Source: a virus. From it: a DNA stretch of 47,903 bases. The notes under the pieces are model-generated. The model saw nothing but the letters and a program-made list of their open reading frames with translations, was not told the origin of the DNA and ran no database searches. A program made the position numbers and the translations under genes. Positions within the stretch are counted from its first letter, which is position 1. Each line of letters opens with the position of its first letter. The stretch spans positions 1 to 47,903 of IMG/VR virus record IMGVR_UViG_3300035662_000043. One strand, 5' to 3'. Of the stretch, positions 1-47,903 are shown in pieces.

Positions 1-1
1 A

Positions 2-289
2 AAAGACCTAGAGCAACGGGCTGAAAAAATTAACATGTTTAAAAATGACCCAGCTAAATACTATGAGTACTTAGCTGAGAATCCGTTCGACGCTATGTTA
101 GTTAAGATGTACAACGGCGATGCTAACAAGAAGCTAAAAGACCTACGTGAAGAAGCTAACAAGTGGCGTACCATGAAAGGGTTAGACGTTAAAACAAGAA
201 CTGACCTTGTCAAAAACGTCGTGCTTCAGCAGAACCTTCTTAAGTACAGCCTAGTACAGAAATACAAAGCGTTTGGCGTAGAGCCTTAA
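2..289 (+). CDS. C-terminal part of a rightward virion-type protein (partial)
   Basis: The frame is open from the left edge and ends in TAA at 287-289, so this is the 3' end of a longer gene whose start lies outside the window. The visible 95 residues are charged and probably helical, rich in Lys, Glu and Asp. It is the only rightward gene in the left half. Together with the fibre gene cut at the right edge, this implies that the late operon continues off the right end and re-enters here if the genome is circular or permuted. Its stop overlaps the stop of the converging leftward gene. I do not recognise the family; a large internal virion protein is a guess from position and composition. Confidence 0.7.
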   Translation, partial: KDLEQRAEKINMFKNDPAKYYEYLAENPFDAMLVKMYNGDANKKLKDLREEANKWRTMKGLDVKTRTDLVKNVVLQQNLLKYSLVQKYKAFGVEP

Positions 290-303
290 GCAACACGCCA
301 AAC
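271..303. terminator. Inverted repeat at the convergent gene junction
   Basis: Perfect 9-bp arms GTTTGGCGT (271-279) and ACGCCAAAC (295-303) enclose a 15-nt loop that holds both converging stop codons. There is no strong U-run on either side (the leftward side continues GCTTTGTATTTC). It may be a bidirectional terminator or a transcript-end stabiliser where late and early transcripts meet. Confidence 0.45.
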
Positions 304-537
304 ACGTACGCCCAGATGACCTTCTTTATGGCAGGTGTAAATCTTTACCCGTACCTCTGCCTTCTTAGCTGCTACGTCAGCTAAATAGATCATCTGGGCT
401 GGACGCAAAGTAGGTACGAAAAAGCTATCCCCTACATTCATGTAAGCGTACGGAAAAACCCATTCGGGTTCCTCAGTCAGCCTCTCCATGTCCATCGGAG
501 CCAAAGAAAGAACTTGGGATTTTTGTTTCAAAGACAT
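286..537 (-). CDS. Hypothetical small protein, last gene of the leftward operon
   Basis: 83 residues with no recognised domain. The centre (YMNVGDSFFVPTLR) reads like a compact beta-rich fold, and a Cys-His pair (TCHKEGH) sits near the C-terminus. The first 65 nt overlap the 3' end of the primase-helicase gene in another frame. The start may instead be one of the internal ATGs at 495 or 489, which would shorten the overlap. The stop codon interlocks with that of the converging rightward gene. Function is unknown; position makes it the distal gene of the replication operon. Confidence 0.6.
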   Translation of the reverse strand: MSLKQKSQVLSLAPMDMERLTEEPEWVFPYAYMNVGDSFFVPTLRPAQMIYLADVAAKKAEVRVKIYTCHKEGHLGVRVWRVA

Positions 538-3328
538 AGCAATTTACGTTCATGTTTTTGTCTAGGATGCTAAACGCGCCCTTCCAACCAGAGTCCAAAC
601 GCATCTTCTTCGTCCCGACTAAGATACCTTTGTCCTTCATCGCCTTCTCAAACTCGCGTGAACTAAGTTGTTTCTCACCGAGATACTTTTTGAATTCGGT
701 AGTGGAGATATAGACGTGCCCGGTCGCAACGTCGATCCGCCCGACAAGTGATGCTCTCGGTTCATACGTAACCTTGCCATCATTAATCCCAAGAAAACCT
801 GTATAGAACTTGTTGATGTATTCTCCGACGAGTCCTTCATAATCCATGTGCCCCAGTCTAACTACGTTGTCACGTAGGTTAATCATCTCATACAGCACGC
901 GGTCATAAATTCGGTTCAACTCAAAGTCAATGATGTTGAACTCATTAGCCACCATGCCGCCTGTAAACACTGCGCAGATGTAATCTTTATAGAAACGATA
1001 GATGTCGTCTGCCCCAAAGTCTTTTTCAAACCTTGCCAGCCAGTACGCTATGCGGTCTAGCAAATCGTTCTCGCCTAGTATGTAAAAGCCCTGTACTAGT
1101 TTGATGCCAGCATGACCGTAGTTATACCGTAGTGGGTCAAATATGCGGCGCCCCATATGAGGGTCTTCTATCATGGCGCGGGGCTTTTCAATCATCAGCT
1201 CAATCAACCGCGCCATCTCCCCGTTGGCGTAGCTCTTCTTCTGCATAATAAGATCAAGCATGGGTTGGTTGGATGTAAGCATCGCTATAGATGAGGCTAC
1301 TAGCTCATGCTCCCGTTCAGCGTTGACCGATCCCTGCATCCTGATCTTGGCTTTACCCTGCGAGACTGCGTGAATAAATCTAGCCACCTCGTCTCCGGGC
1401 CTGTTATGCGCTTCGTCTAGTCCGTATGGGATATTTTTGAAGGTAACGTATCGCGTTATTAATCCATTCTGTGTCGCGTCCAGCACCCACATATCCTTCG
1501 GGTTCCCCCATGTACTCAGGTTCGCCATGAGCGCACCAGTCTTCGCATTCCCCGATTCCCCGGTGAATGACAAAGTTACGCCACTTGTAGATGTCAAATT
1601 CATTAGCGGCGCGCCGAAGCCGGTAAGCGCACCAAGGGCGTGTAGCTCCATTGATGGTCGATTCAGCTCTTGCACACATTCTTGCCATTTTTCAAATGTC
1701 CCCTTTGGGTCAAACATCTTAGCCACGCTACGGATAATCGGCGCAACAGCCGCCTTCACAACAGTGCCATCGCGCTTAACCATTTGATTGCCAATAACAA
1801 ACTCGTCACCAAAGCGTTTGCCGCCTTCAGTGACTTCTGTCCAGCCCATTTGCATCTGGACTATTTCTGCGGGAACCGTACTAGCTAAATACTTTCCCCA
1901 TTTATTTAAATATCCCATGAGGTGCACCATCAAGTGAGGTAGTGGGATGATGTCGTGAAACAGCAAAGACTTCTTCAGCTCATCCGTTGACTGAAGAATC
2001 CTAATAGGCAGCAAAAATTCTTTTGGCGGGTCTTTGGGTAACAGCAGCCGCATCAGCATCAAAGCCCCGTCTGTCTTGCTGTAGAGCCGCTCTACCGGAA
2101 ACAACTCGTGCTCGTAAATCAATATCGGGTCTTGCTCAATCTTGTTTCCCTTCTTATCTTTTTCAGGCGGTGGCTGGTAATAAATGCCGCCTCTCTCCGC
2201 TCTAAAGTACGGAAACAAGTACTGCGGGTGATCTGGAATTAGGCTCTTTGAAACAGCTTCGGTATCCTCGTCCTGCCGAACTGTGTCCGCCTTAGCGACT
2301 TTGATGATTCTTCCGAGGGCAAGAGGGTTAGTGATGCTTCCTCTGTGCTTGCAGTTACTACAGACATCGGGGTTGATGTTGTCAAACACTTCGCAAGAAT
2401 AAGGCTTGCCTTGCCGCTGGTGTGCTTTCTTTTCTGTTTCTTCCCAACTATAGCCGGGGTAGTCGCAGGAGATTGCGTGGATTGCTTCATCTCTGTCGGT
2501 GCAGTGTTGTGCGATAGACAGCACGGCTGTCCATACTGGTTCAGGGAGCGTTTGTCGGTTCTCGATTGCCCACTTAATTTGCTCACACCCATCTCCTTCC
2601 ATGCTACGGATTGCGATCTTGTCGAATACCGTCTCGTAGTTGTCCATCTTCAGAAGAGCCCTAGTCTCTTCGTCAAGCCCTTTCGGAACACTCTTTAGGA
2701 CATCAGCCGCCGCTATGTTAAATTCTTCTACGCCAAGAAACTCTTTAAACGCTTCAAAGGAGTAAGTGTGTATCTCGTCAGTCAGTACAGCAGTAGGTGA
2801 CGGTGGGTCTGTCTTGTAATTAAACGTGTCAGGACAGCGCAGGATGCGTGAAACATCTGCGGTGACTACGGGGTCAATCTTTATGTGTTCAAGGCAGAAC
2901 GCTTTGAACTTCTCAGCGTAAGGTTTCCACTCTGCTACGGGGATGTCTTCGTCGAAGAGCCAATAGGCGTGGACGCCTGTACCCGAATCGATAATGACCG
3001 GTGGAGGGAGTTCTTGTCCACCCACGAATCCCGATAGATGCTCAAGAGCTTCTTCTTTTGTTCCGTATCCTTTGCCATCTCCGACATCGAGATCGACGAA
3101 GAATGAACGTAGGTATTGCGCATCCTCTGCCTTTCTAGAATAACCTTCGAAGGTTGCAAGTGCCACATAGACATTATCTCCGCCCAACGAGAACTGTCGT
3201 GCAATAGTTTCAAGTTCATCAAGGCTCTCCGTAAACCTTTGCGTTATCTTGTGCGTCTTTGGATGGATTCGTGCCACACAATAGACGCCCTGCGAAGGCA
3301 ATGCTTTCTCGTAAAATTGTTTTATCAT
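473..3328 (-). CDS. Primase-helicase: AEP-like primase fused to DUF927-type helicase
   Basis: 951 residues, likely the replicative primase-helicase that primes and unwinds phage DNA. The N-terminus resembles an archaeo-eukaryotic (PrimPol) primase: metal-binding FFVDLDVG (Asp79, Asp81), SGTGVHAYW (Ser115 to His120) and RILRCPDTFNYK (from Arg161). A cysteine cluster follows (Cys312, Cys323, Cys326). From about residue 500 the protein resembles DUF927 helicase-like ATPases: Walker A GESGNAKT at 590-597, a Walker B-like YGLDEAHN at 635-642, then a sensor-like LTSNQP. The start ATG lies 18 nt beyond a strong hairpin and has only a weak Shine-Dalgarno (CGGAT). The family assignment comes from motifs alone. 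Confidence 0.85.
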   Translation of the reverse strand: MIKQFYEKALPSQGVYCVARIHPKTHKITQRFTESLDELETIARQFSLGGDNVYVALATFEGYSRKAEDAQYLRSFFVDLDVGDGKGYGTKEEALEHLSGFVGGQELPPPVIIDSGTGVHAYWLFDEDIPVAEWKPYAEKFKAFCLEHIKIDPVVTADVSRILRCPDTFNYKTDPPSPTAVLTDEIHTYSFEAFKEFLGVEEFNIAAADVLKSVPKGLDEETRALLKMDNYETVFDKIAIRSMEGDGCEQIKWAIENRQTLPEPVWTAVLSIAQHCTDRDEAIHAISCDYPGYSWEETEKKAHQRQGKPYSCEVFDNINPDVCSNCKHRGSITNPLALGRIIKVAKADTVRQDEDTEAVSKSLIPDHPQYLFPYFRAERGGIYYQPPPEKDKKGNKIEQDPILIYEHELFPVERLYSKTDGALMLMRLLLPKDPPKEFLLPIRILQSTDELKKSLLFHDIIPLPHLMVHLMGYLNKWGKYLASTVPAEIVQMQMGWTEVTEGGKRFGDEFVIGNQMVKRDGTVVKAAVAPIIRSVAKMFDPKGTFEKWQECVQELNRPSMELHALGALTGFGAPLMNLTSTSGVTLSFTGESGNAKTGALMANLSTWGNPKDMWVLDATQNGLITRYVTFKNIPYGLDEAHNRPGDEVARFIHAVSQGKAKIRMQGSVNAEREHELVASSIAMLTSNQPMLDLIMQKKSYANGEMARLIELMIEKPRAMIEDPHMGRRIFDPLRYNYGHAGIKLVQGFYILGENDLLDRIAYWLARFEKDFGADDIYRFYKDYICAVFTGGMVANEFNIIDFELNRIYDRVLYEMINLRDNVVRLGHMDYEGLVGEYINKFYTGFLGINDGKVTYEPRASLVGRIDVATGHVYISTTEFKKYLGEKQLSSREFEKAMKDKGILVGTKKMRLDSGWKGAFSILDKNMNVNCYVFETKIPSSFFGSDGHGEAD

Positions 3329-3345
3329 ATCCGCAGAGACAGAAA

Positions 3346-3367
3346 GGGCAGAGCAAAAGCTCTGCCC
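3346..3367 (-). terminator. Strong hairpin between the Cys-rich peptide gene and the primase
   Basis: Perfect 9-bp stem GGGCAGAGC/GCTCTGCCC with a 4-nt loop. On the leftward strand it is followed by TTTCTGTCT. It lies 23 nt after the stop of the cysteine-rich peptide gene and 18 nt before the primase start. It could be a terminator or an attenuator that lowers primase expression. Confidence 0.55.
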
Positions 3368-3389
3368 GGTTGTACAAAAGTGCCGTTAC

Positions 3390-3542
3390 TTAGGAGCAGA
3401 ACGTACTGCAGTTATTCCCGTAACTATCGCAGCAAGTTGTACACATCACAGCACGTCCGTTGTAAAAGTAGCTGTGTGTGGTGCAGCCAGCGTAAGCCAT
3501 GCCAGCAGAAGTTAACGCCCAGATTACAAATAGTTTTTTCAT
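3390..3542 (-). CDS. Secreted cysteine-rich mini-protein (50 aa)
   Basis: Translating the leftward strand from the ATG at 3542 gives 50 residues. There is a clear signal peptide: MKK, a hydrophobic core LFVIWALTSAG, and an AYA cleavage site after residue 18. The mature part is about 32 residues with six cysteines (20, 34, 37, 38, 45, 49), including MCTTCCDSYG. The alternative AGC at 18-20 could serve as a lipobox, though the -3 Tyr is atypical. The start overlaps the stop of the HTH gene as ATGA, which supports translational coupling. Probably exported to the periplasm and disulphide-bonded. Function unknown. Confidence 0.7.
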   Translation of the reverse strand: MKKLFVIWALTSAGMAYAGCTTHSYFYNGRAVMCTTCCDSYGNNCSTFCS

Positions 3543-3850
3543 AGCGGTTGCCCTATCATGTTTTCGAGGTAGGCTTTAGCTTCTTTCAATGACTTAACAG
3601 GCAGATCACCACTTGCTGTATCTTTCCTGAGCAAAGAAATCATAGCTAAAGCCAGCTCCTCGTTCTTACCCCGTAGAATCGCGCCCCTAAACCAATTATG
3701 TATTGTTATACGAGACACGTTGAGTGCCTGTGCAACATACTTGGCTGGTAGATTAGCCTTCACACATTCTTGCGCCAGCATGACGCCAACACGATGGGTG
3801 TTCTTGCTAAACACTTCATCAATAAATTCTTTGCTGTAAGGACGCGGCAT
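3539..3850 (-). CDS. Small helix-turn-helix DNA-binding protein
   Basis: 103 residues. A central helix-turn-helix (AKYVAQALNVSRITIHNWFRG, read as two helices about residues 37-57) matches the Cro/transposase-type HTH pattern with a conserved Trp in the recognition helix. A good Shine-Dalgarno (AAGAGGAAAA) precedes the ATG. It sits between the candidate ssDNA-binding gene and the Cys-rich peptide gene, overlapping the latter by ATGA. A transcription regulator is the likeliest role, and it is a candidate binder of the dispersed palindromes in this arm; that link is inference. Confidence 0.7.
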   Translation of the reverse strand: MPRPYSKEFIDEVFSKNTHRVGVMLAQECVKANLPAKYVAQALNVSRITIHNWFRGAILRGKNEELALAMISLLRKDTASGDLPVKSLKEAKAYLENMIGQPL

Positions 3851-3858
3851 TTTTCCTC

Positions 3859-4692
3859 TTATGACTTCTTAGACCATTTTTTGATGACATCAGACGCTTC
3901 AGTAGTCTGCATCACCGGCTTTTTAGCGCTCTCGCGCACAGTCGGTTCAGCTACATCCACCGTAGCTTCTCCTTCCTTCTTCTTGTACACGGTCAACTTA
4001 ATTGCTGCTTCAGCTGCCGCGCTCTTACCCTGCTGACTAATAATGTCAAAGTCTTTAGGATCAACTGCACCTGCTGGTGAGAACAACACTTTCGGGAACT
4101 GCACCTTAGTGTCGAACGCAACCTTCGTTACCACGCGACCTTTGGATACGTTGTTACTGGCAAGCATCCCAATGTACGACTTGAAAGGCCAGCGTCCGTT
4201 TTCCTCTTTGCCAAAAGTCGAAGCTGCGGGGATAACGAATTCCAGTACGTCACCACTTGGGTCTTGTGGTAGGACGACAGCTGTGCGCCATGACAGTTTA
4301 CATTTCGCGCCAACACCGGAATCGTTCGAGCCCTTAGCTGAGTTCGGGCAAACATCGCACGTTGGAGCACAAGGGTGCTCAACATCATCGTCGGGCTTAA
4401 CGGAGTCGTTTGACCAGCAGATCGGAGAAACGGTTTTTCCTTCTTCATACGTACCCTCGTAGCATTGACGCGACGCGCTGTGTGCCATACGAACAAAGAT
4501 CACGTTCATATGACGGTCTTCGATACTGCCTACTTCTTTGCCGCCTACCATCTTGCGGAACACACCGCCTTTGATAGACAGACGCTTAGTCTGATTACTA
4601 CTACCACCCGCAACTGCGGCGGTATCTTCATCAATACCCGACTGAATGATTGACGGGAAGTTTGCTAGGATTGTTGCGAGTTCTGTACTCAT
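3859..4692 (-). CDS. Putative single-stranded DNA-binding / recombination-associated protein
   Basis: 277 residues from the ATG at 4692, chosen because GAGG lies 6 nt upstream. An upstream in-frame TTG would add four residues but contains that Shine-Dalgarno. The middle holds a cysteine set (SPICW, then CAPTCDVCPNS and a further Cys at KCKLSW) that could bind zinc. A beta-rich core follows, and the tail is lysine-rich with the acidic stretch usual for phage SSBs absent. Its place in a block with helicase, polymerase and nucleases suggests an ssDNA-binding role. The family is not certain; a virion or regulatory protein is possible. Confidence 0.5.
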   Translation of the reverse strand: MSTELATILANFPSIIQSGIDEDTAAVAGGSSNQTKRLSIKGGVFRKMVGGKEVGSIEDRHMNVIFVRMAHSASRQCYEGTYEEGKTVSPICWSNDSVKPDDDVEHPCAPTCDVCPNSAKGSNDSGVGAKCKLSWRTAVVLPQDPSGDVLEFVIPAASTFGKEENGRWPFKSYIGMLASNNVSKGRVVTKVAFDTKVQFPKVLFSPAGAVDPKDFDIISQQGKSAAAEAAIKLTVYKKKEGEATVDVAEPTVRESAKKPVMQTTEASDVIKKWSKKS

Positions 4693-4710
4693 AATTAACC
4701 TCAACTAAAT

Positions 4711-5115
4711 TTAACTAACACGGGACGTGGGCTTACGAACTGTGATGGTGAACTCACGCATCACATTCACTCCGGGCGGTAGTCCTTCATGATGCCGCTC
4801 AGACATGAATTCTTTAAAATTACCTTGATGCAAACGCGCTTCAAACAACTCAACTGCACCTGTCTCTAATACGAACTTGTTGAAGTTATCGCGGTCAGCG
4901 CAGGTGTAGCGTTCTTTCAATGACTTAATTACTGTGCCGCTGTCAGTGCGCAGACTCTCAACCTTCATGTCGTTACACCCTGCCAGCATCTCTTGTTCAA
5001 GGATCGCCATGTCAGCCTTCAGCTGCATGTCGCGTTCTTTGTATTCCGACTCGATCTTTTCACGCTCATTTCGAATAGTCAAGTAGGCTTTAACTAATTC
5101 ATTCATATCCTTCAT
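4711..5115 (-). CDS. Hypothetical early protein with N-terminal coiled coil
   Basis: 134 residues. The first about 45 are a charged heptad-like helix (NEREKIESEYKERDMQLKAD). A compact domain follows with SLRTDSGTVIKS and a C-terminal LPPGVNVMREFTITVRKP. This layout (coiled coil, TDSGT, then LPPGV near the end) is one I recognise from many phage replication operons without a settled function. The start at 5115 has GGAG about 9 nt upstream and overlaps the helicase stop by 17 nt; an in-frame ATG at 5106 is the alternative. Confidence 0.65.
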   Translation of the reverse strand: MKDMNELVKAYLTIRNEREKIESEYKERDMQLKADMAILEQEMLAGCNDMKVESLRTDSGTVIKSLKERYTCADRDNFNKFVLETGAVELFEARLHQGNFKEFMSERHHEGLPPGVNVMREFTITVRKPTSRVS

Positions 5116-6697
5116 AGGTTTTTTCTCCTAGTTCTGATCTATACAGATCGATAAGTTTCTCGTGAGAATCAACTTTGCTTTGCAGCATCCGATACATCTT
5201 CCGTTCAACCTCTGAGCCTTGCAGGTGCACTACTGTCATACGATTCTTCTGCCCCACACGATCAATACGGGCAATACATTGCAGGTATGTTTCGACAGAC
5301 ATAACCGGCGACCAGAAGACGATTGTGTTTGCAGCGGTTAACGTGACACCGTGTGACGCTGCTTGAGGCTGGATGACAAGCACTCGCGGTTCAGGCGTAG
5401 ATTGAAATTTATTAACAATCCTAGTGCGTTCATTGCCTGACACGCTTCCGTTAATAACTTCATTAGTGATACCGTTTTCAGCTAAGAATCTCGATAACAT
5501 TTCGATAGTGTGCGTGAACGGTACAAACACCAGCACCTTGTGTTCTGTTTCTTCTAACACCTCCATAAGCGCGTTGAGCCGGGGCTTCACATCAAACTCC
5601 ACTACCTCACGCGCATCTGAGTACACGGCCCCGCCCGCAACTTGCAACAGCTTGGATAGCTTCGCTGCGGCATTTACTGCGCTTATCTGTTCCCCCGCTG
5701 CTTGTACTAGCATCTCCTCTTTCAGTGCCTTGTAGTACTTCGCTGCCTGTGGGGTCAGTGGTACTTCGCGGGTCTGATACAACACCTCTGGCAGATCAAG
5801 GCATTCTTCTTTTGAGAATCTGATAGCAGGTTGTAGCGCATGGAATACAGTATCTTTAGATGACGGCTTTGGTATCCATTTAAATCTAGTTAGCTGAGTC
5901 ATGACCTTATCGCGCCACGCCGTCGCGTACTTAGGAACACGGTTCGGTGACACCAGCCGAGCCAGCCCAAACGCATCAAGCGGTGACTGAGAAGCGGGTG
6001 TGCCGGTCAACATCCAAAGCCTAGTCTCAGGCTTAATTAGTTTTGCTAACAACCGCCAGCGCACAGTGGACGTAGTCTTGTAGGCGTTAGCCTCGTCCAC
6101 GATGATCAGGTCAAACCCCCCGCTGTTAATCTCATTAAATAGGATGCCCACGCCATCGTAGTTAACAACTATGAACTCGTAGTCTCCGCTGATTATTTTC
6201 TTACGCTTAGCGGCGGGGCCATACGCAATCCCTACCGTGCGGTGCATAGCTGCTTTGAAGATATCGGCTTGCCACGCCGAATACATAATTGTCAGAGGGC
6301 ACACAACAAGCACGCGTTTAACCAGCCCCAAGCTCATTAAATAGTCAGCCGCCCATATCATCGACGACGTTTTGCCTGTACCCGCTTCGTTAAAACAGAA
6401 CGCGCGGCGCCTTACCGACATGAATGAGGCGGTAGTTTTCTGGTGGTCGAACGGTTTAAAGATGCCCGGCCAGCTATAGTCTTTGAGTATGGGTGATGGG
6501 ATATTGTCGTAGCCGAAGGACTCAGCTAGAAAGGTAACCTCATCAAGCCCCCAGTTGACCAGCAGTTCGGTGTGGGTCTTGCCGCGATTCAATGCTGCGG
6601 ACTTTTCGATGTACTTGAGAACGACATCTGCGTCCTCGTTAGGGGCGGTAAAACGGAGGGCGGACTCGTCCACCACTGTAAACTTAATCGTACTCAA
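5099..6697 (-). CDS. SNF2/DEAD-like superfamily 2 DNA helicase or translocase
   Basis: 532 residues with a full superfamily 2 set. The Q-like FDHQKTTASF is near residue 83, Walker A NEAGTGKT at 103-110, motif II DEAN at 201-204 (rather than DEAH), motif III LTGTP ending at 234, and motif VI RIDRVGQ at 477-483. The RxGQ form is typical of SNF2-type proteins, which move along duplex DNA. The start is a TTG with GAGG 5 nt upstream (GTGAGGTTAAATTG). Likely used in replication, recombination or fork restart. The 3' end overlaps the next gene. Confidence 0.9.
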   Translation of the reverse strand: MSTIKFTVVDESALRFTAPNEDADVVLKYIEKSAALNRGKTHTELLVNWGLDEVTFLAESFGYDNIPSPILKDYSWPGIFKPFDHQKTTASFMSVRRRAFCFNEAGTGKTSSMIWAADYLMSLGLVKRVLVVCPLTIMYSAWQADIFKAAMHRTVGIAYGPAAKRKKIISGDYEFIVVNYDGVGILFNEINSGGFDLIIVDEANAYKTTSTVRWRLLAKLIKPETRLWMLTGTPASQSPLDAFGLARLVSPNRVPKYATAWRDKVMTQLTRFKWIPKPSSKDTVFHALQPAIRFSKEECLDLPEVLYQTREVPLTPQAAKYYKALKEEMLVQAAGEQISAVNAAAKLSKLLQVAGGAVYSDAREVVEFDVKPRLNALMEVLEETEHKVLVFVPFTHTIEMLSRFLAENGITNEVINGSVSGNERTRIVNKFQSTPEPRVLVIQPQAASHGVTLTAANTIVFWSPVMSVETYLQCIARIDRVGQKNRMTVVHLQGSEVERKMYRMLQSKVDSHEKLIDLYRSELGEKTYEGYE

Positions 6698-6864
6698 TTT
6701 AACCTCACTATAAACTTAACGATGCCCCTTACGGGGGCTAGTCGGTTAACTCCGTGCCGTAGGAGCACTACTCCGAAAGGGGGGCACTAGTTAACTGATG
6801 TGGTTTATTAGAGGGGGCAAACCTTCCAAAACCCCTCGCCCACTCACACCTTACGGCGGGAAGA
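6698..6864. other. Intergenic leader upstream of the helicase gene
   Basis: 167 bp without a gene. It contains a small hairpin GCCCC-TTACG-GGGGC at about 6723-6737, two GTTAAC-like palindromes, and a GAGGGG/CCCCTC pair separated by 15 nt near the right side. No convincing promoter or U-tract terminator is visible. Confidence 0.4.
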
Positions 6865-7176
6865 CTATTTCTTACGTTCTCTCTTGCTTACCTCAGACAC
6901 TAACGCGCTTGAGGAACTACGTTTGAACGAACGATTCTTCGACGGTGACTGTACCATCACTCCATCTGCATTACTACCGCCTTTTGATAAAGCAACACGG
7001 TGAGCAATGTCTTTACCCTCTCGTGCATCAGCTTTACCGTTGCCGTTACCGTCCTTGCCTTTTTTATCCATTGCACGACGCGCGCGTTGACGCTCCATGC
7101 GATCAGGGTGTTCGCCTCTGGCTTTCTCCTGCTGATACTCTTTCTTGTACGGACGCGCTTTGTTTACGTATGGCAT
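6865..7176 (-). CDS. Small basic HNH-like protein
   Basis: 103 residues from the ATG at 7176 (GGAG 6 nt upstream). Very basic, with an Arg/Lys-rich N-terminus and tail. The segment DIAHRVALSKGGSNADG followed by SKNRSF matches the core of HNH nucleases (usually D-H-x-x-P-L-x-x-G-G-x-N, then N-R-x-K), but the usual DH pair is spaced and the zinc cysteines are missing. It may be a degenerate HNH nuclease or a DNA-binding packaging or repair protein. The start lies inside the preceding small gene. Confidence 0.6.
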   Translation of the reverse strand: MPYVNKARPYKKEYQQEKARGEHPDRMERQRARRAMDKKGKDGNGNGKADAREGKDIAHRVALSKGGSNADGVMVQSPSKNRSFKRSSSSALVSEVSKRERKK

Positions 7177-7285
7177 CTTTAGCTCCGTGAATAAAATTGT
7201 TGTGATATTCCTCGTCAGATTCGTCAATGCAACGCCAATGAGTTGGCTTGCGGTTAATTGGGTTAATCCCTCTGCCAATAATCAT
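7103..7285 (-). CDS. Hypothetical 60-aa protein overlapping the HNH-like gene
   Basis: 60 residues. The ATG overlaps the upstream nuclease stop by one base (TAATG), with AGGA 9 nt before it. The first 40 residues (KPTHWRCIDESDEEYHNNF) look like ordinary protein. The last 20 lie in the stretch that also encodes the HNH-like N-terminus (74-nt overlap) and are Arg/Ser/Gln-rich, as expected of a shared region. Function unknown. Confidence 0.5.
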   Translation of the reverse strand: MIIGRGINPINRKPTHWRCIDESDEEYHNNFIHGAKDAIRKQSASVQERVSAGESQRRTP

Positions 7286-7941
7286 TATCTAGTCCTATGA
7301 AACTCGCACTCTGTTACAGGACACCAGCCACATAGCGGTGTCGGGTTTGGTTGCCACGTATCATTCTCAAACGACAACGCTAGGCGGTCCAAGTCTGGCG
7401 TAAAGTTATTCCACAGCTCATCAATCTGACTACGGTCGTATTCTTCTGGTATGAAGTTGTTGTGCATCACAAACAGCAGACCAGCTTTAATCTTCTGTAC
7501 TTCAGGAAAATGTGCAAACGTCATTAGCGCCATTAGTCGTAACTGTTTTAGATCAGGGTACTTGTCGCTCCCTGTCTTGTAGTCAACGATGAACGCTACG
7601 TCATCTGACACAATCATTAAATCCACAATCCCCCGCACCCAGTAGCCTTTGCCGTAAGAGCAGGGTTGTCTGTTTATATCTAACGCCATTCGATATTCAG
7701 GATAGCGCGTCCCATCGATCTCAAGCAGCGGGTCAACCAAGGGAGCAAACCGCTTGTAATTGTGGGGTAACTCTGTTCCGTCCTTCGTGTAGTTCTCCAA
7801 CGCTGTATGAACTTCCGTGCCATAGAGCATTTGGTGTGTGGGCCTAATGTCATATCTCTTTAAAACTTTTACCTGTTGATATTGTCTTGGGCAATTAATG
7901 TACTGTTTCAAACTGGAAAACGACCACGTAACTGAACTCAT
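7285..7941 (-). CDS. PD-(D/E)XK exonuclease, Cas4/RecB-like
   Basis: 218 residues from the ATG at 7941 (AAAGG 7 nt upstream; a GTG at 7965 is less likely). Hallmarks in order: WSFSSLKQYINCPRQY at the start with a first Cys, GTEVH, then the nuclease core GIVDLMIVSDDVAFIVDYKTGS containing D and DYK, and a C-terminal cysteine trio (CGWCPVTEC) that with the N-terminal Cys could hold a 4Fe-4S cluster as in Cas4/AddB proteins. It lies just downstream of the DNA polymerase gene. Likely a recombination exonuclease. Confidence 0.85.
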   Translation of the reverse strand: MSSVTWSFSSLKQYINCPRQYQQVKVLKRYDIRPTHQMLYGTEVHTALENYTKDGTELPHNYKRFAPLVDPLLEIDGTRYPEYRMALDINRQPCSYGKGYWVRGIVDLMIVSDDVAFIVDYKTGSDKYPDLKQLRLMALMTFAHFPEVQKIKAGLLFVMHNNFIPEEYDRSQIDELWNNFTPDLDRLALSFENDTWQPNPTPLCGWCPVTECEFHRTR

Positions 7942-7958
7942 AGGGGTACCTTTATTTG

Positions 7959-9839
7959 TTAACACTCTCCGTAACTATGCCCCCATTTTGCTTCACATGC
8001 AACAGGTAGAGTCGGAGCCCAGACCGGTGGTGTGGACATCTTTTCTATGACGAATTCCATAGCTGTTTCACGCTCCGCCTCCGGCACAACAACCACCGCT
8101 GCGTCATGCACGGTCAGAACGACGCGATGCCTTTCATTAATAGCAAGCATCTGCTCCCCTACAACAATCCTAGCCAACGCTTGCACCACGTTCTCGACCA
8201 CCGCCCCGCCCCAGATACTGATCTCTCCCTTGCGCGACTTGTACTTGTACTGAGACTTCTCCCCCTCAGTGTCATACCGCAGCTTCGGGTAACGGATAAA
8301 CAAACCATTCGGCAGACATATACCCTCTTCCGTCACCTGCAACACCTCGTGCTGCCCCAGATAAAACGGATCAGACAGCGCGTCCCAGTTGGCTATTTCC
8401 CCTAACGCTTCGTCGCATTCTTTCCATAAAGAAATGATATTGTCGTTGACCTCACGATACAGATTTACTATCGCCTGACATTCTTCATCGGGAAGCTGGA
8501 CGCTAATCGGCTGCGATGTCCCAAGCGTGTGCTGTAACTTTCTCCAGCCTGTGCCGTAGCCCAAACCGAGAACGCATGTCTTGCCAACGAATCGCTCTTC
8601 TGGGTTCTTCTTTGTTATGTCTCGGTTGTAGACTTTGGAAGCAAAGATTGAATATACGTCTTCGCCGCTGGCGAATTGTTGAACAACATCATCTTGTCCT
8701 GCCAACCAAGCCAGCACCCGTGCTTCGATCTGGGAGGAGTCGCAGTTAATGACCACGTAGTTGTCTGGTGGAAGTACGGCGTTCTTGAGGGTCTTCTTCT
8801 TTTTATCTCGGCTAGGAAGATTCTGGAAGTTAACTTTGTCTGAACCACTCCATCGTCCAGTATGTGCGCCGTAATATTTAAGGGGGATGGGTAGTAGTCC
8901 TCGATTGCGCTTTCCAATGTCGATGAATCGAGTGATGCGTGACTCTTCCAGAGTTGACTTAGTTCCAAGTCTGACTGCACACAGTTGCTGGACAAGTGTA
9001 TTCTCGTGTTTCGACAGTTCGATAAAACCCTCGTCGTTCTTCGCCAATGCGAATGTCTCCTTGCCTGTGACTGGACTGAGCTTTCGTGGTACCTCCACTG
9101 GCGGGTCAAGGGATTCGAGGAGGGCAGCAAACTGCTTATTGCTTGCCAGCTTCTTTCTAACAGCTTCTTCATCATCGCACTTTAAATCCTCTTTTAAAGT
9201 AGCCAGCAGGGAGTTCTTCTCTTCCCGCAAGTCTTCTAGCCGTTGAACCAGCAACGCATCGTCAACCTGAAACACCGGCTCGATGAACATGCGTAGCGTC
9301 ATGTCAATAAGTTTTACCTCATTGCCGGGGAACTGCGGCGCCATCAAGTGAAACAACTTGTAGGTTAGTTCTGTATCATTCTTGCAGTAGTCACCGTAGG
9401 CCGAGAGTTGTGCAGGAGTGAAGTCTGCCCTGCGCTTGCCCAACGCTTTGACTACCTCGTCACCCTTCTCACCAATCCTATATCGCTCAGCCAACGCGCT
9501 GAGACTACCGCCAGCATCCACACCGTGTAATGCTCTTGCCATGCACAGCGTGTCTAGATAAAAAGCGGGGCGAATACCGAACCGCCAACCAAGTATTGCC
9601 CCGTCGAAAAGAGTGTTGTGGCATAGAAGCGCGGAGTCTGACCAATCGGTTAGGTCAGTTAAGTGTTTCTTTAGTTCGTCGTGTGAACCAGAATACCAAT
9701 ACGCGGTAGCGTCATCGATCTTGATGCCAACCCCAATCTCTTCAAACTGCTTGTCGCGTATGTATTCCTCAGTAGTTAAGTTTTTAAACCCAAACCCCTC
9801 GGCGTAGTACGTCTCAAAATCAAGTGTTATTAGACTCAT
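7959..9839 (-). CDS. polA: Family A DNA polymerase with 3'-5' exonuclease
   Basis: 626 residues. The exonuclease motifs are complete: DFETYY (Asp7, Glu9), HNTLFDGA (Asp79) and YCKND (Tyr151, Asp155). In the polymerase domain, motif A is CDSSQIEAR (Asp367), motif B starts at Arg416 with Lys420, Leu424 and Tyr428, and motif C is TVHDAAV (His578, Asp579). Leu424 is at the position equivalent to E. coli Pol I Phe762. There is no 5'-3' nuclease domain. The start overlaps the preceding small gene by 20 nt and lacks a clear Shine-Dalgarno. This is the likely replicative polymerase. Confidence 0.95.
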   Translation of the reverse strand: MSLITLDFETYYAEGFGFKNLTTEEYIRDKQFEEIGVGIKIDDATAYWYSGSHDELKKHLTDLTDWSDSALLCHNTLFDGAILGWRFGIRPAFYLDTLCMARALHGVDAGGSLSALAERYRIGEKGDEVVKALGKRRADFTPAQLSAYGDYCKNDTELTYKLFHLMAPQFPGNEVKLIDMTLRMFIEPVFQVDDALLVQRLEDLREEKNSLLATLKEDLKCDDEEAVRKKLASNKQFAALLESLDPPVEVPRKLSPVTGKETFALAKNDEGFIELSKHENTLVQQLCAVRLGTKSTLEESRITRFIDIGKRNRGLLPIPLKYYGAHTGRWSGSDKVNFQNLPSRDKKKKTLKNAVLPPDNYVVINCDSSQIEARVLAWLAGQDDVVQQFASGEDVYSIFASKVYNRDITKKNPEERFVGKTCVLGLGYGTGWRKLQHTLGTSQPISVQLPDEECQAIVNLYREVNDNIISLWKECDEALGEIANWDALSDPFYLGQHEVLQVTEEGICLPNGLFIRYPKLRYDTEGEKSQYKYKSRKGEISIWGGAVVENVVQALARIVVGEQMLAINERHRVVLTVHDAAVVVVPEAERETAMEFVIEKMSTPPVWAPTLPVACEAKWGHSYGEC

Positions 9840-10032
9840 TTTTAATTAGTTTTCTCATCTCTTCGTAGGCGTCTGCGCTTTGCTTGTGGGTTTTCGCTGT
9901 CATCATTTCGTGCGCTGCTTCGTACACACGCGCAAGCCCAATCAGTACAGCGGCGGCTTCAAGGTCGTTCTCATCGCGTGGCATCTCCTGAAAGTTATTG
10001 GCTAGACGGACAGCTTGGCGGGCTAGTTTCAT
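9820..10032 (-). CDS. Hypothetical 70-aa helical protein
   Basis: 70 residues, entirely helical in character, with LEAAAVLIGLARVYEAA in the middle. The ATG at 10032 overlaps the upstream stop (ATGA) and has GGAAG before it, which fixes the start. It overlaps the polymerase start by 20 nt. Function unknown. Confidence 0.7.
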   Translation of the reverse strand: MKLARQAVRLANNFQEMPRDENDLEAAAVLIGLARVYEAAHEMMTAKTHKQSADAYEEMRKLIKNESNNT

Positions 10033-10262
10033 GACGCTTCCATGCCGCATCGAATAACTGCATACCCTATATCCCCCATGTACCCGCCACAAAGAGAATC
10101 CCCGCTTCGCGTGTAGCAAGATATTTCGCCTTTATATATGCAGTCTTCTGGGTGTAAAGGGAATGCGCCCTCGGTACTGTTGGGGTAAGGTTTGATTGCT
10201 ACTGGGCGGTACTTGATTAAATGTATTTTGTTTTGATCGTCAGCGTATATTTCAGTAATCAT
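10029..10262 (-). CDS. Hypothetical 77-aa protein
   Basis: 77 residues from the ATG at 10262, which overlaps the upstream stop by one base (TGATG) and has AAAGGA about 8 nt before it. Four cysteines (CIYKGEISC, CGGYMG, RCGM) and several Gly/Tyr suggest a small metal-binding or disulphide fold. No family recognised. Confidence 0.65.
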   Translation of the reverse strand: MITEIYADDQNKIHLIKYRPVAIKPYPNSTEGAFPLHPEDCIYKGEISCYTRSGDSLCGGYMGDIGYAVIRCGMEAS

Positions 10263-10465
10263 CACAGTTTCCTTTGGCAAGCAAATGCCTGTATGTCAAC
10301 ACGAAACGCATTAGCGAACTTGCAGTCGCCAGCGATGCGCCCCTCAGTCTGAACAATTCCTATCCACATACCAAGTACAAACAGCATGATTGCAACGAAT
10401 GACTTAGCCCAGACAGCGTTAAGCCACGCCCAGACAGCTTTGTAGTTGATAGTGTCGATAATCAT
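10262..10465 (-). CDS. Small single-pass membrane protein
   Basis: 67 residues with one transmembrane helix (SFVAIMLFVLGMWIGIV, about residues 22-38) after a short amphipathic N-terminus. The end carries two cysteines. It overlaps both neighbours by 1-4 nt. Role unknown; an early inner-membrane protein such as a superinfection-exclusion factor is possible. Confidence 0.65.
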   Translation of the reverse strand: MIIDTINYKAVWAWLNAVWAKSFVAIMLFVLGMWIGIVQTEGRIAGDCKFANAFRVDIQAFACQRKL

Positions 10466-10689
10466 TTTTCACCAATTCTCTTGATTGCCCTGCCTGACCA
10501 GAAAACACTAAACGGTTCATGTTGGAACACGCGCTTCTCCAGACTCAAGTCTTTAGCGCCTTGATAAAAACTATTCGGTGACATTGTCTTGACTAGCCGG
10601 ATAGCGTCATCTATGTGTGTTCTATCTTTTGTAGCCACGTATCTTTCGTAACCACGAACCAGACAATCACGATACTTCTGTTCTAGCAT
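10462..10689 (-). CDS. Hypothetical 75-aa protein
   Basis: 75 residues, basic, with a helical N-terminus (KYRDCLVRGYERYV) and a tail FWSGRAIKRIGEK. It overlaps the next gene by 4 nt and follows its upstream neighbour directly. No known domain. Confidence 0.65.
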   Translation of the reverse strand: MLEQKYRDCLVRGYERYVATKDRTHIDDAIRLVKTMSPNSFYQGAKDLSLEKRVFQHEPFSVFWSGRAIKRIGEK

Positions 10690-10690
10690 C

Positions 10691-10987
10691 TCAGTCTCCT
10701 AGTTTTAGTCTCGTTGAACTCAAGCACACGCCTGTCATCTTGTCGTACATACTGCCCGTCACCGAATCAACAAGTATGTGCTGTATAGAAGTAACAGATG
10801 TTTCCCTGTCGTATACCTCGATCTCGAACGGTATAAATACGCGCTCTAGGTCTCCGAGGATATCACTACTAACTACCCTCTTGATACCGATTATTTTATT
10901 TTTCTTCGTGTGCTTCTTTATCAGAAACGCCATATCAACTTCTTTGATGCAGCCGTTGCTGTATCGAATTTTTCTTTCTTCAGTCAC
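10691..10987 (-). CDS. Hypothetical 98-aa protein (GTG start)
   Basis: The frame stays open further upstream, but that part lies antisense-like over the preceding gene. The GTG at 10987 overlaps the upstream stop as GTGA and has GGAG 8 nt before it, so it is preferred. The product is 98 residues with a basic stretch (IKKHTKKNKIIGIKR) and a beta-rich C-terminal half. Function unknown. Confidence 0.6.
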   Translation of the reverse strand: MTEERKIRYSNGCIKEVDMAFLIKKHTKKNKIIGIKRVVSSDILGDLERVFIPFEIEVYDRETSVTSIQHILVDSVTGSMYDKMTGVCLSSTRLKLGD

Positions 10988-11184
10988 GCGTTCTTCTCCA
11001 TCTCTTTCCCTGCTTCCACGCCCATCTTGTAAGCGTCTTCCCAGCCATTGACATTGACTGTTGCCGCGTCCCAACCACGCGAAAACGCCTCCCAATGCGA
11101 GGACTTCTTGATCGTATCCCAATCGTATTCGACGTAGCGATTGGATTCTTGCATCCACATAAGCCATGCTTCTTCTTTGGTCAT
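10984..11184 (-). CDS. Hypothetical 66-aa protein, Trp-rich
   Basis: 66 residues with five tryptophans (EEAWLMWMQ, HWEAFSRGWDAA, GWEDAYKMG). The AF..GW.A..... pattern is common in small phage proteins of unknown function. It is joined by ATGA to the upstream gene and by GTGA to the downstream gene. Confidence 0.7.
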   Translation of the reverse strand: MTKEEAWLMWMQESNRYVEYDWDTIKKSSHWEAFSRGWDAATVNVNGWEDAYKMGVEAGKEMEKNA

Positions 11185-11411
11185 GTGTTCTCCTCCTTGT
11201 ACTGCCTCAATTTATTTTTCTTCCAAAGCATATCGTCCAGCAACTCATAAAATCTTTTCAGCCGATCTTCTGCGCCTTTACTCTGCTCCATCGCTTGCTC
11301 AACTTCTTCAGTCGTCAGCCCAACCCACTCTTTCTTGACCACAACACCTTCGTCCACTCTGTCATCGTAAGCAGCGCAGCCTCGCTCGTAACAGTCTTTG
11401 TTCAGAATCAT
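11181..11411 (-). CDS. Hypothetical 76-aa protein
   Basis: 76 residues from the ATG at 11411, which overlaps the upstream stop (ATGA) and has GAGAGG about 7 nt before it. The C-terminal half is a charged helix (RLKRFYELLDDMLWKKNKLRQY). Function unknown. Confidence 0.65.
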   Translation of the reverse strand: MILNKDCYERGCAAYDDRVDEGVVVKKEWVGLTTEEVEQAMEQSKGAEDRLKRFYELLDDMLWKKNKLRQYKEENT

Positions 11412-11614
11412 GGCGCACCTCTCTCGCGGATAGCGAACGCGCAACTTACCCAAGACGCATCGACTCGTTCACCTTCAGCCTCACACACCTTCGCACACGC
11501 CTCGCGCTCTGCTGCTGCGACTAATTTTGCGAAACTTCTTAAAGCGTAGTGCTGATCTTTTGATGGATATGGCAAAAACTCTCTTATCAATTTACTCAAT
11601 TCTTCATCAGTCAT
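11408..11614 (-). CDS. Small helical protein, paralogue of its upstream neighbour
   Basis: 68 residues. FAKLVAAAEREACAKVCE is a motif I recognise from many small phage proteins of unknown function. It ends in IRERGAP exactly like the adjacent upstream gene, and the DNA around both stops is near identical, so the two arose by tandem duplication. Start and stop both overlap neighbours by 4 nt. Confidence 0.7.
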   Translation of the reverse strand: MTDEELSKLIREFLPYPSKDQHYALRSFAKLVAAAEREACAKVCEAEGERVDASWVSCAFAIRERGAP

Positions 11615-11829
11615 GGCGCACCTCTCTCCCTTATCGCTGCGGCTATCGCCAACGTGCCATAGCCCTCTATGCCCATCTGTTCAACCAACGTAGCTATCGC
11701 TTCACGGTCTGCTGAAGTGATAAGACGCGCAAGCGCCTCCAAACTGTTGACCGATTCTTTTACGTTGCCCTCGTATCTGTGAAACTGAAATCCTGCCTCG
11801 TGTGCCATCCTGATCAAATCTTCGCGCAC
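11611..11829 (-). CDS. Small helical protein, tandem paralogue
   Basis: 72 residues starting at a GTG with GGGAG about 7 nt upstream. LARLITSADREAIATLVEQMG aligns with the LVAAAEREACAKVCE region of the next gene, and both end AIRERGAP. This copy lacks the two cysteines. Function unknown. Confidence 0.7.
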   Translation of the reverse strand: MREDLIRMAHEAGFQFHRYEGNVKESVNSLEALARLITSADREAIATLVEQMGIEGYGTLAIAAAIRERGAP

Positions 11830-11874
11830 TTTGTTCTCCCGATCAAGAAATAAATATTAATCAAACTTTACAAA

Positions 11875-12147
11875 TCAATAGTCGTCCTCGATAAAATAAC
11901 TCGGTACGCGATCTTCTATGCGACGCCGTATCTCAACTTTTGTTTTGTTGATCTTTGCTACATCGGGTTTGGTGTACAGCCCACGCGCATCTGGCTTTAT
12001 CTTTTCAGTCACTGGTTTCAAATAGAGTTCTTCCATCGTATAAAAACTTTCTTTGCAACCCGTACAACGGCGCTGTCTTCGTACTCCCTTTTCTGTTTTT
12101 ATTGTATTGATCACAGCTGATCTTTTATCGCCACATCCACAAAACAT
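11875..12147 (-). CDS. NrdR-like zinc-ribbon protein
   Basis: 90 residues from the ATG at 12147 (AAGG 9 nt upstream). The N-terminus has FCGCGDKR, then GVRRQRRCTGCKESFYTMEE. This closely mirrors the zinc ribbon of the ribonucleotide-reductase repressor NrdR (two Cys pairs, then an Arg-rich strand and F-x-T-x-E). The ATP-cone domain of NrdR is absent. It may bind DNA or RNA. One palindromic repeat lies 35 nt upstream of its start. Confidence 0.6.
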   Translation of the reverse strand: MFCGCGDKRSAVINTIKTEKGVRRQRRCTGCKESFYTMEELYLKPVTEKIKPDARGLYTKPDVAKINKTKVEIRRRIEDRVPSYFIEDDY

Positions 12148-12181
12148 AATTAAGCACCTTGAATAGACAAAAAAATAGCGA

Positions 12182-12197
12182 TTCAGGTCACCCTGAA
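12182..12197. repeat. Dispersed palindrome, copy 1
   Basis: TTCAGGTCACCCTGAA, a near-perfect palindrome with TTCAGG/CCTGAA arms, extended outward by AGCG/CGCT. It lies 35 nt upstream of the zinc-ribbon gene start. Confidence 0.75.
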
Positions 12198-12211
12198 CCG
12201 CTATATAAAAG

Positions 12212-12718
12212 TTAAATGTGTTGCGCGAGAATCTCACGCTCCAAGTACCACTTCGCTTTACGTAGGTCTTCTACGCGATTACCTTTGTGGTCGGCTCGTG
12301 TAATGTACTTCACCACGTTGCCCAAGTTATAGTTGAGCTGCTTGGCCTCGATGAAGTCAATCGTCTCAATCCCTCCTGTGGTGTAGTGCGGTGGGTTGTT
12401 AACAAAGTCCACATTCGAATTACCAAACTCGTAGTGCGTAACTTGCGGCACGTCTCCCGAACCCCGCATACGCGTCTTGTAACGTGGTGTAGTATCCACT
12501 GATGAGGATGGGATCAACCTCGGATTCGGCTGTACTACATACTTCGCCAACGGCGAACCCGCTGCGATTAGATCGACTACCTTATCCTTCAACGTCTTTC
12601 GCACGTAATACACATTAGCGATGTTAACGCCCAAAGCTGTTGCAATATCTTTTGGTATCGCGTTTGGGTGCTTCTTCATGTATGCGCGAATACGCTTTGC
12701 GTCAGTTCTTTTAGCCAT
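12212..12718 (-). CDS. HTH protein with C-terminal DUF3310 domain
   Basis: 168 residues from the ATG at 12718 (GAGGG about 8 nt upstream). Residues 1-50 form a basic helix-turn-helix (IPKDIATALGVNIANVYYVRK). The C-terminus from VNNPPHYTTGGIETIDFI through GNVVKYITRADHKG and DLRKAKWYLEREI is a typical DUF3310 domain, found in phage proteins often labelled nucleotide-kinase-like. A DNA-binding N-terminus fused to DUF3310 suggests a regulatory or replication accessory role. Confidence 0.8.
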   Translation of the reverse strand: MAKRTDAKRIRAYMKKHPNAIPKDIATALGVNIANVYYVRKTLKDKVVDLIAAGSPLAKYVVQPNPRLIPSSSVDTTPRYKTRMRGSGDVPQVTHYEFGNSNVDFVNNPPHYTTGGIETIDFIEAKQLNYNLGNVVKYITRADHKGNRVEDLRKAKWYLEREILAQHI

Positions 12719-12719
12719 C

Positions 12720-12926
12720 TTAGTTTCCCTCTCGGTTGTGTTTAAATAAATAGTCATCACGATACTCGGATGGTGGTGTCCATCCATGCTTACGCCAGAC
12801 TGCTTGCACGTTCGCCCCCGGCTTCCACTTAAAGTCATCTATCAGACGACTATGTTTTGGCTGAGAGCGAAAGATTCCTGCTTCGGGTACGACCATGTAG
12901 TCATCCCCCACGACTCTGAATTTCAT
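12720..12926 (-). CDS. Hypothetical 68-aa protein
   Basis: 68 residues, basic and aromatic (KHGWTPPSEYRDDYLFKHN). It starts 26 nt inside the VRR-NUC gene end and stops one base before the ATG of the DUF3310 gene. Function unknown. Confidence 0.65.
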   Translation of the reverse strand: MKFRVVGDDYMVVPEAGIFRSQPKHSRLIDDFKWKPGANVQAVWRKHGWTPPSEYRDDYLFKHNREGN

Positions 12927-13203
12927 GGTTTATTAACTCCTCTAGTTGTGAGACGTTAGTCTCGTTAATCAACAAAGCAATGCCACCGCACTTGCGTATG
13001 TCCTCTAAGTTTTTTAGTTGAAGCGCAGTTGGCTTGCCGCCGTTGGCTTTGTACTCAACAGCGACAAACCACCCACGATAACAACCAACGTCATCAGGTA
13101 CACCGCTTCGACCATACCCACCAGAGAACGGAGGAAAGTGATACATCCCCATCTTGGTAAGTATGGCTCGGCCTTGCTTCTTAACTTTAGCTTCGGGTGT
13201 CAC
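12901..13203 (-). CDS. VRR-NUC domain nuclease
   Basis: 100 residues, nearly all one VRR-NUC (PD-(D/E)XK) domain: GRSGVPDDVGCYRGWFVAVEYK supplies the catalytic D and E-x-K, then GGKPTALQLKNLEDIRKCGG and a hydrophobic strand. Stand-alone phage VRR-NUC proteins are thought to act on branched DNA such as Holliday junctions. It starts at a GTG that overlaps the upstream stop by 17 nt. Confidence 0.85.
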   Translation of the reverse strand: MTPEAKVKKQGRAILTKMGMYHFPPFSGGYGRSGVPDDVGCYRGWFVAVEYKANGGKPTALQLKNLEDIRKCGGIALLINETNVSQLEELINHEIQSRGG

Positions 13204-13558
13204 CTTTTAACTCTTCCAGTTGTGTTTCCGTCAAAATTACCACCATGTATCGCTTGGATAATTGCCAGCCGATAGTCTCAAACCCTTCGAACGGAAGCAT
13301 TGAATACAACATGATTGCAAACGATGGGTTATCATGCTCAGTCAACGTATCGTCAATTAACAGTTCAGGTTTGGCTGAAGCCTTAATCATCGACAGCTTC
13401 AGCGCAAGAAAGTCAGGCAACGTGTCCGACGTAAACTTTCGTACAAAATTATCTCCAACGAACACGGTATGTATATCCCCTTCCTGATAAATAGGAACGC
13501 GATAATACTTCTGACTCTCGTCCTCTACATTAGCTGTCAGCGGCGATAAGTACATCAT
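13187..13558 (-). CDS. Hypothetical 123-aa protein downstream of the MoxR/VWA module
   Basis: The ATG at 13558 overlaps the upstream stop (ATGA), so it is preferred to the ATG five codons earlier. 123 residues of mixed alpha/beta composition: LTEHDNPSFAIMLYSMLPFEGFE in the middle and an acidic tail. No domain recognised. It is part of the run of genes behind the 17.96 kb promoter. Confidence 0.65.
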   Translation of the reverse strand: MMYLSPLTANVEDESQKYYRVPIYQEGDIHTVFVGDNFVRKFTSDTLPDFLALKLSMIKASAKPELLIDDTLTEHDNPSFAIMLYSMLPFEGFETIGWQLSKRYMVVILTETQLEELKGDTRS

Positions 13559-14508
13559 ACAAGGAACAACCATCTAGGCTTGGCCGGAAAGAAATCATGA
13601 CGCCATCCGTCAGTATCTACTCTGTAGAGACCTAACTCCTCGTTGTAACTATCACGGCCTAACGGAAAGAACTGCTCCTCGCCAACGAACCTCATGTCTG
13701 GGTCATCCTTTTGTCCAAGTACTTTGTACATAGCCAAGCGAGAGGCGAAGTCTGGGTCATCCATGAATCTATCAACGCGCTCACACTTGACTGCTACAGG
13801 TCTAGCATCGTCTACACGATAGTCCTCATCAAGTTTGATGCCAATGTTTATCTCACCTTTGAGGAACGTATCTGTGCTGTCGTACATGAGAAACTTTACT
13901 GGTTTGTCAAACACTTCTTTGACTATATTTAGTTTTTCCTCTCTAGTCTTATCGACCTTATCGTAATCGTCAAGAATTTTCTTAAATTTCTCCATTGATT
14001 CTAACGATAGATTCTCCAAAGGCTGATAGCCAAAAGCTACCTTCAACAAACGATGCAGAGACTCGCCGTTCAGAGGATTATGTTTACCCACATTCTTTTG
14101 TTTTGCCAACACGATATTAACTAGATCGTAAAAGTGATTAAGTTTGACAAACACCTCTAACGAATCATTGGGCAACAGGTGATACTTTTCTATGTTACGC
14201 ATCAGTACAGACACTTTCGCGGCAGCATAGGTCATCCTGTCCTCTGTCGTACGCCCGCGCTCCTTCGGTGTAATTACTGTGCGGAAAGTGTATTGCCCAT
14301 CACGATTAAAACCAGCAATACCCAATACCATGCCCTCGTTGTTTGCTATGTAGAAACAGTTGTTCTCGTCGTCTACAGACCAGTTGGATTGTTTTATCCC
14401 TATCACATGCAGCTTGTACTTATGAACAATCTCACGAACCAGCGGGTATGCTTTCGTCATGATGATTTGCGATTCAGCTATACGTGAACTCATAATTGGA
14501 TGGATCAT
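13555..14508 (-). CDS. Hypothetical 317-aa protein linked to the MoxR/VWA module
   Basis: 317 residues. Good Shine-Dalgarno (AAGGGG) before the ATG, and the VWA gene stop is one base away, so it belongs to the same operon. The N-terminal half contains NCFYIANNEGMVLGIAGFN, which reads like a compact sensor or acyltransferase-like fold. A charged helix follows near residues 185-215, and the C-terminal half ends FFPAKPRWLFLV. No known family recognised. It could be a substrate, adaptor or structural partner of the ATPase. Confidence 0.7.
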   Translation of the reverse strand: MIHPIMSSRIAESQIIMTKAYPLVREIVHKYKLHVIGIKQSNWSVDDENNCFYIANNEGMVLGIAGFNRDGQYTFRTVITPKERGRTTEDRMTYAAAKVSVLMRNIEKYHLLPNDSLEVFVKLNHFYDLVNIVLAKQKNVGKHNPLNGESLHRLLKVAFGYQPLENLSLESMEKFKKILDDYDKVDKTREEKLNIVKEVFDKPVKFLMYDSTDTFLKGEINIGIKLDEDYRVDDARPVAVKCERVDRFMDDPDFASRLAMYKVLGQKDDPDMRFVGEEQFFPLGRDSYNEELGLYRVDTDGWRHDFFPAKPRWLFLV

Positions 14509-14509
14509 G

Positions 14510-15757
14510 TTATTCCCCTTCGATGATTAGTTTCTTACCGCTTGGTGGTACAAAGCGGCTGTTGCCTTTCACAAGCCACAGCGTATCGACTGTCGCCGCC
14601 CATTGGATGTTGTCCTCAAGGTAACCGTCAGTCAGTATCACCGCGCAGTCTGGTGTGAGTTTGTTCTTGATGATGTACTCCGATACACAGGAAGCCCGTG
14701 TACCACCGCCGCCTTGTGGCTTAAGTAGCTTTCGGATGTTGTCGTAGTCATCAGTAAACACTTGCTCCCCATGCACATGCGTATCCCACCACAGCACACG
14801 TACCTTCTCTGGCCTACAAGTCTCACACGCAGCAGCAATCTGTACTGCTACCGCAGCCAAATCTGCGTCACCTATCGAGCCTGAAGTATCCACAGCGAAC
14901 AGCACTTCTGTGATGGTCTCAGACTCAACGCTTGGCGCAAGAATGTCATTGGCAAGCAAACTGCGATTGAACCTACGCCACGTTAGTTCATCTGCGCCAC
15001 GTACCGATGTCTTGACGTAATCCTGCAACTCCTTACGCCAATCGACAGGGGATACCAGAGACTCCTCTAGCTCTCGCGGCATCTTAGTTCCAAGCCGACC
15101 AGCAAGCATCCCGCCCTCGCGCAACGCTTTGCCGATCTTCTCTTCTAACTCTTTCATCTCTTCCGGTGTCTTACCCTCCGTACCTTGTGCGTCATGTTCG
15201 TCGGAGCCTTCGGTTGAATGTGTCTTACCGTTAACTACGACTTCACCCTTCCCTGAACCGTTAGATTGTCCGCTACCGTCCGGCTGTGTCCGGCTTTGTC
15301 CGCTACTGTCCGGCGGTGGTGGGTTCTGCTTCTTGAGATCGTTGTATATCTCACGCACAGACCAGCCATCGTAGTGAGGATCAAAGATGCCCCCCTCCGG
15401 TAGCTTGCATAGCTTCTTGTCATTCAGTCTGTTGATGATGTTGTTGACCACGATGTCCATTGCCACGTTAGCCAGCAAGCGGTTCTCATCCATCAAATCC
15501 TTGTGTCGAGGAATGTGCATCAACGCTACATGTAAATTCTCATGCAGAATCAACCCGCGTAGTTCTTCGTCACTCAGCTTCTCAATGAACTTGGCTGAAT
15601 ACTTCTTGTTGAGCCCATCGGTGTACGCAGTAAACATCTCGTCTGATACATGAGATTCACCTGCCATGATCACGCCTGAGTACAACGCCGTCTCTGGATG
15701 TCGCATCAATGCGATATGATTCTTTTTCATCCTCTCTTCTGGTGTGATGCTAATCAT
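14510..15757 (-). CDS. VWA-domain protein with N-terminal metallopeptidase motif (DUF2201-like)
   Basis: 415 residues from the ATG at 15757 (AAAGGG 8 nt upstream; a TTG farther up is less likely). Residues 72-76 carry HENLH, a zinc-peptidase HExxH motif. A low-complexity Pro/Ser/Gly linker spans about 145-175. The C-terminal VWA domain has a MIDAS motif DTSGS at 290-294, then GGGGT and ILTDGY. This peptidase-like plus VWA layout is that of DUF2201 proteins, usually paired with a MoxR ATPase, which is exactly the gene just upstream. Likely the VWA partner of that chaperone-like ATPase. Confidence 0.85.
   Translation of the reverse strand: MISITPEERMKKNHIALMRHPETALYSGVIMAGESHVSDEMFTAYTDGLNKKYSAKFIEKLSDEELRGLILHENLHVALMHIPRHKDLMDENRLLANVAMDIVVNNIINRLNDKKLCKLPEGGIFDPHYDGWSVREIYNDLKKQNPPPPDSSGQSRTQPDGSGQSNGSGKGEVVVNGKTHSTEGSDEHDAQGTEGKTPEEMKELEEKIGKALREGGMLAGRLGTKMPRELEESLVSPVDWRKELQDYVKTSVRGADELTWRRFNRSLLANDILAPSVESETITEVLFAVDTSGSIGDADLAAVAVQIAAACETCRPEKVRVLWWDTHVHGEQVFTDDYDNIRKLLKPQGGGGTRASCVSEYIIKNKLTPDCAVILTDGYLEDNIQWAATVDTLWLVKGNSRFVPPSGKKLIIEGE
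15242..15257. repeat. Dispersed palindrome, copy 2 (inside the VWA gene)
   Basis: TTCACCCTTCCCTGAA followed by CCGTTA. It lies in the codons of the SGKGE part of the linker and matches copy 3 at the start of the same gene, so it may have spread by recombination. Confidence 0.6.
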
Positions 15758-15760
15758 CGG

Positions 15761-15776
15761 TTCACCCTTTCCTGAA
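15761..15776. repeat. Dispersed palindrome, copy 3
   Basis: TTCACCCTTTCCTGAA followed by CTGTTAAT. It sits directly upstream of the VWA gene ATG and contains its Shine-Dalgarno on the leftward strand. Confidence 0.7.
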
Positions 15777-15783
15777 CTGTTAA

Positions 15784-16920
15784 TCAAAGATACTTGTAGT
15801 TAGTCATCGCCCATTGCTTGACTGTCTCATTGCCAGCAGCCAGCTTGGTGGTGCGCTTGTTGTCCAACAGCATCGTAAAGAAAAGACTCTGTAACTCGTC
15901 TTGCTTCATACGCTGAATGAACTGCATAAAGCTAGACAAATCATCCTGCGTTTGAATCTCATCGACTGCATTGATCATCGTCATGCACAAAGCCGCAATG
16001 TCCTCTGGAAGAATAATTCCCATTGGGTCTTTGATAATTTCTCTGACCGGTGTTACTTGAGACTCCATGTCGATGAACACAGACAACAGCTTCGCACCCG
16101 ACAGGCCAATCGTGCCAGCCAACGCAACATCAGCCGCCGCTTTGCCCCACACGTTGCGGTTCTTGACGATACGGTTGCACTTCGACAACGAACGTGGCGA
16201 GATGAACGATACCGTCTGCGTAGGCTTAGTCGGGTTGAAGATGAACTCGTTGTTCTCCTGCCCACCATCCATGTAAGAGTTCAACACGCGAGGATTCATA
16301 GCAACGAACGCACGAATCGTCGAACTGATACCGTTATCACCAGCCCACTTGATCCAACGCCGAGCATCAGGCTTCTCCATACGCATGAGACAAATACGGT
16401 TGCCCTGATGCGCTTGCATCGCGTCACCCACACCATCGCTTGAGTTATTAGATGTAGCAAAGACGATAGACCCAATAGGCAGCGGTCGATCACCTACCAT
16501 GCGCTCTAACTTCAGGCGAGTAAACAGCGTACCCATCAGCTTGGGAACCTTGAACACCTCGTCAAGCATGATTACTTTAGGCTTGTCCGAATCTAGCTTG
16601 AACAGCGCGCCGATGTATTGCTCAAGAGACTTCTCAACGTGATTAGGGATAGTGCCAGAGATGTCCATGTAGTCCTTCGATGGGCAATCCACGTAGATGT
16701 AGTCATACTTGTCTGTAGGACAAACGTCTTTAGGGCGACGCCACTTGTCGCCATTGTTCTGAGCAATGAGTTTCAGAATAGATGTCTTACCTACTCCGGG
16801 CTCGCTGATAATGACAGGCGTGACATGATCGTCTGATTCTTCAGTTGTCTCTGACATTACAGGAATCATCGCAGCGAGCTGCTCGATGTTGACGGTGTCG
16901 GTGAAATGAATCTTAGCCAT
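15784..16920 (-). CDS. MoxR-type AAA+ ATPase
   Basis: 378 residues. Walker A is EPGVGKTS (40-47), Walker B VIMLDEV (DE at 120-121), and sensor 1 FATSN follows. These match MoxR/CobS-family AAA+ ATPases, which act as chaperones with a VWA-domain partner (RavA-ViaA, NorQ-NorD, CobS-CobT). Good Shine-Dalgarno AAAGGA. The stop is 26 nt from the VWA gene ATG. In this phage it probably remodels a protein or inserts a metal together with its neighbours. Confidence 0.9.
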   Translation of the reverse strand: MAKIHFTDTVNIEQLAAMIPVMSETTEESDDHVTPVIISEPGVGKTSILKLIAQNNGDKWRRPKDVCPTDKYDYIYVDCPSKDYMDISGTIPNHVEKSLEQYIGALFKLDSDKPKVIMLDEVFKVPKLMGTLFTRLKLERMVGDRPLPIGSIVFATSNNSSDGVGDAMQAHQGNRICLMRMEKPDARRWIKWAGDNGISSTIRAFVAMNPRVLNSYMDGGQENNEFIFNPTKPTQTVSFISPRSLSKCNRIVKNRNVWGKAAADVALAGTIGLSGAKLLSVFIDMESQVTPVREIIKDPMGIILPEDIAALCMTMINAVDEIQTQDDLSSFMQFIQRMKQDELQSLFFTMLLDNKRTTKLAAGNETVKQWAMTNYKYL

Positions 16921-16949
16921 GATTTGTTTCCTTTCGGGTTGTGAGTTAA

Positions 16950-17855
16950 TTAGATACTACGTGGTGCAAACTTCGACAGGATGTCATCCATCTCGTCTTT
17001 TACTTGTGACCGTACTGCATCTGAATCACGCAACGCTTCTGCATCAACGCCGCGCAACGCTAGGTCAAGCCTAGTTACTGCTTCATCCAACGCTGAATCG
17101 TTAGTCAGGTTGAAGTCTTTGAAGAGACGACAATACTCTTTCGCCTTGTCCACCGTACCCTCGTATATCTTGCGCTTCTTCTGCTTGGTCTCGCCATCGG
17201 TCGTTGTTGTCTCATCGTACCCGCAGCAATGCGCGAGTGACTCCATGACATCAACCAACCTCTCTACCTGATCGTTCAGGATGCCCTGAACTATTGTTTC
17301 CGCTTGGCGACTGTAATGTGTATTCAAGTCATTAGCCAAGTCCTGCGCTATCGCGCACCGATAGTCGCCCACCGGAACCTCGCTGGTGTACAGCGTGACC
17401 CCGAACTTGTTACGCACCTGATCCACCGTCGGGTAGTCATCGCGGTTAAACATATCGCCCTGCGCGAACGCCATGTTCGACACCGTTGTGTTGTAGTTGT
17501 TACAGAAGTTGTCTAAAAGACGCGTGAACTCAATCTCGTGCCAGTCAAACTCCTGCATGAACTTGGGCAACGCTACGTACGGCAGATAGTCCTGCGACTT
17601 GTTCCACGGATAGGTCGAACGCTGTATCCAGTTGTAGATCGTCTGACGATAGTTCAGCAACGCCTTGTGGTCGACGTTGTTCGCCAGCAAGTTTTTAACG
17701 AACCTGCCTGCATTCGTATCGGCTTTCTTTGCGGTAGTAACCTCATTGCTGATGGCTCGGTCTTGCTTGGTAGCTGACCAGACGTTGACCTCGACTGCGA
17801 CCAGAAGGCCGCTGGTTGCGAGTGACGTGATGTGCTGTGGTTTATTGAGTTCCAT
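16950..17855 (-). CDS. DUF3150-like protein, first gene of the MoxR/VWA operon
   Basis: 301 residues. An N-terminal VAVEVNVWSATKQDRAISNEV matches the opening of DUF3150 proteins as I recall them (W-x-x-x-K-x-D-R). Helical stretches and an acidic C-terminus follow. DUF3150 genes commonly neighbour MoxR-like ATPase and VWA genes, as here. Clear Shine-Dalgarno (AAAGGA). It is the first gene behind the strong promoter at 17.96 kb, with one palindromic repeat 31 nt upstream of its start. The molecular role of the family is not known. Confidence 0.7.
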   Translation of the reverse strand: MELNKPQHITSLATSGLLVAVEVNVWSATKQDRAISNEVTTAKKADTNAGRFVKNLLANNVDHKALLNYRQTIYNWIQRSTYPWNKSQDYLPYVALPKFMQEFDWHEIEFTRLLDNFCNNYNTTVSNMAFAQGDMFNRDDYPTVDQVRNKFGVTLYTSEVPVGDYRCAIAQDLANDLNTHYSRQAETIVQGILNDQVERLVDVMESLAHCCGYDETTTTDGETKQKKRKIYEGTVDKAKEYCRLFKDFNLTNDSALDEAVTRLDLALRGVDAEALRDSDAVRSQVKDEMDDILSKFAPRSI

Positions 17856-17885
17856 GATGTTTCCTTTCGTTTCGTTGATGAGTGA

Positions 17886-17901
17886 TTCAGGTGACCCTGA
17901 A
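17886..17901. repeat. Dispersed palindrome, copy 4
   Basis: TTCAGGTGACCCTGAA followed by CCGTTAACT. It lies between the -10 box of the leftward promoter and the DUF3150-like gene start, inside the transcript leader. Confidence 0.8.
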
Positions 17902-17943
17902 CCGTTAACTGCGTTGCGTGCTACTTTCCCTTACCACACTATA

Positions 17944-17972
17944 ATTATACTATAACTTGACATATTAGTCAA
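17944..17972 (-). promoter_or_regulatory. Strong leftward sigma-70 promoter
   Basis: -35 TTGACT (17967-17972), 17-bp spacer, -10 TATAAT (17944-17949). It drives the DUF3150-like/MoxR/VWA operon. Confidence 0.85.
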
Positions 17973-17974
17973 GT
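17955..17974. promoter_or_regulatory. Operator-like inverted repeat over the -35 box
   Basis: Perfect 7-bp arms ACTTGAC and GTCAAGT with 6 bp between them, covering the -35 box. The same element, with one mismatch, overlaps the promoter at 20.57 kb. A repressor bound here would block polymerase. Confidence 0.7.
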
Positions 17975-17990
17975 AGTTTACTCGTGTTTT

Positions 17991-18098
17991 TTAGATGACC
18001 CAGAACCATAACTGCGGATACGTGTAGGCAACCCAACCACCCAAGCACGTAAGCGCAGCTGGCGCAGCCGCCAGAGCAAGCAGAAGCCAGTTACCCAC
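17991..18098 (-). CDS. Very small membrane protein (35 aa)
   Basis: GTG start at 18098, overlapping the upstream stop by 8 nt, with GGAGG about 8 nt before it. The 35 residues are almost wholly hydrophobic (NWLLLALAAAPAALTCLGGW), one transmembrane helix with a short aromatic tail. It ends just before the 17.96 kb promoter. Function unknown. Confidence 0.55.
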   Translation of the reverse strand: MGNWLLLALAAAPAALTCLGGWVAYTYPQLWFWVI

Positions 18099-18306
18099 GG
18101 CGCTTGCCTCCCCTGACGCTAAAGATTTTGTCGCCATCCTCATCCAGCACCGCATAGCCACTTTCGGTCAGCTCAATAGCCCAATCCCTACGCGCTATGC
18201 GGTCGAGCATGTACATAATCTTATGCCTAAAAATCTTTTTACTGACGTGTTGTGCTACTACCACACAGCCAAGTACTATCGTTGCTATCTCGTAGAAGTT
18301 ATCCAT
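18091..18306 (-). CDS. Small membrane-anchored protein
   Basis: 71 residues from the ATG at 18306 (GGAG 9 nt upstream); an in-frame ATG at 18321 is the alternative. An N-terminal hydrophobic helix (FYEIATIVLGCVVVA) is followed by a basic stretch and a short cytoplasmic domain that ends RGGKRRG. Function unknown. Confidence 0.6.
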   Translation of the reverse strand: MDNFYEIATIVLGCVVVAQHVSKKIFRHKIMYMLDRIARRDWAIELTESGYAVLDEDGDKIFSVRGGKRRG

Positions 18307-18307
18307 C

Positions 18308-18658
18308 TCATAGTTCTCCATGCGTTTCTTTAAAAGTGGTTGCTTCGCTTCCAGTATCCCCCTCGGCTACCTGATCCGCAGTCAAGTTGGCTATCTGCAC
18401 CAGCTTCTCCTCCACCTGCTCGTCGGTCAGCCAGCCGATCACGTCACCCTCTGAACAGACATCTTTCGGGTAGATAAGTACGTAGTTACCCCCCTCCCCC
18501 TCGAACCGGATAACGCCTAGCTCCCACAGACCCTCGTCGCCTCCGTAGGTAAACTCACCCCTGACAACAGACGCACCAGCCCCGTTGGGGAAGCGGTAAA
18601 GTTTCTGTACAGACGTAGGCTCATGCTTGATCACCACGTCGTAAGGTCTTATATCCAT
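18308..18658 (-). CDS. Hypothetical acidic protein (116 aa)
   Basis: 116 residues, beta-rich at the N-terminus (a Gly-rich turn GGDEGLWELGVIRFEGEGG) with an acidic helical C-terminus. Shine-Dalgarno AGGGAGG lies upstream, inside the end of the preceding small gene. No domain recognised. Confidence 0.7.
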   Translation of the reverse strand: MDIRPYDVVIKHEPTSVQKLYRFPNGAGASVVRGEFTYGGDEGLWELGVIRFEGEGGNYVLIYPKDVCSEGDVIGWLTDEQVEEKLVQIANLTADQVAEGDTGSEATTFKETHGEL

Positions 18659-18777
18659 CCCATCCTCCCTTTGGTCTTGACGATCAACGCCAGCCAGAAT
18701 TCTCTCGCCTGACGGTCATGGTCTATTCCCCGGAGAACGCGCTTGGCATCGCGTATTACTTTCTTATATCGTTTCAT
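18649..18777 (-). CDS. Small basic protein (42 aa)
   Basis: 42 residues, strongly basic: MKRYKKVIRDAKRVLRG then REFWLALIVKTKGRMGWI. The ATG overlaps the upstream stop (ATGA) and lies directly beside a GGAGGG Shine-Dalgarno inside a palindromic repeat. It overlaps the next start by 10 nt. Function unknown. Confidence 0.65.
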   Translation of the reverse strand: MKRYKKVIRDAKRVLRGIDHDRQAREFWLALIVKTKGRMGWI

Positions 18778-18941
18778 TTCAGCCCTCCCTGAAGAGTTAC
18801 TTTCCTCACGGCTGCATCAGCCGACGCTGCGCGTACGAACGCCGCTGTCCATGCCTTCGGATGCCAGCCGCACGTACCTAGTTGCCCTTGTGGGCGAACA
18901 CACCACTCGCCATTGCGTAGTTGAATAGCTTCTAGTTTCAT
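18774..18941 (-). CDS. Small protein (55 aa)
   Basis: 55 residues: RNGEWCVRPQGQLGTCGWHP, then WTAAFVRAASADAAVRK. Two cysteines and the CGW.P.AWTAAFV pattern are familiar from small phage proteins of unknown role. Both ends overlap neighbours as ATGA, and GGGAGGG precedes the start, so it is very likely translated. Confidence 0.7.
   Translation of the reverse strand: MKLEAIQLRNGEWCVRPQGQLGTCGWHPKAWTAAFVRAASADAAVRKVTLQGGLK
18778..18793. repeat. Dispersed palindrome, copy 5
   Basis: TTCAGCCCTCCCTGAA. On the leftward transcript it reads UUCAG-GGAGGG-CUGAA, a 5-bp hairpin whose loop is the Shine-Dalgarno of the adjacent 42-residue gene. Confidence 0.75.
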
Positions 18942-19150
18942 TTCACCAGCCCTCCCTTGTTGTTCAACCCCTTCAAGTCAGCCAAGTCTGTGACCAACAC
19001 GTAATTGCTCTTGTGCATCGGTGCGATGGTGCGCTTGATCCCCCGTGCCGCTTGCTCTCCGCATGGTTTACAAGTCTTTGCCCCGATAGCCCACCTAGCT
19101 AGGGCGTACTCCGCCCCGCACAACATGCACTCTGGAACGTAATCTTCCAT
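18938..19150 (-). CDS. Small zinc-finger protein (70 aa)
   Basis: 70 residues from the ATG at 19150 (GGGAGGGG just upstream). CMLCGAEYALARWAIGAKTC with a following KPCG gives a four-cysteine C-x2-C...C-x2-C zinc site near the N-terminus, and the C-terminal part is basic. Possibly a DNA/RNA-binding or adaptor protein. Confidence 0.7.
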   Translation of the reverse strand: MEDYVPECMLCGAEYALARWAIGAKTCKPCGEQAARGIKRTIAPMHKSNYVLVTDLADLKGLNNKGGLVK

Positions 19151-19166
19151 GTCACCCCTCCCTGAA
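19151..19166. repeat. Dispersed palindrome, copy 6
   Basis: GTCACCCCTCCCTGAA followed by CTGTTAAT, directly upstream of the zinc-finger gene ATG and containing its Shine-Dalgarno. Confidence 0.7.
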
Positions 19167-19169
19167 CTG

Positions 19170-19538
19170 TTAATCAATGTGTATGCTTCGACTGAGTCTG
19201 AGTCTGCCGCCGCATAACCCTGCCTCGTAATGCTCCACATCGTCGTAACTCTCGCCCACACGCATAAACTCGTAGCCGTACTTGCTGTCGTGATGCTCCG
19301 CGCAGAACGTCTCCTGAAAGTCAGTAAAGAGTTTCTCTAGCCGACGTATGGATGGATAGTCTGGATACCACTTCCATTGCTCCGCAGTAAACACCACCTC
19401 GGTATCATGGAACTCAAAGTAATCTATCTCATCGTCGTGTATGTGTTGCTTTAGCCACGTAGTCATGATTGCGCCCGCGCCCTTGTCATCGGGTTTGCTG
19501 GTGTACATGATGCACGTCACGTCAGAACGGTAGCCCAT
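19170..19538 (-). CDS. Hypothetical 122-aa protein
   Basis: 122 residues from the ATG at 19538, with GGGAGGGG upstream. It begins GYRSDVTCIMYTS, an opening seen in many phage proteins of unknown function, then alternates aromatic and acidic residues (YFEFHDTEVVFTAEQWKWYP). Its start lies 17 nt inside the preceding gene. It may share a fold with the upstream 171-aa protein, but I cannot show that. Confidence 0.7.
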   Translation of the reverse strand: MGYRSDVTCIMYTSKPDDKGAGAIMTTWLKQHIHDDEIDYFEFHDTEVVFTAEQWKWYPDYPSIRRLEKLFTDFQETFCAEHHDSKYGYEFMRVGESYDDVEHYEAGLCGGRLRLSRSIHID

Positions 19539-20037
19539 CTTCCCCTCCCTTCGCATAGAAGTTGTTCGATATAGCCACGTCGATGTTCAAGTCCAAGTAC
19601 CGCCGATATGCGCCCAGACGTACCACGTCGCTGTCTTCGATAGTCCTGTACACGTTGAACTTCACCCAGACATGTTCTAGCGCATAGCCCTCGGTCGGCT
19701 CGTCACCCTCGCCCCACCACACGCTGTCATCGTCGTAGTCAGGCAGGAACGTCTCCTTGTAGTCATGGATCAACGCGTTTAACTGCTCGTAGTCGTGTGA
19801 TGTATGAAATGTTCCACCCACGATAATCCCACGCGGCTCCATCACGTCACACCACCCGCCGTATGACGTGTTGAACCCCTGCTTTTCCCACCACCCCTTG
19901 AGAACAGCAAACTCGCCTCTGGCTCGTGCCACCTGAGACTGTTTGTCCTCCTCGGTGTAGTACTTCAGGATACGGTTGTCCACCTCAGCAGTCGATGTGT
20001 AAAAGGCAACGTGTGCCTTGAGAAGTTTTATGCTCAT
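19522..20037 (-). CDS. Hypothetical 171-aa protein
   Basis: 171 residues, acidic and aromatic: YGGWCDVMEPRGIIVGGTF in the middle and DDDSVWWGEGDEP later, with alternating strands and helices. It overlaps both neighbours (4 nt upstream, 17 nt downstream). No family recognised. Confidence 0.7.
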   Translation of the reverse strand: MSIKLLKAHVAFYTSTAEVDNRILKYYTEEDKQSQVARARGEFAVLKGWWEKQGFNTSYGGWCDVMEPRGIIVGGTFHTSHDYEQLNALIHDYKETFLPDYDDDSVWWGEGDEPTEGYALEHVWVKFNVYRTIEDSDVVRLGAYRRYLDLNIDVAISNNFYAKGGEDGLPF

Positions 20038-20234
20038 AGGTCACAGTCTCCACCCAACCCCTGCATGTTCTCCCACAGGTCTAACTCCAGCTGAATCCAC
20101 AGCGGCATGTCGTCGGCTTCGGTTACTGTGGCTAGAAACTCCTGCTCGGCATCTGCCAACGCTTGACCCATCAGGTCAGGCATATTCTCGCGCCATTCTT
20201 GCATCTCGATCATTAGTTGTTTGATACGTCCCAT
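20034..20234 (-). CDS. Hypothetical 66-aa acidic protein
   Basis: 66 residues, all helical and acidic (MIEMQEWRENMPDLMGQAL and LELDLWENMQGLGG). AAAGGAGC precedes the ATG. It is joined to the next gene by ATGA overlap. A DNA-mimic or protein-binding role is possible but speculative. Confidence 0.65.
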   Translation of the reverse strand: MGRIKQLMIEMQEWRENMPDLMGQALADAEQEFLATVTEADDMPLWIQLELDLWENMQGLGGDCDL

Positions 20235-20266
20235 GATGTTGCTCCTTTCGATTAATTAAATAACAG

Positions 20267-20282
20267 TTCAGATCACGCTGAA
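20267..20282. repeat. Dispersed palindrome, copy 7
   Basis: TTCAGATCACGCTGAA. It spans the stop codon of the 65-aa gene and lies 33 nt upstream of the next gene start. Confidence 0.65.
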
Positions 20283-20465
20283 CGCTTGATCGTCACCGTC
20301 GTAGAACCAGTCTGTGTAACTGTAGATACTGCCCTCGTTGCTGAAGTACTGCCCATGCAGCGGCTCTTCTACGTATTCTTCGAACCCTGCTTCCTCCAGA
20401 GAAACTATTAGGCCACGCTCCCGCGCAACGTCTTCCCACTCCATCTCATCGACTAAATCAAACAT
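20268..20465 (-). CDS. Hypothetical 65-aa very acidic protein
   Basis: 65 residues with about a quarter Asp/Glu and few basic residues (DEMEWEDVARERG, EEAGFEEYVEEPLHG). It is the first gene behind the 20.57 kb promoter. Such small early acidic proteins can be DNA mimics that block host enzymes; that is speculation from composition and position. Confidence 0.65.
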   Translation of the reverse strand: MFDLVDEMEWEDVARERGLIVSLEEAGFEEYVEEPLHGQYFSNEGSIYSYTDWFYDGDDQAFSVI

Positions 20466-20489
20466 GGTGAACCCTTTCGTAAATAGTGA

Positions 20490-20505
20490 GTCAGGTGACC
20501 CTGAA
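20490..20505. repeat. Dispersed palindrome, copy 8
   Basis: GTCAGGTGACCCTGAA followed by CTGTTAAAT, in the leader between the 20.57 kb promoter and the 65-aa gene. It is almost identical to copy 4, which has the same relation to the 17.96 kb promoter. Confidence 0.8.
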
Positions 20506-20565
20506 CTGTTAAATAAAAATGCTGGTGTTGGATGCTATCTAGCTACATTGCTCTCCAACAGTATA

Positions 20566-20594
20566 ATTATAGCATAACTTAACATATAAGTCAA
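20566..20594 (-). promoter_or_regulatory. Strong leftward sigma-70 promoter with operator
   Basis: -35 TTGACT (20589-20594), 17-bp spacer, -10 TATAAT (20566-20571). The inverted repeat at 20577-20596 (one mismatch) matches the operator of the 17.96 kb promoter. Confidence 0.85.
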
Positions 20595-20596
20595 GT

Positions 20597-21112
20597 TGTT
20601 TGGGTGACTTTTTTAGGCAGGGGTTTGTTCTGATTTTGGGCTGGTGAGATGAGTTTTGGAACGAAAAAAGGGCTGAAAACCCGCATTATTCCGTGAGGGT
20701 GTTCTGAGGAAAATGGTTGCCAGAACAGAAAAAGTACGCGTAAGTGTTTGTATTTCTTATTTTATTTTTTAACATAAACTATATATAGTTGTTCTGTTCT
20801 AGAAAAAATATGAGTACGCTTCCTTCGGAGTGAATTTTGCACTTGCCACAGGACTCGACCGATCCGTAAAAAATCGTGCGTTTCCCTCCCCCTACCCCAA
20901 AAACACCGGAACATTGGAACAAACGCTGAAAACCCGCATAAATCCTAGCTTTTCTTGTTCTGCCTGACCCTGTTTGTTCCGGCTTTTTTGGAACAAGCTA
21001 TCGGAACAAGGCAACTCAGCGTCATTTAAGCAAACGGTAAATGATGCAACTCACAATAATTTCCGCCGAACGAGCCTTTTCCATCAACATGGTGTAAAAG
21101 TTAATTTAACGA
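20597..21112. other. Non-coding region with GGAACA/AGAACA cluster (candidate origin or control region)
   Basis: No gene is visible here. RGAACA hexamers (either strand) occur at 20626, 20700, 20722, 20790, 20795, 20908, 20916, 20956, 20975, 20990 and 21003, plus GGAACG at 20658; fewer than one would be expected by chance. The copies at 20975 and 20990 form TTGTTCC/GGAACAA, a 7-bp inverted repeat. GCTGAAAACCCGCAT occurs twice (20672-20686 and 20925-20939), each a few bases after a GGAAC copy. An A/T-rich stretch lies at about 20750-20790. Iterons plus an A/T-rich segment resemble a replication origin, but a regulator-binding region is equally possible. Confidence 0.55.
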
Positions 21113-21128
21113 GTCAGGCATAGCTGAA
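21113..21128. repeat. Dispersed palindrome, copy 9
   Basis: GTCAGGCATAGCTGAA, a weaker copy (TCAG/CTGA arms). It opens the first of three related spacer segments that precede terminators at 21.2, 22.06 and 22.94 kb. Confidence 0.5.
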
Positions 21129-21194
21129 CTCTTATTTAACGCGCTTGCCCGCGCACGCGCGAGGACAAAGAACTGGTTTCAAAAACGCAGGCGC

Positions 21195-21226
21195 AAAAAA
21201 GCCGACGCGTCTTGCGACGCGTCGGC
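21195..21226 (-). terminator. Rho-independent terminator of the 215-aa gene
   Basis: Perfect 11-bp stem GCCGACGCGTC/GACGCGTCGGC with a TTGC-type loop, followed on the leftward strand by six T. Confidence 0.9.
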
Positions 21227-21231
21227 TAAAA

Positions 21232-21879
21232 TTACTTCACATCATACTCTTTCCAGAATGCCGCACTAGCTCTTGCTAGTTTCTTGCTATCGGCAGTAGG
21301 ATCATTTCCCCTTACTTCGGCAGTCTTGCATCGGGTCTTGAATGTCTCAAACTCTTTTTCCAGAAACTCAATCATCGCAAGAGTAGCTGCTCTGGTCTGC
21401 GTTTTCGGATTACGTCGAGCATACTCTCGCTTTGCCGCAGCTATCAGATCATCCATGCAATTCTTGCAATACTTGTTGACCAGATCACGTAAAGCAAAGA
21501 TCACATTGTACTTAGCAAGATCATCGCGTTTCATCGCGCCGATAGCTTGCTGTGTGAAAGAATACGCATATGCGACGCCGATATTGACTACTTCTAGCGG
21601 CTTTGCATCCGGCGGCAGCTGGTCTACTGGAATGTAATTCCCGTCGATTACTGCGTATTCAGTAGCTGGATTATTAGCCTCATACCGCTTACGAAAACCA
21701 GCTTTAAGCTGGTCAATGTCCTCTTTAGCGGGCTCTGTTAAAAAGTTTTTAATGTTATCTAAAGCATACGCGCCATTCTTTTTGAGAATGTCCGAGCTAC
21801 CAGCTACTGAATAGCCGAAAGCCTCAAGGTCTTTGAAGGTTGATTCTACTGCTACTGCGATTTGGCTTTTCTTTGCCAT
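21232..21879 (-). CDS. Paralogous early protein A (215 aa)
   Basis: 215 residues, unknown family, roughly half identical to the next gene upstream. Shared blocks include ALDNIANFLTEPAKE-like, YAVIDGNYIPVDQLP, NIGVAYAYSFTQQA, NKYCKNC, and GNDPTADSK near the end. Two conserved cysteines sit in the central C-x2-C. Basic overall and mostly helical after residue 110. Good Shine-Dalgarno (AAAGGGG). It is a single-gene unit with its own promoter and terminator, which suggests a high or separately timed early dose. Confidence 0.8.
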   Translation of the reverse strand: MAKKSQIAVAVESTFKDLEAFGYSVAGSSDILKKNGAYALDNIKNFLTEPAKEDIDQLKAGFRKRYEANNPATEYAVIDGNYIPVDQLPPDAKPLEVVNIGVAYAYSFTQQAIGAMKRDDLAKYNVIFALRDLVNKYCKNCMDDLIAAAKREYARRNPKTQTRAATLAMIEFLEKEFETFKTRCKTAEVRGNDPTADSKKLARASAAFWKEYDVK

Positions 21880-21934
21880 GATAATGCCCCTTTGCGTAAG
21901 GATTAAACCGGCACTAATTTCATCCGGTAATTAT

Positions 21935-21964
21935 GTTATAGCTGATATCTAGCGAGAAAATCAA
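21935..21964 (-). promoter_or_regulatory. Leftward promoter of the 215-aa gene
   Basis: -35 TTGATT (21959-21964), 18-bp spacer, -10 TATAAC (21935-21940). A copy of the palindrome lies directly upstream of the -35 box. Confidence 0.65.
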
Positions 21965-21967
21965 TGT

Positions 21968-21983
21968 TTCAGGCATGGGTGAA
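21968..21983. repeat. Dispersed palindrome, copy 10
   Basis: TTCAGGCATGGGTGAA followed by TCGTTAAT, directly upstream of the -35 box of the 21.95 kb promoter. Confidence 0.6.
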
Positions 21984-22058
21984 TCGTTAATTAGCGCATG
22001 ACGCACACGCGCTCTGGCACGCGCGCGAGGACAAATAACTGGTTTCAAACGCAGGGCG

Positions 22059-22094
22059 AAAAAAAACCCTGCCAACCTTTCGGCTGGCAGGGTT
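22059..22094 (-). terminator. Rho-independent terminator of the 219-aa gene
   Basis: A long stem AACCCTGCCA/TGGCAGGGTT extended inward by ACC/GGC-type pairs with one mismatch, and a run of T on the leftward strand directly after it. Confidence 0.9.
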
Positions 22095-22099
22095 GAGTG

Positions 22100-22759
22100 T
22101 TACTGCTTGTTTAACATCTCATACTTGACCTTGAAAGCGATAATCGCTTCGCGTAAGGCCTTGCTGTCTGCGGTAGGATCGTTCCCTCTCGCCTCTGCTG
22201 TCTTGCAGCGCTGATTCCAAGCATCAAACTGCTTATCAAGGAACTCACCAAAAGCCAGCGTAGCAGCGCGTGTGGTTGATTCAGGATTGCGCTGCTTTTC
22301 TACCTTCCTTGCTGCTGCTTTCAAGTCTGACAAGCAGTTGAAGCAATACTTGTTTACCTTGTCACGCAGGTCTTGCAATATTTGATACTTGGGCAAATCC
22401 TCAGCCTTCAGCGCACCATATGCTTGCTGAGTGAACGAAAAGGCGTAAGCCACACCAATGTTGACGTTCTCCAGTACCTTAGCGTCAGCCGGTAGTTGAT
22501 CGCGTGGTATGTAATTACCGTCAACGACAGCGTAAGCAACATCGGGGTGAGTTTCACTGTAACGCTGACGAAAACCTTCTTTCAGTTCGCTGATTGCTTC
22601 CTTAGCCGGTTCGGTAAGAAAGTTTGCAATGTTATCCAAAGCCCAAGCCCCATCGAGGCGTGATGCGTCAGACTTTTTAGCCACGCTATAACCAAAGTCG
22701 CGGTAGGACTTGTACGACACTTCCTGTACTGCTAATGCAATGGCAGTTTTCTTAGCCAT
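22100..22759 (-). CDS. Paralogous early protein B (219 aa)
   Basis: 219 residues, paralogue of the 215-aa protein just downstream. The same conserved blocks are present: ALDNIANFLTEPAKE, YAVVDGNYIPRDQLP, NIGVAYAFSFTQQAYGAL, NKYCFNC and GNDPTADSK. The N-terminal 30 residues and the region after NKYC differ most. It has its own promoter at 22.83 kb and terminator at 22.06 kb. Function unknown; the duplication suggests dosage or a divergent target. Confidence 0.8.
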   Translation of the reverse strand: MAKKTAIALAVQEVSYKSYRDFGYSVAKKSDASRLDGAWALDNIANFLTEPAKEAISELKEGFRQRYSETHPDVAYAVVDGNYIPRDQLPADAKVLENVNIGVAYAFSFTQQAYGALKAEDLPKYQILQDLRDKVNKYCFNCLSDLKAAARKVEKQRNPESTTRAATLAFGEFLDKQFDAWNQRCKTAEARGNDPTADSKALREAIIAFKVKYEMLNKQ

Positions 22760-22814
22760 GATATTGCTCCTTTATGTAGTTGATAAAAGGCCAGTATTTA
22801 TCTGGCATAATTAT

Positions 22815-22843
22815 CTTTTAGCTGACACTACAGATAAAATCAA
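22815..22843 (-). promoter_or_regulatory. Leftward promoter of the 219-aa gene
   Basis: -35 TTGATT (22838-22843), 17-bp spacer, -10 TAAAAG (22815-22820) or the nearby GATAAT. It is clearly related to the 21.95 kb promoter (TTGATT, then GTCAGCTAAAAG against ATCAGCTATAAC). Confidence 0.55.
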
Positions 22844-22846
22844 CGT

Positions 22847-22862
22847 TTCAGGATAGGCTGAA
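22847..22862. repeat. Dispersed palindrome, copy 11
   Basis: TTCAGGATAGGCTGAA followed by CCGTT, directly upstream of the -35 box of the 22.83 kb promoter. Confidence 0.65.
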
Positions 22863-22932
22863 CCGTTGGCGTGCGCGCTTGCGCCCGCGCCCTGACCCAC
22901 GCGCGACGACACATAACTGGTTTCAAACGAAC

Positions 22933-22956
22933 AAAAAGAAGGGGGCCGAAGCCCCC
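22933..22956 (-). terminator. Terminator after the 57-aa gene
   Basis: GGGGGC/GCCCCC stem closed on the leftward strand by a TTCG loop, then TTCTTTTTG. The same hairpin core recurs at 23155-23170 and 23482-23497 without the T-run. Confidence 0.8.
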
Positions 22957-22960
22957 TCGA

Positions 22961-23134
22961 TCAGTCGTTGTACATGTTGTCGTACTCATGCACCTTCCGG
23001 CCTTCCTTCCACAGTTCCACATACAGATAGTGGCGCGTGAGCAGATGGAACAGCGAGACAGCGTCAAGATACTTATCGCAGTAGAAGCTGCGGATGATGC
23101 CGTCGGTTTCTTGAATAGCAACTTTGTAGTCCAT
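22961..23134 (-). CDS. Hypothetical 57-aa protein
   Basis: 57 residues: YKVAIQETDGIIRSFYCDKY, then LFHLLTRHYLYVELWKEGRK and an acidic tail. ATG preceded by AAAGGAAATACC in a leader repeat. Last gene before the 22.94 kb terminator. Function unknown. Confidence 0.75.
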   Translation of the reverse strand: MDYKVAIQETDGIIRSFYCDKYLDAVSLFHLLTRHYLYVELWKEGRKVHEYDNMYND

Positions 23135-23138
23135 GGTA

Positions 23139-23170
23139 TTTCCTTTCGAAGTGAGGGGGCCGAAGCCCCC
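23139..23170 (-). repeat. Leader repeat with UUCG hairpin and ribosome-binding site, copy 1
   Basis: Identical over 32 bp to 23466-23497. On the leftward strand it is a GGGGGC-TTCG-GCCCCC hairpin, a short spacer, then CGAAAGGAAA, the Shine-Dalgarno of the next gene. Confidence 0.85.
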
Positions 23171-23176
23171 GGTGGT

Positions 23177-23461
23177 TTAGCGTTGCAGCATGAAGCGGGC
23201 GAGTACTAGCATTGCACCTACACCATTGTTGCCATCCATATCATTAGCAATTAGGTAAGCATCACTATCTATGATGTAGCGTGGCGCCGACCAATACTCT
23301 GGGCCGTCGTCACCGTGCCGTGCTATTACTGAGTCGTTGCAGGTGTACCAATCAAGCAAACCCCTATCACTGTGCATCGAGCCGATGTATTCACAAGCCT
23401 CACAATCGTGAGTCCATTTAGAATGCATAGCCTTTCCTCTCAGAATGCGTGTAGAGCGCAT
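23177..23461 (-). CDS. Hypothetical 94-aa protein
   Basis: The ATG at 23461 follows the leader repeat (AAAGGAAAGACA), as in the next gene, so it is preferred to the in-frame ATG at 23428. The product has TRILRGKAMHSKWTHDCEAC, a C-x2-C pair, DLDWYTCN-like aromatic region, then GDDGPEYWSAPRYI. Possibly a small metal-binding protein; family unknown. Confidence 0.65.
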   Translation of the reverse strand: MRSTRILRGKAMHSKWTHDCEACEYIGSMHSDRGLLDWYTCNDSVIARHGDDGPEYWSAPRYIIDSDAYLIANDMDGNNGVGAMLVLARFMLQR

Positions 23462-23465
23462 TGTC

Positions 23466-23497
23466 TTTCCTTTCGAAGTGAGGGGGCCGAAGCCCCC
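23466..23497 (-). repeat. Leader repeat with UUCG hairpin and ribosome-binding site, copy 2
   Basis: Second identical copy of the 32-bp hairpin plus Shine-Dalgarno leader, between the 76-aa and 94-aa genes. Confidence 0.85.
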
Positions 23498-23502
23498 ATT
23501 AG

Positions 23503-23733
23503 TTAGAAGCGTGCGCCGAGTAAGCGTCCGCGTTTGCCGATCAGTACAGTTGCACCAACCGGGTAGCACTTAGCCCAACCAAGTGCGTCGTCGTAGTCAC
23601 GAGCAAACCGTACTGACTCGATGCTTTCCCACCGCGCGACTACTACGTAGCAGGTTAAGCGATACCACAATGTCCGTATTGGATGGGCATTGAGATTAGC
23701 TTTGGTGAATTTGAATAACAGCTTCTTTGCCAT
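23503..23733 (-). CDS. Hypothetical 76-aa basic protein, first leftward gene
   Basis: 76 residues, basic, with a hydrophobic centre (TLWYRLTCYVVVARW) and SVRFARDYDDALGWAKCYPVG. GAAAGG precedes the ATG. It is the promoter-proximal gene of the leftward arm, hence probably expressed very early. Function unknown. Confidence 0.7.
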   Translation of the reverse strand: MAKKLLFKFTKANLNAHPIRTLWYRLTCYVVVARWESIESVRFARDYDDALGWAKCYPVGATVLIGKRGRLLGARF

Positions 23734-23785
23734 GATGTACCTTTCGGATCAGGTTATACGATACGGGTTCGCATCGCATGATTAT

Positions 23786-23815
23786 CTTATAGCCGACATA
23801 TCCCCCATATGTAAA
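23786..23815 (-). promoter_or_regulatory. Leftward early promoter with inverted repeat
   Basis: -35 TTTACA (23810-23815), 18-bp spacer, -10 TATAAG (23786-23791). An inverted repeat ACATAT-CCCCC-ATATGT (23796-23812) fills the spacer and touches the -35 box, an operator-like placement. Confidence 0.65.
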
Positions 23816-24063
23816 GTTTCCGCCCGCGACCCCACCGTACCGCCACCCCCCAGAATGCGTGCAGGTACCATCGCGCGCCCATACTCTCGGATACGCACAA
23901 ACGACACCACCAAATCCAAATTACTGATCCAAACCCCCCTTTCAATCATCCCCATGACACAGCCCACCCGTCATGTCACAGCCTTCTATCTAACATTTCT
24001 TTCGCCTAAACAAAAAATATTTCACAAAAATTTTCCAAAACTTAGTTGCTAATTTAACAAGCA

Positions 24064-24091
24064 TTTACAACTGAGCAATACCTGCTATATT
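24064..24091 (+). promoter_or_regulatory. Rightward promoter of the late arm
   Basis: -35 TTTACA (24064-24069), 16-bp spacer, extended -10 TGCTATATT (TATATT at 24086-24091), 34 nt before the small terminase start. Confidence 0.65.
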
Positions 24092-24124
24092 CCACGTTAT
24101 TCTGTTAGGCCACAGAAAGCCGAT

Positions 24125-24688
24125 ATGAATACACTTCTACCCGACATCGAGGATGACATTCCTCTCCCAGCCTCAGCTACTGAGGCAATGCCTGACCTCA
24201 CCCCGCAAGAAGAGATTGAGATGCGGGCGCGTACTATTAAGTTAGTCGCTGATCTAAACAACAAATCTATCGAGCCATCGTCTGAGCATATTAATCAGGC
24301 AAGAGAGCTTGCACATCAGATGGTGCATAACCCCGCGCACCGCCCAGACTTTGCTAAGTACCCAAACGAGGTCATGGCTTATCTGGCGGGCATGGTGGCG
24401 CAGAGCAACTGCATGATCGTTGAAGAGCTGTCTGATCTGAAACTATATGTAGTTAACAAGCTAGTCGCTGAAATTGAGAACGCCAAAGACCCCAAAGCGA
24501 GGATTGCGGCGCTATCGAAGCTTGGCGAAGTCGATGGTGTTGATGCGTTTAAGCGTCGTTCTGAAGTAACTCACAAGATAATGAGTATTGAAGAGGTCGA
24601 AAAAGAGCTGCTTGAGACGCTAAATACGTTGGAAGATCAGGTTATCGACGTGGAAGTACGCGAAACGGGGGCGGGACTTGGCACTTGA
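24125..24688 (+). CDS. terS: Terminase small subunit (putative)
   Basis: 187 residues directly upstream of the large terminase and overlapping it by 11 nt. The N-terminus is acidic and the centre helical. The stretch DPKARIAALSKLGEVDGVDA followed by KRRSEVTHKI resembles the oligomerisation region of many phage small terminases. A classic N-terminal HTH is not obvious. The role, choosing the DNA to be packaged and stimulating the large subunit, is assigned mainly by position. Confidence 0.65.
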   Translation: MNTLLPDIEDDIPLPASATEAMPDLTPQEEIEMRARTIKLVADLNNKSIEPSSEHINQARELAHQMVHNPAHRPDFAKYPNEVMAYLAGMVAQSNCMIVEELSDLKLYVVNKLVAEIENAKDPKARIAALSKLGEVDGVDAFKRRSEVTHKIMSIEEVEKELLETLNTLEDQVIDVEVRETGAGLGT

Positions 24689-26204
24689 TGCACTAAGACT
24701 ATCTACCGCAGACATAAATAAGCTGCGTGCTAGGCTTCCCACCATGCCGGAGAAGCAAAAACGGCGTACTGCCGAGCTATTAAAGAAGTACAGAGAAGAA
24801 GTAACCCGCGAAATAGGCAAAGAATCGTTCTTAGACTTCGTAAAACACGTCTATCCGGGCTATAAAGTGGGCCCACACCACTATAGACTGGCAAAAATCT
24901 TCGAAGAAATTGCTTCTGGGGCGAAAAAACGGGTGATTGTGAACATCGCCCCCCGCCACGGCAAGTCAGAACTCATCTCATACCTCGCTCCAGCGTGGTT
25001 TTTGGGCAAATACCCGCAAAAGAAGGTCATTATGGCCTCACATACCGCTGATTTGGCGGTGCAGTTCGGTCGAAGAGTGCGAAACTTGGTTGGATCGGAG
25101 GCATACCGTGACATTTTTCCGCAGATTGAGCTACAGGCGGACTCAAAGAGTGCGTCTAGGTGGGGAACCAATTTCAACGGGGAGTATTTTGCTATCGGTG
25201 TTGGCGGTGCTCTTGCTGGTCGTGGTGCTGACCTATTTATTATTGACGACCCCCATTCTGAGCAAGAGGCAAAACTGGGACGACCCGAAGTGTTTCTACC
25301 AGCGTGGGAATGGTTTCAGTCAGGACCAATCCAGCGACTTATGCCGGGTGGGGCGATTATTGTAGTGATGACCAGATGGAGCAAACTTGATCTCACTGGG
25401 CAAATTATTACGCAGATGGAGCGTAGCGAGGATGTGGATCGCTGGGAAGTGGTGGAGTTCCCGGCAATCGATGAGAACGACCAACCTCTCTGGCCCGAAT
25501 TCTGGCCGCTTGAGGAGCTGCTGGCGAAAAAGGCATCACTGGATATTCGATACTGGAATGCTCAGTACATGCAGCAGCCAACGTCGGAAGAAGGAGCGTT
25601 AATAAAACGTGAGTGGTGGCAGATGTGGGACAAAGACGACCCGCCACACTGTGAATTTACGATCATGAGCTTGGATGCGGCACAAGAAGCCAACAACCGC
25701 TCTGACTACAACGCCTTAACAACGTGGGGCGTGTTTTACAACGAGGAAGTAAACAACTACAACATCATCTTGCTTAACTCTATTAAGAGACGTATGGAGT
25801 ACCCGGAGTTAAAACAGTTGGTGTTGGATGAGTACCGTGAATGGGAACCCGACTCATTCATCGTGGAGAAGAAGTCTTCTGGTTCCGTGTTGTATCAGGA
25901 GATGAGGCGTATGGGTGTGCCGATACAAGAGTTCACACCGGGCAAGGGGCAAGACAAGATTTCTCGCGTTAACGCTGTTTCTTCACTGTTTCACAGTGGT
26001 GTGGTGTGGGCGCCGCACCGACGCTGGGCGATGGAGGTTATTGAAGAGTGTAATGACTTTCCGTCTGGCATAAATGACGACTTGGTGGACTCGACTACGC
26101 TGGCTCTGCTCCGCTTCCGGCAAGGTGGGTTTATACGACTGCATAACGACGAACCTGAAGAAATTCAGCTGTTTAAGTCGAAGAGGCATAGAGGATATTA
26201 CTGA
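24678..26204 (+). CDS. terL: Terminase large subunit
   Basis: 508 residues. ATPase: Walker A-like APRHGKSE (91-98), Walker B LFIIDDPH (Asp190, Asp191), and a coupling-type VVMTRWS. Nuclease: SLDAAQE (Asp333), VEKKSSG (Glu397) and NDDLVDS (Asp467/468, Asp471). It packages DNA into the prohead and cuts it. The start is TTG at 24678; an ATG at codon 23 is the alternative. It overlaps the portal start by one base. Confidence 0.95.
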   Translation: MALDALRLSTADINKLRARLPTMPEKQKRRTAELLKKYREEVTREIGKESFLDFVKHVYPGYKVGPHHYRLAKIFEEIASGAKKRVIVNIAPRHGKSELISYLAPAWFLGKYPQKKVIMASHTADLAVQFGRRVRNLVGSEAYRDIFPQIELQADSKSASRWGTNFNGEYFAIGVGGALAGRGADLFIIDDPHSEQEAKLGRPEVFLPAWEWFQSGPIQRLMPGGAIIVVMTRWSKLDLTGQIITQMERSEDVDRWEVVEFPAIDENDQPLWPEFWPLEELLAKKASLDIRYWNAQYMQQPTSEEGALIKREWWQMWDKDDPPHCEFTIMSLDAAQEANNRSDYNALTTWGVFYNEEVNNYNIILLNSIKRRMEYPELKQLVLDEYREWEPDSFIVEKKSSGSVLYQEMRRMGVPIQEFTPGKGQDKISRVNAVSSLFHSGVVWAPHRRWAMEVIEECNDFPSGINDDLVDSTTLALLRFRQGGFIRLHNDEPEEIQLFKSKRHRGYY

Positions 26205-28681
26205 TGAGCATCGAAAAAGGATTGTATGCAGCCCCGCAGGGGTTAGGGCAGGCCGTGATGGAGCCTGATTTAGAGATTGAGATTGAAGACCCAGAAGCAG
26301 TCAGACTGCGAACTGAAGGCCTAGAGATTGACATTGAGCCGAAAGAAATGGACGACGAGGACTTTGAAGCTAACTTAGCTGAAGAGTTACCTGAGTCAAT
26401 TCTGTCGCAGCTTGCGGGCGATTTGATTGAAGATTATGAAGAGGACGTAGCCAGCCGTAAGGATTGGATACAGACGTACGTTGATGGCCTTGACCTTTTG
26501 GGGATGAAGCTTGAAGAACGGACAGAACCTTGGGCGGGTGCTTGTGGAGTTACACACCCTCTTCTCGCAGAAGCACTCGTCAAATTCCAGTCGGAAACGA
26601 TCATGGAAACTTTCCCGGCTGCTGGGCCGGTTAAGACGAAAATTATCGGTAAAGAGACTCCTGAAAAGAAAGAGGCGTCTGAACGCGTCAGAGACGATAT
26701 GAATTATCGTCTGACAGAAGAAATGCCTGAATATCGCCCTGAACATGAGCGTATGTTGTGGGGTTTGGGCCTGTCAGGTAACGCGTTTAAAAAGGTTTAT
26801 TTTGACCCGTCCTTGGGTCGACAGACTTCAATCTATGTGCCCGCTGAAGACGTAGTTGTACCGTACGGCACATCAAGTCTTAGAACAGCAGAACGTGTCA
26901 CACATGTGATGCGTAAGACTGAGAATGAGATTAGAAAGCTGCAAGTCGATGGGTTCTATCGTGATATTGATTTAGGCGAACCGATAGACACTATTGAAGA
27001 AGTAGAGAAGAAAATCGCAGAGAAGATGGGCTTCCGCGCTACTACGGACAGCCGATACAAGCTTCTTGAGATGCAGGTAGATTTAGACTTGCCGGGGTAT
27101 GAGGATGAGGACGAAGATGGTGAAGAGACAGGCATTAAACTGCCTTACATCATTACTATCGATAAACATAGTCAGAAAATTCTGGCTATTCGCCGTAATT
27201 GGAAGCCTACAGACAAGCTAAAGCATAAGCGTACGCACTTCGTTCACTACGGTTACATCCCCGGCTTTGGCTTCTATTGCTTCGGGTTTATTCACTTAAT
27301 CGGCGCGTACGCGAAGAGCGGTACTTCGATCCTAAGACAGCTCGTAGACGCAGGCACTTTGTCTAACCTGCCGGGCGGTTTGAAAGCCCGTGGGATGCGT
27401 ATTAAAGGCGACGACACGCCGATTTCCCCCGGTGAGTTCCGTGATGTAGACGTACCAAGCGGGGCTATTAAAGACAATATCTTACCGTTGCCATACAAAG
27501 AGCCTAGCGCAGTACTGGCTGGTTTGATGGATAAGATCATTGAAGAAGGCCGACGGTTCGCTAACGCAGCTGAATTGCAAGTGTCTGACATGTCGGCACA
27601 AGCCCCGGTAGGCACCACGCTGGCTATACTTGAGAGAACTCTAAAGATCATGTCTGCTGTGCAGGCACGCATCCACTACTCGATGCACGAGGAGTTTAGG
27701 TTACTCAAGGACATCATCAAAGACTTTACCCCACCAGACTACGACTACGACCCAGTAGACGGTGATCGGAGAGCTAAGCAGAGCGACTACGATCAAGTGG
27801 ATGTGATCCCGGTCAGTGATCCGAACGCTGCGACGATGAGTCAGAAAGTCGTGCAGTATCAGGCGGTACTACAGCTGGCACAAACAGCACCACAGCTCTA
27901 TGACATGCCACTACTACACAGACAGATGTTGGATGTGTTGGGCATTAAGAACTACACCAAGCTTGTACCGATGGAAGACGACACGCGCCCGCGTGATCCG
28001 ATTACTGAGAATCAGAATATCTTGAGAGGCAAGCCTGTTAAAGCGTTTATCTATCAGGACCATCAGGCACATATCGCGGTACACATGGCGGCGATACAAG
28101 ACCCGAAGATTCAAGAAGTAATAGGACAGAACCCACAAGCGCCGATGCTACAAGCAGCAATGATGGCGCATATAACCGAGCATGTGGGGTATGAGTACCG
28201 CAAACAGCTTGAGGCAGCTATGGGCTTTCAGCTTCCGAACTACGAGGCAGATGAAGACATCGAGATTCCGAAAGAGATGGAGCTGCAAATCTCTAAGGCC
28301 GCAGCACAAGCTTCACAACAGCTATTGCAGCAGCATCAGCAAGAGGCTCAACAGAAACAAGCTGAACAGCAGATGCAAGACCCAATCATTCAGATGCAAA
28401 TGCAAGAGTTGCAGATTAAACAGGCTGAAGTCCAGCGGAAGATCGCCAAGGATCAGTCTGATGCAGCTGCACGCATGGCGCAACTGGAGATTGAGAAGCA
28501 ACGTATTGACGCCCAGAAAGAAATCGCTGGGGCAAATATGGCAGTTAAGTATGAGCTAGACAGAGACAAGCTAAACAAACAACAGGAAGCCGAAGGCTTC
28601 AGAGTTGCAGTTGATCTGCACAAACATCGTGAGCAACAGGCGAATAAACCTCCTCCACAGAAAGAGAAAGGTAAGAAATGA
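26204..28681 (+). CDS. Portal protein (P22-like)
   Basis: 825 residues. The N-terminus is acidic. The core (WAGACGVTHPLLAEALVKFQ; a Gly-rich GLGLSGNAFKKVYFDP; VPAEDVVVPYG) matches podovirus portals of the P22 gp1 type. The last 150 residues are a Gln-rich coiled coil, ending in a Lys-rich tail. It forms the dodecameric ring at the head vertex for DNA packaging and tail attachment. Starts and ends with 1-4 nt overlaps. Confidence 0.9.
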   Translation: MSIEKGLYAAPQGLGQAVMEPDLEIEIEDPEAVRLRTEGLEIDIEPKEMDDEDFEANLAEELPESILSQLAGDLIEDYEEDVASRKDWIQTYVDGLDLLGMKLEERTEPWAGACGVTHPLLAEALVKFQSETIMETFPAAGPVKTKIIGKETPEKKEASERVRDDMNYRLTEEMPEYRPEHERMLWGLGLSGNAFKKVYFDPSLGRQTSIYVPAEDVVVPYGTSSLRTAERVTHVMRKTENEIRKLQVDGFYRDIDLGEPIDTIEEVEKKIAEKMGFRATTDSRYKLLEMQVDLDLPGYEDEDEDGEETGIKLPYIITIDKHSQKILAIRRNWKPTDKLKHKRTHFVHYGYIPGFGFYCFGFIHLIGAYAKSGTSILRQLVDAGTLSNLPGGLKARGMRIKGDDTPISPGEFRDVDVPSGAIKDNILPLPYKEPSAVLAGLMDKIIEEGRRFANAAELQVSDMSAQAPVGTTLAILERTLKIMSAVQARIHYSMHEEFRLLKDIIKDFTPPDYDYDPVDGDRRAKQSDYDQVDVIPVSDPNAATMSQKVVQYQAVLQLAQTAPQLYDMPLLHRQMLDVLGIKNYTKLVPMEDDTRPRDPITENQNILRGKPVKAFIYQDHQAHIAVHMAAIQDPKIQEVIGQNPQAPMLQAAMMAHITEHVGYEYRKQLEAAMGFQLPNYEADEDIEIPKEMELQISKAAAQASQQLLQQHQQEAQQKQAEQQMQDPIIQMQMQELQIKQAEVQRKIAKDQSDAAARMAQLEIEKQRIDAQKEIAGANMAVKYELDRDKLNKQQEAEGFRVAVDLHKHREQQANKPPPQKEKGKK

Positions 28682-28866
28682 ATGTCATAGAAGCCATCCT
28701 TAAAGAACTACGTGAGCGTCGGGCACAACTATCTGACGGGCTTGGTAACAGTTCTGCCAAGAGCTTTGAGGAGTACCGGTTTATCTGCGGTGAAATTCGA
28801 GGTCTCACCGCAGTTGAAGCTTACATAATCGACCTCGCAAAACACTTGGAGTATTCAGATGACTGA
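28678..28866 (+). CDS. Small helical protein after the portal
   Basis: 62 residues, helical: IEAILKELRERRAQLSDGLG and EYRFICGEIRGLTAVEAYI. Joined by ATGA to the portal gene and overlapping the next gene by 8 nt. Similar small proteins follow portal genes in many phages; function unknown. Confidence 0.75.
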   Translation: MNVIEAILKELRERRAQLSDGLGNSSAKSFEEYRFICGEIRGLTAVEAYIIDLAKHLEYSDD

Positions 28867-29260
28867 ACTAGCCATCGCTACAGAAAGCGGTGAAGTGTCA
28901 ACACTGCCACAAACCGCAGAAGAGAAGGCAACTCAACTCCCCGACCCGTCGGGGTACCACATATTAGTTGCCATTCCTGAAATAGAAGAGAAGTATGACA
29001 GTGGCCTAATTAAAGCAGGCCAGACCGTACATTACGAGGAAGTCCTTAGCACGGTCTTCTTTGTCGTGAAACTCGGACCAGACTGTTATAAAGACGACAA
29101 GAGATTCCCCGGTGGCCCTTGGTGCAAAGAGGGTGACTTTGTCTTGGCTCGTCCAAACAGCGGCACCAGACTGAAGATTCATGGACGGGAGTTCCGTCTA
29201 ATTAATGATGACTCTGTCGAGGCCGTAGTCCAAGACCCACGCGGTATTTCACGAGCATAA
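28859..29260 (+). CDS. GroES-like co-chaperonin
   Basis: 133 residues. YHILVAIPEIEEKYDSGLI, then VVKLGPDCYKDDK, GPWCKEGDFVLARPNSGTRL and FRLINDDSVEAVV follow the strand order of the GroES fold (its P-x-x-D/R opening, mobile-loop region, G-D-x-V). Longer than bacterial GroES by an N-terminal extension of about 25 residues. Lying between portal and scaffold, it probably helps host GroEL fold the capsid protein. Confidence 0.8.
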   Translation: MTELAIATESGEVSTLPQTAEEKATQLPDPSGYHILVAIPEIEEKYDSGLIKAGQTVHYEEVLSTVFFVVKLGPDCYKDDKRFPGGPWCKEGDFVLARPNSGTRLKIHGREFRLINDDSVEAVVQDPRGISRA

Positions 29261-29270
29261 GGAGACAGAC

Positions 29271-30227
29271 ATGCCTATGGAACAAACTGAGTATAAGTTC
29301 CCCGACGAGCTTGAGAACGAGACTACGACAGCGGAAGCTGAAGATGAGGACGAGCTTCTTGTTGAGATCGAGGACGATACCCCTGAAGAAGACCGTGGTA
29401 AGGAACCACTTCCTGCCGATATTGTTAACTCTTTGGAAAAACCGGAGGATGGCGGGGAGTACCCCGAAGAGGTAGTCAGCCGGTTTAAACAGTATAAGAA
29501 GGCTTGGCACGATGAGCGCCGGGAGAAGGAAGCAGCATTACGGGAACAGGCGGAAGCCCTACGTATTGCCCAAAGCCTTCTTGAGGAGAACAAACTTCTC
29601 AAGACGACCCTGTCTTCTGGAGAGCAAGAGTATATAGCCACTGCCCGGTCAGCAGCCGAGACTGAGGTCGAGGTTGCTAAGCGCAACTACCGGGAGGCGT
29701 ATGACTCCGGCGACGCTGAGAAGTTAGTTGAGGCACAGCAAGCCCTAGTGGATGCGTCCTTAAAGTTGGATCGTACAAAACAATATAAGCCCACTTTACA
29801 AGATACAGAAACTGAGGTACAACTCCCGCAACCTCGGCAGGAACAAAAACCAGCCGACCCGAAATTCGCTGATTGGCAGCGCCGTAACTCCAACTGGTTC
29901 AATAAGGACGAGGAGATGACGGACGCAGCGATGGGACTGCATAAAAAGTTGTTTCGTGAGTACGGCCCTGAATATATTGGTACTGACGACTACTACAAGC
30001 GCATTGACGAGACTATGCGCAGGCGGTTCCCAGAAGCCTTTCCAAATGCTGCTGAGTCACAAAAATCTCAGCAAAAAAGTAAGCCGAGTACCGTCGTAGC
30101 ATCAGCTAAGCGGAGCACGGCTCCGAAACAGGTGAGGCTAACAGCTACACAAGCAGCGTTAGCAAAGAAATTCAAACTGACCCCGGAGCAATACGCCCGC
30201 GAAGTCCTTAAATTACAAGGGAGTTGA
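29271..30227 (+). CDS. Capsid scaffolding-like protein
   Basis: 318 residues. Acidic N-terminus, then a long coiled coil (about residues 75-170, AWHDERREKEAALREQAEAL), a linker, and a basic C-terminus (KQVRLTATQAALAKKFKL) of the type that binds coat protein. Position before the capsid gene, length and composition fit a scaffold. No protease motif seen. Confidence 0.75.
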   Translation: MPMEQTEYKFPDELENETTTAEAEDEDELLVEIEDDTPEEDRGKEPLPADIVNSLEKPEDGGEYPEEVVSRFKQYKKAWHDERREKEAALREQAEALRIAQSLLEENKLLKTTLSSGEQEYIATARSAAETEVEVAKRNYREAYDSGDAEKLVEAQQALVDASLKLDRTKQYKPTLQDTETEVQLPQPRQEQKPADPKFADWQRRNSNWFNKDEEMTDAAMGLHKKLFREYGPEYIGTDDYYKRIDETMRRRFPEAFPNAAESQKSQQKSKPSTVVASAKRSTAPKQVRLTATQAALAKKFKLTPEQYAREVLKLQGS

Positions 30228-30229
30228 TT

Positions 30230-30679
30230 ATGAGCGAGAACCGACTTACTAGAGAATTAGAAGCCCGTGCGCAACAGGAACGCCCTAAGCAGTGGGCTCC
30301 TGCTGAACTACTACCAGAACCTGATAAACAGGCTGGGTTTGCGTATAGGTGGGTACGCGTTGCTACGCTTAACAAAGCTGACCCCAAGAACATCTCCGCT
30401 AAATTGCGAGAAGGTTGGGAACCAGTAAGGATTGAGGAGCAACCTAAATTTAGACTGCTAGTCGACCCTAATAGTCGTTTTAAAGACAACATTGAGGTCG
30501 ATGGGCTACTGTTATGCAAGACGCCTGAAGAGTTTGTGCAACAGCGTAATCAGTATTACGCAAACCAAACCATAGCTCAGACGAATGCGATTGACAGCAG
30601 CTTCATGCGCGAGAACGATGTTCGTATGCCTCTTTTTGCTGAGAGAAAGTCTACGACCACGTTCGGCAAAGGTGGTTAA
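30230..30679 (+). CDS. Hypothetical virion-associated protein
   Basis: 149 residues from the ATG at 30230 (GGGAG 6 nt upstream). Charged helical N-terminus, then YRWVRVATLNKADPKNIS and KLREGWEPVRIEEQP. It lies between scaffold and decoration genes; a head component or assembly factor is likely. Confidence 0.65.
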   Translation: MSENRLTRELEARAQQERPKQWAPAELLPEPDKQAGFAYRWVRVATLNKADPKNISAKLREGWEPVRIEEQPKFRLLVDPNSRFKDNIEVDGLLLCKTPEEFVQQRNQYYANQTIAQTNAIDSSFMRENDVRMPLFAERKSTTTFGKGG

Positions 30680-30700
30680 TCTCAATTTTTGGAGTCAAAC

Positions 30701-31381
30701 ATGGCATATCCGACTGTAAATGCCCCTTACGGGCTAAAACCGATCAATCTGATCGGCGGTCAGGTGTTTGCGGGCCAGACTCGTGAACTCCCGATTGCAA
30801 GTAACTACGGTACTGCTATCTATAATGGCGACATCGTTCGCCTAGATGGTGGCACTATTGTTAAAGAGACCGGCACGACTACTGTTAACGCCAATGGCGT
30901 GACTGGCGTGTTCCTTGGTGTTAGCTACACCAATCCATCGACCGGCCAAAAGCTGTTCGCTAACTCATATCCGGGCAGTGTTGTTGCTTCGGACATCGTG
31001 GCTTATGTCGCTGATGATCCTGATCAACTGTTCAAGGTTGCTGTGACTGGCGGCGCTACTAGCTCCACCATCACTCCAATTTCGGGCACGATCTTGGGCA
31101 ACAACATGGCTATTTCGCAGCCAGCCTCGAACACCACTATTTCGGGTAACTCGAACATTGGTGCTTATGATTCGGGCAGCAATACTGCGCAGACGCTACC
31201 GTTCCGTGTCGTTGGCCTCGTTGAAGAGACTACCGATTCCAGCGGTAACTACAGCGAAGTTATTGTTAAGTGGAATGCTCCGCACCCAACCATCACTATC
31301 GACTTCACGGCTGAAACCGCGTCGGTAACTCTGGCTGGCGGTCATTCTTATCTCAACCCGAACGGCCCAGATAGCGTATAA
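30701..31381 (+). CDS. Capsid decoration / head structural protein (putative)
   Basis: 226 residues from the ATG at 30701 (GGAG 6 nt upstream). It begins AYPTVNAPYGLKPINLIGGQ, a pattern I associate with phage head decoration proteins. The rest is beta-rich with Gly/Thr/Ser. Directly before the major capsid gene and with the same high-expression codon style. Likely a minor head protein. Confidence 0.65.
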   Translation: MAYPTVNAPYGLKPINLIGGQVFAGQTRELPIASNYGTAIYNGDIVRLDGGTIVKETGTTTVNANGVTGVFLGVSYTNPSTGQKLFANSYPGSVVASDIVAYVADDPDQLFKVAVTGGATSSTITPISGTILGNNMAISQPASNTTISGNSNIGAYDSGSNTAQTLPFRVVGLVEETTDSSGNYSEVIVKWNAPHPTITIDFTAETASVTLAGGHSYLNPNGPDSV

Positions 31382-31393
31382 GGGAGTTAAATC

Positions 31394-32302
31394 ATGGCTA
31401 TTTCACGCGCACAACTACTGAAAGAGCTGCTCCCCGGCTTGAACGCTTTGTTCGGCATGGAGTACTCGCGTTATGGTGAGGAACACAAGGAAATCTACGA
31501 AACAGAGAGTTCCGAGCGTTCGTTCGAAGAAGAAACCAAGCTGTCCGGCTTCTCGGCAGCTCCGGTGAAAAACGAAGGTTCTGCGATTGCGTATGACAAT
31601 GCGCAAGAAGCATGGACTGCACGATACAACCACGAAACTATTGCTCTGGGTTTCTCGCTGACCGAAGAGGCCATTGAAGATAACCTGTATGACAGCCTGT
31701 CGGCTCGTTATACCAAGGCTCTGGCTCGTGCTATGTCGTATACCAAGCAAGTCAAAGCAGCAAACGTGTTGAACAACGGCTTTAATGCTTCCTATCCGGG
31801 TGGCGACGGTAAAGCCCTGTTTGCAAACAACCACCCACTCGTCTCTGGCGGCACTAACTCGAACATCCCTTCGACTCCTGCTGACTTGAACGAAACTTCG
31901 CTGGAAAACGCTGTGATTCAAATCGCTGCGTGGACTGACGAACGTGGTCTGCTGATTGCTGCGAAACCACAGAAGCTGATCATCCCACCGTCCCTCCAGT
32001 TCGTTGCTACTCGTCTGTTGGAAACCGAACTCCGTGTCGGTACCAACGATAACGACGTGAACGCACTGAAGAACAACGGTTCGATCCCCGGCGGCTACAC
32101 GATCAACCACTTCTTGACCGACAACAACGCATGGTTCCTGACCACTGACGTTCCAAACGGCATGAAGCACTTTGTTCGTACGCCTCTGGCGAACTCGATG
32201 GACGGTGACTTTGACACCGGCAACGTGCGTTACAAGGCTCGTGAGCGTTACTCGTTCGGCTGGTCTGACCCGCTGGGCATGTACGGCTCGCAAGGCGCGT
32301 AA
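31394..32302 (+). CDS. Major capsid protein (Mu gpT-like)
   Basis: 302 residues. LLPGLNALFGMEYSRYGEEH at the start, a loop with FNASYPGGDGKALFANNHP, and PQKLIIPPSLQFVATRLL match the Mu gpT group of HK97-fold capsid proteins. Codons are strongly biased to high-expression forms. Immediately followed by a strong terminator, as expected for the most abundant product. GGGAG upstream of the ATG. Confidence 0.9.
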   Translation: MAISRAQLLKELLPGLNALFGMEYSRYGEEHKEIYETESSERSFEEETKLSGFSAAPVKNEGSAIAYDNAQEAWTARYNHETIALGFSLTEEAIEDNLYDSLSARYTKALARAMSYTKQVKAANVLNNGFNASYPGGDGKALFANNHPLVSGGTNSNIPSTPADLNETSLENAVIQIAAWTDERGLLIAAKPQKLIIPPSLQFVATRLLETELRVGTNDNDVNALKNNGSIPGGYTINHFLTDNNAWFLTTDVPNGMKHFVRTPLANSMDGDFDTGNVRYKARERYSFGWSDPLGMYGSQGA

Positions 32303-32305
32303 TAG

Positions 32306-32332
32306 AAAAGGGGGCTTTACGCCCCCTTTTTT
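32306..32332 (+). terminator. Rho-independent terminator after the major capsid gene
   Basis: AAAAGGGGGC/GCCCCCTTTT stem with a 5-nt loop and TTTTTT. It lies 3 nt after the capsid stop codon. Confidence 0.95.
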
Positions 32333-32352
32333 GTAGTATATAAAGTAGGTAT

Positions 32353-32413
32353 ACCGGGTTTACCCGGTGCGTCAAACAGGCACCCGGCCTGACTTCATGC
32401 AGATTGACGCACC
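32353..32413 (+). promoter_or_regulatory. Structured leader RNA with mutually exclusive hairpins
   Basis: Hairpin 1: ACCGGGT/ACCCGGT (32353-32359, 32362-32368), though its 2-nt loop needs some opening. Hairpin 2: 10-bp arms GGTGCGTCAA/TTGACGCACC (32366-32375, 32404-32413), with CAGGC/GCCTG (32377-32381, 32387-32391) inside. The two share GGT at 32366-32368, so only one can form fully. It is 20 nt before the next gene. Confidence 0.6.
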
Positions 32414-32432
32414 TAACCGCATGAGGAAAAAT

Positions 32433-32888
32433 ATGGCTCTTTCTACTACCCAAAGTATTTGGCGTTCGGGTGGCGGCGACACGACTCGTACCGCGTATTG
32501 CGGTTCCGGTCTGATGGCTGCTCAGTTCTACATCCCTGACGCATCTGAAACCGCTAACGTGCTGGTTTCTTCTGTTTCTGGCGCACCTGCACTTATTCTC
32601 CCAGCTGGCGCAGTTGTCGTTTCGGTAAGTGTTATCACTACCGGCGCGGGTTCTGTTGACCTTGGCACAACCGGCTACACCAGCGGCACCGCAACACCTG
32701 CGGCTATCGCTAACAACTTGTCTGTGGCAACTGCCGCGACTACCAGCATTGGTACTGTTGTGACCGGTACAGCTTCTACCGAGATGGCTTACGTGACTTC
32801 CCGTAGTGACACAAGCGGCAACAACCCTGTTGCTGGCATCATCACTTACTTCGTCACCGATCCGCTGGTTGGTCAGCAAAACGTCTGA
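32433..32888 (+). CDS. Head decoration-like structural protein
   Basis: 151 residues from the ATG at 32433 (GAGGA upstream). Small residues dominate (Ala, Ser, Thr, Gly), beta-rich: YIPDASETANVLVSSVSGAP and GAGSVDLGTTGYTSGT. Follows a structured leader and the capsid terminator, so its expression is set apart from that of the capsid gene. Likely a head surface or fibre protein. Confidence 0.6.
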   Translation: MALSTTQSIWRSGGGDTTRTAYCGSGLMAAQFYIPDASETANVLVSSVSGAPALILPAGAVVVSVSVITTGAGSVDLGTTGYTSGTATPAAIANNLSVATAATTSIGTVVTGTASTEMAYVTSRSDTSGNNPVAGIITYFVTDPLVGQQNV

Positions 32889-32903
32889 TAAGGAGGCATC
32901 ACC

Positions 32904-33176
32904 ATGATGCAAACAGACGTAAAAGCCGCGCAGGTAACCTCTACCAATACGGCGTATGGCGCTCCAACCCGTGTAAAAGCGGTAACGGTCAGCTACGACG
33001 AAAGCGGAACTGTTGTTCTAAAAGACGGCGGTTCCGGCGGTACGACGAGGTTTTCTTTTACGGCTCCTGCGGCCAAGGGGTCAGTACACATTCTGTTCCC
33101 CGGCGAAGGCATCAAGTTCAACACGGATGTACATGCCACGCTGTCTAGCGCAACCATTGTGGTGTTCTATGGCTAA
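32904..33176 (+). CDS. Small beta-rich virion protein
   Basis: 90 residues, beta-rich (RVKAVTVSYDESGTVVLKDG, IKFNTDVHATLSSATIVVFYG). Very strong Shine-Dalgarno AAGGAGG. It overlaps the next gene start by 8 nt. Probably a minor structural protein. Confidence 0.65.
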   Translation: MMQTDVKAAQVTSTNTAYGAPTRVKAVTVSYDESGTVVLKDGGSGGTTRFSFTAPAAKGSVHILFPGEGIKFNTDVHATLSSATIVVFYG

Positions 33177-33423
33177 GTCTCCGGCGTGGCAAAGAAAAGA
33201 AGGGAAGAACCCCAAGGGCGGTTTAAACGCCAAGGGGCGGGCGTCGTATAACGCGGCGAACCCCGGTAAACCCGGATTGAAAGCGCCACAACCGGAGGGT
33301 GGGCCTCGTAAGAAATCATTCTGCGCCCGTATGGAAGGAATGAAAAAGAAGCTTACGAGTTCCAAGACAGCGAGCGACCCTAATAGTCGTATTAACAAAT
33401 CTTTACGAGCTTGGAAGTGTTAA
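33169..33423 (+). CDS. Small basic protein (DUF6321-like)
   Basis: 84 residues from the ATG at 33169. SPAWQRKEGKNPKGGLNAKG at the start and RKKSFCARMEGM match a conserved basic phage family I recall as DUF6321. High lysine content suggests nucleic-acid binding. It overlaps the preceding gene. Confidence 0.65.
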   Translation: MAKSPAWQRKEGKNPKGGLNAKGRASYNAANPGKPGLKAPQPEGGPRKKSFCARMEGMKKKLTSSKTASDPNSRINKSLRAWKC

Positions 33424-33425
33424 CC

Positions 33426-33674
33426 GTGGACCTAGCATTCGTTTGGAATGGCGCGTTGTCGCTGTTTGTGGGCTTGTTTGCGTATATTGCCCATGAAAAA
33501 TTCTCTGAGCTTGCGCGTATCACTATTCTTTTGAATAAGACGCGTGAAGAAATTGCACGGGATAACGTGACAAAAGCGGAAGTGGATCGTATTACTGATC
33601 ACATTGATCAGAGATTCAATAGGCTGGAGAATAAGATTGACCAGCTAATTGAGTCGCAAAGGAGAGTTTTATGA
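33426..33674 (+). CDS. Membrane-anchored coiled-coil protein
   Basis: 82 residues from the GTG at 33426 (GGAAG upstream). One N-terminal transmembrane helix (FVWNGALSLFVGLFAYIAH), then a coiled coil ending RITDHIDQRFNRLENKIDQL. A membrane-bound late protein, possibly linked to injection or lysis. Ends in a 4-nt overlap with the next gene. Confidence 0.65.
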   Translation: MDLAFVWNGALSLFVGLFAYIAHEKFSELARITILLNKTREEIARDNVTKAEVDRITDHIDQRFNRLENKIDQLIESQRRVL

Positions 33675-34456
33675 AAAAGAAGGCTAAAAAGTTCGGTACT
33701 GGGGGCACCATCCTTACCGGCTTAGGTGCTGGCTTTGTCGGCTCTGCTATATACGACAAGCTGATGAAGAACAAAGAAGATAAGGAAGACAAGTTCCAGA
33801 GCTTGAAGTCTGTAGACAGTAAAGGCCGCTCGCCGCAGGAACAGATAGATAAGCAAGTCGGTGCTAAGTCAGTAGAGCCTGAGACTAAAGCTGCGCCAAA
33901 AGAAGAGACTCGTGAAGAGTATCTTGCGAAGAAGGTTAAGCCGATCAAAGAGACCGGCACTTTTTCTGGGTCTGATACAACTGAACCTGATACTGACGTT
34001 AAAGACAACACCCCCGCACCTGCGCCTGTTAAGAAAGTTTCGACATCAAAGCCAACAGTGTCGTCATCTACTGCTGTAAAAATGGCCCCGCCTGATAACG
34101 CAGACCTTAAACCTAAGTCGGTTCCAAAGGCGCAGCCTAAAAAACCAGAAACTAAGATGCCTTTGCCATCTAGTGAGCGTCCGTCTAAGCCTTATCCAAC
34201 TGGCAGTAAGTATGATCTTGAGGATAAAGCTAAGAGCGAAGATAAACCAAAACCGGCTAAGCCTAAGACTGCGCCTGTTACTAGGTATTCTAAGGACAAG
34301 GAAAAGGGCAGCGATAGTAAGTTTGTGCCACGACACCTGCGTAATACAACTCCGTTCAAGAAGGGCGGTATGGTTAAAAAGTATAACGGCGGCTCCGCTT
34401 CTAGTCGAGGCGATGGCATTGCACAGCGCGGCAAGACTCGCGGGAGAATGGTCTGA
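33671..34456 (+). CDS. Lys/Pro-rich disordered protein with C-terminal KKGG/DGIAQRGKT motif
   Basis: 261 residues. A short glycine-rich, weakly hydrophobic N-terminus (TGLGAGFVGSAIYDKLM), then about 180 disordered residues rich in Lys, Pro, Ser and Glu. The tail has KKGGMVKKYNGG followed by DGIAQRGKTRG, repeated in the next two genes. Probably a virion-associated DNA- or protein-binding polypeptide. One-base overlap with the next gene. Confidence 0.7.
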   Translation: MKKKAKKFGTGGTILTGLGAGFVGSAIYDKLMKNKEDKEDKFQSLKSVDSKGRSPQEQIDKQVGAKSVEPETKAAPKEETREEYLAKKVKPIKETGTFSGSDTTEPDTDVKDNTPAPAPVKKVSTSKPTVSSSTAVKMAPPDNADLKPKSVPKAQPKKPETKMPLPSSERPSKPYPTGSKYDLEDKAKSEDKPKPAKPKTAPVTRYSKDKEKGSDSKFVPRHLRNTTPFKKGGMVKKYNGGSASSRGDGIAQRGKTRGRMV

Positions 34457-34851
34457 TGCCAAGCGTCTCAGGTAAACAACACCGTCTCATGGCTGCGGTG
34501 GCAACTAATCCAGCTGTGGCAAAGAAAACTAAGATTCCACAGTCTGTGGGAAAAGAGTTTATGGAAGCCGATAAAGGCAAGAAATTTAAAGGAGGCGGTG
34601 AGATGAAAGAGTCAATGAAGAAGGTTAAGGAAGAGATTGGCTTCATGAAAAAGAAGGGTGCTCCTAAGTCCATGATCAAACATGAGATGGCTGAAGCTGG
34701 TATGAATAAAGGTGGCGGCGTCAAAAAGTACGCCGCTGGTGGTCTGGCTGCTGGTCACAAGTCGGCTGATGGTGTTGCCCACAAAGGCAAGACCAAAGCT
34801 AAACAGGTGACGATGAAGAGCGGCGGTAAGGCTGGCGGCAAGTATTGCTAA
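34456..34851 (+). CDS. Small Lys/Gly-rich protein with the same C-terminal motif
   Basis: 131 residues, very basic. It begins SVSGKQHRLMAAVATNPAVA, an opening I recognise from phage proteins next to portal or head genes. The tail has KGGGVKKYAAGG followed by DGVAHKGKTKAK. Probably a head-associated nucleic-acid-binding protein. Confidence 0.7.
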   Translation: MPSVSGKQHRLMAAVATNPAVAKKTKIPQSVGKEFMEADKGKKFKGGGEMKESMKKVKEEIGFMKKKGAPKSMIKHEMAEAGMNKGGGVKKYAAGGLAAGHKSADGVAHKGKTKAKQVTMKSGGKAGGKYC

Positions 34852-34861
34852 GGAGATTGAG

Positions 34862-35212
34862 ATGAGACCTATCAAACCAAGAGGACCTGCTGGCGGTGGT
34901 CGTCCTATGCCGGGCCCCGCTGTAAACGTACTACCTACTAGGGGTGGCCCTGCTGGTGGCGGTATGCCCGTTGGCCCTGCTGTGAACGTATTGCCTAATA
35001 AACCGACCGGCGGCGCTCCTATGATCGGTGGGGGTGGTCCGGCAAATCCGGCGCCAATGCCAATGCCGCGTCCTACTAGTATGCCCATGACTAATGTAAA
35101 ACCTGCTGCGCCGGGAATGGGCATGAAGAAGGGCGGTAAGGTCAAATCGTCTGCTTCAAAGAGAGCAGATGGTATCGCTCAACGCGGTAAAACTAAGGGT
35201 AAGATCATATGA
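34862..35212 (+). CDS. Pro/Gly-rich protein with the same C-terminal motif
   Basis: 116 residues. Pro/Gly-rich low complexity with NVLPTRGGPAGGG repeated as NVLPNKPTGGAPM. The tail has MKKGGKVKSSAS then ADGIAQRGKTKG. ATGA overlap with the next gene. Confidence 0.65.
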   Translation: MRPIKPRGPAGGGRPMPGPAVNVLPTRGGPAGGGMPVGPAVNVLPNKPTGGAPMIGGGGPANPAPMPMPRPTSMPMTNVKPAAPGMGMKKGGKVKSSASKRADGIAQRGKTKGKII

Positions 35213-35457
35213 TGCTTTCTCGCGGGATGGGCGATATAAGCCCAGCTAAGATCAAAACCATCAAAAAGCGTGATGGTAATGAGCCTGTGAAAGTGTATAA
35301 AAAGGGTGGCGAGGTCTGGGATAAGCCTCGCCCTAAAGGTCTTGGTAAGCCAAGTAAGCTTAGTCCTGAGAAAAAGTCCGCTGCAAAAGCAGCGGCTAAA
35401 GCCGCCGGGAGACCTTATCCTAATTTGATAGATAACATGCGGGCAGCGAGGGGGTAG
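35209..35457 (+). CDS. Small basic protein with KKGG motif
   Basis: 82 residues, basic (VKVYKKGGEVWDKPRPKGLG, then SPEKKSAAKAAAKAAGRPYP). It carries the KKGG part of the shared motif in mid-sequence rather than at the end. Confidence 0.65.
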   Translation: MMLSRGMGDISPAKIKTIKKRDGNEPVKVYKKGGEVWDKPRPKGLGKPSKLSPEKKSAAKAAAKAAGRPYPNLIDNMRAARG

Positions 35458-35459
35458 TT

Positions 35460-35858
35460 ATGGCTGGTGGCGGTCCAGTTGGTCAAGTAGGCAATCCGGG
35501 GGCACAGAGTATGCTCTCGTCTTCTATGCAGAGTATGCGTAGAATTAATCCGTATGGGGGCGGTAATCCTTATACCCAAGGGTTTCAAAACTATTCCAAC
35601 TTTTCTCCTAGCCCCCCTCCTAGTATGCCGGGGTGGATGCAGCAAGCGCAGGAAGCGCAACAAAAGTTTCAGCAGAGTAGTCCTTATACGGAATACATGA
35701 ACAAGCAAAAAGCGTTGCAAGAAGAGTTTGAAAACAGTCAGGGGTTTAAGGATTTTCAAACCCAGATGCAAGGGTTCCAGAAACAACAGCAAGAATATCG
35801 TCCACCGTTTTCCCCGTATGGCGGGATGTATGGTGGTCTTGGTCGCATGTATTTTTAA
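35460..35858 (+). CDS. Gly/Gln/Pro-rich virion-associated protein
   Basis: 132 residues. Gly/Ser/Met-rich N-terminus, Pro-rich centre, then a Gln-rich helix (QEAQQKFQQSSPYTEYMNKQ). Low complexity; probably a flexible structural or internal virion protein. No domain recognised. Confidence 0.6.
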   Translation: MAGGGPVGQVGNPGAQSMLSSSMQSMRRINPYGGGNPYTQGFQNYSNFSPSPPPSMPGWMQQAQEAQQKFQQSSPYTEYMNKQKALQEEFENSQGFKDFQTQMQGFQKQQQEYRPPFSPYGGMYGGLGRMYF

Positions 35859-35869
35859 TTTAAATAATC

Positions 35870-36610
35870 ATGGCCTTTACAACTAGTAACACAAGTTTCA
35901 ACCCCGACCTTAACGAAATTTTTGAAGAGGCGTTTGAGCGTTGCGGGCTTGAGTTGCGTACCGGCTATGACTTTCGTACGGCACGGCGCAGCCTTAATTT
36001 TCTTATTGGTGAGTGGGCTAACCGAGGTATCAACTTGTGGACGATTGAGCAAGGCTCAATTAATTTAGTACAAGGGGTGGTTACATATGATTTACCTAAT
36101 GATACCGTTGATCTTATTGAACATGTTATTCGCACTGATTCCGGACAAGGTCCTAACCAGACTGATCTAAATATAACTCGAATCAGCGTATCTACGTATT
36201 CAACTATCCCAAATAAACTAACGCAAGGCCGTCCTATTCAAGTTTGGATTAATCGGCAGAGCGGGCAGACGACCGATTTATTGGGCGCAACCCCAAAGTA
36301 TCCACAAATTAATGTATGGCCTGCACCAGACCAAGGCACGCAACTAAACCCATATTACGTGTTTTATTACTGGCGGTTAAAACGTATTTATGATGCAGGT
36401 AATGGAACTAACGTAGTAGATATACCGTTCCGTTTCCAGAACTGTTTAGTAGCGGGCCTTGCTTATATGATTTCTGTAAAAAAGCCGGAAGTTGACCCAA
36501 TGCGCATCCAAGCTCTAAAGGCTATGTATGATGAAGCGTGGGATTTAGCGGCGGGCGAAGACCGCGAAAAAGCGGCTGACCGTCTAGTGCCACGGGAGAT
36601 GTTTTTCTAA
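35870..36610 (+). CDS. Head-tail connector protein (P22 gp4-like)
   Basis: 246 residues. A helical N-terminus (EIFEEAFERCGLELRTGYD), then TYDLPNDTVDLIEHVIRTD and VWPAPDQGTQLNPYYVFYYW. This alpha-then-beta layout matches podovirus head-tail adaptors of the P22 gp4 type. Overlaps the next gene by one base. Confidence 0.7.
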   Translation: MAFTTSNTSFNPDLNEIFEEAFERCGLELRTGYDFRTARRSLNFLIGEWANRGINLWTIEQGSINLVQGVVTYDLPNDTVDLIEHVIRTDSGQGPNQTDLNITRISVSTYSTIPNKLTQGRPIQVWINRQSGQTTDLLGATPKYPQINVWPAPDQGTQLNPYYVFYYWRLKRIYDAGNGTNVVDIPFRFQNCLVAGLAYMISVKKPEVDPMRIQALKAMYDEAWDLAAGEDREKAADRLVPREMFF

Positions 36611-37023
36611 TGGGAAACAGGTTTGCTAGTGGCAAGAATTCTATTGCGGAGTGTGACCGTTGTGGATTTCGTTACAAGCTGAAAGAACTGAAGAAGCTAA
36701 CGATTAAAACCAAACAGGTTTCGATTAAAGTATGTCATACCTGTTGGGAACAAGATCATCCGCAGTTACAGTTAGGGATGTACCCAGTGCAAGACCCGCA
36801 AGCTGTTCGGGAGCCAAGACCGGATTTAAGTTACCGCCAAGCTGGTTATACCGGATTGCAGCTGACGTTGAACACTGATTTTGGCGACCCTTCGGGGGGT
36901 AGCCGTATTATTCAGTGGGGGTGGAACCCAGTAGGGTTTGGTAACGGCGGGGATTTTCAACTAGCTATTAATGACCTTGTAGGTCTTGGTCAGGTAGGGA
37001 CAGTAACAGTATCTATTACTTAG
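36610..37023 (+). CDS. Zinc-ribbon head/tail-associated protein
   Basis: 137 residues. C-x2-C pairs CDRCGFRYKLKELKK and CHTCWEQDHP near the N-terminus form a likely zinc ribbon. The C-terminal part is Gly-rich and beta. Lies between connector and small basic genes. Role unknown. Confidence 0.7.
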   Translation: MGNRFASGKNSIAECDRCGFRYKLKELKKLTIKTKQVSIKVCHTCWEQDHPQLQLGMYPVQDPQAVREPRPDLSYRQAGYTGLQLTLNTDFGDPSGGSRIIQWGWNPVGFGNGGDFQLAINDLVGLGQVGTVTVSIT

Positions 37024-37032
37024 GAGTAGATT

Positions 37033-37194
37033 ATGGACAGCATGAAGAAAGTGGCTAAGGCGGAAGTCAAAGCACACGAAAAGCGGATGCACAAAGGTAT
37101 GGCTAAAGGCGGGGTGACCGGCGAAGCCATGAAGAAGATGGGCCGCAACATGGCTCGTGCTATGAATCAGCGTGGGTCTTCAAGGAGCCGATAA
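37033..37194 (+). CDS. Very small basic protein (53 aa)
   Basis: ATG at 37033 with AGGAG upstream. 53 residues, about one third Lys/Arg/His (MKKVAKAEVKAHEKRMHKGM, then KGGVTGEAMKKMGRNMARAM). Its stop overlaps the next ATG (TAATG). Contains a KGG element like the neighbours. Confidence 0.7.
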   Translation: MDSMKKVAKAEVKAHEKRMHKGMAKGGVTGEAMKKMGRNMARAMNQRGSSRSR

Positions 37195-37385
37195 TGGAAA
37201 AGATTAAATCCGCACCGCCATCGGTGCTTAAATCCTATTCTGGTAAAGACTGCATGAATGAGATGAACATTGGTGCTGGTGTAGTTACTAAGGGTAACTA
37301 TAAAGAGCCAAAAACCACTGGTATCAAAATTCGTGGCACAGGCGCAGCAACTAAAGGTTTAATGGCACGAGGCCCAATGGGTTGA
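37194..37385 (+). CDS. Small conserved virion-associated protein
   Basis: 63 residues ending TTGIKIRGTGAATKGLMARG. This IKIRGTGAATKG tail recurs in phage genomes as I remember it. Good Shine-Dalgarno AGGAG upstream. Function unknown. Confidence 0.7.
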   Translation: MEKIKSAPPSVLKSYSGKDCMNEMNIGAGVVTKGNYKEPKTTGIKIRGTGAATKGLMARGPMG

Positions 37386-37393
37386 GGTGAAGC

Positions 37394-38077
37394 GTGAACT
37401 ACAACGAGTTGTTTATTGCTATAAAAAACTATTTGCAAAACGACTTTCCGTCGAATATATGGACGGATGTCGCGGGTACCGGCACGACTACATCTAACGG
37501 CACGGAGCAGATAGACCTGTTTATTCGACAGGCTGAAACCCGCATTTACAACTCGGTTCAGCTACCTGTCCAACGAAAAAATGTTACTGGTACAACTACC
37601 TTGGGGAACAAGTATTTGTCTCTCCCCGCAGATTGGCTATCAAATTATTCTATAGCCGTAGTTACGCCAATTACCGGAGAGTACGAATACTTGCTAAATA
37701 AGGACGTAAACTTTATTAGGCAAGCTTTTCCTTACCCCGCAGTTTCTGGTAAACCCCAGTATTACGCCGTTTTTGACCAAAACACTTATATATTAGGTCC
37801 TACGCCTGATGCGGCCTATACCATGGAGATGCACTATAACGCCTACCCTGCGTCTATTGTAGACATAGGCACTTCATGGCTTGGAAGTAATTTTAGTACT
37901 GTCCTTTTATATGGCTCTCTAGTAGAAGCTTATATATTTTTAAAAGGTGAGGCAGACCTTTTGCAAATGTATCAAGCAAACTATAACGATGCGCTCAATC
38001 AACTGAAACGGTTGTCAGATGGTTTAGACCGTCAAGATGCGTATCGTTCAGGCCAAACTCGTGTTCAAGTAACTTAA
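37394..38077 (+). CDS. Tail adaptor / tubular-like protein
   Basis: 227 residues, GTG start with GAGGTG upstream. YNELFIAIKNYLQNDFPSNI, then IDLFIRQAETRIYNSVQLPV and LSLPADWLSNYSIAVV; C-terminal aromatic strands. Matches a phage adaptor/connector pattern often placed after the gp4-like connector. Likely joins portal and tail. Confidence 0.7.
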   Translation: MNYNELFIAIKNYLQNDFPSNIWTDVAGTGTTTSNGTEQIDLFIRQAETRIYNSVQLPVQRKNVTGTTTLGNKYLSLPADWLSNYSIAVVTPITGEYEYLLNKDVNFIRQAFPYPAVSGKPQYYAVFDQNTYILGPTPDAAYTMEMHYNAYPASIVDIGTSWLGSNFSTVLLYGSLVEAYIFLKGEADLLQMYQANYNDALNQLKRLSDGLDRQDAYRSGQTRVQVT

Positions 38078-38086
38078 AGAGGATTT

Positions 38087-38377
38087 ATGGCAAGCGCACA
38101 AGGCGTCGGAACGGTTGGTCGGTTCATGGTGTACACCACATCAAATCGTGGGCATTCACCAGAAGAACTAGCAGACATGGCGATGGAACATATTATTGCT
38201 GTGTCAGACACCGCGCCCGAACAAATAAAAATGCAAGCAGAAGCGTACAAGGCAAAACTACATGAAGTGCTTGTTAGGTATATGAAAAAAGCTGTCGAGC
38301 AGGACCGTCTGACCGTGTGTCGCCAGCTTGAGGACTCTGGTCAGGCTCAAATCGCAGATATTGTAAGGAGAATGTAA
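38087..38377 (+). CDS. Small helical virion-associated protein
   Basis: 96 residues. ASAQGVGTVGRFMVYTTSNRG at the start, then a helical region (MEHIIAVSDTAPEQIKMQAE). Between adaptor and fibre genes. Overlaps the next gene by one base. Function unknown. Confidence 0.65.
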   Translation: MASAQGVGTVGRFMVYTTSNRGHSPEELADMAMEHIIAVSDTAPEQIKMQAEAYKAKLHEVLVRYMKKAVEQDRLTVCRQLEDSGQAQIADIVRRM

Positions 38378-38805
38378 TGGCTATTACTCAGGCAATGTGC
38401 TCGTCTTTCAAAGGCGAGGTTATGCAAGCACTACACGACTTTGATGTTGGTGCTAACGTTTTTAAGCTCGCCTTATACACAAGTTCGGCTACGTTGGATG
38501 CGTCTACTACTGTTTACTCCGCGACTAATGAAGTGCCAAACAGTGGTTCGTATTCTTCTGGTGGTGGCTCACTAACTAATCAGGGTGTGACAGTGTCTGG
38601 CACTACGGGCTTCACAGATTTTTCTGACTTGTCGTTTACATCAGCAACAATCACAGCGCGTGGCGCTTTGATTTACAACAGCACTAACGGTGATCGTGCA
38701 GTTTGTGTGCTTGATTTCGGTGGCGACAAAACATCGACCGCCGGTACGTTCACCATTATCTTCCCAGCAGCTACCGCGAGTGATGCAATCATTCGTATTG
38801 CGTAA
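38377..38805 (+). CDS. Virion structural protein (beta-rich)
   Basis: 142 residues, Ser/Thr-rich and beta-rich: FKLALYTSSATLDASTTVYS and TNEVPNSGSYSSGGGSLTN. A pattern seen in tail or head surface proteins of many phages. AGGAG before the ATG. Confidence 0.7.
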   Translation: MAITQAMCSSFKGEVMQALHDFDVGANVFKLALYTSSATLDASTTVYSATNEVPNSGSYSSGGGSLTNQGVTVSGTTGFTDFSDLSFTSATITARGALIYNSTNGDRAVCVLDFGGDKTSTAGTFTIIFPAATASDAIIRIA

Positions 38806-38814
38806 GGTGGGGTT

Positions 38815-40164
38815 ATGCCGCTTGTCATTGCAGATAGAGTCCTTGAGACAACAACCACTACAGGCACCGGCACGATAACACTTGCCGGGGCTGAAATTGG
38901 GTATCAGTCTTTCTCCGTAGTTGGTGACGGCAATACAACTTACTACACCATTGCTGTAACTGGCGGCACTGATTGGGAAGTAGGTATCGGTACCTACACC
39001 GCGTCAGGTACAACGCTATCTCGTGACACTGTTTTAGCGTCCTCTAATTCCGGGAGCCTTGTTTCGTTTGGTTCTGGAACCAAAAACGTCTTTGTAACCT
39101 ATCCCGGTGCTAGAGCGGTGTATTACCAAGCCGCTGGTGGCGTTGTAGTCACAGACAACTCTTCTAACGATGCGCTCCGCATCACACAGACAGGCACAGG
39201 TAACGCGTTGGTGGTGGAGGATAGTGCTAATCCTGACAGTACGCCATTTGTGGTGGGTGCTGATGGTAAATTGCTGATTGGTGTTACATCAACTGCTGAT
39301 GCGCCACCATTACAAGTTAATTCATCTGTTACTTATCCTGTAAATTTTAATGCGTGGAGAGGAACCGGAACGCCCGGAAGCACCATAGCCCTTCGTCGCA
39401 GCAAATCAGACACAATTGGTACGCAGGCAATAGTTGCTGATGGAGATCAGTATGGGGCTTTAAATTTCTTTGGTAGTGATGGTACAAGCTTCGTTAACAG
39501 TGCAAGAATTGCGGCAGATGTAGACGGTACTCCCGGCACTAACGATATGCCCGGACGTTTGGTGTTCTTGACCACGGCTGATGGTGCTAGTAGTCCGACA
39601 GAACGGATGCGGATTGATAATGCGGGGAATATGTCATTAGCATCTGGCGGTACGGTTTCTAACCAGCGCGTCCGACTAGCAGGAAGTTTCACACAAGGCA
39701 CAACTGGTTCTGGAAATTCATTTGGGTTTATTCAGGCTGGCACGGTACAGAGTGACGTAACAAACTTATTTGTTACTTATAGGTCTGAGACTAGAACTGC
39801 TGCTGCAAGTTTTGCACTTGGTAATTACTGGCACTTTCAAGCATCGCAATTATCTATTGGAGCTGGTTCATCTATATCTTCGCAAATTGGTTTTTTAGCT
39901 GAAAACACATTAACCGGCGCAACTAACAACTACGGCTTCTACTCCGACATCGCTAGTGGTACAGGTCGTTGGAACTTCTATGCGAATGGTACGGCGGCGA
40001 ATTACTTCGGTGGAAATACCATCATTAATGGTGCTGTAGGCGTAGGAGCAGCAGGTTCACCAAGTTACGGCACCTCCGGTCAAACACTAACTTCTCGCGG
40101 TTCGGCTGCTGCACCCGTATGGTCTAACCCCGGCATCATCTCTGCCCTTGTATTTGGTTTATAA
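38815..40164 (+). CDS. Tail fibre protein 1
   Basis: 449 residues. N-terminal block VIADRVLETTTTTGTGTITL and GYQSFSVV is shared with the gene at 41.76 kb. The middle has repeated Gly/Ser/Thr strands typical of trimeric fibres; the end is AAPVWSNPGIISALVFGL. Probably a tail fibre or a base-anchoring unit for the glycine-rich protein that follows. Confidence 0.75.
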   Translation: MPLVIADRVLETTTTTGTGTITLAGAEIGYQSFSVVGDGNTTYYTIAVTGGTDWEVGIGTYTASGTTLSRDTVLASSNSGSLVSFGSGTKNVFVTYPGARAVYYQAAGGVVVTDNSSNDALRITQTGTGNALVVEDSANPDSTPFVVGADGKLLIGVTSTADAPPLQVNSSVTYPVNFNAWRGTGTPGSTIALRRSKSDTIGTQAIVADGDQYGALNFFGSDGTSFVNSARIAADVDGTPGTNDMPGRLVFLTTADGASSPTERMRIDNAGNMSLASGGTVSNQRVRLAGSFTQGTTGSGNSFGFIQAGTVQSDVTNLFVTYRSETRTAAASFALGNYWHFQASQLSIGAGSSISSQIGFLAENTLTGATNNYGFYSDIASGTGRWNFYANGTAANYFGGNTIINGAVGVGAAGSPSYGTSGQTLTSRGSAAAPVWSNPGIISALVFGL

Positions 40165-40173
40165 GGAAGCGTC

Positions 40174-40548
40174 ATGGCAAACCCAAGTATTCTTTCCGCG
40201 ACTTCCATCATAGGAGAGAACTCGCTAACTTCTCTTACTACGACGGGGGCTACGTCCATTCTGAGTAATGCTGCGTCAAGCAACAAGGTGTTCAAACTAA
40301 ACAGCATTATTGTTTCTAACGTGGACGGTGCGACTCCGGCGGACATTACGATCAACTTCTACAGCGCGGCGGCACTAGGCGGAACAGCGTTCCCAATCGT
40401 TTCTACGTTGTCTGTCCCTGCGGATTCGTCGGTAATTGTCGTTGATAAAACCACAGGGTTGTACGTAAAAGAAAACCAATCAATCGGTGCTACGGCAGGC
40501 ACCGCAAACGATCTTGTTGTAGTGGCTTCTTGGGAAGAAATTACATGA
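40174..40548 (+). CDS. Small virion protein between the fibre genes
   Basis: 124 residues, beta-rich, no cysteine: VFKLNSIIVSNVDGATPADI and VSTLSVPADSSVIVVDKTTG. Ends ASWEEIT in a 4-nt overlap with the glycine-rich gene. Possibly a fibre-attached structural protein. Confidence 0.65.
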   Translation: MANPSILSATSIIGENSLTSLTTTGATSILSNAASSNKVFKLNSIIVSNVDGATPADITINFYSAAALGGTAFPIVSTLSVPADSSVIVVDKTTGLYVKENQSIGATAGTANDLVVVASWEEIT

Positions 40549-41507
40549 GTCTTCGTTATATTGGTGGTCGTCTTGTTGGTAGTGTTGATACCAATACGTC
40601 TGGGATAAAAATCCCATCAGGCATTTTTACGCCTAACCAATTAACTGAAGCAGATATTCCAGCAGCCGGTCAACAGGAATACACCACCGCAGGTACTTTC
40701 TCTTGGGTAGCGCCACTTAACGTCACAAGCGTATCCGCTGTTTGTATTGGTGGGGGTGCAGGCGGTAACTACTCAACTGCGGGTAACGGTGGTTCGGGTG
40801 GTGGCGGTGGTGGATTAGGTTGGAAAAATAACATCGCAGTTGTTCCCGGCACTTCTTATACCGTCATAGTGGGTGTTGGCGGCACCAGCTCTTCAACTTC
40901 TAACATTTCTGTTACCGGCGCAGGAGGCGATAGTTCCTTTATCAACACCTCGACTGTCAGGGGCGGTGGTGGGGCAGGCCCTTCTACCTTCCTTGTTGGT
41001 GGTACGGGCGGAACCTTTACCGGAGACGGTGGTGGTAATGGTGGAGCAGGGGGCTCTGCTGCGGGGACTACTAGTGCCGGGGGTGGTGGGGGTGCTGGCG
41101 GGTATTCAGGCGCTGGCGGTGCTGGTAGCGCATCAGGCGCAGCAGCAGGCAGCCCCGGAACCGGGGGTGGTGGTGGTGGTGGCGCGGGGGGAGGCAGCGC
41201 AGATACAGGTGGAGGTGGTGGCGGCACTGGCATTTATGGTGAGGGCACAAGCGGGTTTGGTGGGTCTGCTACCGGCGGGGACGGTGTTGGGGCAGGGGGT
41301 GGTTCTGGTGGTGGTAATGGAACCCAGCAATTTACTGGTGCAAACTTTTACGCCACAAACCTACTATCCACCCCCGGTGCCCCCGGTGGAGGTTCTGCGG
41401 GGTCAGATTCCACTGGGCTTGAGATGGCAAACGGCGCAGTAGGCGCGGTGCGTATTATCTGGGGTAAAAATAGAGCGTTTCCTTCTACTAACACGGGTAA
41501 TCTGTGA
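40545..41507 (+). CDS. Glycine-rich fibre/adhesin protein 1
   Basis: 320 residues from the ATG at 40545 (overlaps the previous stop as ATGA). The middle is a glycine-rich array (GGGGG runs with GWKNNIAVVPGTSYTVIVGV), the ending GAVGAVRIIWGKNRAFPSTN. Polyglycine-helix sandwiches of this kind act as phage receptor-binding tips. Close relative of the gene at 43.03 kb. Confidence 0.75.
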   Translation: MSLRYIGGRLVGSVDTNTSGIKIPSGIFTPNQLTEADIPAAGQQEYTTAGTFSWVAPLNVTSVSAVCIGGGAGGNYSTAGNGGSGGGGGGLGWKNNIAVVPGTSYTVIVGVGGTSSSTSNISVTGAGGDSSFINTSTVRGGGGAGPSTFLVGGTGGTFTGDGGGNGGAGGSAAGTTSAGGGGGAGGYSGAGGAGSASGAAAGSPGTGGGGGGGAGGGSADTGGGGGGTGIYGEGTSGFGGSATGGDGVGAGGGSGGGNGTQQFTGANFYATNLLSTPGAPGGGSAGSDSTGLEMANGAVGAVRIIWGKNRAFPSTNTGNL

Positions 41508-41761
41508 TGGAACTGTATATTCGTATCGTTGACGGGCAACCGTTTGAGCACCCGATTATGGGCGATAACTTCCGGCAGGCGTTTCCACATGTTGACGTAA
41601 ACAACCTGCCACCTGAGTTTGCGCGATTTGAGCGAGTACCTTGCCCTAACCCAGATGAAGGTATGTACCTAGTTGAAGCGACATGCACTTATCAGTGGGT
41701 TGATGGCATTGTTAAAGATGTATGGCAACTGACGCAAGCGCCTATTCCAACGGAGGCTTAA
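41507..41761 (+). CDS. Small fibre-associated protein
   Basis: 84 residues: ELYIRIVDGQPFEHPIMGDN, FARFERVPCPNPDEGMYLVE and a terminal Trp-containing segment. Overlaps the preceding stop and lies directly before fibre 2. Resembles small tail-fibre assembly or chaperone proteins, but that is uncertain. Confidence 0.65.
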   Translation: MELYIRIVDGQPFEHPIMGDNFRQAFPHVDVNNLPPEFARFERVPCPNPDEGMYLVEATCTYQWVDGIVKDVWQLTQAPIPTEA

Positions 41762-43033
41762 ATGCCGTTTGTTCTTAACGACAGGGTACTTGAAATATCG
41801 ACGACAACAGGAACAGTCCCTTTCGTTTTGGGAGGCCCTCCTTCGGGCTACCAATCTTTCTTGTCAGGTATTGGCGGTAGCAACACCACGTTTTATGCAG
41901 CGTTTAACACCGTTGCTAATGAATGGGAATTAGGTCTTGGTACATTGAATGCCGGAGCCACAGAACTTACTCGCACAACGATATACAGTAGTTCTAACAG
42001 TAACTTAGCGGTTAACTTTTCTGCTGGCACTAAGAATGTCTTTGTAGCTCTACCTTCGTCACAAACGCTTACTGCCAGTCAATCAAACATTTTTACCGCT
42101 GCGCAGACGTTTAGAGCAGCTAGTGCGGTTCGTTCAGAAGCAGCAGCCACACAAGATGCTGTTGTACTTGCTGGACGGGCAGGCGGCACATCGTCTTATG
42201 CAGTAACTATAACTCCTACTACGCTGTCTGCAAACCGCACGCTAACTTTAGCAGACGGGAATACCACATTAGTCGCAGGTACAACGGCAGTCCTTGGTAC
42301 GGCGCAGACATTTACCGCAGCACAGACTTTCCGGGCAGCGAATGCAGTTCGTTCAGAAGCAGCAGCTACACAAGACGCGGTAGTGTTGGCAGGGCGCGCA
42401 GGAGGTACAGGTTCTTTTGCAGTTACTTTGACCCCCACTACGCTTTCTGCCAGTCGCACTCTGACACTTCCCAACGTCACTGACACTGTAGCGACGATTG
42501 GAACTGCACAAACATTTACTGCCGCTCAAACATTCCGAGCGGCGAATGCTATTCGTTCGGAAGCAGCTTCTACGCAAGATGCTTTAGTTGTTGCGGGTAG
42601 GGCAGGGGGCACAGGAAGCTTTGCCATTACGCTTACCCCCGATACATTAGCGGCGAATAGAACGTATACGTTTTCAGACCCCGGCGAAAATGTCACCGTT
42701 GGGTATTTAAACATCCCACAGAATTCGGAATCGGCTGATTACACGTTAGTAGCGTCCGATGCTGGAAAGCATATTTTCCATCCCTCTGCGGATACCACTC
42801 CACGAACTTTTACAATTCCAGCAAACGGCACTGTTCCATACGCCATAGGCACAACAATTACTTTTATCAATCAAAACGGAGCAGGGGCAGTAACCATTGC
42901 AATCACCTCCGACACAATGCGATTAGCGGGGTCTGGGGCAACGGGTAGCCGGACTTTGGCGGCTAATGGTATTGCAACATGCATAAAAGTCACTAGCACT
43001 GAGTGGCTTATTTCTGGGACCGGGCTAACGTGA
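41762..43033 (+). CDS. Tail fibre protein 2 with three internal repeats
   Basis: 423 residues. N-terminal block (VLNDRVLEISTTTGT, GYQSFLSG) matches fibre 1. Three repeats of about 70 residues begin FTAAQTFRAA at codons 111, 184 and 252 (nt 42092, 42311, 42515). They include RSEAAATQDAVVLAGRAGGT. The last ends in a different segment leading to a C-terminal beta domain. Repeat number may vary between relatives. GGAGG precedes the ATG. Confidence 0.8.
   Translation: MPFVLNDRVLEISTTTGTVPFVLGGPPSGYQSFLSGIGGSNTTFYAAFNTVANEWELGLGTLNAGATELTRTTIYSSSNSNLAVNFSAGTKNVFVALPSSQTLTASQSNIFTAAQTFRAASAVRSEAAATQDAVVLAGRAGGTSSYAVTITPTTLSANRTLTLADGNTTLVAGTTAVLGTAQTFTAAQTFRAANAVRSEAAATQDAVVLAGRAGGTGSFAVTLTPTTLSASRTLTLPNVTDTVATIGTAQTFTAAQTFRAANAIRSEAASTQDALVVAGRAGGTGSFAITLTPDTLAANRTYTFSDPGENVTVGYLNIPQNSESADYTLVASDAGKHIFHPSADTTPRTFTIPANGTVPYAIGTTITFINQNGAGAVTIAITSDTMRLAGSGATGSRTLAANGIATCIKVTSTEWLISGTGLT
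42092..42706 (+). repeat. Three-fold internal repeat of fibre 2
   Basis: Repeat starts at 42092, 42311 and 42515, spacing 219 and 204 bp; highly similar at protein level (FTAAQTFRAA ... RSEAA.TQDA ... AGRAGGT), diverged by synonymous changes. Confidence 0.8.
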
Positions 43034-43881
43034 GTGGCATTGTTCAAGGATTACTTGCTAGTCTTGGCACGGCGATCCCCGGTCAGAATGCATATATCGT
43101 CCCCGGCACTTACACATGGGTAGCGCCTGAACACGTGTCATCTGTTTCTGTTGTTGCTATAGGTGGTGGCGGTGGCGGTAGCAACGGTGCTGGTAGTGGC
43201 GGGGCGGGTGGTGGCGGGGGTGGCCTTGGCTGGAAAAACAATATTCCGGTTGTATCCAGACAGTCGTACACGGTTGTTGTTGGCGTAGCAGGAGCTAGAG
43301 GCAACACCGTAGCTAGTGATGGTGGAGATAGCTACTTTATTAGTACTGGAACTGTGTATGGGCAAGGCGGACGCGGAGCAACTAGCGCACTTGCGGGCGG
43401 GGCCGGGGGCACATTTGTAGGTGATGGTGGGGGTAACGGTGGTAGTTCTGGAACCTCGACCACAGCTTCTGCGTCTGGTGGTGGCGGTGCTGGTGGGTAT
43501 TCCGGTAACGGCGGGGCAGGCGCTGCTACAGGTCTTGCCGGAGGAAACGGCGCTGGAGGTGGAGCCGGTGGCGGTTCTGCTGGCGGGTCGTCAGATGCCG
43601 CAGGTGCTGGTGGCGGTGTTGGTATTTTAGGTGAAGGCACGTCAGGAACAGGCGGGGCGTTTAGCGGTGCGGATGGTGCACCGGGTACCGGCGGTTCTGG
43701 CGGGGCAAATGGTTCTCCTACTCCGGGGTCAACGGCAAACCCATCCACAGGTGGAGCGTATGGTGGTGGCGGTGGCGGCGCAGAACTTTTAAACGAAAAC
43801 GGCCCCGGCGCAGTAGGTGCAGTGCGTATTATATGGGGTACAGGGCGCTCTTTCCCTGCTACTAATACCGGCGATGTGTAA
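43030..43881 (+). CDS. Glycine-rich fibre/adhesin protein 2
   Basis: 283 residues from the GTG at 43030 (overlaps the previous stop as GTGA). Glycine-rich array with GGGLGWKNNIPVVSRQSYTV, ending GAVGAVRIIWGTGRSFPATN. Paralogue of the gene at 40.5 kb; together with fibre 2 it duplicates the fibre 1 / glycine-rich pair. Likely a second receptor-binding tip. Confidence 0.75.
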   Translation: MSGIVQGLLASLGTAIPGQNAYIVPGTYTWVAPEHVSSVSVVAIGGGGGGSNGAGSGGAGGGGGGLGWKNNIPVVSRQSYTVVVGVAGARGNTVASDGGDSYFISTGTVYGQGGRGATSALAGGAGGTFVGDGGGNGGSSGTSTTASASGGGGAGGYSGNGGAGAATGLAGGNGAGGGAGGGSAGGSSDAAGAGGGVGILGEGTSGTGGAFSGADGAPGTGGSGGANGSPTPGSTANPSTGGAYGGGGGGAELLNENGPGAVGAVRIIWGTGRSFPATNTGDV

Positions 43882-43884
43882 GAA

Positions 43885-45201
43885 ATGCTTGGCTTTACTC
43901 CCCTCTCGCAGATACCGTTATCCAGCCTACCTGCGGCGGGAGGGACTAATGTCGCCGTTAATCTCACGGGCGTATTCGGTACTGGGCAAACAGGCACACT
44001 AGATGCGACGGGCACAGCAAATGTCACGCTTACTGGTGTTGTCGGCACGGGTCAAACCGGCACATTAGCCGCTACGGGCGATGCGCCTGTTGATGTTACA
44101 GGCGTATTTGGTACCGGCTTTGTTAACTCTGTAACGGTTGCGGCAAATGCGGATGCTGCGGTTACTAGCGTTACAGGTACGGGTCAGACAGGAACGCTTG
44201 ATGCCACCGGCACAGCTAACGTAACTCTTACCGGAGTAGTAGGAACAGGCCAAACTGGTACTGCCACAGTAGCCGGTAGTGCTCCCGTAGATGTCACCGG
44301 GGTGTTTGCTACTGGTTTTGTAAACTCGGTTGCCACTACCGCGAACGCGGATGTGCCCGTTACAGGGGTTACGGGTACCGGTCAAACAGGCACGGTAACT
44401 ACCAATTCGGATGGCAATGTAACACTGACAGGGGTTCAAGCCCAAGGTCAGATTGCAGCAAACAATCTCCAAGACGGCACACAGTTTTTTGGATTTGGCC
44501 CGATTGGTAGTGCGCCATATGGCGATGCCTATGAGCGGTACAGCTTTGCGTCAGGTGACGCAAATGTTTCGGTTACAGGCGTATTTGCTACAGGCGCAGT
44601 TGGTACTGTTGCTACCACCGCAGATGCAAATGTCCCTGTCATCGGCGTTTCTGCGCAGGGACAGATTGGGGACGAAGCCACCTCTGGTAGCGCCTCTGTT
44701 TATGTAGTCGGGGTATTTGGTACAGGGCAAACTGGGACATTAGATGCTACGGGCGATGCAAACGTATCGCTCTCTGGGGTATTTGCTACTGGCGAAGTTG
44801 GGACAGTAACTACGGAAGCGAATTCCGATGTGTCACCAACCGGGGTTTTTGGTACAACTCAGCTTGGGATTGTTACTACAACCGCCGATGCAAATGTCCC
44901 GGTAATTGGTGTACAAGCTACTGGCGCAGTTGGCACTGTAATTGTTGAGCCGGGAGTCCCTGTATTTGTAGTTGGGGTACAGGCGACGGGTTTCGTTGGT
45001 CAGGTCATGATTTGGTCTCAGATCAATGACAACCAAAACCCTGATTGGCAGAACATAAATGATGCGCAAGGGGCGGTATGGGCCGCAATAAATGACGCCC
45101 AATCCCCTGATTGGCAGGACGTAAATAATGCCCAAGGGGGCACTTGGCAAACTATTGATGATGGTAATAATGTGATCTGGCAAGAGATACCAGATCAGTA
45201 A
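43885..45201 (+). CDS. Low-complexity repeat protein (GTGQTG-type)
   Basis: 438 residues. Residues about 20-375 repeat a roughly 20-24-residue unit of the form GVFGTGQTGTLDATG with AN/AP-V spacers, fourteen or so copies. The C-terminal 60 residues carry a second repeat, about 11 residues long (WQNINDAQ-like, with NPDW and SPDW). Almost no charged residues in the first part, many Gly/Thr/Val. Probably a long fibrous virion protein. Confidence 0.75.
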   Translation: MLGFTPLSQIPLSSLPAAGGTNVAVNLTGVFGTGQTGTLDATGTANVTLTGVVGTGQTGTLAATGDAPVDVTGVFGTGFVNSVTVAANADAAVTSVTGTGQTGTLDATGTANVTLTGVVGTGQTGTATVAGSAPVDVTGVFATGFVNSVATTANADVPVTGVTGTGQTGTVTTNSDGNVTLTGVQAQGQIAANNLQDGTQFFGFGPIGSAPYGDAYERYSFASGDANVSVTGVFATGAVGTVATTADANVPVIGVSAQGQIGDEATSGSASVYVVGVFGTGQTGTLDATGDANVSLSGVFATGEVGTVTTEANSDVSPTGVFGTTQLGIVTTTADANVPVIGVQATGAVGTVIVEPGVPVFVVGVQATGFVGQVMIWSQINDNQNPDWQNINDAQGAVWAAINDAQSPDWQDVNNAQGGTWQTIDDGNNVIWQEIPDQ

Positions 45202-45204
45202 ATT

Positions 45205-45900
45205 GTGGACCCGCTCACCCTTCTAGCAGCAGCAAATGCAGCGGTCGCGGCAGTCCGAAAGGGCTGCGAGTTGTACAAAGAAATCAAGGGCACAGCGGGT
45301 GATGTAAAGGAAGTGTTGGATGACTTGAAGGAGCAGTACCACAAGATCGTCGACCCAACGCTGATACAGAAGCAGCAGTACAACGCGGAAGTGCAGCGGG
45401 TGCAGGAGATAGCGAAAGCCGATCCTAATGACGTTTTCACCGACATTGGCAATCAGTTGGGTGCGTTGATGGACAGCTATGACGCAATCAGCAAGTTGTT
45501 CCTGAAGGAGCAGTTGGACGCGAAGCAGGTCTACAAGGGTGAAGAGAGTATCGGGCGGCGGGCGTTGAAGCGCATATTGATAACGGCAAGACTAGACGCT
45601 ATGCTGGTAGAGATTCGAGAGACGATGACGTACCGAGCGCCGCCGGAGTTGGGCGCACTTTGGAGTAAGTTTGAAGAGATGTGGCAGCGGATCGTTGCCG
45701 AGCAGGAAGAGGCCCACGCAGAAGAACTTAGATTAGCTCAGATAGCAAGATGGCGACGCAAAAGAAGAATAGCGGAACTCAGGGCAAAAGTGGCATGGAT
45801 TTCAGCAGTCGTTTTCGTAATAGCGTGGGCGGTGGGACTAATGTGGCTAACGACAAGAAGCACGATTCAGAGGATGTACCTTGGTCACTTATCGTTGTAG
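45205..45900 (+). CDS. Helical protein with C-terminal membrane helix
   Basis: 231 residues, GTG start. Helical and basic: ELYKEIKGTAGDVKEVLDDL and RRALKRILITARLDAMLVEI, a coiled coil (EQEEAHAEELRLAQIARWRR), then a membrane helix (VAWISAVVFVIAWAVGLMWL). It overlaps the next gene by up to 151 nt in a different frame. Placed at the head of the lysis genes; possibly a membrane-tethered lysis regulator. Confidence 0.65.
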   Translation: MDPLTLLAAANAAVAAVRKGCELYKEIKGTAGDVKEVLDDLKEQYHKIVDPTLIQKQQYNAEVQRVQEIAKADPNDVFTDIGNQLGALMDSYDAISKLFLKEQLDAKQVYKGEESIGRRALKRILITARLDAMLVEIRETMTYRAPPELGALWSKFEEMWQRIVAEQEEAHAEELRLAQIARWRRKRRIAELRAKVAWISAVVFVIAWAVGLMWLTTRSTIQRMYLGHLSL

Positions 45901-46055
45901 TGATGGCGGTTCTTTTGATGTTCTTCATCATTATGCCGATCTTAGCTTTTATGTACTACGACATGTACTACGCGACGCAGGCAGCAGTGCATGAGGTTCG
46001 CAAAATGCGTGAGCTGCGCAAAGAAATACAACTTGAACGGATGTACGATAGATAA
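45750..46055 (+). CDS. Small membrane protein overlapping the preceding gene
   Basis: 101 residues. Hydrophilic N-terminus, one strong membrane segment (VPWSLIVVVMAVLLMFFIIM, extending to AFMYY), then a charged helix (MRELRKEIQLERM). The first 151 nt share DNA with the 3' end of the previous gene. An internal ATG at 45795 would cut the overlap to 106 nt. Lysis-gene setting suggests a holin- or antiholin-like role. Confidence 0.6.
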   Translation: MATQKKNSGTQGKSGMDFSSRFRNSVGGGTNVANDKKHDSEDVPWSLIVVVMAVLLMFFIIMPILAFMYYDMYYATQAAVHEVRKMRELRKEIQLERMYDR

Positions 46056-46061
46056 GGAGCA

Positions 46062-46577
46062 ATGATGCTGACGCTTATTTCGACCCTTGGTGGCTACCTA
46101 GTCGCCCTCTTTCCAAGACTGTTTGATCTTCTCCAAGACCGTGCGGATAAAAAGCATGAGCTAGACATCCTGCACATGCAGATGCGCCAGCAGTTGGCGC
46201 TGACCGACAAAGGCTATTCCCCATCAGATAAGACTGAGGAAGTCCGCGAGAACGACGAGCAGGATCACCAGCAGTACATGGCTCAGATCGGTGCCATCTA
46301 CAACAATCAAGAAAAACTATTGGAATCGTCCTCCCAGTGGGTCAAGGATATGACGGCGGCTACCCGCCCGTTCGTGACGTTTATCTTTGTGTTCGAGCTT
46401 GTGCTGATTAACTTGCTGACCATGCTGTGGATATTTATGCACGGCGACAAGGTGACATCAATCGGCGAACTGATCCAGATCATGGAGATCGTGTTTGACG
46501 CCGACGAGATGGCGCTACTCGGTACCATCATCGCTATGTGGTTTGGCTCCCGTGGTAACTCGAAGGCTGGCAAGTGA
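46062..46577 (+). CDS. Holin, 3-TM type
   Basis: 171 residues; AAGGAGC before the tandem ATGs at 46062/46065. N-terminal hydrophobic helix, a charged hinge (KTEEVRENDEQDHQQYM), then membrane segments (TRPFVTFIFVFELVLINLLT and MALLGTIIAMWFGSRG). The ATRPF...WFGSR layout matches the 3-TM holin family used for gene-transfer-agent and phage release. It opens the inner membrane for the lysozyme. Confidence 0.8.
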   Translation: MMLTLISTLGGYLVALFPRLFDLLQDRADKKHELDILHMQMRQQLALTDKGYSPSDKTEEVRENDEQDHQQYMAQIGAIYNNQEKLLESSSQWVKDMTAATRPFVTFIFVFELVLINLLTMLWIFMHGDKVTSIGELIQIMEIVFDADEMALLGTIIAMWFGSRGNSKAGK

Positions 46578-46648
46578 TTTACCTTGTCTATGCGCGGGTA
46601 GCCGCAACGGTGTTGCTATGTGCTTATTTGATAAGTAATCTGCCATGA
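46574..46648 (+). CDS. Membrane mini-ORF (24 aa) between holin and lysozyme
   Basis: GTG at 46574 overlaps the holin stop as GTGA, and its stop overlaps the lysozyme ATG as ATGA. Coding potential: 24 residues, one hydrophobic helix (IYLVYARVAATVLLCAYLIS). Precise 4-nt overlaps on both sides suggest translation-coupled expression, possibly as a holin modulator. It has no clear Shine-Dalgarno of its own. Confidence 0.45.
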   Translation: MIYLVYARVAATVLLCAYLISNLP

Positions 46649-47130
46649 AACTACCACTTGCCACAATTGCAATGATTAAGCATCACGAGGGGGTGCGGTA
46701 TAAGCCTTACAAGTGTCCAGCGAAGTTGTGGACGATAGGTGTGGGGCATGTGCTGTACCCCGAGCAGGGCAAGATGCCCGTCGATCAACGCGATAAGTTC
46801 GCACTCAAAATAGAGGACTTCCGTGTATTTAGCAAAGAAGAAGTTGATTCGATCCTTGAGAAAGACTTACAGCGCTTTGTCGCTGGTGTTCTTCGTTACT
46901 GCCCTGACCATCTTAACGAAAATCGCTTGGGCGCGTTGGTCAGCTTTGCATTCAATGTTGGGCTAGGCACTCTCCAGAGATCAACCCTGCGACAGAAGCA
47001 CAACCGTGGAGATTTTGAAGGTGCGAAGCAGGAGTTTCTGAAGTTCACGAAGGGCGGCGGCAAGGTCTTGCCGGGGCTGGTCAAGCGCAGGAATGACGAG
47101 ATAGCCCTGTATTTTGCGGAACCAAAATGA
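46645..47130 (+). CDS. Endolysin, phage-type lysozyme (GH24-like)
   Basis: 161 residues. HEGVRYKPYKCPAKLWTIGV with a following GH gives the catalytic Glu (residue 15) and the T-I-G-V-G-H block; the usual Asp is replaced by Cys in the Y-x-C-P form, as in a known subgroup. ALVSFAFNVGLGTLQRSTL and GLVKRRNDE match the rest of the family. No signal peptide. Degrades peptidoglycan once the holin acts. Confidence 0.9.
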   Translation: MKLPLATIAMIKHHEGVRYKPYKCPAKLWTIGVGHVLYPEQGKMPVDQRDKFALKIEDFRVFSKEEVDSILEKDLQRFVAGVLRYCPDHLNENRLGALVSFAFNVGLGTLQRSTLRQKHNRGDFEGAKQEFLKFTKGGGKVLPGLVKRRNDEIALYFAEPK

Positions 47131-47588
47131 ACCCCTACCTGATCCTCGGTGGTGTTCTAGCCATTGGCTTGGCGGCTGGGGGCGGGTATTATAAAGGCAA
47201 TTCTGCGGGTAAATCTGAAGTCCAGCAGGCGTGGGACAAAGAAAAGGCTGACCAGTACGCCGCTTACGCCAAAGGCCAAGAAGAAGCACGGCAAAAAGAA
47301 CAGGAATTGCAGGCGGCAGCAGATAAACTGCGAAGGGAAAAAGATGCGCAGATCAGGGATATTAATGCTCGCAATACCGCTCTTGTTAACAGCTTGCGCG
47401 ACAGGCCGGAGCGCCCCGCCAAAACAGATACCGTGTCCGGTTCTACCCGATCTTGCAGTGGAGCCTCCGGCGCGGAGCTGGCAAAAGGAGATGGAGAGTT
47501 TCTTGCAGGGTACAGTGCCGACGCAGCCCGCCTCCAAGCAGCCCTCGACCAGTGCATCAAACAATACAACGCCGCAAGGCAAAAGTAA
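47127..47588 (+). CDS. Rz-like inner-membrane spanin
   Basis: 153 residues. N-terminal membrane anchor (YLILGGVLAIGLAAGGGYY), then a long charged periplasmic coiled coil (about 30-90). Cysteines near the C-terminus (RSCSG, DQCIKQ). ATGA overlap with the lysozyme. With the embedded Rz1 it fuses inner and outer membranes at lysis. Confidence 0.85.
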   Translation: MNPYLILGGVLAIGLAAGGGYYKGNSAGKSEVQQAWDKEKADQYAAYAKGQEEARQKEQELQAAADKLRREKDAQIRDINARNTALVNSLRDRPERPAKTDTVSGSTRSCSGASGAELAKGDGEFLAGYSADAARLQAALDQCIKQYNAARQK

Positions 47589-47595
47589 GGAATAG
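47344..47595 (+). CDS. Rz1-like outer-membrane lipoprotein spanin, nested in Rz
   Basis: 83 residues in another frame of the Rz gene, ATG with AAGGG upstream. Lipoprotein signal ending LLLTAC (lipid-bearing Cys18), then a Pro-rich mature part (APPKQIPCPVLPDLAVEPP). This nested arrangement is the classical Rz/Rz1 pair. Confidence 0.85.
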   Translation: MRRSGILMLAIPLLLTACATGRSAPPKQIPCPVLPDLAVEPPARSWQKEMESFLQGTVPTQPASKQPSTSASNNTTPQGKSKE

Positions 47596-47597
47596 CC

Positions 47598-47903
47598 ATG
47601 CCAAGTACATATTCTCAAGACCTACGTATTGAACTAATTGCTGCCGGTGAGCAATCCGGTACATGGGGCTCTACAACCAACAACAACTTAGGCAACTTAA
47701 TTGAAGATGCTATTTCCGGCGCTGTTGTAATTACAATCGACCCCGGCACTGGGGTGCAGCAAGCAATACTAGCCGCAAATGGCGCGATTGATCAGGCGCG
47801 TTGTTCGGCGCTTGTTTTAACCGGCGCTACAGATGATTTTGAAATTTTTGCCCCCCCAGTTACTAAAATCTATGTCATACGAAACGAGTGTTCGTTTCAA
47901 GCT
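47598..47903 (+). CDS. N-terminal part of a tail fibre / structural protein (partial)
   Basis: ATG at 47598; open to the right edge (102 codons visible). Begins PSTYSQDLRIELIAAGEQSG, then TWGSTTNNNLGNLIEDAISG, an N-terminal domain common in phage fibre and neck-whisker-like proteins. Late genes clearly continue past the window. Confidence 0.75.
   Translation, partial: MPSTYSQDLRIELIAAGEQSGTWGSTTNNNLGNLIEDAISGAVVITIDPGTGVQQAILAANGAIDQARCSALVLTGATDDFEIFAPPVTKIYVIRNECSFQA

Follow-up and report, generated by a model that had tools for sequence, protein, structure and literature searches.

A 47,903-nucleotide stretch of viral DNA (IMG/VR record IMGVR_UViG_3300035662_000043), hereafter the window, carries a palindrome repeated along one of its arms, which raises the question of whether the copies act as DNA operators or as RNA elements, and of which protein could recognise them. 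The first-pass annotation had listed eleven 16-bp copies of the type TTCAGG-N4-CCTGAA and had read them as a regulon-wide operator or RNA element specific to early genes.

A symmetrical dyad confined to the early region

All eleven listed 16-mers were found where they had been placed, but the window holds 16 copies, all within 11701-22862, those at 11701, 13364, 14473, 17082 and 17275 having been missed. The sites are dyads roughly 30 bp long, TTA-N4-TTCA-N8-TGAA-N4-TAA, in which TTCA/TGAA and the outer TTA/TAA steps are constrained and the next two positions are mostly G or C. The TTCA/TGAA part of the original motif is therefore retained, but TTCAGG..CCTGAA as such is not the constrained unit; moreover, the C(C/T)GTTAA said to follow most copies is exact in just four of the eleven and corresponds to one arm of the longer dyad.

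The untrained dyad TTCA-N8-TGAA was found 13 times against 1.0 expected (Poisson 8e-11), confirming that the copies are commoner than chance would give, and all 13 occurrences fall in 11701-22847. With the looser pattern TTCAGGNNNNCCTGAA and up to three mismatches, 31 occurrences were obtained, 100 shuffles giving a mean of 18.7 and a maximum of 29. A symmetric 32-bp matrix trained on 14 sites and scanned over the window recovered those 14 together with 17082 and 11701 at scores of 19.6-37.8, the next-best score in the window being 8.2; on 60 shuffled windows the 16-site matrix reached at most 16.9. The late arm of the window contains no copies, as had been noted before, and the same holds for the 17.5 kb of record G001 that are absent from the window (23-base pattern, up to two mismatches). 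G001 is near-identical to the window and bears end repeats. The sites are as follows.

11701..11716, operator core dyad, inside gene 11611-11829; also found in L114
12182..12197, operator merged with an intrinsic terminator whose minus-strand hairpin spans 12204-12175
13364..13379, operator inside gene 13187-13573, codon 67 (codon 67-68 in 6/6 group-A genomes)
14473..14488, operator early in gene 13555-14508 (codon 9)
15242..15257, operator inside the VWA gene, about codon 169 counted from ATG 15757 (166-167 in the numbering used across genomes); 6/6 group-A genomes
15761..15776, operator over the Shine-Dalgarno region that precedes the VWA start codon (ATG 15757)
17082..17097, operator, weak member, inside gene 16950-17855; window only
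17275..17290, operator, weak member, inside gene 16950-17855, codon 191; 5/6 group-A genomes
17886..17901, operator at about +44 from promoter 17972-17944, within the leader of gene 16950-17855
18778..18793, operator across the Shine-Dalgarno of a small gene starting at ATG 18777 and across the 3' end of gene 18774-18941
19151..19166, operator overlapping the Shine-Dalgarno of a 70-aa zinc-ribbon-like gene (ATG 19150)
20267..20282, operator preceding gene 20034-20234 and overlapping the 3' end of gene 20268-20465
20490..20505, operator at about +62 from promoter 20594-20566, within the leader of gene 20268-20465
21113..21128, operator away from the starts of all reference genes mapped
21968..21983, operator adjoining the -35 box that serves the p219 paralog (21232-21879)
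22847..22862, operator adjoining the -35 box that serves the p219 gene (22100-22759)

Copies in leaders, at Shine-Dalgarno sites and at promoters do exist, as first described, but this placement is not general: six of the 16 (11701, 13364, 14473, 15242, 17082 and 17275) lie inside genes, one is part of a terminator and some are intergenic, while 18778 and 20267 overlap the 3' end of the preceding gene. No counterpart of the 17082 site was visible in the alignment with five further group-A genomes, the 17275 copy may be due in part to coding constraint on a conserved peptide, and G003 lacks the left half-site of the copy at 15242 in the VWA gene. The following promoter-like elements lie near operators.

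21935..21964, minus strand, TTGATT-18-TATAAC, of the p219 paralog, aligned with relatives
22815..22843, minus strand, TTGATT-17-TAAAAG, of p219, aligned with relatives
20566..20594, minus strand, TTGACT-17-TATAAT, 11/12 matches
17944..17972, minus strand, TTGACT-17-TATAAT, 11/12 matches

At the promoters of p219 and its paralog the operator sits at about -47, against the -35 box, and at promoters 20594 and 17972 it lies downstream of the transcription start. The -10 of the p219 promoter is weak in the window; many relatives have TATAAC. An operator adjoins the p219-gene promoter in 14 of 15 group-A rows (the fifteenth ends there, and its operator was mapped separately), and one is also found upstream of p219 in G021, G005, L056 and L097; in G003 it is degenerate, and none was called in L046 and L049 of group B. 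The repeats were also considered as promoters of a single-subunit phage RNA polymerase; the family of that enzyme (PF00940) was matched in none of seven records, the control genomes likewise giving no match.

Hairpin tests and core switches among relatives

An RNA hairpin working in mRNA leaders could be envisaged, since copies overlap Shine-Dalgarno regions; the copy at 12182 folds as an intrinsic terminator (-20.9 kcal/mol), 17886 folds well (z -3.1), and pairing at the outer position -3 is a little more frequent than expected (33 vs 27, P 0.05). However, four of the six sites folded as RNA were unremarkable, and the covariation check on 75 sites of six genomes revealed inner positions pairing below chance (position 6, 25 vs 36 expected; position 7, 8 vs 19-20), with no compensatory changes for the variation observed. 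As the inner bases pair less than chance, most copies are not RNA hairpins; such an element is highly improbable and is ruled out by covariation as a general explanation, the single copy at 12182 still being a terminator too. Thus the RNA half of the initial proposal is left unsupported, whereas an early-gene operator is well supported by the fixed dyad spacing, the conserved positions, the concerted core switches and the promoter-proximal copies at a candidate regulator gene.

Positional conservation was indeed found: many sites, chiefly intergenic ones, are kept in related phages with the same spacing and a changed four-base core. The cores encountered are TTCA, TCCA, CCTA, TTCG/TCCG, CCCA and TACA; all keep core and core' eight bases apart (seven in group D), flanked by TTA-like outer arms that are weaker in group B. 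Six group-A genomes have the same positions, also within genes (VWA and 13187 genes, 6/6), and group C and D relatives have the same intergenic positions with another core; at the operon end, for example, the window reads TAGCG-GTTCAGGGTGACCTGAAT-CGCTATTTTTTTG and L041 reads TAGCG-TCCTAGCCCCGCTAGGA-CGCTATTTTTTCG. Phages with CCTA cores are the closest kin of the window in conserved early genes (AAA 86-88%, 301-aa protein 90-94%, VWA 73-86%), and in them the intergenic sites are re-coded and the in-gene TTCA sites mostly eroded. In-gene sites are almost absent from C and D phages, and in-gene roadblocks would therefore not be universal. The upstream arm is the stronger one in 58 of 75 group-A sites, a count that includes orthologous and so non-independent sites, with no bias in groups B, C and D; directionality, seen in group A alone, was not retained as a general property.

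Beyond these groups, L055 and its relative L057 use a different dyad, GTATT-N4-AATAC (14 copies in L057), and p219 was not found in their group. For DSL-LC04 and HTVC027P, whose terminases are 53% and 47% identical, the five highest-ranking dyads of the first 50 kb do not include TTCA-N8-TGAA in either phage. The top dyad of DSL-LC04 is CGGC-N7-GCCG (11 vs 1.9 expected).

The p219 genes and other candidate binders

Two related genes follow the operator core.

22100..22759, minus strand, p219, 219-aa candidate operator-binding regulator
21232..21879, minus strand, p219 paralog, 215 aa

Among the 17 early genes comparable in both groups, some C and D contigs stopping short of certain genes, just p219 and its paralog clearly track the core. 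The identity of p219 is 54-67% in six A loci vs 28-29% in three C/D loci; of the 15 other genes, 12 are closer to C/D, one is tied and two differ by 2-3 points. Gene 23503-23733 is present in four of eight A loci and was not found in C/D. Furthermore, the main A-phage copies of p219 form one clade (13 rows, 98/95) and uniting the p219 of the window with C/D can be rejected (AU p 0.003), whereas the VWA and AAA trees place the window within C/D and reject a clade of A phages (AU p 2e-36 and 8e-5). This co-variation is a correlation, and has exceptions: L037, L013 and L017 have TTCA cores, yet their second copies of p219 do not belong to the main A clade, TCCA-core rows are not a single clade, and L105 has TTCA cores though its p219 is just 34-35% identical.

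The p219 protein is mildly basic (pI 8.6), and no HTH or other known DNA-binding domain was detected in it. The window p219 gave no significant family match in Pfam or PHROGs and no relative by sequence in the PDB, and tblastn against cultured phages or plasmids returned no match. Its AF2 model (pLDDT about 85.5) retrieved nothing at E < 0.001 with Foldseek from PDB and BFVD, in searches run with one of two AF2 models. The best VIA-align match (Z 6.4), to a helical stretch, is within the range of unrelated helical models. None of these weak matches points convincingly to a known fold, nor do they in themselves establish a novel one.

Taken together, the repeats are probably DNA operators of a phage early repressor, for which p219 is the most likely candidate, perhaps along with its paralog. 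The binder would be symmetric, presumably dimeric or tetrameric, and would contact the two outer TTA/TAA steps and, at fixed spacing, the two inner 4-bp cores. At its own promoters p219 could stop initiation and close an autoregulatory loop; in leaders, on ribosome-binding sites and inside genes it could act as an elongation roadblock along the early region of about 11 kb, one strong copy being merged with the operon terminator. A phage with no detected integrase would in this way throttle or shut off early transcription during lytic growth, and superinfecting relatives sharing the core could be excluded. The sites with their positions and spacing, the core switches and the co-variation with p219 are observed; binding by p219, repression, the roadblock and the biological role are inferred. 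In related lineages the specificity of the regulator would have changed and the sites been re-coded or eroded.

The same operators could be read by another phage protein, either the 103-aa product of 3539-3850, which has a weak HTH_3 (XRE-like) match (E 0.004, below cut-off), or the zinc ribbon of 11875-12150, which passes the Pfam NrdR cut-off. The recognition helix of the former differs between the eight TTCA-core and four TCCA-core rows first aligned, but contigs called as CCTA (L124, L130) and TCCA (L132, L133) from one or two sites each bear SRATIHNWFRGA like TTCA-core phages, and L130, L132 and L133 match group-A L129 over VSRATIHNWFRGA. Since its recognition helix does not track the core, this protein was rejected as the core determinant; the zinc ribbon shows the reverse of the required pattern, being 75-84% identical in C/D vs 40-49% in A relatives, and another phage binder is unlikely overall. 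We consider it rather improbable that the sites belong to a host transcription factor such as a LexA-type repressor, with cores varying with the host factor. The LexA boxes of bacteria are likewise palindromes that differ between taxa, but such a factor fails to predict that p219 and its paralog alone track the core.

A positive early or middle regulator, with the repeats as activator or anti-silencing sites, would suit the two copies just upstream of -35 boxes at about -47; with two others downstream of consensus promoters, one in a terminator and six inside genes, this reading is quite improbable. That the repeats serve an extrachromosomal phage as centromeres or in partition (parS or KorB/O_B type) is a very slight prospect: many scattered palindromes recall RK2 O_B or the centromeres of phage N15, but no ParA-type AAA_31 was found in 12 records and no ParB_N in seven, with controls matched in both searches, and the explanation was rejected.

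A wider reading can be put forward tentatively. The p219 protein may represent a novel class of phage repressors that bind DNA through a fold not described before, and may run a stoperator-like network in virulent phages; its specificity would have switched repeatedly (at least six cores, one spacing) and dragged along some ten dispersed operators while conserved neighbouring genes stayed 73-94% identical. Intermediates would be preserved as fossil half-sites, an in-frame 12-nt half-site loss, and a terminator hairpin kept with its operator spacing broken. Phage immunity has long posed the question of how the specificity of a repressor can shift if many operators have to follow, and for this the clade could offer natural stages of rewiring between phages with still similar conserved genes. 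Moreover, a multi-operator repressor is unexpected in apparently virulent phages, and one small protein family without known domain is singled out as its candidate.

Comparison with known systems

The C1 repressor of phage P1, a temperate plasmid prophage, acts at many asymmetric operators across the genome and, to our knowledge, lacks an obvious classical HTH. The window resembles it in its scattered operators and in a repressor candidate without a detected HTH, and departs from it in the symmetry of the sites. KorB of plasmid RK2, a ParB-family protein, binds a dozen scattered palindromic 13-bp operators (O_B); the operators here are scattered palindromes too, but no ParB_N or ParA was found in the records searched.

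Closer parallels come from the cluster A mycobacteriophages. According to the parts of the accounts consulted, L5 and Bxb1 have 20-30 sites per genome, at promoters and elsewhere, which block elongation, and relatives have distinct site consensuses that change together with the repressor (PMC6550527, PMC9283540). The window likewise has many copies in and away from promoters (16, of which two at -35 boxes and six in genes), and its site consensus varies with the repressor among relatives, taking p219 as repressor, although exceptions exist. The stoperator as described there is a 13-bp asymmetric site bound by a monomer with an N-terminal HTH and a stoperator domain, in temperate phages (PMC6550527, PMC9283540), whereas the site here is a symmetrical dyad of about 30 bp restricted to one genome arm, and the candidate p219 has no recognised fold and no detected HTH. 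Furthermore, integrase, resolvase and ParA (PF00589, PF00239, PF13614) were found in none of 12 records, several of them fragments, with controls matched.

Among lytic phages, the T1-like Stevie and TLS carry 22-bp and 21-nt repeats in 16 and 21 copies, likened to stoperators by their authors, who in the sections consulted give their role as unknown (PMC4319613, PMC11447400). Those repeats are described as oriented with transcription and mostly intergenic, their consensus differs from that of the window's operators, and the same sections describe no regulator or specificity series. In the literature on stoperators, repressors, operators, palindromes and relatives within reach of our search, which most subscription papers were not, no account of the present system was found. 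On our best reading, the network would resemble mycobacteriophage stoperators, except that its site is symmetrical and that neither an HTH in p219 nor an integrase or ParA was detected.

The operator repeat and its placement

The operator repeat is real, conserved and regulon-wide. All eleven copies listed in the first-pass annotation are present in the window, where a matrix scan returns 16 sites, the lowest scoring 19.6 against 8.2 for the next-best window score. All sixteen lie within 11701-22862, which bears out the confinement to the early region claimed in that annotation; the untrained dyad TTCA-N8-TGAA occurs 13 times against 1.0 expected, 13/13 in the early region. The site pattern is TTA-N4-TTCA-SS-NNNN-SS-TGAA-N4-TAA, in which TTCA is almost invariant, the next two positions are mainly G/C and the outer arm is TTAAC-like. 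Phages were grouped by this core: A (TTCA), B (TCCA), C (CCTA-N8) and D (CCTA-N7). Replication and early genes are transcribed leftward in the left half of the window, and terminase and other late genes rightward from about 24.1 kb. Near-identical DNA (99.955% and 99.995%) of G001, whose record runs to 65,485 bases and has a 127-bp repeat at its ends, covers the 47,903-base record whole; the window is thus roughly three quarters of a full genome.

Placement of operators in the window
22847 and 21968: adjoin the -35 box of the promoters of p219 (22100-22759, minus strand), the candidate regulator, and its paralog (21232-21879, minus strand)
Two others: beyond the starts (assumed 7 nt past the -10 box) of the TTGACT-17-TATAAT promoters 20594-20566 and 17972-17944, at a distance of some 62 and 44 nt, respectively
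15761, 18778 and 19151: overlap Shine-Dalgarno regions
Six operators: inside genes

Copies in leaders, at Shine-Dalgarno sites and upstream of -35 boxes were found as first described, alongside those in genes. Promoter-like matches show no overall surplus in the region (11 against 17.1 expected), so promoters 20594-20566 and 17972-17944 rest on their near-consensus sequence. Upstream of p219, the operator precedes TTGATT-like and TATAAC-like boxes in group-A phages and TTGACA-17-TAGAAT in those of group C, with its centre, by our own count, near -47. It adjoins the p219 promoter in 14 of 15 group-A rows, the fifteenth ending before that spot, and also precedes p219 in G021, G005, L056 and L097; it is degenerate in G003, and L046 and L049 yielded no call.

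Other features accompany these genes. Some 40-60 bp ahead of operators 22847 and 21968 lies a second conserved element, CCAGTTATNTGTCSTCGCGCG-like and followed by a GC-rich run, which stands before the p219 promoters of many group-A rows and, in part, of B rows. Many p219 leaders, among them window 21935-21880 and those of relatives, contain the inverted repeat ACCGGAT...CCGGT, which may form a hairpin. Strong terminator-like hairpins lie among the early genes at 21227-21200, 22094-22065 and 22958-22939, two of them directly after p219 and its paralog. In all, terminator-like sites are in surplus (31 against 12.0 expected). At 14510-16920, a DUF2201 VWA/metallopeptidase-like gene adjoins an AAA ATPase gene, a MoxR/VWA-like pair in the early operon, and 11875-12150 encodes a small protein matching the NrdR zinc ribbon, the first gene past the operator-terminator.

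Conserved positions, polarity and pairing

Several sites keep their position among the six group-A genomes. The VWA site is found in 6/6 (residue 166-167 on orthologous-protein numbering, about codon 169 from ATG 15757), as is that of the 13187 gene (codon 67-68, mapped on orthologous proteins), and the codon-191 site of the 301-aa gene in 5/6. For the latter, a conserved peptide may impose part of the sequence, as G003, of group D, has this site too. At the AAA start, the operator is present in the five other genomes and absent from the window. Moreover, the upstream-side arm, relative to transcription, is the stronger in 58 of 75 group-A sites (24/30 of those inside genes), a polarity that holds on average in each genome; no such bias is seen in B, C or D.

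The repeat had been proposed to be either an operator or an RNA element; the DNA operator is well supported and the RNA element is not, as compensatory pairing is absent at every inner position of the 75 sites from G000 and G006-G010, six related and hence non-independent genomes. Pairs number 25 against 36 from shuffled halves at position 6 (lower-tail P 0.004), 8 against 19-20 at position 7 (0.0005) and 10 against 17-19 at position 0 (0.018), with a slight surplus at outer position -3 (33 against 26.8, P 0.05). The exception is 12182, a near-perfect palindrome in the window and in its orthologs from the five other genomes; the window copy acts in silico as an intrinsic terminator with a U tract (-20.9 kcal/mol).

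Core switches and the candidate regulator

Dyad counts give TCCA in L046-L049 and G021, CCTA-N8 in G005 and L056, and CCTA-N7 in G003 and L041. At a matrix score of at least 17, there are 75 sites in A (6 genomes), 53 in B (5), 16 in C (2) and 11 in D (3); the TTA arms are a consensus and are less marked in B than in C or D. Further cores are TTCG/TCCG (L097, L098), CCCA (L100) and TACA (L108), groups E to G having 4 to 10 pattern matches apiece and L098 duplicating the L097 sites; the diverged-gene loci L054 and L105 also hold a few TTCA-core sites. Different dyads were seen in L057 and L055, relatives at 47-61% in shared genes (GTATT-N4-AATAC, 14 copies in L057; p219 not detected in either), and in L081, the first 50 kb of phage DSL-LC04 (CGGC-N7-GCCG, 11 against 1.9 expected).

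C/D phages are the closest kin of the window in conserved genes (AAA 86-88%, 301-aa 90-94%, VWA 73-86%), the remaining early genes falling to as low as 23%, yet their operators differ. A CCTA operator lies near the position of the window's TTCA operator at the orthologous 301-aa, VWA, 20268 and 20034 starts and at the operon end, where the flanks TAGCG...CGCTATTTTTT are common to the window, L041 and L124 and the centre alone differs. The terminator hairpin found there in G005 and in L130 retains an A-like TTCAG...CTGAG with a spacer one base shorter, immediately followed by a CCTA operator. The VWA gene of G003 has a 12-nt in-frame gap matching the left half-site held by the window, G006 and G010, and the 13187 gene of G003 and L041 keeps the right half CCTGAACTGTT and has lost the left. 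We read these remnants as probable fossils of an ancestral TTCA network, the corresponding sites in the other group-A genomes suggesting the direction TTCA to CCTA.

The clearest HTH-like match bar the primase among Pfam-scanned window proteins, below cut-off, is the HTH_3 protein of gene 3539-3850. Its recognition helix SRATIHNWFRGA recurs in L124 and L130 (CCTA) and in L132 and L133 (TCCA), contigs with one or two operator sites each; since the helix is unchanged between cores, this protein does not set the core. p219 behaves differently. When 22 window genes were set against 8 loci of A type and 7 of C/D type (homologs covering at least 60% of length), 17 had homologs in both; the best A relative was favoured by 38 identity points for p219 and 20 for its paralog, and the other 15 comprised 12 nearer C/D by 4 to 40 points, one tied and two nearer A (+2, +3). 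The window falls among C/D in the in-frame trees of VWA (18 rows, bootstrap 100/99) and AAA (19 rows, 99/100), an A clade being rejected (AU p 2e-36 and 8e-5). In the 301-aa tree, A requires two changes and no branch is starred; the zinc-ribbon tree lacks resolution. The p219 tree (30 rows) unites the main A copies in a single clade (13 rows, 98/95) and puts C/D on a branch 1.71 long; a grouping of window p219 with C/D is rejected by the AU test (p 0.003). So long a branch may reflect replacement or rapid change, and in both cases the change in p219 falls where the operators changed.

Among loci fetched by p219 similarity, several of which overlap other contigs of the analysis, 16/16 with an identity of at least 54% carry one or more TTCA-type sites, and the 16 at 28-41% divide into 12 with another core, one TTCA (L105) and three without a call (L102, L106, L109). 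Against a simple core rule, the second p219 copies of the TTCA-core phages L037, L013 and L017 make up a clade of their own, and the TCCA rows are not a single clade (L103 was called from one site, L099 from one matrix site and four TCCA dyads).

Window p219 has no significant match in Pfam (best TetR_C_11, E 0.18) or PHROG, and its family none in PDB by sequence; single members show weak scattered Pfam matches, down to E 0.002, and 4/30 match phrog_11298, annotated as of unknown function (best E 1e-4). AF2 models from 18 and 30 rows reached a mean pLDDT of about 85.5 and pTM 0.63, the first giving no convincing fold match. With no convincing domain, PDB-sequence or fold match, the case for p219 as a putative DNA-binding protein is drawn from co-variation and gene position. 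The mechanism is inferred, with p219 as the candidate regulator.

Comparison with known repeat systems

Two reports on cluster A phages (PMC6550527, PMC9283540) describe stoperators, sites that block elongation and whose consensus is distinct between heteroimmune groups. Two defining features fail here: the sites are symmetrical instead of asymmetric, and the temperate gene set was not found, with 0 matches to Phage_integrase, Resolvase and ParA-type AAA_31 in 12 group records including G001 (control genomes matched). Thus the network is not classed as a member of that system. T1-like phages also carry stoperator-like repeats, reported with no assigned role. Cluster A stoperators are oriented, which the group-A polarity resembles, yet it is not general here. 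By analogy, the operator network appears to work like the cluster A stoperator system.
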